NCBI GenBank assembly: GCA_938085105.1 | Contig: CALKGK010000066.1 | Span: 1 to 43,672 of the forward strand | Direction: 5' to 3' | DNA: 43,672 bases | Origin: an uncultured Flavobacteriales bacterium | Lineage (GTDB): Bacteria; Bacteroidota; Bacteroidia; Flavobacteriales_D; Sanyastnellaceae | The notes under the pieces: generated by a model | The model's input: the letters and a program-made list of their open reading frames with translations, nothing else | What the model was told of the DNA's origin: nothing | Databases searched by the model: none | In this document: in pieces, positions 1 through 43,672 of the stretch | Numbering within the stretch: the first letter of the stretch is position 1 | How the letters are laid out: each line of letters begins with the position of its first letter | Position numbers and translations under genes: made by a program

Positions 1-258
1 TGGGGAAGAGGACCTAAAGGAGAACGTTGGAAACTCGAAACCAAATTGGATGAACTGTTGGAAAGCACCTCCAAAATTTTGGCCCCCGATGGTTTTCTGG
101 TCTTGAACACCTATTCTGGGATTTCACTCAGCACACTTAACGAGCTCTGCAAGAAGTACTTCCCCAACCATCAACGAAAGGTTGGTTTGCTCGCACTTAA
201 CTTAGATAAAAACAAGCTCGACACCGGTTGTGTTGTGCGTTTGAACGGTAGAAGCTAA
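1..258 (+). CDS. Class I SAM-dependent methyltransferase, C-terminal fragment
   Basis: This reading frame is open from the first base, so the gene begins upstream of the window; 85 codons and the stop remain. The visible start (WGRGPKGERWKLE) followed by DELLE and a hydrophobic strand, LAPDGFLVLNTYSG, matches the last part of the Rossmann-like core of RlmI/RlmK-type methyltransferases found in Bacteroidota, where a GRGPKGE motif comes after the SAM site. The SAM-binding residues themselves lie outside the window. By family it probably methylates an RNA or other nucleic-acid base, but the substrate cannot be told from this piece. It ends 17 nt before miaE on the same strand, so the two may be cotranscribed. 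Confidence 0.7.
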   Translation, partial: WGRGPKGERWKLETKLDELLESTSKILAPDGFLVLNTYSGISLSTLNELCKKYFPNHQRKVGLLALNLDKNKLDTGCVVRLNGRS

Positions 259-275
259 AGCCCTATTTTTACACT

Positions 276-878
276 ATGGAGAAGCAGGAAAAAGTCATGC
301 TCGGACTCAAAATGGCTACCGACCCGCGATGGGTTAACATTGTGGAGAAAAACATTGCTGAGATTTTAACCGATCACGCTTGGTGTGAACAAAAGGCCGC
401 AACCAACGCCATTACTACCATCGTGAAGTTTTCAGACTACCCCGATGTTGTAGAAGCAATGACTCAAATTTCCCTCGAAGAAATGGAGCATTTTCAAATG
501 GTGTGTGTGAAAATTAAGGAGCGAGGACTGAAACTTGGTCCTGAGCGCCCAGACCCATATGTGAAAGATCTTGCAAAGTACATCAAAACGGGAGGAAATC
601 ATCAATATCAACTGGTGAGCGCACTTCTCTTCGCTGCCATGATTGAAGCTCGCAGTTGCGAACGTTTTCGTATTCTCTCGGAAAACATCAGCGATGAAGA
701 TTTAAAAGCATTCTACTACGAATTGATGGTGTCAGAAGCAGGCCATTACACCACCTTCATCAAACTCGCCAAAAAACATGGTGAAGGCATTAATGTTGAT
801 CAGAAATGGCAGGATTTTCTCGATTATGAGGCCGGTTTGATGGCGAAATATGGAAAAGAAGAATCCATTCATGGGTAA
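276..878 (+). CDS. miaE: tRNA-(ms2io6A37)-hydroxylase MiaE
   Basis: A 200-residue helical protein that looks like MiaE, the non-haem di-iron monooxygenase that hydroxylates the isopentenyl side chain of 2-methylthio-N6-isopentenyladenosine at tRNA position 37, using O2. The ferritin-like di-iron ligands are visible as two ExxH motifs, EEMEH near residue 70 and SEAGH near residue 152, together with glutamates in EKNIAEILTDHAWCEQKA and in EARSCERF. Length matches the family. The ATG at 276 gives a full-length N-terminus. A TTTG at 240-243 lies 20 nt before a weak -7-like sequence at 264-271, so the gene may have its own promoter inside the end of the preceding gene. Function implies that MiaA and MiaB are encoded elsewhere; they are not in this window. 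Confidence 0.9.
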   Translation: MEKQEKVMLGLKMATDPRWVNIVEKNIAEILTDHAWCEQKAATNAITTIVKFSDYPDVVEAMTQISLEEMEHFQMVCVKIKERGLKLGPERPDPYVKDLAKYIKTGGNHQYQLVSALLFAAMIEARSCERFRILSENISDEDLKAFYYELMVSEAGHYTTFIKLAKKHGEGINVDQKWQDFLDYEAGLMAKYGKEESIHG

Positions 879-897
879 ACCTGTTTGTGTTTTTTCA

Positions 898-905
898 TAT
901 ATTTG
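898..905 (+). promoter_or_regulatory. Candidate -7 promoter element for the 965-1843 gene
   Basis: TATATTTG matches the Bacteroidota -7 consensus TAnnTTTG exactly. No TTTG lies at the usual 19-20 nt upstream, so this is only half a promoter. A transcript starting about 7 nt downstream would carry the hairpin at 922-945 in its 5' leader. Confidence 0.4.
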
Positions 906-921
906 ACATGCTACCAAACAG

Positions 922-945
922 CCGTCTTATGTTTGCTTAAGACGG
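922..945 (+). terminator. Perfect 8-bp inverted repeat between miaE and the next gene
   Basis: CCGTCTTA (922-929) and TAAGACGG (938-945) form a perfect 8-bp stem with an 8-nt loop. It lies 43 nt after the miaE stop and 19 nt before the ATG at 965. The run after it (TACTTTAA) is only partly T-rich, so it could be a weak miaE terminator or a structure in the leader of the downstream gene. Confidence 0.5.
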
Positions 946-964
946 TACTTTAACCGTGCTAGTT

Positions 965-1843
965 ATGTCTCAATTATTTTCAAACTCCATTCTCTTAGCG
1001 GCAATCCTGTGTTCGCTTTTTTTCCACCTTGAACTTAAAGCTCAAGACCAAATCTCCGGCTGTACCGATCCGGTTGCGTGCAATTACAATTACTTAGCAG
1101 AAATCGATGATGGGTCGTGCGTGGAGAGAAGCCTGATCTCTTATTGCCACGGAGATAACGAGGAAGGGGAAATATTTCGGTTTGGCGCCGAAGTCCCGGG
1201 TGAATATTTTGACATCGTGTTCATCTCCGCAGATCTGGAAGGAATTGGTGATGATTGGATGAATGTGACCTCCGGAGATGGTTCTGGAACTACTTTTCAA
1301 TCTGGCCCTCTTGGAAACTCCGGAACTCAAATCACTGGTCTCGATTACATATCAGTAGAAATGTACTCCGACGGAATGTTCTCTTGCCAAAGTGGAGACT
1401 CAGACCCCTTCATTATCGCTTATTGTGGCACATTGGAATTTGCGGCATTAAATGTCTTTGTAGAAACTTCCAATACCATCTGTGAAGGCGGTGAACGAGG
1501 GGTGGCGCAGGCTGTAATTTTTGGAGGAGCTGAACCCATCGAAATTGATTGGCAGGGTGAAGATCCTCGAAACTTAGAGGCTGGAAACTACCAAATCATC
1601 GCAACAGACGCCAATAACACATCAAAAACAATCAGCTACACGGTAAAGGATGGTTTCGCTAGTTGCGGCTGCACCTATCCACAAGCAGACAATTTTGACC
1701 CTGAAGCCGAAGTAGATGATGACTCCTGCATCTTTACTTATGTTGGCCCTGGATTCTGCCCAGGTGACTTTGATGCTGATGCATCCATAACAAGTGGTGA
1801 CCTTCTCTTTTTTCTCGCTTACTTTGGCACTCAATGCCAATAA
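965..1843 (+). CDS. Secreted cysteine-module protein with dockerin-like C-terminus
   Basis: A 292-residue protein with an N-terminal signal peptide (hydrophobic segment SILLAAILCSLFFHL, cleavage after ..KAQ). The mature protein opens with a cysteine-bounded module, GCTDPVACNYN..DDGSC, and a second copy appears near the end as GCTYPQADNFDPEAEVDDDSC. Such modules are frequent in extracellular proteins of marine Bacteroidota. The last 30 residues (CPGDFDADASITSGDLLFFLAYFG) resemble one dockerin/EF-hand-like repeat, with an acidic loop D.DAD followed by a GDLLFFL helix. No standard T9SS type A or B sorting domain is visible. A GTG at 956 is an alternative start three codons upstream; the ATG is preferred because it gives a normal signal peptide. 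The middle region, about residues 50-220, is not recognised. Function unknown; probably cell-surface or secreted. Confidence 0.7.
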   Translation: MSQLFSNSILLAAILCSLFFHLELKAQDQISGCTDPVACNYNYLAEIDDGSCVERSLISYCHGDNEEGEIFRFGAEVPGEYFDIVFISADLEGIGDDWMNVTSGDGSGTTFQSGPLGNSGTQITGLDYISVEMYSDGMFSCQSGDSDPFIIAYCGTLEFAALNVFVETSNTICEGGERGVAQAVIFGGAEPIEIDWQGEDPRNLEAGNYQIIATDANNTSKTISYTVKDGFASCGCTYPQADNFDPEAEVDDDSCIFTYVGPGFCPGDFDADASITSGDLLFFLAYFGTQCQ

Positions 1844-1867
1844 ACACTCATTCACCCATTATTACAC

Positions 1868-1899
1868 AAAAAAACCCTCGTCCATCGACGGGGGTTTTT
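1868..1899. terminator. Bidirectional terminator between convergent genes
   Basis: An A-rich run, then CCCTCGTC, a 4-nt loop CATC, and GACGGGGG, then TTTTTG. The stem pairs over 8 bp with one G-T wobble, and the flanking A and T runs let it work in both directions, serving 965-1843 on plus and 1945-2751 on minus. Confidence 0.8.
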
Positions 1900-1944
1900 G
1901 CTTTTCAGTTCAATCCAAAATAGCTTTGCTCAGCTTACAGGCAT

Positions 1945-2751
1945 TTACTTGATGCTGTCTGCATTTTGCTTGAGTCGCTCAATTCTTTGTGCTTTCTTTT
2001 TGAGTTGCTCAGACATCTCTTGAGTTTCCTGAACGTTGCTTTCTTTTTCTTTCTTCAACTGCTCAATCTCATTTCTATAGTTCACAATGTCGGCCTTCAA
2101 CTGCTCAATCTTCACCTGAGAGTCTGCAATCAACTTCTCTGTTTTGGTGATCTCTTCTTCCGCCTTTACGATATCGGATTCCTTTCCTTCCGTGTTCTTC
2201 ACGAGTTTCTCTCCTTCTTTAGTGAGTTTATCCACTGCTTTGGACAATTTATCGTGTTCCTTGCGTTGGCTTTCAATCACCTCATCGTACTGCTCAACAT
2301 AAAAGTCGTGCAAAAAACTCCGCATCATCTTTTGGATGTTCATTGCTTCCGTAGGGAAAGTGCTTTGAGAAACAAACTTGTCGCCAATGCTCATCAACAC
2401 ATCCATTCGAGCTCCTTTTTCATCCGATTCAATCACAGTGAAGAAGTTCACCGTAAACTCAGAAATGCCGGGCATTTGCACTGCTTCTCCCTGAAGCATT
2501 CCTTTGCTTTTTTTCAAGTCGGCACCGTATTTATCCGACACAAAAGATTTCCACGCTTTTTCCAAATCTGCAGGTTCCGACTTCACGTAAGCCGTAAATG
2601 CGGTGTTTTGTGACTTTTGGAACTTGATATTGTTCTGTTCCACACTCATTTGCGGAGCGGTTTCAAGGGCTGAAATAAGGGCTTCATCCTGCGCAAGGAC
2701 AACAGCTGACACAAAGAATAAAGCGCTGAGAGTTAATAGTTTCATTTTCAT
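1945..2751 (-). CDS. Secreted coiled-coil protein, paralogue of 3852-4577
   Basis: A 268-residue protein. It has a signal peptide (MKMKLLTLSALFFVSAVVLAQ), then a globular part of about 140 residues containing ADLEKAWKSFVSDKYGADLK and a GARMDVLMSIGDK strand, then about 100 residues of strongly heptad-like charged sequence (KLSKAVDKLTKEGEKLVKN through EQLKKKAQRIERLKQ) predicted to form a long coiled coil. The frame is open a further 19 codons upstream, but the ATG at 2751 is chosen because the signal peptide begins there. The same architecture and the AW..F..D..G and GD/GK landmarks recur in 3852-4577, so the two are paralogues. It lies 69 nt downstream of the MscS channel gene on the same strand and may be cotranscribed with it. 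Expected in the periplasm; function unknown. Confidence 0.75.
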   Translation of the reverse strand: MKMKLLTLSALFFVSAVVLAQDEALISALETAPQMSVEQNNIKFQKSQNTAFTAYVKSEPADLEKAWKSFVSDKYGADLKKSKGMLQGEAVQMPGISEFTVNFFTVIESDEKGARMDVLMSIGDKFVSQSTFPTEAMNIQKMMRSFLHDFYVEQYDEVIESQRKEHDKLSKAVDKLTKEGEKLVKNTEGKESDIVKAEEEITKTEKLIADSQVKIEQLKADIVNYRNEIEQLKKEKESNVQETQEMSEQLKKKAQRIERLKQNADSIK

Positions 2752-2820
2752 AATTATTGTTGTGTTTTTAAGACGAGCAAGAAAGGGAGAAGTCACAATC
2801 CCTTGCATTTCCCGAATAAG

Positions 2821-3690
2821 TTAAGCTTTCTTTTCGGTTTGAAGCGGGGTGTTGAAGTGAATCGTTCTTTGCGGAAAGGGAATTGAAATGCCTTCCTGCG
2901 GAAAACGAATCTTAATCCTCTCGAGCACATCGCACTGCATTTCAAAAGCAGCCGCAGTATCTCCCGCCCAAGCCCAAGCGCGCAAATTTACACTTGATTC
3001 TGCCAGGGCTACTACACGAACAGCCACTGGAGGCTCATTCTTTTGCCTCTCCTCTTCTGTTCTTCGATCGAGCCAATTGGGATGATTCATCACTTCCTCG
3101 GCCAAAATATTCTTGGCCAACACCACATCACTCTCGTAGGCGATCCCAACATCGACAAACTTACAAATCAAATCCTCCCCAAAATCGGAATTAACAATGA
3201 TTTCGCTGCTCATTAAAGAGTTGGGAATCACAATTCGTCGGTTCTCAAAGTTTCGAATAACGGTGTGCCGAAGCGTGATGTCCTCTACCACTCCTGAATA
3301 AAAATTATCCTTAATTTGAACACGATCATTGATCCGGAAGGGCTTAAAAATCACGATAAACACCCCAGCAATCACGTTCGCCAAAGCCTGCTGTGAAGCA
3401 AAACCAATCACCACAGCCAAGATTCCTGCACCGGCCAGCATGGAAGTCGCCATCACACGAAGGGTAGGGATGGTATACACCGCCCAACTGAATCCCACGA
3501 TGTAAATCAAAGCCGATAAGGTGTGCTTCAAAAACTTATAATTGGTGGGGTCGTTGTTCAAGTCGTGACTTTTACGTTTAATGATACGTCGAAAGACCGA
3601 CTGAAAGATACTTGCAACGATGATGGTCCCCAGGATAATTAACAGGGGTTGATATATACTGGTAAAATGAAGTTTTATTTCTTCGAGCAT
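2821..3690 (-). CDS. Small-conductance mechanosensitive channel, MscS family
   Basis: A 289-residue inner-membrane protein. It has a first hydrophobic helix (YQPLLIILGTIIVASIFQ), a second (ALIYIVGFSWAVYTI), and the pore-lining helix region TSMLAGAGILAVVIGFASQQALANVIAGVFIVIF, whose alanine/glycine packing and GFASQ..L.N element are typical of MscS TM3. It is followed by the beta domain (FRINDRVQIKDNFYSGVVEDITLRHTVIRNFENRRIVIPNS), a classic MscS signature, and the alpha/beta vestibule. By family it opens under membrane tension and releases solutes during hypo-osmotic shock. Length fits the minimal MscS form with three membrane helices. A perfect -7-like element lies 14 nt upstream. The gene sits between two paralogous coiled-coil proteins, one downstream on the same strand and one divergent. 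Confidence 0.9.
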   Translation of the reverse strand: MLEEIKLHFTSIYQPLLIILGTIIVASIFQSVFRRIIKRKSHDLNNDPTNYKFLKHTLSALIYIVGFSWAVYTIPTLRVMATSMLAGAGILAVVIGFASQQALANVIAGVFIVIFKPFRINDRVQIKDNFYSGVVEDITLRHTVIRNFENRRIVIPNSLMSSEIIVNSDFGEDLICKFVDVGIAYESDVVLAKNILAEEVMNHPNWLDRRTEEERQKNEPPVAVRVVALAESSVNLRAWAWAGDTAAAFEMQCDVLERIKIRFPQEGISIPFPQRTIHFNTPLQTEKKA

Positions 3691-3703
3691 TGCTTTAACT
3701 TTT

Positions 3704-3711
3704 CAAATTTA
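3704..3711 (-). promoter_or_regulatory. Candidate -7 promoter element for the MscS gene
   Basis: Read on the minus strand this is TAAATTTG, an exact TAnnTTTG match ending 14 nt before the ATG. No TTTG at the expected -33 spacing is visible. Confidence 0.4.
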
Positions 3712-3851
3712 CACCTGACTTTTACTCTTGTTCATTGAACATTTTCCCTCACTCCTTTCGCAATATGTGGGCAAGGAATGCATTGACCATCACAACAAAA
3801 GCCACCAAATATTTACGCTACGATGTTAGCACTAATTCAAATTAAAACGAC

Positions 3852-4577
3852 ATGAAAAACCAAATTTTAACGCTATTTATTTTCTTGAATCTTGCGGCCG
3901 TCGCACAAGAACCCCTTACGGGTAGTGTGAGCTACAAAAACCAACTTTATGATGCTGCAATCATTTCATTTCCAGCATCTACCGATTACATTAAAGATGC
4001 TTGGGAGGATTTTGCCAAAGACCGTTTTGGACAAAAGCCCAAGGGTCATGGTTTCTTGGCTAACAAAGATGTACTTCGCATTGAACAAGAAATTATTGAA
4101 GGTTTGAGCACTCAAGAAGCCAACCTCTATGCAATGATCATCACTGACGCCACAGGAGCAACCAGCTTGCGCGTGTTCATGAACTTAGGGAAAGACCATA
4201 AAGTGAGTCCGAACAACGCCAACGACGCCCTTTTTGAAAAGCTGAAGAAAAGTGTTCAAGATTTTGCCAAAAGCACCAACGAAGATTGGTACGCTGAAGT
4301 CTTGGACAACGAACGAGATGCCATCAAGGATGCCGAAAAGGAGCTAAAAAGAACAACACGCGACTTGGAAAAAGCCGAGAAAAACCTTGAGAAAAACACC
4401 GAGGAAATTCAGGATTTGGAACAAGAAGTTCTCGACTTGGAAGCTGAAAACCTTCAGCTCTCAGACACCATCGAGAAGAAAAAAGATGCCAAAACAGGAC
4501 TTGCTCAGAAATTGGAAGAGCGAAGAAGAAACTTGGACCGACTTATTCAAGAGCGAGACAAGGCCACAGGAAACTAA
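3852..4577 (+). CDS. Secreted coiled-coil protein, paralogue of 1945-2751
   Basis: A 241-residue protein with a signal peptide (MKNQILTLFIFLNLAAVAQ). A globular region follows with YIKDAWEDFAKDRFGQKPKGHGFLANKDV and a SLRVFMNLGKDHKVS strand, both alignable by eye with the protein at 1945-2751. The last 90 residues (DNERDAIKDAEKELKRTTRDLEKAEKNLEKNTEEIQDLEQEVLDLEAEN and onward) form a highly charged coiled coil. It ends just before a strong terminator. It is transcribed away from the MscS gene, with 161 nt between the two start codons. Likely periplasmic or envelope-associated; no catalytic motif is visible and the function is unknown. Confidence 0.75.
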   Translation: MKNQILTLFIFLNLAAVAQEPLTGSVSYKNQLYDAAIISFPASTDYIKDAWEDFAKDRFGQKPKGHGFLANKDVLRIEQEIIEGLSTQEANLYAMIITDATGATSLRVFMNLGKDHKVSPNNANDALFEKLKKSVQDFAKSTNEDWYAEVLDNERDAIKDAEKELKRTTRDLEKAEKNLEKNTEEIQDLEQEVLDLEAENLQLSDTIEKKKDAKTGLAQKLEERRRNLDRLIQERDKATGN

Positions 4578-4583
4578 GATCAC

Positions 4584-4621
4584 AAAAAAGCCCTTGAGCA
4601 ATATTGCTGAAGGGCTTTTTT
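4584..4621. terminator. Strong bidirectional terminator
   Basis: AAAAAAGCCCTT, a central self-complementary AGCAATATTGCT, then AAGGGCTTTTTT. The long, nearly perfect stem has an A run before and a T run after. It serves 3852-4577 on plus and 4641-5117 on minus. Confidence 0.9.
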
Positions 4622-4640
4622 ATTCTATGCTCTTTCTTAA

Positions 4641-5117
4641 TTAGATTTCGTCCAAGTTTTCATCATCTTCATCCAATGCCTTGCTGATGATCGGGAATGT
4701 GAAATATTGGAAAATACTACTATCAGCTCTAAACACTCTCAAATAGAACTCATTCAAGTCGTGCATCAAGAGTTTCGAAATGTGCTCGTCGCTCAATCCT
4801 TTCACTACTTTTACAATGGATCTAATCTTATCTTCAAGCAATTGATCGCGCTCCTCATCTCCTTGAGGAAGAGCGTTGTTGAAGGCGTTAAATTTATCTT
4901 CGAAGTGATCGTCCACTACTTTATAATAAGCGTGAAGTGAATTGGGCGAAGTGAATGTTCTGAAGTGAGCTTGCTTGATGGCCTCAGCCTTTTCTGACTT
5001 ATCAATCTCACCGTCGTGACGGTAAGACGCAAAAAGAGAAATCCATACTGGTGCGGTGAAAAGAAGTTCTTTGTCTTCTCCTTCAAGCTCTTGCAATACC
5101 TTTGGAAGCGTTTCCAT
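4641..5117 (-). CDS. Acidic cytosolic protein of unknown function
   Basis: A 158-residue, strongly acidic, helix-rich protein without signal peptide or membrane segment. The segment LLFTAPVWISLFASYRHDGEIDKSEKAEAIKQA recalls the helix - DGE(I/V) - helix element of TerB-like all-helical proteins, where an acidic turn follows the first helices. The similarity is short and I treat it as a hint only. The C-terminus (KALDEDDENLDEI) is an acidic tail. The gene stands alone, bounded by the terminator at 4584-4621 downstream. On the minus strand TACATTTG (5138-5145) matches the -7 consensus 21 nt before the ATG. Function not recognised. Confidence 0.65.
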   Translation of the reverse strand: METLPKVLQELEGEDKELLFTAPVWISLFASYRHDGEIDKSEKAEAIKQAHFRTFTSPNSLHAYYKVVDDHFEDKFNAFNNALPQGDEERDQLLEDKIRSIVKVVKGLSDEHISKLLMHDLNEFYLRVFRADSSIFQYFTFPIISKALDEDDENLDEI

Positions 5118-5328
5118 GTCTGTTAATTTTTCAGCGGCAAATGTAAGAAATAATCGTCCCGTTATTCCTTACTAATGACAACTTGATGATTCGTCTGAAA
5201 CAAGTTTCTGCCTCATTCGTATGTAAACTAGAGAGAAAATTGTTTTTTTACTGTTGCTATCTGTTCATCCTAAATTAAGTCCAAAGCCACGCTTTGCTTT
5301 GACTGAATTTTACTAACCCTTCTTCCCC

Positions 5329-6957
5329 GTGGAAAAGAAAACTTACCTATCGCCTAAAATCGCGTCAATTTCACTCTTGATTTTGGCCTTCATAACTCTT
5401 CATTCCTGTGATGTAGACAATCTAAAATACGACGATTGGAAGCCTGTAGTTGCTGTTCCTTTGGCCTATTCTGACTTTGATGTTTACGACGTACTCAATC
5501 GAACAGATTCCCTTCAAGAACTATTGGTAGTGGATGAAGATGGTTTGCTGGCCCTGAACTACAAAGGAGAACTCTTCTCTTTTTCCTTGGATGAACTATT
5601 GGATATCCCGGATCAAAACTACAATCAAACCCTCCAACTCAGTGCCACCATGGCAAGCACCATTGAATCAGGCCTTGGCGCAAGTTTCAGTGATGCGATT
5701 GAATTTCCCTTGAACATCGACCCAAGTGATGTTCGGGTAGATGAAGTGGTTTTTCTCAGTGGAAACGTCAACCTCAGCTATACCATACTTCAAAACGAGG
5801 TGTTTGAAGGGAGCATCACCTTCGGAAACCTAGTAGATCAAAACAATACCCCGCTGTCCTTTTCCATCAGCAGTACTGGTGTTAATCCCGGTCAAACCAT
5901 CACGGAGAGTTTCGACCTCACGGGTGCTCGAATGAGCCCAAACTACGATGGAACCGAAAACCTTATCGCTCTGGATTTTGGTATCAGTATTTCTAACAAT
6001 CCAGACAATACAGCAGTAAGCGGAGATGCGCTCAACATCGAAGTGGACCTGAGCGAGATCAATATTGACTACATCACTGGTTATTTCGGCCAACTTTCCA
6101 TCAATACCGATCAAGACTCTGTAAGAATCAAAATTTTCGATAACATCATCAACGGAACTTTTGCTTTGGAAGAGGCTTTTATTGACCTGAACGTAGAAAA
6201 CAGCTTCGGTTTACCTGTTGATTTTTCTCTGGATGATGTTACTTCCTTCAACCTAGAAACCGGTGAAGAAATTGACCTTACTTTTCCAACAGACCTAGCG
6301 CTTGCGGGTCAGACCGAATTGAACGGTACTCCGGAAGAAGTCACTTTTTCATTCAACAACGGAAACACGAACGTTGTGGACCTTTTGGAGCCTACGCCAA
6401 AAGTGGTCTACTTCGCACTGAACGCCACCTCCAATCCCAACGGTCCACCACCACCGGATCAGCCCAATTTTATTCGTCACGACAGCCGCCTCGATGTGGA
6501 TATTGATGTATTGCTCCCATTAAAAGGCTATGCGCAGGACATTCTTTTGATTGATACGCTCGACGTCGACATTGAGTTTGACGAATTCGAGGAAGTGGAC
6601 AGCATTGAATTCAAAATCAGAACGCTGAATGGATTTCCAACACGAGGAGATGTTCAGGTGGTCTTTTTGGATGAATTGCAGACTCCCATCGACTCGCTCT
6701 TCCTCGAGCCCTCTCCCATCATTCTCAGCGGATTGGTGAATAGTAGTGGCATCGTTGATACTCCCGTTGAAAACACACAAGTGGTTAGTGTTGATCAGGC
6801 AAGCGCCGACAACCTTGGAAATACCGACAAAATTGTGGTGATCGCAGTATTGAATACCATCAACAACCAAAACGAAGACATTGTGCGCTTCATGGATGAT
6901 TATCGCCTCAAGATCAATCTTGGAGCTAAGATTTACGGAAACATCGCAGTAGAATGA
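5329..6957 (+). CDS. Large lipoprotein of unknown function
   Basis: A 542-residue protein starting at GTG. The N-terminal hydrophobic stretch (ISLLILAFITLHSC) ends in a lipobox with the lipidated cysteine at about residue 27, so it should be a membrane-anchored lipoprotein. The rest is acidic and beta-rich with many short strands (for example VVFLSGNVNLSYTI and EVTFSFNNGNTNVVDL), like the repeat-rich surface lipoproteins of Bacteroidota, but I do not recognise a named domain. The stop overlaps the ATG of the DUF5723 gene by 4 nt, so translation of the two is probably coupled and the lipoprotein may sit with that outer-membrane protein. No ATG start exists upstream in frame near the signal sequence, which is why the GTG is used. 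Confidence 0.75.
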   Translation: MEKKTYLSPKIASISLLILAFITLHSCDVDNLKYDDWKPVVAVPLAYSDFDVYDVLNRTDSLQELLVVDEDGLLALNYKGELFSFSLDELLDIPDQNYNQTLQLSATMASTIESGLGASFSDAIEFPLNIDPSDVRVDEVVFLSGNVNLSYTILQNEVFEGSITFGNLVDQNNTPLSFSISSTGVNPGQTITESFDLTGARMSPNYDGTENLIALDFGISISNNPDNTAVSGDALNIEVDLSEINIDYITGYFGQLSINTDQDSVRIKIFDNIINGTFALEEAFIDLNVENSFGLPVDFSLDDVTSFNLETGEEIDLTFPTDLALAGQTELNGTPEEVTFSFNNGNTNVVDLLEPTPKVVYFALNATSNPNGPPPPDQPNFIRHDSRLDVDIDVLLPLKGYAQDILLIDTLDVDIEFDEFEEVDSIEFKIRTLNGFPTRGDVQVVFLDELQTPIDSLFLEPSPIILSGLVNSSGIVDTPVENTQVVSVDQASADNLGNTDKIVVIAVLNTINNQNEDIVRFMDDYRLKINLGAKIYGNIAVE

Positions 6958-8303
6958 AAAAGCTCCTCTCCCTCATTATTTTGTTACTCATTTTGGGCAG
7001 CTCAGTTCAAGCTCAAATTGCCACCAACTACGTTTTTTCTGACGAAGCCGCATCCATTTGGATGAACAACCCAGCCTCCCTTGGGAACGAGCGATTCTTC
7101 ATTGGTTTGCCTGTGCTTGGAGGAATCGATGCCAATGCCGTACACAACGGTTTTACTTATGACGACGCCATCACCAACGATCAAGTAAACATTGGTTCTA
7201 CCATTGACCAACTTCGAAACGAAAACGACCTGCTCTTCAATTCTTCCTTCCAACTTTTCAACTTTGGACTCAGACTTGGGAACTGGCATTTCCGAGGTGG
7301 CGCACAACAAGTAATTCAAGCGAGAATTACCTACCCAAAAAGCTTCATGGAATTGGCGTGGAAAGGAAATGGGCACCCAGACCTCATTGGAAGAAGACTC
7401 GACTTTGGTGGCTTTGCGGTGAATGCCATGGCCTATACCGACTACTTCGTGGGGGTGAGCAAGTCTTTGATGGACAACAGACTTACCCTTGGGGCGAACC
7501 TTCACTATTTGCAAGGCGCCGACGTGGTTTATACTGAACAAAGTTCTTTTGGTTTAACGACGGATCCTGACACCTATGCCCTCACTGCTGATGGTGCATT
7601 TATTCTCAGAACAACTGTAGATGAGGATGCTTTGGATAGCATCTCTGCAGATTACCTCAACCCCTTTAACGGTGCCAATGCTGGATTTTCATTGGATTTA
7701 GGAGTGAAGTATCGATTCTTGGAGAAGTTTGAGCTTCAAGCCTCTGCGATGAACGTGGGAGGTATCCGCTGGGACCGAAATGCTCAATCTTACACCTTGG
7801 GGAAAACTTCATTTACCTACAACGGTTTGGACCTTGAGGATTTGGTAGATAATCCAGACAGCACCACTTCTCAATTGGAAGAAGTGCTCGATTCGCTTTC
7901 AACAAGCTTCGAACCTATCGAGCAAGCAGGGAGCTTTAACGCTCCGAGCAATGCCCGATTCTATCTTGGTTTTGGGTATGAAATGAACGAGAAAAACCAC
8001 CTCCTTCTTACCGCAGCTCACTTAAGAAGCTTTAACAAGGGCTTCAATTCTGTTTCGGCGATGTACCGACACAAGTTTGGAAGAATCTTGTGGGTAAGAA
8101 CAGGCGCTCAACTCTTTCAGTTTGATCAGTTTCTTTGGCCCGTTGGTTTAACACTCAACGCAGGTCCCGTTCAATTCGGCTTTGGAACCGATAATCTCAT
8201 TGCCGCGTTTGCTCCTACAAAGTCAGGTGTCTTCACTGGCCACTTCCAAATTGGACTCCGCTTCGGCCGCGATGGAAAAGTCAAGAAAACAAAACCAGAA
8301 TAA
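6954..8303 (+). CDS. DUF5723-like outer-membrane beta-barrel protein
   Basis: A 449-residue protein with a signal peptide (MKKLLSLIILLLILGSSVQAQ). The start of the mature protein, SDEAASIWMNNPASLG, followed by repeated amphipathic strands such as FNFGLRLGNWHFRGGAQQ, LGANLHYLQGADVVY, FELQASAMNVGGIRWD and FGFGTDNLIAAF, fits the DUF5723 family, which is related in fold to the PorV/FadL-like barrels of Bacteroidota. The C-terminal strand FQIGLRFGRDGKVKKTK is typical for a barrel end. It overlaps the preceding lipoprotein gene by 4 nt. The pair probably forms an outer-membrane assembly; the transported or bound ligand is unknown. Confidence 0.8.
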   Translation: MKKLLSLIILLLILGSSVQAQIATNYVFSDEAASIWMNNPASLGNERFFIGLPVLGGIDANAVHNGFTYDDAITNDQVNIGSTIDQLRNENDLLFNSSFQLFNFGLRLGNWHFRGGAQQVIQARITYPKSFMELAWKGNGHPDLIGRRLDFGGFAVNAMAYTDYFVGVSKSLMDNRLTLGANLHYLQGADVVYTEQSSFGLTTDPDTYALTADGAFILRTTVDEDALDSISADYLNPFNGANAGFSLDLGVKYRFLEKFELQASAMNVGGIRWDRNAQSYTLGKTSFTYNGLDLEDLVDNPDSTTSQLEEVLDSLSTSFEPIEQAGSFNAPSNARFYLGFGYEMNEKNHLLLTAAHLRSFNKGFNSVSAMYRHKFGRILWVRTGAQLFQFDQFLWPVGLTLNAGPVQFGFGTDNLIAAFAPTKSGVFTGHFQIGLRFGRDGKVKKTKPE

Positions 8304-8353
8304 GCCAAAATGAGCTGGTCTGCATTAGCAACAGCCAGCCCTATGCTCAACCA

Positions 8354-9643
8354 TTAACGATTCATCCAACCCTCAATCTCTTCGACCTCCAAAGGAATAT
8401 GTCCCATCAAATCGCGGTGCCCATCTTCGAGAATCACAATGTCATTCTCCAAACGGATACCTAAATTTTCCTCGCGGATGTAAATTCCTGGCTCAACCGT
8501 GAAGACATTGCCCGCTTGAATGGGTTCATGCCACAAACCAACATCGTGCACATCAAGACCAATGAAGTGTGACGTTCCGTGCATGAAATACTTTTTGTAA
8601 GCAGGCATTTCTTTGGATTGCTTTTCCACATCGTGCTTGTCGAGCAAGCCAATGTTTAAAAGCTGCTCCGTCATCAACTCTCCCACTTGAACGTGGTATT
8701 CACCCAAGAGCACACCCGGTTTTAAAAGTTGGGTTGCCGATTTCATTACGCTAAGCACCGCGTTGTACACCTGCTTTTGACGAGAGGTAAAACGACCATT
8801 CACAGGGATGCATCTTGTCATGTCCGCCGCATAATTTCCGTATTCTGCACCCACATCCATCAAGATCATATCACCATCCTTGCACTCATCTTCGTTTTCG
8901 ATGTAGTGAAGAACACAGGCATTAAAACCGCTCGCAATGATTGGGGTGTAAGCAAATCCGCGCGACCCGCTTCGCAAGAATTCATGCATGATCTCCGCCT
9001 CAATTTCATATTCCTTCACACCGGGTTTCACCATTTGTAAGACCCGCTCAAAAGCCGCCTTCGTGATATCACAAGCACGCTGCATCTGTTCAATCTCCTC
9101 AGGATGTTTAACCGATCGAATACGGTGCATGATGGGTGCACTTCTTTCAATCTCCACATTGGGGTAACGGTTTCTAAACCACTTTCCAAATCGATCGTCT
9201 CTCGTCTCCACCTCTGTGGAAGCTCGTGTGTGCTCATTATTGTTGAGGTAAACCCCTTTTGCTTCAGCAATCAAGGTTTTTAAAACGCGCTCAAAATCCG
9301 TCAACCAGTAGATCGTTTTCACGCCACTCAAAGCAGTTGCCTGTGTTTTATCCAATTTCGCTCCTTCCCAAATTGCAATACTTGGGTTGGTCTCTTTCAA
9401 AAAGAGGATCTCCTTGTGTGCAGAAGAACTCGCATCAGGAAAAACAAGCAAAATACTTTCCTCTTGGTCAATACCGCTCAAATGCAAGATATCGCTCGAC
9501 TGCTTGAAGGGCATTGTTCCATCAGCGCTTGTTGGCATGATGTCGTTGGAGTTGAAAATCGCAAAATGCCCCGGCTTCATTTGCTGGGCAAGTGCTTTTC
9601 TATGTTGAATGTAAACTTGGGAAGTCAGCGCTTGGTATCTCAT
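8354..9643 (-). CDS. pepP: Xaa-Pro aminopeptidase, M24B family
   Basis: A 429-residue cytosolic metallopeptidase that removes an N-terminal residue preceding proline. Residues 1-165 form the AMP_N domain and residues 180-429 the pita-bread catalytic domain. The five metal ligands expected for two Mn/Zn ions are all present: D263 (MDVGAEY), D274 (AADMTR), H359 (HGTSHFIGLDVHD), E384 (VEPGIYI) and E399 (RLENDIVI). Length matches the bacterial PepP family. The convergent DUF5723 gene ends 50 nt away, and no strong terminator is visible between them. The gene symbol follows the family rather than proven orthology. Confidence 0.92.
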   Translation of the reverse strand: MRYQALTSQVYIQHRKALAQQMKPGHFAIFNSNDIMPTSADGTMPFKQSSDILHLSGIDQEESILLVFPDASSSAHKEILFLKETNPSIAIWEGAKLDKTQATALSGVKTIYWLTDFERVLKTLIAEAKGVYLNNNEHTRASTEVETRDDRFGKWFRNRYPNVEIERSAPIMHRIRSVKHPEEIEQMQRACDITKAAFERVLQMVKPGVKEYEIEAEIMHEFLRSGSRGFAYTPIIASGFNACVLHYIENEDECKDGDMILMDVGAEYGNYAADMTRCIPVNGRFTSRQKQVYNAVLSVMKSATQLLKPGVLLGEYHVQVGELMTEQLLNIGLLDKHDVEKQSKEMPAYKKYFMHGTSHFIGLDVHDVGLWHEPIQAGNVFTVEPGIYIREENLGIRLENDIVILEDGHRDLMGHIPLEVEEIEGWMNR

Positions 9644-9835
9644 CGGTCAATAATTTTGAGCGAAGGTAAGAAACGCCTTTTGGAAAGTGTAACTTTATAG
9701 CTCGGAGCTGTGTCGAACAAAAAACTAAAAGGTCTTGGATTCAAAGCGCTCCAAGTACGTAGGGTCTTGCGCTTTCATTCCATTGACAAAAAACCACCCG
9801 TAACGTTGATTAAACGCACGTTCAAAGATCTGGAG

Positions 9836-10429
9836 ATGACTGAAAATTGTATTCATAAGTTAGGGATTAATGCCTTTTGGCGTTCACGTTTACGCAGTTC
9901 AAGTGGATTTCAAACTTCCTTTCTCCGCTTATCTCACGTCGTCCTTTTCCTATTTTTTCTTGTTCTGGCTGATGGAATCCATGCTCAGAAATACCTCAGC
10001 CTAAGATCACAACGCAAGGCAGAACGCATAAATTACAGGGTGGGCGATGAAATTAACATTCGTTTGGATGGGGAAAAAACCGTCTTTCGAGGAAGTATTG
10101 ATGAAATCAGAGACAGTTCCATTGTGTTCAACCGAACAGAAATCCACCTCAGCAGGATCGATGAGCTCATCGACTTTTCCCGCGGACGAGGTGCTCGAGC
10201 TGCTGGTAAAAGCTTGTGGATTGCAGTGCCCATCACTTTTTTATTCAACGGACTCAACCGGTGGATCAACACGGAAGAGTCGCCCGTCATTGACCAACCA
10301 ACCATTGAATTGGCCGCAGTATTTGCCGGCACCGGAACGGCGTTAATGCTCGTCCCACATAAACGTTATAAAACCAGGAAAAACTGGCGCTTAGTAGTAA
10401 TCGATACCACATTTTATCCATCGGAATAG
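9836..10429 (+). CDS. Small secreted or membrane-associated protein of unknown function
   Basis: A 197-residue protein when started at the ATG at 9836. A signal-like hydrophobic segment (HVVLFLFFLVLADGIHAQ) comes after a long, basic N-region of about 34 residues. The frame is open further upstream to a GTG at 9710, so the start is uncertain; a shorter start nearer the hydrophobic segment has no ATG. After the cleavage site the sequence has YRVGDEINIRLDGEKTVFRGSIDEIRDSSIVFNRTEIHLSRIDELI, a small beta-rich unit of the kind seen in Bacteroidota envelope proteins. A second hydrophobic region follows (SLWIAVPITFLFN), and a third at TIELAAVFAGTGTALML. Function not recognised. It runs divergently from the aminopeptidase gene. 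Confidence 0.6.
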   Translation: MTENCIHKLGINAFWRSRLRSSSGFQTSFLRLSHVVLFLFFLVLADGIHAQKYLSLRSQRKAERINYRVGDEINIRLDGEKTVFRGSIDEIRDSSIVFNRTEIHLSRIDELIDFSRGRGARAAGKSLWIAVPITFLFNGLNRWINTEESPVIDQPTIELAAVFAGTGTALMLVPHKRYKTRKNWRLVVIDTTFYPSE

Positions 10430-10443
10430 TCCATGTATCTTCG
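10413..10443 (+). promoter_or_regulatory. Candidate promoter for the RidA-family gene
   Basis: TTTA (10413-10416), a 19-nt spacer, then TATCTTCG (10436-10443): one mismatch in each half to TTTG-N19-TAnnTTTG. Start of transcription would fall near 10450, leaving a leader of about 65 nt. It overlaps the end of the preceding gene. Confidence 0.4.
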
Positions 10444-10514
10444 CCCAGAAAGTGTCCTTTTGAACATCACGAGCACTAGAACACTTATTGAAACGAACGT
10501 AAATTAAACACAAG

Positions 10515-10946
10515 ATGTCAGACAGAATTAGCACCAATGATGCTCCAAAGCCAGTAGGTTTGTATCCTCATGCCAGAAAAGTAGGCAACCTTCTTTTTCT
10601 TTCAGGGGTAGGGCCAAGAACAGCGGGAAGCGGACCGAATGATAGCGGAGTTCCCGGACTAGAACTCGACCACAACGGAAACTTCAAAGCCTTCGATTTC
10701 GAAGCTCAAGTTCACAGCGTATTCCAAAACGTGAAAAAAATCCTTGACGCCAGCGGATCGAGTTGGGAAGAGCTGGTTGATGTTACTGTTTTTCTTGTTG
10801 ATATGAAGCGTGATTTCCACACCTTCAACCGCATTTACGCCGAGTATTTCAAAGACAATCAGCCTTGCAGAACTACTTGTGAAATCAATAGCTTACCTAC
10901 GCCAATTGCCATTGAACTGAAGTGCATTGCAACGGTAAAAGGCTAA
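10515..10946 (+). CDS. RidA-family deaminase, resembling 2-aminomuconate deaminase
   Basis: A 143-residue cytosolic protein of the YjgF/RidA family. The pattern P.GLYPHARKVGNLLFLSGVGPR near the start, LEELVDVTVFLVDM-like strand-helix at about residues 95-105 (here WEELVDVTVFLVDM), and CRTTCEINSLP..IAIELKCIA at the end follow the family core. The R in CRTT is the arginine that binds the carboxylate of the imine substrate in RidA proteins. The PHARKVGN..F opening and the long insertion after GP resemble bacterial 2-aminomuconate deaminases of tryptophan and aminophenol catabolism more than housekeeping RidA. The tryptophan 2,3-dioxygenase gene 1.1 kb downstream fits that reading, although the intermediate steps are not encoded here. 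A general enamine/imine deaminase remains possible. Confidence 0.8.
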   Translation: MSDRISTNDAPKPVGLYPHARKVGNLLFLSGVGPRTAGSGPNDSGVPGLELDHNGNFKAFDFEAQVHSVFQNVKKILDASGSSWEELVDVTVFLVDMKRDFHTFNRIYAEYFKDNQPCRTTCEINSLPTPIAIELKCIATVKG

Positions 10947-10994
10947 ATGTCTGTGAGTTAAGTAGAATTGCATTCATTTAATACATATATTGTA

Positions 10995-11019
10995 GAGCCA
11001 CCATTGTGTGGTTCTTTTT
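10995..11019 (+). terminator. Terminator after the RidA-family gene
   Basis: GAGCCAC, a 6-nt loop, GTGGTTC (7-bp stem with one wobble), then TTTTT. It lies 49 nt after the stop codon. Confidence 0.7.
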
Positions 11020-11152
11020 GACATCATCAACATACAATGAAATAGTTTTGACTTTTGGTGATCACTAGCCTTTTTGGAGCTAGGTCAAAACACATCCTTT
11101 TTTTCATAAAGGTTAAACTTGCCTTTGGCATCAATTTTGACTCTACAACAGT

Positions 11153-11977
11153 ATGAAAAAGGCATTCTACATCTTAGCGGCAGTCTTGCTCTCAGTGAGC
11201 GGCATTGCCCAATCGAAAAAAGCAGAGCGAATTAAAATGGATACCCTTCCAGATTATGAGCTCCGTACAGCGCATGCCAACAAAGCATTTGAAGCAGGCG
11301 AAAAATTAACCTATCGAATTCATTACGGATTTGTGGATGCGGGTGAAGCGGTCATTGAAGTGAAAAACTCCCCTTACACCTTCGACGGGCGAGAAGCATA
11401 CCATATCGTTGGGTTAGGAAGAAGCTTGGGAGCCTTCAACTGGGTGTTTAAGGTGCGCGATCGATATGAAACCTACATGGACAAATCAGGGCTCTTCCCT
11501 CATCGCTTTATTCGGGATGTGAACGAAGGTGGGTATACCATCCATCAAGATTATACCTTCAACCAGAAAAAACGCGCCGTTCGCACCCACAGTAAGAAAG
11601 AATTTGCCACTCCTGCATTTGTGCAAGACATGCTTTCTTCCTTCTATTATGCCCGAACGTTGGATTACAGCAATGCTCGCGTTGGAGACGTATTCACCAT
11701 CATGACCTATCTCGATGACGAAATCTTTCCCTTGAAGATCAAATACATGGGTAAAGAAGAAGTGAAAATGAGACAAGGAACATTTCGCTGCCTGAAGTTC
11801 GTTCCGGTAATTCAGGAAGGACGGATTTTCAAAGATGAGGAAGACATGAAGGTTTGGATCACCGATGACGCCAACCACATTCCCATCCTTGTGGAGTCAA
11901 AAATCTTGGTAGGAAGCATCAAAATGGAAGTTGTGGAGTATGAAGGATTGAAAAACCCGATTGCGAAAATCAACTAA
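11153..11977 (+). CDS. DUF3108 periplasmic protein
   Basis: A 274-residue protein with a signal peptide (MKKAFYILAAVLLSVSGIAQ). The body matches DUF3108, seen here as FEAGEKLTYRIHYGFVDAGEAVIEVKN near the start, VRDRYETYMDKSGLFPHRFIRDVNEGGY in the middle, and MKVWITDDANHIPILVESKILVGSIKMEVVEYEG at the end. DUF3108 proteins are beta-rich and periplasmic or outer-membrane associated; their biochemical role is not established. The gene sits between the RidA-like gene and tryptophan 2,3-dioxygenase but has terminators on both sides, so it is probably a separate transcription unit. Confidence 0.85.
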   Translation: MKKAFYILAAVLLSVSGIAQSKKAERIKMDTLPDYELRTAHANKAFEAGEKLTYRIHYGFVDAGEAVIEVKNSPYTFDGREAYHIVGLGRSLGAFNWVFKVRDRYETYMDKSGLFPHRFIRDVNEGGYTIHQDYTFNQKKRAVRTHSKKEFATPAFVQDMLSSFYYARTLDYSNARVGDVFTIMTYLDDEIFPLKIKYMGKEEVKMRQGTFRCLKFVPVIQEGRIFKDEEDMKVWITDDANHIPILVESKILVGSIKMEVVEYEGLKNPIAKIN

Positions 11978-11996
11978 ACACGACATTCACCACGAA

Positions 11997-12011
11997 AATC
12001 CTATGAGGATT
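11997..12011 (+). terminator. Short hairpin preceding the main terminator
   Basis: AATCCT, a 3-nt loop ATG, AGGATT, then GAAGGTTTTTT. This 6-bp perfect stem and delayed T run lie 19 nt after the DUF3108 stop and form the first of two tandem terminator-like structures. Confidence 0.5.
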
Positions 12012-12022
12012 GAAGGTTTTTT

Positions 12023-12068
12023 CCGTATTTCACCCCCGAATGCCTTGGGTGGAATGCGGATTTTTTTT
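12023..12068 (+). terminator. Strong terminator between DUF3108 and tryptophan dioxygenase genes
   Basis: CCGTATTTCACCC pairs with GGGTGGAATGCGG over 13 bp with two G-T wobbles around an 11-nt loop, followed by ATTTTTTTT. It ends 20 nt before the next ATG, so the tryptophan dioxygenase promoter would have to overlap or lie upstream of this structure, which also makes it a possible attenuator. Confidence 0.8.
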
Positions 12069-12088
12069 GCCCCTTAAAGTACTGTGCA

Positions 12089-13060
12089 ATGGAATTGAAA
12101 CCAGAAATTATTGATAAAGTAAAGCTGCTTGAAGAAAAATATGCAGCCATGGGTCAGGATTTGGCCGCCTATTTGGACGGACTGCTTTACGCTGATTACC
12201 TCACCTATTGGGACTACATTCACTTGGACACCCTTCTAAGCCTTCAAACCCCGAAAACGAGCTTCCCCGATGAAGAAATCTTCATCATGTACCATCAGAT
12301 TACGGAACTCTATTTTAAGCTTTGTTTGCACGAGTACGAGCAAATTGCCAAAAGAGAAAACCTGGACGCCGCCTTCATGATTGAGCGCATTGGTCGTATC
12401 AATCGCTACTTCGAAGCACTCACCAAAAGTTTTGACATCATGGTTGATGGAATGGACCAAAGTCAATTCCTCAAATACCGCATGTCACTCCTCCCTGCCA
12501 GTGGCTTTCAATCAGGACAGTACCGTAAAATCGAAATTTGCTCTACCTCTTTTGACAAACTCGTGCACAAAGATCTGCGTGATCGATTTGATGAAAAACA
12601 CAGCAAGGCCGAGTTAAAAGAAATGTATGAGAACATTTACTGGAAAACAGGAGCAACAGAACTCGCCACAGGCAAAAAAACCTTGACCTTGCTTCAATTT
12701 GAGCAGAAGTATTCCAAAGAATTTCTGGAATTGGCTGAACGTTTTCACGACGGAAACCTGTGGGCCAAATACCTCAGTCTTCCGGAAGAAGAACGCAACA
12801 ACCCCAAGCTCATCGACGCACTCAAATGGATTGACAACAACGTCAACATCAACTGGCCTTTGGTGCACTATAAATCTGCAGTTCGTTATTTGCAACGCAA
12901 CCCTGAAGACATCAAAGCAACAGGCGGAACAAATTGGCAAAAATACCTACCACCACGTTTTCAGAAGCGCATCTTTTACCCCGCACTTTGGTCTGACAAA
13001 GAGAAAGAAGAATGGGGCAAAGCGTGGGTCGAAAAAACGATTTTCAACGTCGGAAACTGA
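12089..13060 (+). CDS. kynA: Tryptophan 2,3-dioxygenase
   Basis: A 323-residue haem enzyme that opens the indole ring of L-tryptophan with O2 to give N-formylkynurenine, the first step of the kynurenine pathway. Family landmarks are visible in order: YADYLTYWDYIHLDTLLSLQ near residue 32, the substrate-pocket segment IMYHQITELYFKLCLHE near 64-80, SLLPASGFQSGQYRKIE near 131-147 (the arginine binds the substrate carboxylate), the proximal haem ligand H260 in NWPLVHYKSAVRYL, and the glycine-threonine loop ATGGTNWQKYL near 281 that covers the active site. Length is close to that of the Bacteroidota form. It stands alone after a strong terminator. It is functionally consistent with the 2-aminomuconate-deaminase-like gene upstream. 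Confidence 0.95.
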   Translation: MELKPEIIDKVKLLEEKYAAMGQDLAAYLDGLLYADYLTYWDYIHLDTLLSLQTPKTSFPDEEIFIMYHQITELYFKLCLHEYEQIAKRENLDAAFMIERIGRINRYFEALTKSFDIMVDGMDQSQFLKYRMSLLPASGFQSGQYRKIEICSTSFDKLVHKDLRDRFDEKHSKAELKEMYENIYWKTGATELATGKKTLTLLQFEQKYSKEFLELAERFHDGNLWAKYLSLPEEERNNPKLIDALKWIDNNVNINWPLVHYKSAVRYLQRNPEDIKATGGTNWQKYLPPRFQKRIFYPALWSDKEKEEWGKAWVEKTIFNVGN

Positions 13061-13134
13061 ACAAGATTCAGCACCTGCTCGAAATGCAAGTCTGAATTGA
13101 ATTAATTTCGTTTTTCTTGGGAGAATTACATTCC

Positions 13135-14403
13135 ATGAAAACCTATTTTAGCTCAACAATGATCCAGCGTTTCCTCTCCTATTTCCTCCTTTTGGGTCTG
13201 CTCCCATTAATCTTCGCTTGCAACTCAGAACCAGCGAACACCGCCCCTGCGCCCATCAGCCAACTCCCCGAAGAGGAAAAAGTGGTGGAAAACATGAAAT
13301 TTGGTTTCAATTTGGACGATTACCGCGTTCAAGAAGGAAGCATTCAGAAGAATCAAGTGCTCTCACAAATTCTAGCACCCTTTGACGTTTCAGCCCAAAG
13401 AATTGAAGAAATTGCCAAAAATGCACGACCCGTTTTTGATGTAAGAAGACTCAAGCCAAAAAAAAACTGGACCCTACTCCAATCCAAAGACAGCACCGCT
13501 ACCCCCGAGTATTTCATTTACCAAAGCTCAGCAAGAGATTACTACGTTTTTCAACTTCAAGACAGCATCTACTGTTGGAAAGGTGAGCACCCAACGACAA
13601 AGAGCATCAACTACATCCAAGGCGCCATTAATGGAAGTTTGTACCAAACCATCGCCGATCAAGGAGCGCCAACTTTGTTAACCCTGGAGCTCGCCAACTT
13701 GTATGCCTGGAGTATTGATTTCTACCGAATTCAAAAAGGAGATGAAATCGAAATGCTCTATGAAGTAGAAATGGTGGACAGCATTCAGGTGGGTTCTCCG
13801 AGAATCCTCGCCTCCAAGTTCACACACAAAGGACGCTTGTTTGATGCTTTTTGTTTTGAGAATGATGCGCGTTTTATGCATTACGATAGTGAAGGGAGGA
13901 GCATGAAAAAGGCCTTTCTCAAAGCACCGGTGAAGTATAGCCGAATCTCCAGCAAGTTCACCAAAAAACGCTACCACCCGGTTTTAAAAAGGTACAAAGC
14001 ACACCTTGGAACCGATTATGCTGCGCCAAGGGGAACTCCTATTGTAGCGGTAGCTGATGGGACTGTCACCAAATCTTCTTACACGGGTGGAAACGGGAAA
14101 TATGTCAAAATCAAGCATAACAGCGTATACGAAACCCAATACCTCCACATGAGCAAACGCGCTGTGAATGTTGGAGATGTTGTGAAGCAAGGTGATGTGA
14201 TTGGTTATGTTGGAAGCACAGGACTAGCTACGGGTCCGCACGTGTGTTTTCGCTTCTGGAAAAATGGTGTTCAAGTCAACCCACTTGCAGAAGAATTGCC
14301 ATCCGCAGAGCCACTCTCAGATAGCTTAATGCCTGCATTCATCCAAGAAAAAGAACGTTTAATCCAACTCATCGATTCTCTGAAAAATGAAGTATTGCTG
14401 TAA
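13135..14403 (+). CDS. M23-family peptidase lipoprotein
   Basis: A 422-residue protein, probably a lipoprotein: the signal ends FLLLGLLPLIFAC with the lipidated cysteine near residue 29. Residues 50-270 form a unit of Bacteroidota M23 proteins without a clear domain name, and residues 285-400 the LytM/M23 zinc peptidase fold that cleaves peptidoglycan cross-bridges or peptides. Zinc and catalytic positions: H290 and D294 (HLGTD), H338 (QYLHMS), and H369 in GPHVCF. The usual GPHLHF motif has histidine where this protein has C371, so one zinc ligand is changed from His to Cys. I recall HVC as common in Bacteroidota members, so it may still bind zinc. A TTG at 13117 is an alternative start. A -7-like TAATTTCG lies at 13103-13110. 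It overlaps the next gene by 17 nt. Confidence 0.85.
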   Translation: MKTYFSSTMIQRFLSYFLLLGLLPLIFACNSEPANTAPAPISQLPEEEKVVENMKFGFNLDDYRVQEGSIQKNQVLSQILAPFDVSAQRIEEIAKNARPVFDVRRLKPKKNWTLLQSKDSTATPEYFIYQSSARDYYVFQLQDSIYCWKGEHPTTKSINYIQGAINGSLYQTIADQGAPTLLTLELANLYAWSIDFYRIQKGDEIEMLYEVEMVDSIQVGSPRILASKFTHKGRLFDAFCFENDARFMHYDSEGRSMKKAFLKAPVKYSRISSKFTKKRYHPVLKRYKAHLGTDYAAPRGTPIVAVADGTVTKSSYTGGNGKYVKIKHNSVYETQYLHMSKRAVNVGDVVKQGDVIGYVGSTGLATGPHVCFRFWKNGVQVNPLAEELPSAEPLSDSLMPAFIQEKERLIQLIDSLKNEVLL

Positions 14404-14974
14404 CCCTTTCTTGCTCGCAATCCTTTTTTTGATTGCTTCTTGTTCTCCACAGGCCCATTTAGAAGTTGAAGACTACTTCAACCAAGAAAGTAGAAATCAT
14501 TACCTCATCATTCGCGATTACCATGGTGCATGGGGAATTGAAAACGAGGCGAAATCTTCAGATGAAAGTCACGTTTTGCTCAATTTTTCCTTTCAAGCTT
14601 CGAAGAGTTCCAGTGCCAAAGACTTGTCCTCATTGATTGATCTTGGGGATAAAAAAACCACTTCTGTGCTTGTGGATCCTTGGTTGCTCGACGGTGAAGA
14701 ACTTGAAATATACCAGTCGAAAGTGGCCTTTCAGCGCGCCATCGTCATTACTCAAAACGGAGAACTTTTCATCGCGGAATGTTTTGACGGTTCTGAAGTT
14801 TCAGCTTATTCTTTTCGGGATGATTTCATTGAATACGGAGCGAAAACCATCATCCCAATATCACCTCAACAGAACACGAACAATTGGTACCGATATGGTG
14901 GGACCGTATTTGAAAAAAGTGGACAGCAAAAGGCCCCGTCTGAAAACGAGGCCTATTTGATCATTTCAAAATAA
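14387..14974 (+). CDS. Small lipoprotein of unknown function
   Basis: A 195-residue protein. The signal peptide MKYCCNPFLLAILFLIASC ends in a lipobox with C19 as the lipidation site. The mature part is soluble and mixed alpha/beta, with no cysteine motif or recognised domain. The ATG lies inside the end of the M23 peptidase gene (17-nt overlap, different frame), so translation is probably coupled and the two lipoproteins may work together in the envelope. Near its end a GC-rich stem (AGGCC..GGCCT) occurs inside the coding region. It converges with lysS, only 5 nt between stop codons. Confidence 0.65.
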   Translation: MKYCCNPFLLAILFLIASCSPQAHLEVEDYFNQESRNHYLIIRDYHGAWGIENEAKSSDESHVLLNFSFQASKSSSAKDLSSLIDLGDKKTTSVLVDPWLLDGEELEIYQSKVAFQRAIVITQNGELFIAECFDGSEVSAYSFRDDFIEYGAKTIIPISPQQNTNNWYRYGGTVFEKSGQQKAPSENEAYLIISK

Positions 14975-14979
14975 AATCT

Positions 14980-16689
14980 TTACTCTCCTTTGTAGTGAAC
15001 AAGAAGGGCGTCTTCGGTTTTCTCCACCTGTGTTAAGCCCAGTTTTCCAAGGGCTTTAATTCCTTTGTCCCATTGCTTGTTCGACAAGCCGCAAGCATCT
15101 TTGAGCTCATTCAGCATCATGGTACCTTCTTTTTTGAGGGTATTCACGATCAACTGCTCGTTTTCGTTAAGTTCTACCTTCTTCTCTCCGAATTTTTCCG
15201 GACGCATTTGCGGGAAGAAGAGCACCTCTTGAATGCTGTCGTTATTGGTGAGGAGCATCACGAGACGGTCAATTCCAATCCCCATACCTGAAGCCGGCGG
15301 CATTCCATATTCCAAGGCACGAATAAAGTCTTGGTCAATGAACATCGCCTCGTCATCGCCTCGTTCATTCAGCTTCAATTGTTCTTCAAAACGAGCTCGT
15401 TGGTCGAGTGGGTCGTTCAACTCTGAATAGGCATTGGCCAATTCTTTCCCGTTCACCATGAGCTCAAAACGCTCGGTAAGTTCAGGGTTCGTGCGGTGCT
15501 CTTTGCAGAGGGGTGACATCTCTTTGGGATAATCGGTGATGAAAGTAGGTTGGATGTAGTTTCCTTCGCACTTCTCACCAAAAATCTCATCGATGAGCTT
15601 TCCTTTCCCCATACTTGGCTCCACCTCTATATTCAATGATTTGCACACCTCACGTAGTTGCTCCTCATTCATTCCAGAAATGTCGAAACCAGTGAATTCT
15701 TTGATGGAATCAATCATCGTGATGCGCTTGAACGGCCGTTGAAAATTGATCTCTTTCTCTCCCACTTTCACCTTTGTTTGACCGTGGAGTTCCATACAAA
15801 CCCGCTCAATCATCTCTTCGGTGAAATCCATCATCCAGTTGTAGTCTTTGTAGGCAACATAGATCTCCATCACCGTAAATTCCGGGTTGTGGGTTCTGTC
15901 CATTCCCTCGTTTCGGAAATCCTTAGCAAATTCATACACCCCTTCGAAGCCACCAACGAGTAGTCTTTTGAGATACAATTCATTAGCAATTCTCAAATAC
16001 AAGGGCACATCCAAAGCGTTGTGATGTGTAATGAACGGACGTGCGCTTGCCCCACCAGGAATGGGTTGCAAAATGGGCGTCTCAACCTCCAAATACTCTT
16101 GCTCATTGAAGAAGTTTCGCATGCTTTGCATCACCTTGCTTCTTGCAATGAAGGTAGATTTCACATGCTCATTTACAATCAAATCAACATAGCGCATACG
16201 GTAACGAAGCTCAGGATCGGAGAACTTGTCGTAAACCTTCCCTTGGTCATCGGTTTTAACCACCGGAAGTGGACGAATTGACTTTCCGAGTACGCTCAAC
16301 TTCTTCACCAAAATGGACGGCTCTCCTGTTTTTGTGGTGAAGGTGGTTCCTTCAACCCCAATGAAATCGCCAAAATCCAAAAGTTTCTTGAACACCGTAT
16401 TGTAGAGTTCCTTGTCTTCCCCAGGACAAATTTCGTCTCGGTTGATGTAAATCTGCATTCTTCCAGAAGAATCCAATAGCTCTGCAAAACTTGCTTTCCC
16501 CATCACTCTCACACTCATTAGTCTTCCAGCAAGAACAACTTCTTGCTCATCCTTGAAATCCTTTAAGAGGTCTTTTGCTTTGTGTGTAGCTTTAAACTCT
16601 GCGGCTGGAAAAGGCTCAATGCCCATATTTCTCAGTTGTTCCAAGGCTTGAATACGAACGAGTTCTTGTTCTGATCGATGAATACTCAT
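14980..16689 (-). CDS. lysS: Lysyl-tRNA synthetase, class II, with C-terminal extension
   Basis: A 569-residue enzyme that charges tRNA-Lys with lysine using ATP. Residues 55-150 form the OB-fold anticodon-binding domain (EVVLAGRLMSVRVMGKASFAELLD). The class II catalytic core follows, with motif 2 in FRNEGMDRTHNPEFTVMEIYVAY and motif 3 in GMGIGIDRLVMLLTNNDSIQEVLFFPQMRPE. About 65 residues remain after motif 3 (VELNENEQLIVNTLKKEGTMMLNELKDACGLSNKQWDKGIKALGKLGL...), which look like a small winged-helix unit absent from E. coli LysS; I recall extensions of this kind in Bacteroidota. The frame is open 26 codons further upstream, but the ATG at 16689 gives the standard N-terminus and follows a perfect -7 element. 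Confidence 0.95.
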   Translation of the reverse strand: MSIHRSEQELVRIQALEQLRNMGIEPFPAAEFKATHKAKDLLKDFKDEQEVVLAGRLMSVRVMGKASFAELLDSSGRMQIYINRDEICPGEDKELYNTVFKKLLDFGDFIGVEGTTFTTKTGEPSILVKKLSVLGKSIRPLPVVKTDDQGKVYDKFSDPELRYRMRYVDLIVNEHVKSTFIARSKVMQSMRNFFNEQEYLEVETPILQPIPGGASARPFITHHNALDVPLYLRIANELYLKRLLVGGFEGVYEFAKDFRNEGMDRTHNPEFTVMEIYVAYKDYNWMMDFTEEMIERVCMELHGQTKVKVGEKEINFQRPFKRITMIDSIKEFTGFDISGMNEEQLREVCKSLNIEVEPSMGKGKLIDEIFGEKCEGNYIQPTFITDYPKEMSPLCKEHRTNPELTERFELMVNGKELANAYSELNDPLDQRARFEEQLKLNERGDDEAMFIDQDFIRALEYGMPPASGMGIGIDRLVMLLTNNDSIQEVLFFPQMRPEKFGEKKVELNENEQLIVNTLKKEGTMMLNELKDACGLSNKQWDKGIKALGKLGLTQVEKTEDALLVHYKGE

Positions 16690-16713
16690 GTTTGCAATTG
16701 TTGATTTTCGGCA

Positions 16714-16721
16714 CAAAATTA
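16714..16721 (-). promoter_or_regulatory. Candidate -7 promoter element for lysS
   Basis: On the minus strand TAATTTTG matches TAnnTTTG exactly, 24 nt before the lysS ATG. TTCG 21 nt further upstream is a one-mismatch -33 candidate. Its position argues for the 16689 start over more distal ones. Confidence 0.5.
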
Positions 16722-16832
16722 CAAGGATTTCCCTCACTACAACGAAAAAGAGTGACACAAGACTCAATCTTCCGTCATAAACCTTGGAGAGTTAGAGATG
16801 CTCCTAAAGCAACGCTTTACGGAATAAACTCG

Positions 16833-16863
16833 TCTGTTATATGAGAGATATTGATTAATTTTG
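16833..16863 (+). promoter_or_regulatory. Promoter for the PKD/T9SS giant gene
   Basis: TCTG (16833-16836), a spacer of exactly 19 nt, and TAATTTTG (16856-16863). This is one mismatch from the full Bacteroidota consensus TTTG-N19-TAnnTTTG. Predicted transcription start is near 16870, about 13 nt before the TTG start codon. Confidence 0.6.
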
Positions 16864-16882
16864 ACGTCCTCCCTTACAAAAC

Positions 16883-19800
16883 TTGATTACTAGCCCTTTG
16901 CAGCGCATTTTAGCCACCATATTACTTTTGATCCCTTTTGGGGTCTTTGCCCAACTGTCGATTGAGGCGAACACCCAAAATGGTTGCGCTCCTTTTGGTG
17001 TGATTTTAAGCGTCAACACTCCTGATCCGGCTAGCATCAACAACTATTCTTGGTCGATAACCTACCCTGACAACAGCATCGAAACAGCCACCTCTGCGGA
17101 GTACGTTGACATCCTTTCCATCCCAGGCCAATACAGCGTAAGCTTGAGCATTAATAATGGTGCTGAAAGCATTACAGAAACGAGTTTCATCACTGTTTAT
17201 GACCTGCCCAACGTCAACTTTGAAGTAGATGTTCAGGAAGGATGTTACCCTCTTTGTGTGGCTTTTTCTGACCTCACCACTACCCAAGGCAATCAAATTG
17301 TGGAGTGGTCATGGGATTTTGGAAACGGTGCAACCAGTAGTGAACAAAACCCCAGTTATTGCTACCAAGAGAATGGAGTGTATTCGCCCATTTTGTCCAT
17401 TGAGGACGAATACGGATGCTACAATGATGTTTCTATCCCAGGCTTGATTAACGTGTTGGATGCTTTTCCCGAAGTTGGATTTACCCCATCCACCTATGCA
17501 GATTGCAATCCTCCGGCCTTTATTTCCTTCGAAAACACCTCCTCAGGAAATGGAAGTTTGACCAGTACTTGGGATTTTGATGATGGCTTCACCACGAGCA
17601 CTGTAGATGCGAGTGATGTAGATCACACCTTCAATGCCGTTGGTCTTTACGAAGTGTGTTTGCATGTAGAGGAAGACAATGGCTGCGCTGCCGATTCTTG
17701 CGTCGTTATTGATGTATTCCCCGCCCCAGCGCCTTCGTTTGATGTAAGTGAAAACCTCGTTTGCGCAGGAACGGAAATAACATTCACTAGCACCACAAGT
17801 CCTGTACCAAGTAACCTCTCTTGGGACATTGATGGTGATGGGATAAGTGAATCCACGGATCCAAGTTTTACTTATGTGATGGGGAACGAAGGCACCTTCA
17901 ATCCTACCCTCACTGCAAGCTATTCTCCAGGCTGTACCGCAAGCATTCAAGACCAAGAAATCGTGGTTTTGGAAGAACTCATCGCCAACTTTTCTGCAGA
18001 CAACAACTTTGCATGTGAGAGTCCGCTAGAAGTGAATTTCGCCAACCTAAGCTCTGGTCCGGGAATCATCTCTTACGAATGGCAAGTGAATGGAGTTCCA
18101 GTGAGCACTGATTTCGACCTCAACTATACCTTCACACAATCAGGCTCCTATGACATTTCACTGCTTGCAACAAACGACGATGGTTGTACGAGTGAGTTAG
18201 TGATGACCGACTTCATCAACATCAATTCGCCAAGCATCAATTTTAATCTACCTGCCATTGTTTGTACCGAAGAAGTTGTTCTCCTTGAAAATGTGAATGT
18301 AGACAGCTACGATCCTGTTCAAAACTTGGATTGGGACTTTAATGAAGACGGAATTGTCGACGTGAGTGGAACCAGCCCGAGCTACATTTATTCAGATCCG
18401 GGTGAATATGTTGTTTCGGTAATTGTCACCACCGTGAGTGGTTGTGTTGCTCAAGTAGAAAGCACTGCCACCATTCTTGTTCAGCCCGATGCCCAAGCAG
18501 AAATTCTCTCTGGACCCATCATAGGTTGTCCTGGTGAGCCCGTTGAATTCTGTGTGGAAACGGTTGAAGGTTTGAACTACAATTGGAATTTTGGAGACAA
18601 TACGGGGTGGAGTTTAATTGGCTTTCCCGACATGTGCATCCAGCATGATTACCAAGACACCGGTTATTTCGACATCAGCCTAAGCGTTTATAATCAAGGG
18701 TGTGGGAACCTCTTAGTGCTTGAAGATTACCTTTACATATCGGGTCCCGTTGCCCAGTTTGATGCCATTGAAGACTGTTCGAACATTACCAATGTCACTT
18801 TCGTTGACAATAGCATTGATGCCGATGAATTGATTTGGGATTTTGGTGATGGAAGCCCGCTCGTTTACAACGACCCGAACCCGCAGCACCAGTATGCCAC
18901 TGAAGGAAACTACACCGTAACCTTAACGGTAAATAGCGATCAAATTGATTGTCCTGATATCACGACCATGAACCTCAATTTGGTGACGGAAGACATCGCC
19001 TTGACCTTTGTTCCTGATGAAGGTTGTCCAGGTCTCAACGTTTTCATGAACTCCCCAGACCAAACTCAATATGAAGTGTGGAACATTGATTTTGGGAACG
19101 GTACTGTATTGGATGCCACGTGGAGTGAGCCGTTGAACCGCTGGCAAGTGTACACTACTGTGGATGGGGTCACCACCTTCAGTCAATTCTCCTTCAACGC
19201 CAATTTCATTCCCTTCATCAATTATTCTACAGGTGGCTTTTTTGACATTACCATCACAGCGGTGGACTGGAGTGGTTGCGAAACCATCACCGTTTATGAA
19301 GACGCCATTGAGATTTACAACGACTTCACCTTTGCGGATTTTGACATCAATGTGCTCGAAGACTGCGATGAACTGCGTTTAGAGTTTGTTCCAACAGGTG
19401 ACTTCTTGGACATTTGGGAATGGGAGCTCACCGATGGCACAGTGAGCAATGACCTTGTTCTAGAGCACGTATTTACCGCTCCATACGACACCGTTTTTGG
19501 AGCTACATTCACCGCTGAAGATGATTTTGGGTGCGGATCTACCGTAAGCCATGTGATCGATGTTGTACCGCCACCTATCCCCAGTTTTGAGGCATTGAAT
19601 GCACCAACCTGTTGGGGTGATGAGTTGAGTTTGACCAATACTTCTGTTGGGGAGAACCTTACCTATGCATGGGATTTTGGAGATCCAAATTCAGGGGCAG
19701 ACAACTTGAGTGATCTAGAAAACCCCACCCACGTTTACAATGAAAACGGCCTCTTTACTGTTTGTCTTTCTGCCACAAACACCAACGCTTGTACCCAGAG

Positions 19801-22552
19801 CTTTTGCCTTGATGAGCTGGTTAATATCCTCAACCCCGTTGCCGAAGGAAGCTACAGCAGCAACATTAACAACTGCCTTTACGGAGTTTCTTTTTTCAAT
19901 GAAACCCAAGGAACCATCAGCAATACACAATGGGATTACGGCGACAATCAAACGGGTGGCGGCTTGAACGTTTTCCACACCTATCCTTTGGGAGTTTTTG
20001 ACGTGGAATTGGTGGTGATCAACGATCTCGGTTGTAGTGATACCTTGATTTTCCCCGACATTTTAAATCTCAGCGACGCCGTGGGGCAATTCACAAGTAC
20101 CCTTGACCCCGTGTCATGTGCACCATTCCAAGCCTCGTTTGATGCCTTCAACCCGAGTGATAACAGTTTTACTTATTTCTGGGAATTTGATGACGGTTCT
20201 GGAGACGGGCTGAACAACACTCAAACCAGTCACACTTACACTGAGCCAGGGACCTATTGTCCGTCGCTGATCATGGAAGATCAGAACGGTTGTCCGGTTT
20301 TGATTCAATGTGAAACCCCCTTCACTGTTGAAGAGTTTACCATTGATACCAGCACCCCAGAAAGCGTTTGCTTCGGCCAAAACAGTTTGATAACTGCAAG
20401 CGGAGCCACCTCATACGCATGGTCCGACAACACCAATGTAACTGAACTCGACCCAACAACCTGGCAAGTGTCCTTGCCCAACAGTCAAACCTTGAGTCTT
20501 ACCGGATTCTTCGAAGATTGTCAAAACACTGTTGAATTTGACTTTGAAATCTTCGACTTGCCAGAGGCAGAAATTCTTCTCGACCCAGCTTACTGCTTTG
20601 ATTCAGGAGAATTTCTCTTGGATGATTTTACACAGAGCAACGCTTTGGGATCAGAAACCTTTACTGTTGAAGGAGCGGAAAACCCCATTTTCTCGACTGC
20701 TTTGACACCAAATCAGGAGTATGAAGTGATTTATACCATCGAAGACCTGAACGCTTGTGTGAACGCAGATACGCTAGCAGTTTTCATCCACTCCCTCCCA
20801 GAAGTGAGCCTAGCTCCGATGAATGACTTCTGCTTTGGAGACCCTAGTGAGGTACTTCAAGGTGGTTTGCCCTTGGGTGGAGAATATACCCTGAACGGGT
20901 TTCCAATCGGTGACTTTGACCCCAATGATGGAGTCGGTTCATATCAGTTGAATTACAACTACACCGATCAAAACGCCTGCTCTGCTTCAGACAGCGTGCT
21001 TTTTGAAGTGCATCCCCTCCCAGAGCCTAGCTTTATTGCTGAAGATGTTTGTTTTGGAAACGCCGCCACTTTTGAAAACACCTCAAGCATTCCCAACGGA
21101 AGCATTGCTGGGAGTTTGTGGGAGTTTGGAAACGGGGCGAGCAGTAATCTATTCAGCCCTGCAACTGTCAACTACCTCACTCCTGGCGAGTTCAGCGTGA
21201 GCTTAAACCTCACTTCCAACGAGGGTTGCAACGCAGAACTAACTCAAAACATCACCATTTTGGCTAGTCCTGAAGTGGACTTTCTTTTGGAAGATGCCTG
21301 TTTGGATGAACTCTTCAATTTCACCAACACTACCGAAGTGCAAGGGGGAACAGCCGTGGAATGGGAATGGATGATTGATGGAGAAACCGTATCACTCACC
21401 GAAAACCTCTCCAACTATCAATTTGGCGGGAGTGGCCCGCATGAAATCACACTTATTGTAGGTTCAAACGAAGGTTGCAGCAACTCACTTGAGCAAACAG
21501 TGAACGTATTTGACCTACCAGAAATTGATCTTGTTTTGGATGACGCCTGTGCGGGAGTGCCAATTTCAATTTTCAACAATGCAAGTGTGAGCGACGGAAG
21601 CATCGATGATTATGCATGGAGTGTTGATGGCGTGCTCGCTTCCACAGAAGAAAACTATACAGGTACTTTCGACAATGCCGGAGAGGTGGACATTGAATTA
21701 GGTGTGCTCAGTAATCACGGTTGTGGAGCAGTAGCAAGCGAGTCCTTCACCGTTTTTGCCGCACCCCTGATTGACTTCACCCAAAGCGAAAGCATTGGTT
21801 GCAGTTTGTCTACCGTTGAACTTGAAGACAATTCAAGTGCGGAGGGAAGCGCTGTGGTAAGCTGGGAATGGCTCATGAACGGCACATTCATCTCTGGAAT
21901 GAATACTGCAAGCTTCAACCCACAAGACCCAGGAATGTACGACCTCCAGCTCACGGTTGGAACACCCCAAGGATGCTTTTCGGACACTCTCGTCCAAAAC
22001 GCCATTGAACTATTTCCGAGTCCTACCGCAGATTATTCCCTGTCTTCGGAAGACGTTACCATGCTCCTTCCTGAAGTGAGCATTACGGATGAAACCATAG
22101 GAGCAGTAAATCAAATCTTCACCTTCCCAAGTGGAAATTCCTTCAACGCTGAAAGCATCGACTACACCTTCCTGGAGCCCGGAAACTATGAATTCCAATT
22201 GTGGGTTGAAAATGAATATGGCTGCGCAGACAGCATTCAAATCAACATCCCCGTTGATCAAGTTATTTTGATCCACGTGCCCAATGCTTTCACTCCAGAT
22301 GGTGACGGAGTAAATGAAGTCTTCGTTCCCGTTTTAAACGACATTGAAGTGGACGACTACCGTTTTGAGATCTACAACCGTTGGGGGGAAGTCATCTTCG
22401 CCAGTGAAACGCCTGGAGAAGGTTGGAATGGAAATGTAAAAGGAGGTTCGCACTTTGCCATGGATGGCGTTTACACCTATCGCCTTGTGCTTCGAGAAAC
22501 TCGCCTTTTGGAAGAGCGTGAACTCTTTGGCCACGTCACCTTGATACGTTAG
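16883..22552 (+). CDS. Giant PKD-repeat protein with T9SS type B sorting domain
   Basis: A 1889-residue secreted protein. The signal peptide is LQRILATILLLIPFGVFAQ. Next come roughly 16 PKD-like Ig repeats of 80-100 residues, recognised by W-x-F-G-(D/N)-G strands (WSWDFGNG, STWDFDDG, LIWDFGDGSP, YAWDFGDP, TQWDYGDN, YFWEFDDGSGDG, LWEFGNGAS) and closing PG.Y.V.L motifs. Most repeats carry a pair of cysteines (for example EGCYPLCVAF), suggesting one disulphide each. Residues 1799-1889 (VPNAFTPDGDGVNEVF ... IYNRWGEVIF ... GVYTYRLVL) form the CHU_C gliding-motility-associated sorting domain, so the protein should be exported by the type IX system and held on or released from the cell surface. The start is TTG; a second TTG is at 16898 and no ATG exists before the signal peptide. 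Probably adhesin-like. Confidence 0.88.
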   Translation: MITSPLQRILATILLLIPFGVFAQLSIEANTQNGCAPFGVILSVNTPDPASINNYSWSITYPDNSIETATSAEYVDILSIPGQYSVSLSINNGAESITETSFITVYDLPNVNFEVDVQEGCYPLCVAFSDLTTTQGNQIVEWSWDFGNGATSSEQNPSYCYQENGVYSPILSIEDEYGCYNDVSIPGLINVLDAFPEVGFTPSTYADCNPPAFISFENTSSGNGSLTSTWDFDDGFTTSTVDASDVDHTFNAVGLYEVCLHVEEDNGCAADSCVVIDVFPAPAPSFDVSENLVCAGTEITFTSTTSPVPSNLSWDIDGDGISESTDPSFTYVMGNEGTFNPTLTASYSPGCTASIQDQEIVVLEELIANFSADNNFACESPLEVNFANLSSGPGIISYEWQVNGVPVSTDFDLNYTFTQSGSYDISLLATNDDGCTSELVMTDFININSPSINFNLPAIVCTEEVVLLENVNVDSYDPVQNLDWDFNEDGIVDVSGTSPSYIYSDPGEYVVSVIVTTVSGCVAQVESTATILVQPDAQAEILSGPIIGCPGEPVEFCVETVEGLNYNWNFGDNTGWSLIGFPDMCIQHDYQDTGYFDISLSVYNQGCGNLLVLEDYLYISGPVAQFDAIEDCSNITNVTFVDNSIDADELIWDFGDGSPLVYNDPNPQHQYATEGNYTVTLTVNSDQIDCPDITTMNLNLVTEDIALTFVPDEGCPGLNVFMNSPDQTQYEVWNIDFGNGTVLDATWSEPLNRWQVYTTVDGVTTFSQFSFNANFIPFINYSTGGFFDITITAVDWSGCETITVYEDAIEIYNDFTFADFDINVLEDCDELRLEFVPTGDFLDIWEWELTDGTVSNDLVLEHVFTAPYDTVFGATFTAEDDFGCGSTVSHVIDVVPPPIPSFEALNAPTCWGDELSLTNTSVGENLTYAWDFGDPNSGADNLSDLENPTHVYNENGLFTVCLSATNTNACTQSFCLDELVNILNPVAEGSYSSNINNCLYGVSFFNETQGTISNTQWDYGDNQTGGGLNVFHTYPLGVFDVELVVINDLGCSDTLIFPDILNLSDAVGQFTSTLDPVSCAPFQASFDAFNPSDNSFTYFWEFDDGSGDGLNNTQTSHTYTEPGTYCPSLIMEDQNGCPVLIQCETPFTVEEFTIDTSTPESVCFGQNSLITASGATSYAWSDNTNVTELDPTTWQVSLPNSQTLSLTGFFEDCQNTVEFDFEIFDLPEAEILLDPAYCFDSGEFLLDDFTQSNALGSETFTVEGAENPIFSTALTPNQEYEVIYTIEDLNACVNADTLAVFIHSLPEVSLAPMNDFCFGDPSEVLQGGLPLGGEYTLNGFPIGDFDPNDGVGSYQLNYNYTDQNACSASDSVLFEVHPLPEPSFIAEDVCFGNAATFENTSSIPNGSIAGSLWEFGNGASSNLFSPATVNYLTPGEFSVSLNLTSNEGCNAELTQNITILASPEVDFLLEDACLDELFNFTNTTEVQGGTAVEWEWMIDGETVSLTENLSNYQFGGSGPHEITLIVGSNEGCSNSLEQTVNVFDLPEIDLVLDDACAGVPISIFNNASVSDGSIDDYAWSVDGVLASTEENYTGTFDNAGEVDIELGVLSNHGCGAVASESFTVFAAPLIDFTQSESIGCSLSTVELEDNSSAEGSAVVSWEWLMNGTFISGMNTASFNPQDPGMYDLQLTVGTPQGCFSDTLVQNAIELFPSPTADYSLSSEDVTMLLPEVSITDETIGAVNQIFTFPSGNSFNAESIDYTFLEPGNYEFQLWVENEYGCADSIQINIPVDQVILIHVPNAFTPDGDGVNEVFVPVLNDIEVDDYRFEIYNRWGEVIFASETPGEGWNGNVKGGSHFAMDGVYTYRLVLRETRLLEERELFGHVTLIR

Positions 22553-22562
22553 ATAAAATTCC

Positions 22563-22593
22563 TTTTCGCATTGTTGTGAAAGGCCTAACTTAG
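22563..22593 (+). promoter_or_regulatory. Candidate promoter for the sugar isomerase-lipB pair
   Basis: TTTT (22563-22566), 19-nt spacer, TAACTTAG (22586-22593): one mismatch in each half of the consensus. It lies 19 nt before the ATG. Confidence 0.45.
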
Positions 22594-22612
22594 CATTCAA
22601 ACTTTCACCTTT

Positions 22613-23599
22613 ATGATGCGCCAGCTCATTCAAGAATTCCCAGCACAACTCGCTGATGCTTACCAAATTGGTTTGTCATCCAAGATAACTCCATCTTCTT
22701 CAGAGATCAGAAATGTACTCATTACCGGACTCGGAGGTTCAGGAATTGGGGGTAAAGTAGTAGCACAATTGTTAGAAGAAGAGGCACAAGTGCCCTTTTA
22801 CATCAACAACGACTATGTGCTACCCAAATTTGTAAATAAGCACACCTTAATCATTGTCAGCAGTTATTCTGGGAACACCGAAGAGACGCTCGCAGCGATG
22901 AAAGCTGGTCTTGATGCAGGCGCTGAAGTCGCAGCCATTACCTCTGGAGGTGAAGTGCTCGAGCTTTGCAAGAAACACGGATTGCAGCACATCATTATTC
23001 CTGGTGGACACCCGCCCCGATCTCAATTTGGGTATTCCTTCGTTCAACAGCTCTTTCTTTTGGTTCATTTTGGAATCATTGGAGACCCGTGGATCAAAGC
23101 ATTGTCAAATTTGAGTGGTTTTCTTACCAATCAGCAAGCGGCGATTATCGATCTGGCTGAAAAGCTCTGTGAAGAAAATGGTCAACGAATTCCAATCATT
23201 TATAGCGAACGCGCATTCGAAGGAGTTGCCATACGTTGGCGTCAACAGCTCAACGAGAACAGTAAACTTCTCTGCTGGCATCACGTATTTCCAGAACTCA
23301 ATCACAACGAAATGGTAGGTTGGGACGCTGGAAGCAACTGTTACCAAGTTATTTTCCTTAAAACCCGTTTCGACCACGAAAGAAGCAGGATGAGAATGGA
23401 AATCAGTGAAGACTGGATTGCCAACAAAGGCGCACAAGTGAGCCATGCAGAAGCATTTGGTAACAGTCGTTTGGAACAAGTCATTAGCTTGATTCACCTT
23501 GGCGATTGGCTCTCTTTACTTTTGGCCGAAAAGAACGACACGGACCCAGTGATCATCGAGGCCATCGATCACTTGAAAGGAGAGCTTGCCAAAAGATGA
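22613..23599 (+). CDS. Bifunctional phosphoglucose/phosphomannose isomerase family (SIS domain)
   Basis: A 328-residue cytosolic enzyme interconverting fructose 6-phosphate with glucose 6-phosphate and mannose 6-phosphate, by family. The SIS fold is evident: [14 protein letters not shown] at residues 36-49 and the phosphate-binding loop [12 protein letters not shown] near 82. Landmarks of the archaeal-type PGI/PMI family follow: PPRSQFGYS near 125, and [10 protein letters not shown] near 225 with the likely catalytic histidine; [13 protein letters not shown] closes the C-terminal helix. Two adjacent ATG codons at 22613 and 22616 could serve as start. The stop overlaps the lipB ATG (ATGA), so the genes are cotranscribed although functionally unrelated. 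Confidence 0.85.
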
Positions 23600-24300
23600 A
23601 CACTCCCATCGTAAAGTACCGCGATTTAGGTCCCTTGGATTACAAAGCTTGTTGGGACTATCAAGAAGAAATCTTCAAGAGCATTGTTGATCAAAAAATC
23701 TTCAACCGAAATCATCCTGAGGAAGCTCGAATCACTGAAAATCATCTTCTTTTTGTCGAGCATCCGCCCGTTTTTACTTTGGGGAAAAGTGGTGTGGAAG
23801 AAAACCTTTTGGCAGACAAAGGCACACTCAAGCAACGAAACGCGACCTACTATAAAATCAACCGCGGAGGAGACATCACCTATCATGGTCCGGGACAAAT
23901 TGTGGGCTATCCCATCTTTGATTTGGATCATTTCTTTACTGACATTCACAAGTACCTCCGCTACTTAGAAGAAGCCATTATTCTCACCATTGCCGATTAC
24001 GGAATTGTGGGGGAGCGGGTTGAAGGTTTAACGGGAGTTTGGGTGGATGGCCAGGACCCTGAAAAAGCAAGAAAAATTGCAGCACTTGGGGTGAAGTGTA
24101 GCCGCTGGGTAACCATGCATGGATTTGCCCTTAATGTCAATACTGACCTCAGCTATTTTGACCTGATTGTACCCTGTGGAATTGACGACAAAGCCGTTAC
24201 CTCCGTAGAAAAGGAACTGGGTAAAAAAGTAGATGAAGAGGAAGTAAAAACAAAACTCTTGCTCAACCTACAGAATGTCTTTGATTTCGAATTGAGCTGA
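23596..24300 (+). CDS. lipB: Octanoyltransferase LipB
   Basis: A 234-residue enzyme that moves octanoyl from acyl carrier protein onto the lipoyl domains of 2-oxoacid dehydrogenases and GcvH, the first step of lipoate synthesis. The signature [20 protein letters not shown] is present. The catalytic dyad expected from E. coli LipB is a cysteine in a PCG motif and a lysine in a (K)KI motif; here they appear as IVPCGIDD and ARKIAALG. The segment [24 protein letters not shown] is the conserved acyl-pocket region. Slightly longer than E. coli LipB (213 residues). Start chosen at the ATGA overlap with the upstream isomerase gene; the longer open frame has no support. Confidence 0.93.
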
Positions 24301-24305
24301 TTTTC

Positions 24306-24332
24306 AAGGCTTAGAAAGAAGCCGTTGTTTTT
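24306..24332 (+). terminator. Terminator after lipB
   Basis: GGCTT, 6-nt loop, AAGCC, then GTTGTTTTTC. The stem is only 5 bp and lies partly inside the 3' end of the convergent TPR gene. Confidence 0.45.
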
Positions 24333-25144
24333 CTCTTTACCATGCGCTTGTTGCCCTTAATGCAAATTTGAAGCACCTGTTCTGCAGCATAATTATCTCC
24401 TAACTGCTCAGCCTGCTTCCAATAGTTGCAAGCCATATCTGATTGGTGCAAAGCATACTGCACATTCCCCAAATAGAACAAGGCTTCGGCCTTTAGGCTT
24501 TCATCAGCGGAGATGACCTCATGCAAGATCATTTCAGCCTCCTCGTAATCCATCATTTCGTATTGGGTGATGGCGACATTGAGTTTGCTTCGGGTGAATT
24601 CGGGGTTCATTTTAGCACAAAATTCAAAAGTCTCCAGGGCTGAAATCATTTTGTTTTGCTCCATAAAAACAGCTGCTTTTAAATAGTGCGCCTCCATGTA
24701 GCTGGGATTAATTTCGATGGCTTGCTCTAAGTGAAAAAGGGCTTCTCTTAAGTTGTGATCGATGTAATCCACTGCCGCGAGGTAATAATGGACCCGCTCA
24801 TCTTCTGGAGCATCCGTGTAGTACGTCAGCAGATCATCTTCCGCACCCTGCGTGAGTTCCAAACTCGCTTGACAAATTCCTCGGTGCAAGTACAAGTTTC
24901 CTTCTTCATACCCCGCATCTTCAGCCATGTAGTAAAACGTTAAGGCGGAATCAAGCATCTCCATTTTGTGGTAAGCATCCGCTATAAGAAAAATTCCTTG
25001 TGGAGTATCGGTTCCATGAAGCACTTGGAGTACTTCTCTGTATTCACCGCTGTCATAGAAATCCCGCGCCTTGTCCACAGAGTCTTGAGCGGATAGGTAA
25101 AAAATTGAAGCGAAAAATAGTCCGAGCGTTAGGTAGAATTTCAT
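24311..25144 (-). CDS. Periplasmic TPR-repeat protein
   Basis: A 277-residue protein with signal peptide MKFYLTLGLFFASIFYLSAQ. The remainder is tetratricopeptide repeats: ARDFYDSGEYREVLQVLHG, ADAYHKMEMLDSALTFYYMAEDAGY, AAVDYIDHNLREALFHLEQAIEINPSYMEAHY, KAAVFMEQNKMISALETFEFCAKMNPEF, AITQYEMMDYEEAEMILHEVI and LGNVQYALHQSDMACNYWKQAEQLGD, roughly six units with the W/Y-G-A-P spacing. The C-terminus (KGNKRMVKRKTTASF) is basic. TPRs act as protein-binding scaffolds; the partner is unknown. It converges with lipB and diverges from the serine hydrolase gene, with 47 nt between starts. Confidence 0.8.
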   Translation of the reverse strand: MKFYLTLGLFFASIFYLSAQDSVDKARDFYDSGEYREVLQVLHGTDTPQGIFLIADAYHKMEMLDSALTFYYMAEDAGYEEGNLYLHRGICQASLELTQGAEDDLLTYYTDAPEDERVHYYLAAVDYIDHNLREALFHLEQAIEINPSYMEAHYLKAAVFMEQNKMISALETFEFCAKMNPEFTRSKLNVAITQYEMMDYEEAEMILHEVISADESLKAEALFYLGNVQYALHQSDMACNYWKQAEQLGDNYAAEQVLQICIKGNKRMVKRKTTASF

Positions 25145-25191
25145 GCCTACTTGTACGTGAATATTGCCAAAAGGTTTCTTATTTTACCTGC

Positions 25192-26337
25192 ATGAAGCGA
25201 CTCCAACGCACCTTTTTTATTGTTCTCCTTTTTTTCATCATGATCTACGCCTCCCTTGAGCTTACGGGGAATGGACACATTCTGGAAGGACTACCTCAAA
25301 CTTATTTTCGTGGACTGAACAAACCTGACATTGACGATTTACAATTTAGCCAAGTACGGGAAGTGAAGCATGGTGAAGGACAAGCATGGCCTAAAAGCGC
25401 TCATTACAAACAAGACGGTTTGCCAAAAGCGCTCGCAGCCAAACATGAAAAGTACCGCAGCACTGCCTACCTCGTCATTGAAAACGACAGTCTTCTGTAT
25501 GAGCAATACTGGCTTGATGGGGGTGTTGACGTTTTGAGCAATTCCTTCAGCATGGCCAAAACGTTCACTGCCATTGCCTTTGGCGTTGCAGAAGACCGCG
25601 GATTACTTTCGGCACAAGACCCCGCAGGAAAATACCTCCCTCGTTTTAAAGGAGGACTTAATGATGATCTCACCCTCGAACATTTACTTCAGATGTCCAG
25701 CGGAATTGAGTTTGGCGAAAGCTATACCAACCCTTTTGGTTACCAAGCGAAATCCTACTTCAGCGACGATCTCGTGGGCATTACACAAGAATATTTAGTG
25801 ACTCAAGAACCAGGGACCTTGTGGGAGTACCAAGGCGGAAACACGGTGATTTTGAGTGAAATTCTTGAACAAGAAACAGGGAAAAGCTTGAGCGAATACT
25901 TCTCTGATCACATCTGGAGCCAGATTGGTGCAGAGCAAACGGCGTGCTGGGGCTTGGATGAGAACGATGGAATGGAAAAAGCCTTTTCAGCCTTCTACGC
26001 TAGTGCTCGTGATTTTGCCCGAATTGGAAAGCTCTATCTCGATGGTGGACGATGGGATGGCAAAGAACTCTTGTCTGAACGATTCATTAAAGCCAGCTTG
26101 AAGCCCTGCGGAATTCCGGATAAAAATGGATATCCCGCCAACCACTATGGCTACCAATGGTGGTTGGGAGAACATGAAAGTGAGGAAATTTATATGTGCA
26201 TTGGCATGCGCGGGCAATACATCATTTGTCAGCCAGCCAAAAACCGCATCATTGTGAGGCTTGGTCATGACCGCTCTGATGAGCGTATTGAACGTTTACC
26301 AGAAGACCTGTTTTGGTGGTTGGACTATGAAAAATGA
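25192..26337 (+). CDS. Serine hydrolase, beta-lactamase/CubicO family
   Basis: A 381-residue protein with an N-terminal membrane anchor or uncleaved signal (TFFIVLLFFIMIYASLEL). The penicillin-binding-like active site is present: the nucleophile in SFSMAKTFTAIAFGVAEDRGLL (SxxK) and the tyrosine motif in WEYQGGNTVILSEILE, where the usual YxN spacing is loosened. GYQWWLGEH and GMRGQYIICQPAKNRIIVRLGH make up the C-terminal strands, with GMRGQY replacing the KTG box, as in class C esterases and 6-aminohexanoate-dimer hydrolase relatives. Substrate unknown; ester, amide or D-peptide hydrolysis in the periplasm is likely. The frame is open far upstream over the TPR gene, but only the ATG at 25192 gives a sensible anchor. 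Confidence 0.82.
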   Translation: MKRLQRTFFIVLLFFIMIYASLELTGNGHILEGLPQTYFRGLNKPDIDDLQFSQVREVKHGEGQAWPKSAHYKQDGLPKALAAKHEKYRSTAYLVIENDSLLYEQYWLDGGVDVLSNSFSMAKTFTAIAFGVAEDRGLLSAQDPAGKYLPRFKGGLNDDLTLEHLLQMSSGIEFGESYTNPFGYQAKSYFSDDLVGITQEYLVTQEPGTLWEYQGGNTVILSEILEQETGKSLSEYFSDHIWSQIGAEQTACWGLDENDGMEKAFSAFYASARDFARIGKLYLDGGRWDGKELLSERFIKASLKPCGIPDKNGYPANHYGYQWWLGEHESEEIYMCIGMRGQYIICQPAKNRIIVRLGHDRSDERIERLPEDLFWWLDYEK

Positions 26338-26374
26338 CATTCTCTGAACAGCCCACATCTCCAAATTCTTCTTT

Positions 26375-26382
26375 TACCTTTG
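26375..26382 (+). promoter_or_regulatory. Candidate -7 promoter element close to the next start codon
   Basis: TACCTTTG matches TAnnTTTG exactly and ends 5 nt before the ATG at 26388. Transcription would start at or near the ATG, so a leaderless or nearly leaderless mRNA is possible. No matching -33 box is visible. Confidence 0.4.
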
Positions 26383-26387
26383 CAAAC

Positions 26388-26792
26388 ATGAAAAAAGACA
26401 TCAATCCACCAGCGGTGAAAGACATTGCCATGGCCGTGGTACCTGAGCTCAATGAACTGAATGAAACCGTGTACAACGTTTATTTCATCAACCTTAAAGA
26501 GCAAGACTTGGAAGGTGTTCTTGTGAGTAGCAGGGGTTATGGAGAGTTGAATGGAGAGAAAGTGAACACCTCTGAGTTGCGTCATTTCTTGGACGTGGTT
26601 CCGGGTAAAAGCTTCCGACAAGTGGAGCCCATCATTGAAGATGTATTCGCCTTGAGCAATCAGTACTGGGTTAGTTTTTATGAAAACGGAGTGATGGCCG
26701 ACAAAAAGTACGTTTTTGTGGCTGGCAGCATCGACCAAAAAAACTTCACAGAAATTCCTCTTCTCGGAATACCGGGCGTGCTGATATCCTAA
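26388..26792 (+). CDS. Conserved Bacteroidota protein of unknown function
   Basis: A 134-residue cytosolic protein: no signal peptide or membrane segment. Its sequence (VKDIAMAVVPELNELNETVYNVYFINLKEQDLEGVLVSSRGYGELNGEKVNTSELRHFLDVVPGKSFRQVEPIIEDVFALSNQYWVSF) belongs to a compact alpha/beta family that I recall as widespread and well conserved in Flavobacteriia, often left as hypothetical. No catalytic motif can be named. A further 18 codons are open upstream to a start at 26334, but the -7 element lies inside them, so the ATG at 26388 is preferred. Followed by a hairpin and a strong terminator. Confidence 0.75.
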   Translation: MKKDINPPAVKDIAMAVVPELNELNETVYNVYFINLKEQDLEGVLVSSRGYGELNGEKVNTSELRHFLDVVPGKSFRQVEPIIEDVFALSNQYWVSFYENGVMADKKYVFVAGSIDQKNFTEIPLLGIPGVLIS

Positions 26793-26836
26793 TCAACAGC
26801 CTGGTAAAATCAACGAAAAATCGCGTTTGAAACGGA

Positions 26837-26858
26837 GATCCTTCGCTGTTCAAGGATC
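26837..26858 (+). repeat. Perfect inverted repeat before the terminator
   Basis: GATCCTT, 8-nt loop, AAGGATC. This 7-bp perfect stem lies 44 nt after the stop codon and 6 nt before the main terminator; no T run follows. It may stabilise the mRNA 3' end. Confidence 0.5.
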
Positions 26859-26864
26859 AAAACT

Positions 26865-26902
26865 AAAAAAGCCCTTTACTCGACGTAAAGGGCTTTCTTT
26901 TT
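26865..26902. terminator. Strong bidirectional terminator
   Basis: AAAAAA, AAGCCCTTTAC, 5-nt loop, GTAAAGGGCTT, then TCTTTTTC. The 11-bp perfect stem lies between the plus-strand gene ending at 26792 and the minus-strand peroxide-defence genes ending at 26920. Confidence 0.9.
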
Positions 26903-26919
26903 CTTTGTTGTAAGAACAA

Positions 26920-27177
26920 TTATTTGTCGATGGAACCCACTACTCGCTTCATGAAAGCGTTCATGGCTTCCTTTTTCGGAGTACCGTTCGCGATTTCCTT
27001 GTTGACTTCAATAGCACCGTACATGTTGGAAAGGAGCTCTCCAATCACATCAAGTTCTTCGTCTTTCAAGGATTCCAATTCCGTGAGGTGCTCGAGCACA
27101 TCGATGGCTTCTACTAAGTAGTCTTCATCGGTTTTCTCAAGGAATTCGTGCAAGTGTTTAATTACTGGTAACCTCAT
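26920..27177 (-). CDS. DUF6952 family protein
   Basis: An 85-residue, all-helical, acidic protein (MRLPVIKHLHEFLEKTDEDYLVEAIDVLEHLTELESLKDEELDVIGELLSNMYGAIEV). It matches the Bacteroidota family I know as DUF6952, recognisable from LPVIKHL at the start, the SLKDEELDVIGEL..NMYGA core and the VVGSIDK end. No cysteine is present, so it is not itself a redox carrier. Its ATG lies 20 nt inside the end of the thioredoxin gene, making cotranslation likely. The peroxiredoxin-thioredoxin-DUF6952 order suggests an accessory role in peroxide defence, which is inference from context only. Confidence 0.8.
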   Translation of the reverse strand: MRLPVIKHLHEFLEKTDEDYLVEAIDVLEHLTELESLKDEELDVIGELLSNMYGAIEVNKEIANGTPKKEAMNAFMKRVVGSIDK

Positions 27178-27472
27178 CGATAAAAGATTTCAAGACCTCC
27201 GTCTTATTGGTTTGAATTTGCTTAGCGAGTTCTCCTCCGCTGAATGCAGCGAAAGTGGGAAGGTTATCTACATTTGCGAGCTGACGAGCGTTTGGGAACT
27301 TCTCGGCATCCACAATGAGGAAGGTAACGTCTTCATGCTCACTGGCCATTTTTTTAAATTTTGGCTTCATAATTCTACAGTTTCCACACCAGCCGGCGCT
27401 ATACTGTACAACTACTTTTGCATTTTCTTGAACCAATTGGTCCAAGTTGTCTTGTTCTAGTTCTTTCAACAT
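27158..27472 (-). CDS. Thioredoxin-family protein with CGNC active site
   Basis: A 104-residue cytosolic thioredoxin fold. The active site reads SAGWCGNCRIMKPKF, with redox cysteines C29 and C32 and asparagine where classical thioredoxin has proline (CGPC). The cis-proline loop appears as VDNLPTFAAFSGGE, and the second strand as VTFLIVDAEKFPNARQLANV. The CGNC variation should alter the redox potential. The gene lies 13 nt downstream of the peroxiredoxin gene, so the most direct role is reducing that peroxiredoxin; this is inferred from the operon. Confidence 0.9.
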   Translation of the reverse strand: MLKELEQDNLDQLVQENAKVVVQYSAGWCGNCRIMKPKFKKMASEHEDVTFLIVDAEKFPNARQLANVDNLPTFAAFSGGELAKQIQTNKTEVLKSFIDEVTSN

Positions 27473-27485
27473 AACTTTCTGTTTT

Positions 27486-28121
27486 TTAGTGTGATGCCAA
27501 GTAGCTCGCTACTCCATCGCGGTTGGCAGACATTGCGTCTTTGCCTTCTTCCCAGTTTGCTGGACAAACCTCACCGTTTTTCTGAACGTGAGTGTAAGCA
27601 TCGATCAAACGGATGAATTCATTTACGTTACGACCCAAAGGCATGTGGTTTACTCCTTCGTGGAATACGGTTCCTTCCTCATCAATCAAGTAGGTTGCGC
27701 GGTAGGTTACGTAGTCTCCAGTGATGATATCTGCATTGAGTTCTTCGTTGTATTCAACAGCGCTCACGTCCAAGATATTCAAAATGGAAGCCAAGTTGCG
27801 GTTGCTATCAGCAATCAAGTTATAGGTAACTCCTTCGATACCACCGTTGTCTTTTGGCGTATTCAACCAAGCAAAGTGAACCTCAGCAGTGTCGCAAGAA
27901 GCGCCAATGACCATGGTGTTTCTCTTTTCGAATTCAGCCAAAGCAGCTTGAAAAGCGTGCAATTCTGTTGGACAAACAAAGGTGAAATCCTTTGGGTACC
28001 AGAAAAGCAATACTTTCTTTTTGTTCTTTACTGCTTCTTCGAGAACGTTGATCTTAATGGTATCTCCCATTTCGTTCATGGCAGCTACTTCTAAGTTAGG
28101 GAATTTCTTTCCTGTGTACAT
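27486..28121 (-). CDS. Typical 2-Cys peroxiredoxin (AhpC/Prx1 type)
   Basis: A 211-residue cytosolic peroxidase reducing hydrogen peroxide and organic hydroperoxides. The peroxidatic cysteine is C50 in PKDFTFVCPTEL and the resolving cysteine is C186 in NGEVCPANW, the arrangement of typical 2-Cys enzymes that form decamers. The conserved arginine lies in VTYRATYLIDEEG. The C-terminal extension (EEGKDAMSANRDGVASYLASH) is somewhat longer than in E. coli AhpC. No AhpF is encoded nearby; the adjacent thioredoxin probably regenerates the enzyme. It diverges from oxyR across a 108-nt gap with a -7 element for each side. Confidence 0.95.
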   Translation of the reverse strand: MYTGKKFPNLEVAAMNEMGDTIKINVLEEAVKNKKKVLLFWYPKDFTFVCPTELHAFQAALAEFEKRNTMVIGASCDTAEVHFAWLNTPKDNGGIEGVTYNLIADSNRNLASILNILDVSAVEYNEELNADIITGDYVTYRATYLIDEEGTVFHEGVNHMPLGRNVNEFIRLIDAYTHVQKNGEVCPANWEEGKDAMSANRDGVASYLASH

Positions 28122-28159
28122 GTGCTTTTTTTTTGCGTGTTTAACTTACAATGATGACA

Positions 28160-28167
28160 CAAAATTA
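28160..28167 (-). promoter_or_regulatory. Candidate -7 promoter element for the peroxiredoxin operon
   Basis: On the minus strand TAATTTTG is an exact TAnnTTTG match, 38 nt before the peroxiredoxin ATG. No TTTG at the standard distance is seen, as expected if an activator such as OxyR replaces the -33 contact. Confidence 0.5.
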
Positions 28168-28203
28168 AAGGACTTGTTTCATCGAACCTAATTATACTAT
28201 TTA

Positions 28204-28211
28204 TACCTTTG
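28204..28211 (+). promoter_or_regulatory. Candidate -7 promoter element for oxyR
   Basis: TACCTTTG matches TAnnTTTG exactly and lies 18 nt before the ATG at 28230. The TTG at 28209 falls inside this element, which argues against that codon as the oxyR start. Confidence 0.5.
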
Positions 28212-28229
28212 TTAGACAATGTCTATGAG

Positions 28230-29168
28230 ATGAACCTAAATCAATTGAAATATGTTATGGCCGTGCATGAGCACCGTCATTTTGGTAGAGCTGCAGAGCA
28301 TTGCGACGTCACCCAAGCCACCTTGAGCGCCATGATTAAAAAACTCGAAGCCGAGTTGGGAGTGGTTTTGTTTGACCGAGACAAGCAGCCTACCATCATT
28401 ACCGAGCACGGCTTGAAGGTGGTGAAAATCGCGAAAGAAATGCTGATGAAGCAACAGGAGCTTCTCGACATCAATGGACAGGAACACCCTGTATTGAGAG
28501 GAAAATTAAAAATCGGAGTTATTCCCACCGTGGCCAATGCCCTATTGCCCTTGATTTTGCCCTCTTTGTTAGAGAACTATCCCGATTTGGAGCTCAGCAT
28601 TGCCGAAATCACCACAGAGGAAATCATCCATCGCTTGAAGGAAGACCGCATCGACCTTGGTATTCTGGCGACTCCTTTGGAAGAGGAAGAATTGGAGGAG
28701 AACATCCTCTATTACGAAACCATGATGGTTTACGGAGTAAAGGACCCAAAGAAGAAATTCATCGCCCCGAAAGATCTGTACGATGAAAAAGTTTGGCTTT
28801 TGGAAGAAGGCAATTGTTTTCGGAACCAAAGCATGACCATTTGTAACATTCAAGAGAAGAGCAACGTTCCCCAAAACCTGCATTTTGAAGGAAGTTCTTT
28901 TGATACTCTTCTCAATTTGAGCGATCATTTTGGAGGAATCACCTTGGTTCCTGAGCTTTACCATCAGCTGATGCCAGAAAACAAACAAGCACAAACTCGG
29001 ATGTTCAACGCTCCGTATCCCGTGCGTGAAATCAGTGCTGTTTTCTATCGCCCCTTCGCTAAAAAAACCAGCATTGACCTCCTTTCAGCGCACATTCAAA
29101 GCATCATCACTCCTCACCTATTGAGTGCGAAACTTCCGAAGAAAGACCTCTCCATTATCGGGATTTAA
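28230..29168 (+). CDS. oxyR: OxyR-type LysR regulator
   Basis: A 312-residue transcription factor. Residues 1-60 form the LysR winged helix-turn-helix (MNLNQLKYVMAVHEHRHFGRAAEHCDVTQATLSAMIKKLEAELG), followed by a linker helix and a periplasmic-binding-protein-like sensor domain. The peroxide-sensing cysteines are C196 and C205 in LLEEGNCFRNQSMTIC, at the same nine-residue spacing as C199 and C208 of E. coli OxyR, so the regulator should sense H2O2 through a disulphide. The FGGITLVPELY and FYRP segments near the end are also OxyR-like. It diverges from the peroxiredoxin operon, its expected target. Confidence 0.92.
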   Translation: MNLNQLKYVMAVHEHRHFGRAAEHCDVTQATLSAMIKKLEAELGVVLFDRDKQPTIITEHGLKVVKIAKEMLMKQQELLDINGQEHPVLRGKLKIGVIPTVANALLPLILPSLLENYPDLELSIAEITTEEIIHRLKEDRIDLGILATPLEEEELEENILYYETMMVYGVKDPKKKFIAPKDLYDEKVWLLEEGNCFRNQSMTICNIQEKSNVPQNLHFEGSSFDTLLNLSDHFGGITLVPELYHQLMPENKQAQTRMFNAPYPVREISAVFYRPFAKKTSIDLLSAHIQSIITPHLLSAKLPKKDLSIIGI

Positions 29169-29173
29169 CTTTG
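29166..29173 (+). promoter_or_regulatory. Candidate -7 element downstream of oxyR
   Basis: TAACTTTG matches TAnnTTTG and overlaps the oxyR stop codon. A second, one-mismatch copy, CATCTTTG, lies at 29221-29228, 8 nt before the ATG of the next gene. Either could drive the DUF2064 gene. Confidence 0.35.
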
Positions 29174-29236
29174 GGATGGTTTCAAAACAAATCTGTGAGA
29201 AATGCATCGAACAAATTGCCCATCTTTGGCATTGAA

Positions 29237-29929
29237 ATGAATCGAGCCTCTACAGCCATATTGTTCTTTAGCCGAAGCGTTGGTGCCGAAGCAAAAGCCA
29301 AGTCTTGGGTCAAATCAAAAAATGGCGCACAGCTCAATCGCAACATTTCGAAAGAACTGATTCAAAGCACTCTGGAAACACTCCAAAGTAGCGGGCTCGA
29401 AGTACATTATTTCGATGAAACCCTTCAACAAGGGCATTCCTTTGGAGAGCGGTTTTCGAATGCCTTTGCCGCTTTGTTTGATCTCGGTTACGAACGTGTA
29501 ATTGCCCTTGGGAACGACACCCTTGAACTTGAACAAATTCAATGGTCTGAGATCCTCACCGCTTTGGACGAGGGGAAAGCCGTTCTTGGTCCGAACAACC
29601 GCGGAGGTGCTTACCTGATTGCATTGAACCGAAATCAATTCAACAAATCTCAATTTGAGGCCCTCCCCTGGAAACAATCCAGCCTTTTTGAAGCCTTGAT
29701 GAGTGCTGCACCTTCCCAACACTTACTGGGAACTTGTCTTGACTTGAACCTTCTTTCAGATCTACTGGTCGCATATAAAACAGCGGATTTAAGGTCCTCT
29801 TTATTGTTCGTTTTGCAAGCCCTCTTTGGATCGAAATTGAAATCGCTCCAGGCTCGGGTTCCTTCGATGGAAAGTGACGCTAATGTGCGAATCAAAGTAC
29901 TTCGCGGTCCGCCAGCGCTCTGTGCTTAA
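29237..29929 (+). CDS. DUF2064 / TIGR04282-type glycosyltransferase-like protein
   Basis: A 230-residue protein. Its nucleotide-sugar-transferase-like core shows STAILFFSRSVGAEAKAKSW near the start, QQGHSFGERFSNAFAALFDLGYERVIALGNDTLEL in the middle (a G-D-D/N-S/T nucleotide-binding strand) and AVLGPNNRGGAYLIALNR, the counterpart of the family's VLGPA.DGG(Y/V)YL motif. Families of this type were named for co-occurrence with a selenodomain radical SAM protein, but the usual partner is not visible here. Substrate unknown. The frame is open 22 codons further upstream to 29171; the ATG at 29237 lines up with the family start. The last 60 residues are not clearly conserved. It ends 72 nt before the TonB-receptor gene. 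Confidence 0.75.
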   Translation: MNRASTAILFFSRSVGAEAKAKSWVKSKNGAQLNRNISKELIQSTLETLQSSGLEVHYFDETLQQGHSFGERFSNAFAALFDLGYERVIALGNDTLELEQIQWSEILTALDEGKAVLGPNNRGGAYLIALNRNQFNKSQFEALPWKQSSLFEALMSAAPSQHLLGTCLDLNLLSDLLVAYKTADLRSSLLFVLQALFGSKLKSLQARVPSMESDANVRIKVLRGPPALCA

Positions 29930-29966
29930 ACCACAAAACGACCTCAAAACCAAAACATTCAAACTC

Positions 29967-29988
29967 GAGTAGGGAAGACTTCCTACTC
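29967..29988 (+). promoter_or_regulatory. Perfect 7-bp dyad upstream of the TonB receptor gene, candidate operator
   Basis: GAGTAGG (29967-29973) and CCTACTC (29982-29988) are exact reverse complements around an 8-nt centre GAAGACTT. The second arm ends 1 nt before TATATTTC (29990-29997), a one-mismatch -7 element 4 nt before the ATG at 30002. No T run follows, so it is unlikely to be a terminator. The position, immediately upstream of the -7 box, suits a repressor-binding site. Confidence 0.5.
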
Positions 29989-30001
29989 CTATATTTCTTT
30001 C

Positions 30002-32992
30002 ATGAAACGCATCCTACTTGCCGTTATATCGGTACTATTCATGGGTTCTGCATTGGCCCAAGCCTCGCTTGAAATCTCCCTATTCAAAGCCAACAACGAA
30101 GCCATTCCCTTTTTAGGAATTCGAGTGAGTAACCCCTCCACCGGATACACTCTTGAAATCGCCAGTGATGAAAATGGCAAAGTTCAACTGCACGGACTAT
30201 CGACCTCGGGTCGCTATCGAGTGGAAGTGCTCCCAAGCGCCTTTTATCATCCCTTCACCCAAGAGAAAATCCAACTGATTTCGGGGCAAACCGTGAGCAT
30301 TGGCATCACCCTTCAGGAGAAAACGCAAAGCCTTGCTACTGCCGTTGTTGGGGGCGAAAATTACGTGAGCATCAACTCCATCAATGCGGAAGTGGCCTCT
30401 ACTTTGGACGCTCTTGAAATCGAAGCTCTGCCCATTGAAGGAAGGGACATTACCCGCGCTTTGTACCGTTTGCCTAACATTACTCAAGCCACCGGTTTTT
30501 ACCCTGAAGCACCCAACATCGCCATCAATGGAGCCAATCCGCTTTATACCAACTATCAAATTGATGGGATGGACAACAATGAAAATTTTCTTGGCGGACA
30601 GCGTTTCGCGATGCCTGTTGGATTCACTCAAAACATCACTGCACTCACCAACAACTTCAGTGCAGAGCACGGTTTGAGTTCCAATGGAATCATCAACATC
30701 ACCACAAAATCGGGGACCAATGAAAATACTGGAGAAGTGTTTTACATGAGCAGACCCGGCGCGGTGATTGATTCTCCTAGTGAGTTTGCCCTCCGAGATC
30801 TCTCTGGAAACCAAGTGAAAGATGGATTTCAACGGCACCAAGTAGGTTTTGGACTTGGAGGCGCCATCACCCAGAACAAAACTTTTTACTACCTCAATGT
30901 TGAGCACACGCTTGACCTTAAAGACAACCTCTTGAACGTACCTCAATTGGGCATCAATGAAACCGTTCGTGGACGCAATACCTTCACCTATCTCTCCGGA
31001 AAAATTGATCATCGATGGAGTGAGCGTTTTGAAAGTTCTTTGCGCGTGAATACCGGATTGTCCAGCATCGAGCGTCAAGGAGGCGGTTTGGAAGGTGGAG
31101 TGAACTTTCCTTCTGCGGGAAACACTCAAGCCAGAAATGCGGTTAACGTTGCGCTGAAGAACACCTTGAGAAGAACGAATTTCATTTACGAGAGCAACTT
31201 TTTTTACGGGCGGTTCCGATGGAATTACGCCACTCCAGAAGATGAAAACAGTCCGAATGTAAGTGTGCTGGACCCTCAAGGCTTGAACATGGCTGTATTG
31301 GGGCATCCGGGTTACGTTTTCGATGTAACGGAAAACACCCAAGTTGTTCAGCAGAAGCTCACTTTTTTGCGCGAAAACCACTGCATAAAGGCTGGGGCGC
31401 AAATCAAATCGTCCAGCTTTGAACTTTTTGGTGGTGGAAACCCCAACGGAAGCTATACCGTTCAGTTGAATGAAAATCAGCTCGCCTCTTTGCAGAACAA
31501 CAATCCCGGAACAGGGCTCCTCCCACAGGACCTTCCCTCCGATGTTGAGGTACTGAATTACAGTGTGGAATTGAGACCCAACTCATTTGAAGATCGGCAA
31601 AACATCTTCAGCATTTACTTGGAAGATCAATGGACCATTCATCCGCGCTTGAACGCCAACATCGGGCTTCGTTATGACTACGACAACCTTTCCAAAGGTG
31701 GAGGTGATGAAGGAGACATGAACAACATTGCACCGCGCTTGAGTTTGAATTACAGCATCAACGACAAGAGCAGCGTGCGTGTTGGATACGGAATGTATTA
31801 CGATAAAATCCTTTACGCCGTTCACAGCGATGCTTTGCAATTCAACTCCAACAGTGATGGCTACAAAGCGCAATTGAGCGCTTTGATTGAGCAAGGAATT
31901 CTTCCTGAAGACAGCAACCTTGAAGCCATCACTAATGAAGGAAATCTCAGTGCCAACGATCCAAACGCCGCCTATCTTGAAGGCCCGCTTGCTTCCGATC
32001 TTCAAAACCAAAGGGACCAGCTTTTTCAGAATGAACTGCGTATTCTTAACCCCAATGGCTATGAGAACCCATACAGTCATCAATTCATGCTTGGGTACCA
32101 GCGGAAAGTGGATGAGAAACTTTCTTTTTATGTTGACGTGATGCACAACCGTTCGTTCAATCTCTTCCGTTTGCGCAATCTCAATGCTCCTGAGGCCTAT
32201 TCCATCAACCCCGATGACGTTGTGGTGCAAAGTCAAGCCGATGCCGACGCGAGCAGGCCCGTGCCCATCTTTTCTGACAGCCAAGGCAACTTCACCATTC
32301 TTGGTGGAGATACACTTCGAGACATTGCACGAAATGTTGTCATGACCGAAAGTGCTGGTCGTTCGAACTACTACGCTTTGAACTTCACTCTTCAAAAAGA
32401 GCGCGGGGAAGACCCATACGCCTTCCGTCTAATGTACACCTTGTCTTACCTCGAAAACAACACGGAGGACATCAACTTTAGGGCAATGGACGGCAATGAT
32501 TTTGAAGCGGAATGGGGTCCTTCCATCAATGATAGAACCCACCTCATCAATGGACTCTTTTCTTATTTCCCTACGAAACGACTCAGCGTTCATTTGAGCG
32601 CGCTTTTGCAAAGTGGTCAGCCCATCAACCGCATTCCAGACGCCAGCATTTACGGCACCACCGATCTTAACGGAGATGGAAGAGCCTTTGGGGATGCCTA
32701 TGTTGGCAACAGCGACCGAGCGCCAGGGGAAGAGCGAAACAGCGATCGTTTGCCTTGGTCCAACACCTTTGACCTGAACCTCTTCTACACCATTCCTTTC
32801 GGGGAAAAATCGAAAATGGAGTTTGGCGCTTATGTGTTCAACCTTTTCAATGCTGAAAACTTGAGCGGCTATTCGAACAACGCCACTCAGAGCAATCAAA
32901 TCCAAGTTGGTCCGGCAAGCTCAGGTGTATTTGTACAACGAAATGCAGCACCTCCAAGACAGTTTCAATTCTCTGCAAGATTCCTCTTCTAA
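30002..32992 (+). CDS. TonB-dependent outer-membrane receptor
   Basis: A 996-residue outer-membrane receptor with signal peptide MKRILLAVISVLFMGSALAQ. Residues 22-105 form a carboxypeptidase-regulatory-like beta sandwich (LGIRVSNPSTGYTLEIASDENGKVQLHGL). A plug domain follows at about 125-235, including IEGRDITRALYRLPNITQATGFYPEAPNIAINGANPLYTNYQIDGMD and NNFSAEHGLSSNGIINITTKSGTNENTGEVFY. The rest is a 22-stranded-type barrel ending in the aromatic C-terminal strand PPRQFQFSARFLF. It imports a ligand using TonB energy. The absence of a SusD-like partner argues against a glycan utilisation locus. The stop and the next ATG share one nucleotide (TAATG), so receptor and ABC transporter genes are one operon. 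Candidate operator at 29967-29988. Confidence 0.9.
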   Translation: MKRILLAVISVLFMGSALAQASLEISLFKANNEAIPFLGIRVSNPSTGYTLEIASDENGKVQLHGLSTSGRYRVEVLPSAFYHPFTQEKIQLISGQTVSIGITLQEKTQSLATAVVGGENYVSINSINAEVASTLDALEIEALPIEGRDITRALYRLPNITQATGFYPEAPNIAINGANPLYTNYQIDGMDNNENFLGGQRFAMPVGFTQNITALTNNFSAEHGLSSNGIINITTKSGTNENTGEVFYMSRPGAVIDSPSEFALRDLSGNQVKDGFQRHQVGFGLGGAITQNKTFYYLNVEHTLDLKDNLLNVPQLGINETVRGRNTFTYLSGKIDHRWSERFESSLRVNTGLSSIERQGGGLEGGVNFPSAGNTQARNAVNVALKNTLRRTNFIYESNFFYGRFRWNYATPEDENSPNVSVLDPQGLNMAVLGHPGYVFDVTENTQVVQQKLTFLRENHCIKAGAQIKSSSFELFGGGNPNGSYTVQLNENQLASLQNNNPGTGLLPQDLPSDVEVLNYSVELRPNSFEDRQNIFSIYLEDQWTIHPRLNANIGLRYDYDNLSKGGGDEGDMNNIAPRLSLNYSINDKSSVRVGYGMYYDKILYAVHSDALQFNSNSDGYKAQLSALIEQGILPEDSNLEAITNEGNLSANDPNAAYLEGPLASDLQNQRDQLFQNELRILNPNGYENPYSHQFMLGYQRKVDEKLSFYVDVMHNRSFNLFRLRNLNAPEAYSINPDDVVVQSQADADASRPVPIFSDSQGNFTILGGDTLRDIARNVVMTESAGRSNYYALNFTLQKERGEDPYAFRLMYTLSYLENNTEDINFRAMDGNDFEAEWGPSINDRTHLINGLFSYFPTKRLSVHLSALLQSGQPINRIPDASIYGTTDLNGDGRAFGDAYVGNSDRAPGEERNSDRLPWSNTFDLNLFYTIPFGEKSKMEFGAYVFNLFNAENLSGYSNNATQSNQIQVGPASSGVFVQRNAAPPRQFQFSARFLF

Positions 32993-34215
32993 TGAAAAAC
33001 ACATCATTTTATCCCCTACTTTTCATTTTTAGCGCCTTGCTTCTTCTGGGCTGTTCAAACCCTCCAAAAACCCCAGCTGCAGTGGAGTACCAAAATTGGG
33101 AAGAACAAGTTTCCGCTGTTCAAGGAGAGCAGCTTACTTTGATGATGTGGCCAGGAGATCCGCTCATCAACCAATACATGCAGAATTACGTTCAGCCTGA
33201 AGTAAAGCAGCGATTTGGAATTGAATTGGAGATTGTACCAGGGCAAGGAAACCAAATTGTGAGCACTTTGATGACCGAGTTGGAAGCAAGCAAACAGGAA
33301 AGCGAAGTGGATGTGGTTTGGATCAACGGGGAAACCTTCTATCAACTTCGTCAGATCAAAGCCCTTTACGGACCATTTTCCAAAGACCTTCCTCATTCAA
33401 AATGGGTCCATTGGGAGAGTCCGTTCATTGGAACCGATTTTCAACAAGCAGTAGAAGGCTATGAGTGTCCGTGGGGAAATGTGCAAATGACCCTCATTTA
33501 CGATAGCGCTCGCGTTCAGGAAGTTCCCATGGACCTCTCCGCATTGAGTGCTTGGGTGAAGGATCATCCTGGCAAGTTCACCCTTGGAAACAACTTCACG
33601 GGCATGACCCTCCTCAAAGCTTGGCTCATTGATTTTGCGGGTGGTGGTGATGCATTGAACGGTCCTTTTGATGACGCGAAATACAAAGCTGCCAGCCGGC
33701 TGTTGTGGAAGTACATCAATGAAAACAAAGCCTACTTTTGGAACGAAGGGAAGAGCTTTCCCAACGACCTTGCCGAGCAGCACCGCTTGTTTGCCAATGG
33801 GGAGCTTGATTTCACCCTGAGCAATAACGACAGCGAGGTAGATAACAAGATTGCTCAAGGCCTATTTCCAGCAAGTGCTCGTGCTTATGTTCCCAATTAT
33901 GGAAGCATCCAGAATTCACACTACATGGGCATTACTGCATTGAGTGCGAAAAAAGCAGCAGCGGAAGTCTTCATCAATTTTCTCATCTCCCCAGAAGCGC
34001 AACTGAAGAAAATGAACCCCACCGTATGGGGCGATGGAACCGTGCTGAACACAGAGCTCTTGCCCAATGAATGGAAGCAACAATTTGAAAACATTCCGGG
34101 AAGAAAGCACGCTCCGCAGCGGAAAGAAATTCAGCAAAAAGCCCTCATGGAGCCGGACCCTGAATACATGATTCGTTTGTTTGAAGATTTTAGAACACAA
34201 GTGATTGAAAGGTGA
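32992..34215 (+). CDS. ABC transporter substrate-binding lipoprotein, YnjB-like
   Basis: A 407-residue lipoprotein (signal YPLLFIFSALLLLGC, lipidated cysteine near residue 21). The fold is that of a periplasmic binding protein of the ferric/thiamine/polyamine superfamily. The run DVVWINGETFYQLRQIKALYGPFSKDLPHSKWV and the EGYECPWGNVQMTLIYDSARV segment resemble E. coli YnjB (VDLVWINGENF..L....LLYGPF and SPWG..Q..FIYDSA) by memory. YnjB's ligand is unknown, so the ligand here cannot be named. It likely receives the ligand from the outer-membrane receptor upstream and passes it to the permeases downstream; its stop overlaps the first permease start (GTGA). Confidence 0.85.
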   Translation: MKNTSFYPLLFIFSALLLLGCSNPPKTPAAVEYQNWEEQVSAVQGEQLTLMMWPGDPLINQYMQNYVQPEVKQRFGIELEIVPGQGNQIVSTLMTELEASKQESEVDVVWINGETFYQLRQIKALYGPFSKDLPHSKWVHWESPFIGTDFQQAVEGYECPWGNVQMTLIYDSARVQEVPMDLSALSAWVKDHPGKFTLGNNFTGMTLLKAWLIDFAGGGDALNGPFDDAKYKAASRLLWKYINENKAYFWNEGKSFPNDLAEQHRLFANGELDFTLSNNDSEVDNKIAQGLFPASARAYVPNYGSIQNSHYMGITALSAKKAAAEVFINFLISPEAQLKKMNPTVWGDGTVLNTELLPNEWKQQFENIPGRKHAPQRKEIQQKALMEPDPEYMIRLFEDFRTQVIER

Positions 34216-35060
34216 TCAGAGGGAAGACGAACATATTTTTGTTTTCGTTCTTGGTGGTTTCCTTGCTGCCGTTGGCGCTTGGTTTAGTGTATTCTTTGGG
34301 CTATAGTTTTGGTCTGTTTGGCCTGATGAACGATGGCTTTACCCTAGAACATTGGCAAAAGCTAAGTTCGTCTAAAGATGCTTGGAGCAGCCTCATCTAC
34401 ACCCTCACACTTTCTTTGGTTTCCGTGGTATTATTGGTGGTGCTTGCTGCATTTTCGGCTAAAATGTTGCTTGAGAAGTCATCCAAAAAAGGGGTGCTCC
34501 CGCTGCTCATCGTTCCGCTTTTGTTCGCGCCCATTGTGGCGGGTTTTGCGTGGTATTATTTGTTGAGTCCAGCCGGAATACTGAGCCGACTAGCACATTC
34601 CATCGGACTTATTTCGGGTCTAGAGAGCTTCCCCCGATTGGTGAATGACGATTGGAGCATTGGGATCATTGTGGTGCACCTGTTTTTGGTTTTGCCCTTG
34701 TTTACGCTTCTCTTCATCGCTCAAGCAAAAGCCATGCGACTGAAGGAAATGGATGCGCTGGCTCGCAACTTTGGTGGGAACGCCTACAAGCGGTTCTTCC
34801 AACTCTGGGTTCCCGCTTTGGTTCACCGTTCGAAACTGCTCATTGCGCTTTATGCCATCTTCTTCATGGGAAGTTATGAAGTGCCCCTGATCTTGGGAAA
34901 AAGTAGTCCGCGCACTTTAAGCATCTTCATCACTGAAAAGCTCACCAAGTTTCAGCTCAGCGACGTTCCTTTGGGGCATTGTATGGCTATGGTTTACAGC
35001 TTTGGAATTTTGTTGTTGCTACAGCTTTTTCTTCGAAACGTTCAAAGCCTTCGCCCATGA
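34212..35060 (+). CDS. ABC transporter permease, first half
   Basis: A 282-residue inner-membrane permease starting at GTG within the overlap with the preceding stop. About six membrane helices are visible (IFLFSFLVVSLLPLALGLVY, LIYTLTLSLVSVVLLVVLAAF, VLPLLIVPLLFAPIVAGFAWYYL, IGIIVVHLFLVLPLFTLLFIA, LLIALYAIFFMGSYEVPLIL, MVYSFGILLLLQLFL). The EAA-type cytoplasmic loop contacting the ATPase appears as AMRLKEMDALARNFGGNAYKRFFQLWVPAL. In E. coli YnjC the two permease halves are fused; here they are two separate genes. Confidence 0.88.
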   Translation: MIRGKTNIFLFSFLVVSLLPLALGLVYSLGYSFGLFGLMNDGFTLEHWQKLSSSKDAWSSLIYTLTLSLVSVVLLVVLAAFSAKMLLEKSSKKGVLPLLIVPLLFAPIVAGFAWYYLLSPAGILSRLAHSIGLISGLESFPRLVNDDWSIGIIVVHLFLVLPLFTLLFIAQAKAMRLKEMDALARNFGGNAYKRFFQLWVPALVHRSKLLIALYAIFFMGSYEVPLILGKSSPRTLSIFITEKLTKFQLSDVPLGHCMAMVYSFGILLLLQLFLRNVQSLRP

Positions 35061-35866
35061 CTCGACTAACGAAAATGGGCTGGTACCTCTTTGCACTTTT
35101 GCCCGTAATTACCCTTTTCTATTTGTCCCTCGTGCAGTCTTGGACCTACCCTAGCCTTTTTCGAGCGGAATGGAGTTGGCAACAGTGGTCTGCTTTATTT
35201 GAAGCACACCCATCGCTTTCTTCGGCCCTAGCGAACAGCTTGATTTTGGCCTTCGTTATGGGCAGTTTTGGACTTCTCTTCGGCTTCGTGATTGCAAAGG
35301 AATTGGCCTTCCAACGCACGAAGAAAGCTTGGCTTCAATTCGCCTTTTATCCTTATTTAATTGCACCCGTTGTGCTTGGGGCCATGCTTCAATATTACTT
35401 TGTATTGTGGGGTTGGAGCGCTTCTTTTTTCGGGGTAATGATTGCTCAGGCACTTTTTATTCTGCCCTTTTCGGTGTTGATCATGAGTAATTTCTGGACC
35501 GCAGAAACAAAGGAGTATTTGCATGTTGGTGCCAGTTTGGGTGGCAGTCCGAAAGCCCTTAGAAAAACACTCCTCTATCCCCTCGCCAAACCTTGGATGC
35601 TTTTGACCTTTGTGCAGTGCTTCCTGATGTCTTGGTTTGAATATGGAATGACCCAACTCGTTGGAATTGGAAAAGTGCAAACGCTCACCGTTTTAAGCAT
35701 GAAGTTTTTAAAAGAAGCCAATCCACACCCCGCGGCTCTTGCCGGATTGTTGATGATTCTCCCACTTGCGCTGCTGTTCTCGATTGTTCTGCTCGCATTT
35801 AAAAACAAGCAGCAACTCCGTTTTGACCGAGTTGTGGAACACACAAATGAAGCTCCAAAACCATGA
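35057..35866 (+). CDS. ABC transporter permease, second half
   Basis: A 269-residue inner-membrane permease. The ATG at 35057 overlaps the upstream stop (ATGA). Helices include LFALLPVITLFYLSLVQ, LSSALANSLILAFVMGSFGLLFGFVIA, WLQFAFYPYLIAPVVLGAMLQYYF, FFGVMIAQALFILPFSVLIM, LLTFVQCFLMSWFEYGMTQLV and AALAGLLMILPLALLFSIVLLAF. The ATPase-coupling loop is TKEYLHVGASLGGSPKALRKTLLYPLAKPW. The protein is the partner of the permease at 34212-35060, and the stop overlaps the ATPase start (ATGA). An in-frame start further upstream at 34979 lies inside the previous gene and is rejected. Confidence 0.88.
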   Translation: MTRLTKMGWYLFALLPVITLFYLSLVQSWTYPSLFRAEWSWQQWSALFEAHPSLSSALANSLILAFVMGSFGLLFGFVIAKELAFQRTKKAWLQFAFYPYLIAPVVLGAMLQYYFVLWGWSASFFGVMIAQALFILPFSVLIMSNFWTAETKEYLHVGASLGGSPKALRKTLLYPLAKPWMLLTFVQCFLMSWFEYGMTQLVGIGKVQTLTVLSMKFLKEANPHPAALAGLLMILPLALLFSIVLLAFKNKQQLRFDRVVEHTNEAPKP

Positions 35867-36606
35867 TTAGAGTTAGCCAGTGGAATAAAAAATACGGGGA
35901 GAAAGAAGTCTTCAGCGATGTGGCATTTGAGCTTGAAAAGAAGCGCACTTTGGCCATTCTGGGAGAAAGTGGTTGCGGAAAAAGTACCCTCCTCAAAACC
36001 ATTGCTGGACTGGAAGATCCGGACAGTGGTGTGTTTCTGCTTGAGGGTGAAAATGCCTTTAAACAAGCCGTACACCAACGTGGGGTGGTTTACATGAGTC
36101 AAGAAGCGCTGCTCTTCCCCCACTTGAATGTAGCCGAAAATCTCGGTTTTGGCTTGAAGATGCGCAAGGAGAAAGCCTCCGAAATTCGGAAGAAAGTTGA
36201 AGCCATTGCAGAAGAGCTTGACATCTCCGATCAATTGGAGAAGTATCCTGCGGCGCTTTCGGGCGGACAAAAGCAGCGGGTTAATTTTGGGAGAGCTTTA
36301 TTGACACAACCAAAAGTATTGTTGCTGGACGAGCCCTTTGCCAGTTTGGACAGCAATACCCGCAAGAAAATGCAAACACTCTTCCTTGAGTGTGCAGAAA
36401 AATGGGAGCTCACTACCCTGTTTGTTACCCACGAGCTGAAAGAAGCCTTGCTCGTTGGGAACCATTGGAGCATCATGCGCAATGGACGATTGAAGGTATT
36501 TGAAAGTAAAGCCGATTTTATGGCTGATGAACATTCGGGTGCTCGGGAAGAAATGCACTTCTGGACGAGCATCTCACAAGAAAAAAGAAGAAATGAAGGA
36601 CTTTGA
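35863..36606 (+). CDS. ABC transporter ATP-binding subunit, YnjD-like
   Basis: A 247-residue ATPase that powers the transporter. Walker A is GESGCGKST at residues 34-42, the Q-loop is in VVYMSQEALLFPHLNVAENLGFGLKM, the ABC signature is LSGGQKQRVNFGRALL, Walker B is KVLLLDEPFASLD and the switch histidine is in LFVTHELKEAL. The C-terminus has no long regulatory domain of the CysA or PotA kind. It overlaps the upstream permease gene by 4 nt and the radical SAM gene by 14 nt. Confidence 0.93.
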   Translation: MIRVSQWNKKYGEKEVFSDVAFELEKKRTLAILGESGCGKSTLLKTIAGLEDPDSGVFLLEGENAFKQAVHQRGVVYMSQEALLFPHLNVAENLGFGLKMRKEKASEIRKKVEAIAEELDISDQLEKYPAALSGGQKQRVNFGRALLTQPKVLLLDEPFASLDSNTRKKMQTLFLECAEKWELTTLFVTHELKEALLVGNHWSIMRNGRLKVFESKADFMADEHSGAREEMHFWTSISQEKRRNEGL

Positions 36607-37516
36607 ACACATCGAATCCATCTATTGGGTATTTACTCAGCTTTGCAACGACAAATGCGACCATTGCTACAATATGAGCGGACCACAGGGCAGCAGAATC
36701 TCCGAAGAAGACTGTCTGGCCATCATCGAAAACATGCCCAAAAAAGTAGACCGAATGATCCTCAGCGGTGGGGAGCCCCTTGCCGAGAAAAAGAAGCTCT
36801 ACCTCATTTTGGACCAGCTCAAAGCCAAATATGGCGATGAAACCCAAATCATGCTTCAAACCAACGGAGATTTGCTCACCGGTGAAATCTTGGACCAACT
36901 CATTGCAAAGGGAGTGACCCGTTTTGACATTGCAAGCATTGACCGCTACCATAAAAAAGCTGGGGGAAGGCTCATGGAATTGGCCGATCTTTTTGAATCT
37001 CGTGGAGTGAATGGCGATGAGAAAGATCCCTTGGTGAAGAAGGACAACTACCTGCACAGTTATCCACTCAGTTGGGGGTATTGGGGAGCGAGCGAAGAAA
37101 TGTGGCTTGGCGGGAATTGGCCCCGTGGAAGAGCCTTTCAAAAGAACATCTGGCTGAAAAATCCCGATCATAATTTTTGCTCCATCTTGTCTGGAGGAAT
37201 TGGCTTTTTGAGCGGGGGTGATGAAATTCCGCAGGAAATCTCCATTCAGCTTTGGAAGATCAACCCCTGTTGCCCGGGAACGAAAGAAGCCCTTGGGGAT
37301 GCTCGAAGTGAGCGTGTTTCGGAAGTTCTTGCTGCATTGTCTGGCAACCCCATTTTTGAAAAAATCAATGAAGGGAACCCTTTAGCTATGGGAGAAAGCA
37401 TCGGGGTGAGTGAAGAACACGCCAAAAAACGTTGTGGTGAACTCAAAAGCGTTTGCCTCTGGTGTGATGAGTTTTTTGATCAACACTTCGATCTCAAAAC
37501 CATGGCTAAGAAGTAA
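36593..37516 (+). CDS. Radical SAM protein of unrecognised subfamily
   Basis: A 307-residue iron-sulphur enzyme. The SAM-binding [4Fe-4S] cluster motif CNDKCDHCYN supplies C18, C22 and C25. The SAM-contacting GGEP motif occurs in RMILSGGEPLAEKKK, and LQTNGDLLTGEILDQLIAKGVTRFDIASID follows the radical SAM barrel pattern. The C-terminal half is cysteine-rich (NFCSIL, NPCCPGT, RCGELKSVCLWC), suggestive of an extra iron-sulphur cluster as in SPASM or Twitch domains, without exact correspondence. I recognise no named subfamily. Because its ATG lies inside the ATPase gene, it is translated with the transporter, so a likely role is processing the imported ligand or making a product dependent on it. 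The start at 36500 suggested by the longer frame is rejected. Confidence 0.85.
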   Translation: MKDFEHIESIYWVFTQLCNDKCDHCYNMSGPQGSRISEEDCLAIIENMPKKVDRMILSGGEPLAEKKKLYLILDQLKAKYGDETQIMLQTNGDLLTGEILDQLIAKGVTRFDIASIDRYHKKAGGRLMELADLFESRGVNGDEKDPLVKKDNYLHSYPLSWGYWGASEEMWLGGNWPRGRAFQKNIWLKNPDHNFCSILSGGIGFLSGGDEIPQEISIQLWKINPCCPGTKEALGDARSERVSEVLAALSGNPIFEKINEGNPLAMGESIGVSEEHAKKRCGELKSVCLWCDEFFDQHFDLKTMAKK

Positions 37517-37552
37517 TCCTTCAGCCCGAAAAACAACACAGCAAAACACCAA

Positions 37553-37569
37553 CAAAAGCCACCCTTTTG
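37553..37569 (+). repeat. Short perfect inverted repeat between rSAM and CxxC genes
   Basis: CAAAAG, 5-nt loop, CTTTTG. It ends 10 nt before the ATG at 37580. With no T run after it, it could shape the translation start of the next gene or be incidental. Confidence 0.35.
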
Positions 37570-37579
37570 GGATCGATCA

Positions 37580-37921
37580 ATGCTCTATTTTATCTACAAT
37601 GCCAAAGCTGGGAAACTGAATGCATACCTCGACATGATGCATAAAATTGTATCGCCCAAAACCTACCCCTGCCACTTGTGTGACATTACCCATGGGGTGT
37701 TTAAAATTAGGCCTGTTTGGGATGCATTCGTTAAGGAATACGCAGAAGAGCTGGTGTTTTTGCACAGCGATGAATGGAAAGCCCACAAAGCCTACCGAGA
37801 TGAACAATTGCCCGCAGTTTTTGAAGTGAAAGGAAAGGAAACAGCATTGGCGCTCTCTGCCGAGGACATGGAAAAAATGGGATTGGATGAGCTTATGGCT
37901 TGGGTGAAAGAACGAAAGTAG
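37580..37921 (+). CDS. Small CxxC protein of unknown function
   Basis: A 113-residue cytosolic protein. It opens with LYFIYNAKAGKLNAYLDMMHKIVSPKTYPCHLCDITHGVFKIRPVWDAFV. This matches a small family that I recall in diverse bacteria with the pattern YNA..G..NA..D..HK..SP.TYPC.LC..T.G, and which has no assigned function. The CHLC pair at about residues 31-34 could bind a metal or cycle between dithiol and disulphide. The C-terminus is charged, with the LSAEDMEKMGLDELMAWVKERK helix. It follows the radical SAM gene by 63 nt with no terminator between, so it may belong to the same operon. Confidence 0.7.
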   Translation: MLYFIYNAKAGKLNAYLDMMHKIVSPKTYPCHLCDITHGVFKIRPVWDAFVKEYAEELVFLHSDEWKAHKAYRDEQLPAVFEVKGKETALALSAEDMEKMGLDELMAWVKERK

Positions 37922-38070
37922 CGCAGTGAGCCGGAAGTAAACCTGAAAGCCCGCTAATTTCACATGAAGCTCGCATCCCCCATCACTTTCCACATGAGCT
38001 TGTGTACTACTTCACACACTTTAAAGCTTGCGGCAGCGTTTTTGATATACCTTCATTTGTTCGAAACGCC

Positions 38071-40734
38071 ATGTGGAAATTCCTCCGAAATACCGTCTTC
38101 TACAGCATCATCGTTCTGAGTATTGCACTTGGAGGAGCCGTGTATTATGCCAATACCCACGAGGAAGAAATCAAAGCCTACGCCTTGGCTGCCATTCAAG
38201 AGCACTTGATTAGTGATGTGGATGTGAAGAGCATTGAACTGTCGCTTCTTCAACACTTTCCTGCTGCGGCATTGAGTTGCGAAAACGTACTCATCTATGA
38301 CACCTTCGAGGAAAGGGATACCCTCATTTTTGCGCAAGAACTTGCACTTGAATTCAACCTCATAGAACTTCTTCAAGGGAAGTATGAAGTACAAGGTGTG
38401 AGCATTAATGAAGCCTTGGTGAAGTTGCAAAGGTTGGAAGACGGAGCGGTGAATTACACCTTTTGGAAAACAGGCGCTGAAGCCGATAGTAGCAATTTCA
38501 CCTTTGCCTTGGAAGGAGCACAATTCAACAATACCCGCCTTTTGTTGAACGACACACCCGCCGATTTGAAACTCGATCTTCAGTTTGATGCCTTGGGAGC
38601 AGACGGAACATTCCAAGACGAAGCTTTGCGGCTTGACTTTGACATTGACGCCCCCATGGCTTGGATTGAAGTGGACGGCACCGCATGGCTGAACCGTGTT
38701 CCCATTGAAGGAGTCATGGATTTGGAAGTCTTGTTTGAAACCGACAAATACATCGTTCACAGCAGTTCTTTGGACGTGAACGAAAACAGCATTGAAGGAA
38801 AAGGAAGCTTTCAAAACACCGAAGACCACGTGCTTTGTGCATTTACCGCTCAAGGGAATCGGCTGAAACTCTCCAAAGTGCTGGCCTCCCTTCCTCCAAG
38901 GGTTCAAAGTTCATTGAGTCCGTACAAAATTAGTGGAGAAGCCGATCTTACTTGTGAAATCAGTGGAGCAGCGGGAGGCAATGAAAAACCCTTGGTAAGC
39001 ATTGCCGGTGGAGTGAGAAAAGGCATTTTTGAGCACAAAGAGAAGAAGATTGAACTGGAAAACATCGCCTCGGCCTTCCAATACACCTTTGGCGAAAAAG
39101 AACGCTTGGAACTGCAAAGCCTCAGCGCCAACTTGAACGGCGGACAATGGTCGTTGAAGGGAGCTTTGGAAAATCTTTCCGACCCGTGGATCAACCTCAC
39201 CTTGAATGGAGCCAGCGAGGCAAAAGACCTTTCTGATTTCCTAGGCCTGAAGGAGGTACAAGCGAAAGGTGGCGAGTTGGTGATCAACGCACACATTTCA
39301 GGCAAACTGCCTGCTTGGAAGTACAGTGAATCCCTCACCAAAGTGAATGGTGAAGTAAGCATCAGGGATTTGGACCTCATCTTGGGGCAAGACCGTAACC
39401 CTTATGAGCACCTGCAAGGGAAGGTGAAGATGGAAGAAGGTGTGGTAGACATTGCCGGGCTGAGTGGACAGTATCGCGATACTGACTTTTTGATTGAAGC
39501 CGAAGTGAAACACCTCTTGGAATACATTGGTAATGAGCGGGAACTCCTGGTAGATGCTCGGGTACTCTCTCAGAACATCAACCTCAACAATTGGATTGAC
39601 GGTGGTAACGAAGGGACGCCTGAAGGCACTGCAGAAGAAAGCACCTTTGAACTCCCTAAAAGCCTCCAAGCCAAGCTGAGTTTGAAAGCCAATCACTTTC
39701 AATGGCGGCAAGCTCAAGCTACTGAGCTGGTTTCTACTTGGACCTACCAACCTGGACAACTTTCTTGCAATCAACTCACTGCGTTTTTGGCTGATGGACA
39801 AATAGAAAGCTCTGGAACCCTTCGCTCATCGTCCTCGAAGCACAGCTATGTAGGCAAGGCACAAATTCAGAACGTTGATCTTGAAGCCCTGTTTCGCGAC
39901 TTCGAGAATTTCGATCAGAAAACCATTTTGGCAGAAAACGTGCACGGTAGGTGCGATGTATCGAGCAACTTTTCGCTCTTCTTTGATCGTCAGTGGAATT
40001 TTCTTGAAAACGACCTTTTAGTTGAAGCCGATGTGAGCATGCGCGAAGGTGAACTTATCGCACTGAGCAGCTTAATGGAAGTTCCAGGATACCTCCGAGA
40101 AAACAAAGTAGTTGCACCCTTTGTGGACATTGATGCTTTGGAAAAAGAGCTTCAACACATCTATTTCTCTACCATCAGCAACCACATCAGTATTGGAAAT
40201 GGCGCCATCACCATCCCAAAAATGGACATTCCTTCATCGGCCATGAACCTCAGTGTAGCCGGTGTTCACCATTTTGATCAGACCATTGATTACAGCTTGG
40301 GGTTTTACTTGAGGGATCTACTTGTAGACAAAAGTTCAACAGAATATGGCAAAGTGGAAGACGATGGACTAGGAAACCGCTTCTTCCTTTCCATGGGCGG
40401 CAGCACCGAGAATCCAGCGTTTTCTTATGACCGTCTTGCTCATAAGCAACAACGCCAAGAAGACTTTCAGCAAGAGAAACAAACCCTGAAAGAGATCATC
40501 AAAGAAGACCTCAACCCCTTCAAGAAGAAGGAAGAAAACGGAAATCCAAAAAATGGAAAAGTCTCGGAAGGTGAAGACGACGATGGGGTGACCATTCAAG
40601 TGAAGAGCGAGGCAGAAGAAGGAGATGAAGACAACGGAGGCTTGCGTTCTTTGTTCAAAGGGAAGAAGGGCAAAACGAAAAAAAACGACCCGGAAAAAAA
40701 GGAAAACCTCATTGATGAAGACGACGACTTCTAA
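38071..40734 (+). CDS. AsmA-like envelope protein with charged C-terminal tail
   Basis: An 887-residue protein with one N-terminal membrane helix (NTVFYSIIVLSIALGGAVYYA) and a large periplasmic part. The opening after the helix (EEIKAYALAAIQEHLISDVDVKSIELSLLQHFPAAALSCENVLIYD) follows the AsmA pattern, in which the anchored chain runs into a long repeated-beta-groove region. Proteins of the AsmA superfamily are thought to carry lipids between membranes. The C-terminal AsmA-like portion is near 600-780 (GRCDVSSNFSLFFDRQWNF through IDYSLGFYLRD). After about residue 790 the sequence becomes a roughly 95-residue charged tail, mixed lysine and acidic, rich in EE, DD and KK runs, ending NLIDEDDDF. 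The tail's purpose is unknown. The start at 38002 lacks the membrane-helix alignment; the ATG at 38071 is chosen. Confidence 0.8.
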   Translation: MWKFLRNTVFYSIIVLSIALGGAVYYANTHEEEIKAYALAAIQEHLISDVDVKSIELSLLQHFPAAALSCENVLIYDTFEERDTLIFAQELALEFNLIELLQGKYEVQGVSINEALVKLQRLEDGAVNYTFWKTGAEADSSNFTFALEGAQFNNTRLLLNDTPADLKLDLQFDALGADGTFQDEALRLDFDIDAPMAWIEVDGTAWLNRVPIEGVMDLEVLFETDKYIVHSSSLDVNENSIEGKGSFQNTEDHVLCAFTAQGNRLKLSKVLASLPPRVQSSLSPYKISGEADLTCEISGAAGGNEKPLVSIAGGVRKGIFEHKEKKIELENIASAFQYTFGEKERLELQSLSANLNGGQWSLKGALENLSDPWINLTLNGASEAKDLSDFLGLKEVQAKGGELVINAHISGKLPAWKYSESLTKVNGEVSIRDLDLILGQDRNPYEHLQGKVKMEEGVVDIAGLSGQYRDTDFLIEAEVKHLLEYIGNERELLVDARVLSQNINLNNWIDGGNEGTPEGTAEESTFELPKSLQAKLSLKANHFQWRQAQATELVSTWTYQPGQLSCNQLTAFLADGQIESSGTLRSSSSKHSYVGKAQIQNVDLEALFRDFENFDQKTILAENVHGRCDVSSNFSLFFDRQWNFLENDLLVEADVSMREGELIALSSLMEVPGYLRENKVVAPFVDIDALEKELQHIYFSTISNHISIGNGAITIPKMDIPSSAMNLSVAGVHHFDQTIDYSLGFYLRDLLVDKSSTEYGKVEDDGLGNRFFLSMGGSTENPAFSYDRLAHKQQRQEDFQQEKQTLKEIIKEDLNPFKKKEENGNPKNGKVSEGEDDDGVTIQVKSEAEEGDEDNGGLRSLFKGKKGKTKKNDPEKKENLIDEDDDF

Positions 40735-42058
40735 ACTACCACAGGAATTCCTGAATCGCATCAGTGCTCAGTATCCCGCGCACATTGATCGCATAATAGC
40801 TGGGTTTAATCAGGAAATTCAGACCGCCATACAGCATAATTTCTTCTCGAGTAAAAAGCCTGAAGGACTCGCCGCCAACCCATTTTCAGAAATTCTGGAT
40901 CAGCGACCTGTTTTCGCCCATGATCCGCACTGGCATGCCGGACAGTACTACGTTCAAGAAGCCTCTTCTCAGCATCTTTACGCCCTCATTAAGTTTTCTT
41001 TGGAAGGTTTGAATGAACCTCTCGTTGCCGATTTTTGTGCTGCACCCGGAGGAAAAAGCTTGACCGCCTTGAATGCGATGGAAGGTAGAGGAGTGCTTTG
41101 GAGCAATGAAATCATTTCAAGTAGGGCGAATGTTTTGCGAGAGAACATCAGCAAATGGGGACACGGAAACAGCATTGTTAGTTCTTGTGATACCTCAGAT
41201 TTAGCAGAAATGGGCGCACAATTTGATTTGATTTTGGTGGATGCTCCTTGCTCTGGAGAGGGAATGTTTCGCAGAGATCAAATTGCGATTGATGAGTGGA
41301 ATCCCGGTTTGCCCAAGATGTGTGCAGAACGACAATCCGACATCCTCACCAATGCCTATCACTCTTTAAAACCGGGCGGACGATTGCTTTACAGCACCTG
41401 CACCATGGCGGAAGAGGAGAATGACGCGCAAGCCCGATGGTTGATTGAGGAATACGGTTTTCGATCGCTTCAATTTGATGGCCAAGCCTTTGGTGCTATG
41501 GAACTCGAGCATGGATGGCTTTTCACCCCAGGGGCTCAACACGGTGAAGGTTTGTATTTCTGCCTTTTGGAAAAACCGCAGGAGGAAGCTTGGAGTCTCA
41601 AAGGAGCGCGAAAAAAGGGCATTGATTTGCTCCCAAGAAAGCGAGAAGAACAAGTAAAAAACCTCTTGCCCGAAATCGACCTCAATTCCTATACATTCTT
41701 TGAAAACAAGCAGGGTGTAAGGGCACTTTCTGAGTTCATGATTCCCCTTTTGGATAGCGCTAAACAAGTCCGCATTCCCATTCTTCAAGCCGGGTTTGCT
41801 CTGGGGATTGAAAAATCGGGGAAATGGGTTCCTGCTCATGAATTGAGCATGATGAAGCGCCTGCCCATGCATTTTAATGAAGTTCCCTTGGATTTCGAAC
41901 AGGCCCTTCGTTTTCTTCAGTTGGAAGACCCACAAATTCAAGCCAAGGGTTGGGTGATGGTTACCTTTGAAGGAAGTCGTTTAGGCTGGGTCAAAGCCAT
42001 GGGCAATCGCAACAATAACTACTATCCCAAGCACTGGAAATTGAGGAAAGGGATTTAG
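40715..42058 (+). CDS. RsmF-like rRNA cytosine-C5 methyltransferase (NOL1/NOP2/Sun family)
   Basis: A 447-residue enzyme that transfers methyl from SAM to C5 of a cytosine, probably in 16S rRNA. SAM binding is shown by VADFCAAPGGKSLTALNAM, the catalytic cysteines by the DAPCSGEGMFRRD and LLYSTCTMAEEEN motifs (PC and TC), and family motifs ASSQHLYALI and LPKMCAERQSDILTNAYHSLKPGG lie around them. The C-terminal 150 residues (GVRALSEFMIPLL ... QAKGWVMVTFEGSRLGWVKAMGNRNNNYYPKHWKLR) resemble the PUA-like RNA-binding part of RsmF-type proteins. The ATG is 20 nt inside the end of the AsmA-like gene, a different frame. I cannot tell which position is modified. Confidence 0.87.
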   Translation: MKTTTSKLPQEFLNRISAQYPAHIDRIIAGFNQEIQTAIQHNFFSSKKPEGLAANPFSEILDQRPVFAHDPHWHAGQYYVQEASSQHLYALIKFSLEGLNEPLVADFCAAPGGKSLTALNAMEGRGVLWSNEIISSRANVLRENISKWGHGNSIVSSCDTSDLAEMGAQFDLILVDAPCSGEGMFRRDQIAIDEWNPGLPKMCAERQSDILTNAYHSLKPGGRLLYSTCTMAEEENDAQARWLIEEYGFRSLQFDGQAFGAMELEHGWLFTPGAQHGEGLYFCLLEKPQEEAWSLKGARKKGIDLLPRKREEQVKNLLPEIDLNSYTFFENKQGVRALSEFMIPLLDSAKQVRIPILQAGFALGIEKSGKWVPAHELSMMKRLPMHFNEVPLDFEQALRFLQLEDPQIQAKGWVMVTFEGSRLGWVKAMGNRNNNYYPKHWKLRKGI

Positions 42059-42298
42059 TTGGCTTCTTCAAAAATGGACCTTTGAATTGAAAAAATCACC
42101 GAGCCGTGATTTTGGTTTTGGCGGCTTGCGATGCGGGGGTATTGCGGAGCGAAAATGGCTCATCTACAAACTCAGGGTATGCAGGCGCAAAGTTGGGCTT
42201 GGATTTTTTGGCTGAAGGTGAAATTCTGCCCAATTTCGAAGCATGGCTGGTGGCGGCGGGGAGGGCGGAGGGCCCCGCAGGGGCTGAATTTCAATCGC

Positions 42299-42318
42299 GA
42301 GAAAAAAATTTTTTTCTC
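42299..42318. repeat. 20-bp perfect palindrome
   Basis: GAG, seven A, seven T, CTC: a fully self-complementary 20-mer. As RNA it could only form a hairpin by giving up the central A/T pairs; as DNA the A/T tract is expected to be bent and is a possible protein-binding site. It lies 240 nt after the methyltransferase stop. Confidence 0.7.
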
Positions 42319-42350
42319 AAACTTCTTTGATTTGAGTGCTCCAAAATAGC

Positions 42351-42370
42351 AAGCGATTTGACTCGCTTTT
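42351..42370 (+). terminator. Possible terminator of the methyltransferase transcript
   Basis: AAGCGA, 6-nt loop, TCGCTT, then TTGA. Weak: 6-bp stem and a T run of only four, 292 nt after the stop codon. Confidence 0.35.
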
Positions 42371-42503
42371 GAAAATCAGCAAGAGTGGGAGCAAGAGTAG
42401 CGAGTAAGACTAAATTCCACCAAACCCACCCATTGCTCTTCCCATCTACGCACGCCCCCTAACCATCTGCTCATTCTGAGATCAATTCTCACAGCTACAA
42501 TAC

Positions 42504-42511
42504 TACTTTTG
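42504..42511 (+). promoter_or_regulatory. Candidate -7 promoter element in the intergenic stretch
   Basis: TACTTTTG matches TAnnTTTG exactly. No -33 TTTG at 19-20 nt. Transcription would begin near 42518 and run into the terminator at 42567-42598 or on into the next gene. Confidence 0.45.
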
Positions 42512-42566
42512 ACGAGTTGGTATGCGGACTTAAACTGAACTCCTCTAAAACTAATCGACAAAAAAC

Positions 42567-42598
42567 AGCCGATCCTCGTATTTTAGGGTCGGCTTTTT
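42567..42598 (+). terminator. Intrinsic terminator just before the propeller gene
   Basis: AGCCGATCCT, 8-nt loop, AGGGTCGGCT (10-bp stem, one G-T wobble), then TTTT. It ends 15 nt before the ATG at 42614. The A run before the stem means it could also work from the minus strand. Confidence 0.8.
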
Positions 42599-42613
42599 AA
42601 CCTTTTATCGCTC

Positions 42614-43672
42614 ATGCGGCAGTTCTGCTCTTCTGGATCATCCCCTTCTTGGCGCCCGCTAAGTGCATTCCGGTACCTAATTGTCAGCCTGTCGTTCCTC
42701 TTCATTATTTCCAATCATACCCACGCTCAATGGCAAAAACTAGAGGGTAGGTTTACGAATTACGATGTGCTTGATGGACTCTCAGATAGGGGTTGCAATG
42801 TGGCAATTGAGGGAAACGATGGGTTCATCTGGATTGGAACCAATGAAGGTTTAAATCGCTTTGATGGAGAAGAGTTCAAGCATTATTTCTTCGATCAAAA
42901 TGATAGCAGTTCACTGATTGGAAACATTGTGATCGACATCGAAAAATCCGATTCAGGCTTGTGGATTGGTACCAGTAACGGACTCTGTTTCTACAACCAT
43001 TTTCAAGATCAATTTGAACGCTTCGATTTTAACCACTTCAGTGAAAGTGGGAAAATGAGTCACATCAAAAACATCTTTCCAAACGGTAAGGGTCAACTTT
43101 TCTTGGCTTTTTATAAATCAAAGGTAAGTGAAGGCGGACTCCTGCTCTTCGACCCGAAAACCAAGACGTGTAAGGAGTTTCAAGCACTCAAAGGAAAAAG
43201 TGTTCAAGGCATGACCTATTTACCAGGTGATGAAACCGGGCTTTGGACAGCAGGGGAGTATTTTGGTCGGCTCGATCTCGAAAAAGACGAATTCACCAGC
43301 TACACCGAGAAAGAGGACCCCTTTGCTTGGGACGTATACAACCAAATCCTCGTCCACGAAGGAAAACTCTTCATTGCAACTTGGTCCTACGGTATTCTTG
43401 AGTTCGACCCCGTGAGCAAGACCTACTTGGGAGAATATCACTTCGATCCGGACCCTTACCTTCAGCGAAATGTTGTTCGATCGATTAAATACAAGAACGA
43501 CAGCGTGGCCTACATAACCTCGGCCGACCGCGGTTTTGGCGAATTCAATCTCAACTCAAAACAATTTTCATTTTACAAAAACGACCAATCAGACCCCTAC
43601 AGCATCCCCTACATCTCCGGTCGAAATACCGCCTTCGACTCCCAAGGGAACCTGCTCATTTCCATGGCTGCC
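42614..43672 (+). CDS. Two-component-regulator propeller protein, N-terminal part
   Basis: This frame is open from the ATG at 42614 to the last base of the window (353 codons), so the C-terminus is missing. The N-terminus has a signal-anchor (YLIVSLSFLFIISNHTHAQ) after a polar stretch. The mature part begins WQKLEGRFTNYDVLDGLSDRGCNVAIEGNDGFIWIGTNEGLNRFDGEEFKHY, the classical Reg_prop repeat (GL...V..I..D..G.IWIGT..GL.R.DG), and continues with SGLWIGTSNGLCFY and GLWTAGEYFGRLD, further blades of a beta-propeller. In Bacteroidota such periplasmic sensors are usually followed by a Y_Y_Y domain and a histidine kinase, a hybrid kinase-AraC regulator or a LuxR-type domain; which one is here is unknown. 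Preceded by a terminator 15 nt upstream. Confidence 0.88.
   Translation, partial: MRQFCSSGSSPSWRPLSAFRYLIVSLSFLFIISNHTHAQWQKLEGRFTNYDVLDGLSDRGCNVAIEGNDGFIWIGTNEGLNRFDGEEFKHYFFDQNDSSSLIGNIVIDIEKSDSGLWIGTSNGLCFYNHFQDQFERFDFNHFSESGKMSHIKNIFPNGKGQLFLAFYKSKVSEGGLLLFDPKTKTCKEFQALKGKSVQGMTYLPGDETGLWTAGEYFGRLDLEKDEFTSYTEKEDPFAWDVYNQILVHEGKLFIATWSYGILEFDPVSKTYLGEYHFDPDPYLQRNVVRSIKYKNDSVAYITSADRGFGEFNLNSKQFSFYKNDQSDPYSIPYISGRNTAFDSQGNLLISMAA

Follow-up and report, generated by a model that had tools for sequence, protein, structure and literature searches.

The window analysed here, a stretch of 43,672 nucleotides from an uncultured Flavobacteriales bacterium, carries a tight run of plus-strand genes in which a transporter is joined to a radical SAM enzyme. 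A TonB-dependent receptor (30002–32992; PF25183 185.8 bits, Plug 24.6 bits against a cut-off of 23.9) is followed by a YnjB-family binding lipoprotein (32992–34215), two ABC permeases (34212–35060, with a GTG start, and 35057–35866), an ABC ATPase (35863–36606; PF00005 120 bits) and the radical SAM enzyme (36593–37516), with successive overlaps of 1, 4, 4, 4 and 14 nt. The gene for a small CxxC protein (37580–37921), for which profile searches gave no family above cut-off, lies 63 nt further. The initial annotation had placed these seven genes on one strand between 30002 and 37921 with the same overlaps and gap, and the open reading frames and the sequence bear this out. The permeases are recognised chiefly by their conserved position: their best matches (modB_ABC, 32.7 bits, for the first; PRK15050, 45 bits, for the second and the highest score against any named permease) are weak, every one lying far under its cut-off. 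A DUF2064 gene, starting at 29171 (TTG) or likelier at an ATG at 29237 and running to 29929, ends 72 nt 5' of the receptor gene on the same strand. Its product matches the wider family PF09837 (57.7 bits, cut-off 25.8) and scores 65.7 bits against a cut-off of 134 for the TIGR04282 transferase, which marks it, as judged from these profiles, as a distant TIGR04282 homologue. Directly 5' of the receptor gene lies a hairpin (29967–29988), which was rejected as a conserved operator because none of 55 other regions inspected upstream of receptor genes shows an evident counterpart; unrelated palindromes occur in some of them. An Rfam scan of the window gave no match, and promoter-like sites were not in excess (5 versus a shuffle mean of 8.6).

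The genes of this set travel together. Neighbours were counted by tblastn, superseding ORF-based counts, at 81 radical-SAM loci, 64 of which extend 8.5 kb or more upstream; the 81 include loci truncated by contig ends, the 64 do not. The binding protein is encoded near the radical SAM gene in 56 of the 64 loci and the receptor in 50, so the neighbourhood that the initial annotation asked to see conserved elsewhere is indeed kept. The gene order is conserved beyond chance: among 60 relatives, five other genomes carry the radical SAM gene, of which four retain the order and one breaks off at a contig end, and most loci of the wide scan retain it too. The DUF2064 gene, found near the radical SAM gene in 34/64 loci, is on that ground a member of the conserved set. 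The operon as initially drawn therefore stands for its core genes; it missed the DUF2064 gene and gave too much weight to the CxxC gene, a loose partner present near the radical SAM gene in only 12/81 loci. SusC/SusD-like genes, named by eye, adjoin some loci, and in one locus (L082) a siderophore-receptor-like gene lies 3' of the radical SAM gene. The gene set appears scattered across bacteria yet strongly conserved. We recognised no description of it in the open-licence literature, judged mostly from listings, with most subscription papers outside that scope.

The suggested resemblance of the binding lipoprotein to YnjB proved to be family membership, with 358.4 bits against a curated cut-off of 203 (NF008633/PRK11622), and the order of binding protein, permease and ATPase is that of E. 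coli YnjBCD. To our knowledge, the ligand of YnjB is not established to date. The company of these genes differs from that in the YnjBCD clusters: none of the classic ynj partners (TVP38/TMEM64, FAD oxidoreductase, rhodanese, CDP-alcohol phosphatidyltransferase) is found among the ten proteins encoded between 28224 and 40731, and a TonB receptor, the DUF2064 protein and the radical SAM enzyme stand in their place. By comparison, among eight plasmid-borne relatives inspected out of 72 records (27–36% identity), TVP38/TMEM64 accompanies six and CDP-alcohol phosphatidyltransferase seven, while one, from Deinococcus, has neither. Plasmid searches with the radical SAM, MTAP-like (methylthioadenosine phosphorylase-like) and kinase-like proteins gave no match. 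The AlphaFold2 model of the binding lipoprotein (pLDDT 93) has a fold of the family that includes large glycoside binders, yet because glycoside, glycerophosphocholine and iron binders all fall within about 3 Z units, the fold names no ligand. Its profile found no relative among solved structures at E 1e-4, and the profiles of two uncharacterised partner families found none at E 0.1.

The radical SAM protein belongs to the superfamily by its CxxxCxxC motif and its PF04055 score (52.9 bits). It falls into no named family, the best score being 46 bits against a cut-off of 500, whereas membership of a family with a well-defined unrelated role would have counted against the initial annotation. In an alignment of 64 relatives, the motif cysteines (C18, C22, C25) and also C41, C196, C226 and C227 never vary, and C288 and C291 are kept in at least 90% of the sequences; ten matches of 42–51 bits were not taken as relatives. 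Its predicted fold is nearest to those of EpeE (Z 17.4, 3.5 Å over 254 residues) and BtrN (Z 15.9, 3.4 Å over 220 residues), and it shares with both the CxxxCxxC motif and the presence of further conserved cysteines, although the additional cysteine-ligated cluster in the C-terminal domain that defines Twitch/SPASM enzymes is not itself visible from sequence. We thus predict a Twitch-type enzyme. It differs from both in sequence (identity below 20%), in sitting beside a transporter and in belonging to no named family. Of the solved Twitch enzymes the closest, EpeE, epimerises a peptide, which counts against the ribosyl reading proposed below; BtrN is an aminocyclitol dehydrogenase.

It is the sister operons that hint at a substrate. 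Where the same transporter occurs without a radical SAM gene, the operon has a gene like those for nucleoside phosphorylases or nucleoside hydrolases, in most cases along with a methylthioribose kinase-like (MTRK-like) gene. In a set of 27 genomes that encode the binding protein, the radical SAM enzyme or both (13 with the radical SAM enzyme, 14 without), MTRK-like genes occur in 0/13 genomes with the radical SAM enzyme versus 13/14 without (Fisher p 7e-7), and MTAP-like genes in 0/13 versus 10/14 (Fisher p 1.5e-4), neither value being corrected for relatedness. Neither family was found in the window genome. The MTAP-like gene adjoins the transporter in eight loci (L134–L137, L139, L140, L142, L143), and a nucleoside hydrolase gene does so in the four genomes that have no MTAP-like gene (L144–L147); the kinase-like matches are more dispersed, two of the 13 being far from the transporter (G089 and G239, the latter containing a stop) and some others located on a different contig or some 10 kb away (G093, G366). 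The neighbour counts gave a single MTAP-like match, at L082; this proved to be a true MTIP, encoded on the opposite strand at a distance of about 5 kb, and was excluded from operon content. The enzyme module has been exchanged around a conserved transporter, and no fewer than 7 changes of the radical SAM label are required on the binding-protein tree (both change counts, 8 and 7, exclude 10 rows labelled 'none', which the group table of the same tree includes). The modules are not strict alternatives, because loci L085–L088, three of them from Algoriphagus, carry a nucleoside hydrolase, a kinase and a 57–60% identical radical SAM enzyme together. Since the binding proteins of MTAP-like operons (50–58% identical to that of the window) are as close as most of those of the radical-SAM type (51–59%), the two kinds of operon probably import the same ligand; hydrolase-type binding proteins share only 42–47% identity with that of the window.

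Because these radical-SAM-free operons carry homologues of nucleoside-cleaving enzymes and of a kinase for 5-substituted ribose, the evidence on the ligand leans toward a ribosyl-type compound. We therefore propose, tentatively and at rather less than even confidence, that these genes constitute one unit for the uptake and processing of a single small, probably ribose-containing compound. The TonB receptor would carry this compound over the outer membrane, the YnjB-type lipoprotein would bind it, and the permease pair, with the ATPase, would bring it into the cytoplasm. There the Twitch-type enzyme would act on it first, using radical chemistry to modify the sugar or its substituent. The sister operons may arrive at a comparable stage through a nucleoside phosphorylase- or hydrolase-like enzyme, in most cases together with the methylthioribose kinase-like enzyme. 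The DUF2064 protein would then use the product, perhaps a 5-substituted ribose-1-phosphate. We infer the direction of transport, the class of ligand and every chemical step of this route, and the radical enzyme may accordingly be read as an alternative first step to the sugar-releasing enzymes of the sister operons. The initial annotation had likewise proposed uptake followed by cytoplasmic radical chemistry; the coupling is well supported by conservation, while its suggestion of a scarce ligand or a metal complex is conjecture. A possible parallel is queuosine salvage, where QueK is a nucleoside hydrolase and QueL a radical SAM enzyme (a queuine lyase in Clostridioides difficile), so that both enzyme families act on one imported nucleoside. 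We know of no role for a kinase or a DUF2064 protein in that pathway.

It is possible, if doubtful, that the same unit takes up a ligand without ribose, such as a cofactor or precursor (thiamine-like, for example), a short peptide or a glycoside built on a different sugar, and modifies it after import. The pairing of transporter and radical SAM enzyme is kept whatever the ligand, even where the latter is only 30% identical (L112, L113), the nearest solved folds act on a peptide and an aminocyclitol, and the folds of binding proteins for many classes of ligand match equally well; such a ligand, however, leaves the nucleoside phosphorylase/hydrolase-like and methylthioribose kinase-like genes of the sister operons unexplained. 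The same genes weigh against uptake of iron, another metal or a metal chelate whose chelator the radical SAM enzyme would release or modify, which we regard as quite unlikely even though a TonB receptor is present, L082 has its siderophore-receptor-like gene, and the binding-protein fold is common to ferric-ion binders (the FbpA/FutA kind), one of which gives a marginal sequence match (E 0.0094); the profile's lack of a solved relative at E 1e-4 also speaks against it. Simple import of methylthioadenosine or 5'-deoxyadenosine for methionine salvage would account for enzymes of the MTAP and MTRK superfamilies in the sister operons, yet it is very improbable. Three MTAP-like members score 97–107 bits against a TIGR01694 cut-off of 274.85 and four MTRK-like members 74–120 bits against a TIGR01767 cut-off of 275, and because these scores are so far under the equivalog cut-offs we can only infer the substrates. 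Moreover, the phosphorylase-like proteins have VVGHK where a true MTIP has VVANW and a PNP has VLTDE, at columns that we take to be base-binding; searches of the window genome found neither family, and methionine salvage leaves the DUF2064 gene unexplained.

A narrower form of the ribosyl reading would have the unit salvage the product of the ArsS pathway, with genomes either making this compound through ArsS or importing it. The ArsS product, the 'arsenosugar' of NCBIfam, is a 5-deoxy-5-substituted riboside, and the ArsS cassette (TIGR04167, TIGR04282, TIGR04169, NF038099) shares partner families with the transporter operons: a DUF2064/TIGR04282-type protein, a nucleoside phosphorylase, to which a nucleoside phosphorylase-like partner corresponds in the sister operons, and DUF547, found in one transporter operon. 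In one ArsS cluster (L175), a DUF2064 protein (TIGR04282 188 bits, cut-off 134) is encoded beside a purine nucleoside phosphorylase (PNP 321 bits, cut-off 218), which also favours the broader ribosyl reading. The radical SAM enzyme itself is distinct from ArsS, hhalign aligning only 76 core columns, and a search of the window genome for ArsS (TIGR04167, cut-off 300 bits) at E 1e-40 was negative. ArsS is absent from operon-bearing genomes in a phylum sample (0/23 versus 155/395; expected 9.0, p 7e-6 uncorrected), in one family (0/6 versus 51/92, with an 8-to-4 split within one genus) and among the relatives (0/6 versus 27/60). This strong alternation failed in a fourth sample, 50 further radical-SAM genomes drawn from 80 scanned loci (L016 and G031, the latter already counted among the relatives, probably represent one genome), where ArsS occurs in 17 (34%), the base rate. 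Make-or-import alternation was accordingly kept as a rival only, and an unlikely one, against which the sub-threshold TIGR04282 score of the DUF2064 protein also counts. ArsM (NF008823, E 1e-40) was found in none of the six radical-SAM genomes among the 60 relatives, which speaks against this reading and led us to reject a role in arsenic resistance; it occurs in 12/60 relatives overall, 7 over the cut-off, and four of the 80 scanned loci (L017, L029, L030, L076) have an ArsM-like gene in their vicinity.

Returning to the unit for a ribose-containing compound, its most specific version, a dedicated scavenging system for arsenosugar-like 5-deoxy-5-substituted ribosides whose radical SAM enzyme, of a new Twitch type, would accomplish by radical chemistry what a nucleosidase and a sugar kinase do in other lineages, is improbable. 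That different enzyme modules accompany one transporter nonetheless makes for a simple prediction, namely that binding proteins of the radical-SAM type and of the MTAP-like type bind the same ligand. If this ligand is a riboside, the radical SAM enzyme would perform new sugar or nucleoside chemistry, and if it is an organoarsenical, we know of no earlier transporter dedicated to importing compounds of this class.

The seven genes that the initial annotation assigned to 30002-37921 lie there with the overlaps it described, as the open reading frames and the sequence bear out, and the resemblance that it proposed between the binding lipoprotein and YnjB holds in a family scan (358 bits against a curated cut-off of 203). 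Family scans also recognise a TonB-dependent receptor, an ABC ATPase and a radical SAM protein, and return weak matches to named permease models for both permeases and no family over its cut-off for the small CxxC protein. Comparison of loci adds to the set a DUF2064 gene (PF09837, 57.7 bits; TIGR04282, 65.7 of 134 bits), which lies on the same strand and ends 72 nt upstream of the receptor. The gene preceding it encodes a LysR-type regulator, nearest to OxyR models (196 of 329 bits), and adjoins AhpC and thioredoxin genes; we do not count it in the set because it is kept in the same-genus locus L007 and missing from L008-L010. The stretch 26920-29168 holds this OxyR-like regulator, just 5' of the operon, and, in divergent orientation to it, genes for AhpC peroxiredoxin, thioredoxin and DUF6952. 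Immediately 5' of the receptor gene lies a short palindromic hairpin (29967-29988), with no evident counterpart among 55 other receptor upstream regions. An open reading frame of 1889 codons spans 16883-22552.

The unit and its coupling to the radical SAM enzyme are real. The radical SAM protein occurs in 6 of 60 relatives, its own genome included (E 1e-10 or better), and in four of the five others the receptor, binding protein, two permeases, ATPase and radical SAM genes follow in order; in the fifth, a contig end interrupts the locus. A wider scan of named genomes, in which 80 of 130 relatives were kept, gave loci mostly from Bacteroidota, with a few labelled Chlorobiota, Ignavibacteria, Acidobacteriota, Armatimonadota or Proteobacteria. 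Among these and the window (81 loci), the genes found within 9 kb of the radical SAM gene include the binding protein (65), ATPase (70), receptor (53), DUF2064 (35), CxxC (12) and two partner families, c6 and c7 (24 each); where at least 8.5 kb is available upstream, the first four are present in 56, 58, 50 and 34 of 64 loci. The neighbours are thus conserved together; a lack of such conservation was one of the two outcomes that the initial annotation said would refute its inference. Three loci (L015, L033, L079) retain DUF2064, receptor and radical SAM without the binding protein. We found no description of this gene set in the open-licence literature searched. The c6 and c7 proteins are conserved, adjacent and about 210-220 amino acids each (L017:5793-7075, L029, L030, L044, L066, L071, L072, L080 and others); neither protein of L017 matches a Pfam or NCBIfam model at E 0.1, and no solved relative was found with the two profiles. 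The record of L014 is labelled Thalassovita, an alphaproteobacterium, and the binding protein of its operon groups with those of Bacteroidota; it is possibly a mis-binned contig.

Nor does the radical SAM protein belong to a family with a well-defined unrelated job, the other refuting outcome: the best named model reaches 46 of 500 bits, and no named family is matched above its cut-off. Across 64 aligned relatives there is no change in the CxxxCxxC cysteines, in C41 and C196 or in the C226-C227 pair. By structure comparison, its AlphaFold2 model (pLDDT 88.6) comes nearest to EpeE (254 residues at 3.5 A, Z 17.4) and BtrN (220 residues at 3.4 A, Z 15.9), each less than 20% identical to it. Its alignment with ArsS (TIGR04167), the radical SAM enzyme of arsenosugar biosynthesis, covers 76 core columns only. 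A cluster at L111:234-5263 combines a 47% identical radical SAM protein with DUF547, a TIGR04282-like protein (114 of 134 bits), a TrsS-like radical SAM protein (87 of 490) and a TIGR04283 glycosyltransferase (238 of 182); in that genome the binding-protein genes are on a separate contig beside c6 and c7 (L148). In L112:9086-13869 and L113 the genes next to that of a more distant radical SAM protein (30% identity) are a binding protein, an ATPase and an ORF similar to permeases, an arrangement that suggests an older pairing of radical SAM and YnjBCD-type genes.

In a sample of 395 genomes of the phylum, 21 have the binding-protein family, and several of the operons concerned lack the radical SAM gene and carry other enzymes. 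In eight loci (L134-L137, L139, L140, L142, L143) an MTAP-like nucleoside phosphorylase adjoins the transporter, followed downstream in six by a methylthioribose kinase-like gene; DUF2064 and the receptor also occur in L135, L136, L137 and L142. A second kind (L144-L147) has a nucleoside hydrolase beside the transporter, with the kinase-like gene in three of four and DUF2064 in all four. Whole-genome counts that ignore relatedness were made for 27 genomes encoding the binding protein, the radical SAM protein or both. Among the 13 with the radical SAM protein, neither the phosphorylase-like nor the kinase-like gene was found, whereas the other 14 yielded the former in 10 and the latter in 13; two of these 13 kinase-like matches (G089, G239) lie far from the transporter, and the one in G239 has an internal stop. 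Enzymes have probably been exchanged several times, since a tree of 89 binding proteins requires at least seven changes of the radical SAM label and six of the MTAP-like label, four of the latter forced by well supported branches. Four loci, L085-L088, of which three are from Algoriphagus, depart from this pattern: they have both a radical SAM protein (57-60% identical) and the nucleoside hydrolase and kinase. In one stretch the phosphorylase-like proteins read VVGHK, true MTIP VVANW and PNP VLTDE; if these columns are base-binding, an ordinary purine is unlikely as the base or aglycone. The fold of the binding protein (model pLDDT 93) is compatible with a glycoside and singles out none: VIA-align places glycoside binders closest, with sulfoquinovosyl-glycerol and glycerophosphocholine binders lower in the list, and the high-ranking Foldseek matches include a Salmonella protein, iron binders and polyamine binders.

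The transporter family is also plasmid-borne (72 records). Near it, in eight plasmid loci inspected, are TVP38/TMEM64 (six) and CDP-alcohol phosphatidyltransferase (seven) genes and, in several, FAD oxidoreductase, rhodanese or carboxymuconolactone decarboxylase-like genes; a Deinococcus locus has none of these, and a Pseudoalteromonas locus has DUF547 and a TonB receptor as well. A fatty acid hydroxylase/sterol desaturase family gene lies 3' of the transporter genes in Pseudoalteromonas L158, and another directly precedes a 39% identical CxxC protein on a Thiodictyon plasmid (L162:5168-6393).

It is possible that the imported compound is an arsenosugar. PMC12159101 describes adenosylation of arsenic by a radical SAM enzyme in oxo-arsenosugar biosynthesis. 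Because DUF547, TIGR04282 and nucleoside phosphorylase partners are united in an ArsS cluster, L175 (TIGR04169, 193 of 120 bits; TIGR04282, 188 of 134; PNP, 321 of 218; AsSugarArsM, 569 of 400), we asked whether operon and ArsS alternate. ArsS is missing from operon-bearing genomes in three samples: the phylum (0 of 23 versus 155 of 395 overall; expected 9.0, p 7e-6 uncorrected), one family (0 of 6 versus 51 of 92), which includes a genus whose 12 genomes divide into eight with ArsS and four with the binding protein, and the relatives of the window (0 of 6 with the radical SAM protein versus 27 of 60). However, 17 of 50 genomes drawn from the wider radical SAM scan carry ArsS, a share that matches the base rate (p 0.47). 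Any alternation is at most local, and an arsenosugar keeps only a modest probability. ArsS over its cut-off in 155 of 395 genomes is itself very common for an arsenosugar enzyme, and among the window's relatives ArsM occurs in 10 of the 27 that have ArsS and 2 of the 33 that do not.

The likeliest working scenario, even if we give it somewhat less than an even chance, is that a ribosyl compound is taken up and that the radical enzyme stands in for nucleosidase and kinase. The transporter would import the ribosyl compound, and the radical SAM enzyme would act on it as an alternative to a nucleosidase plus a kinase.
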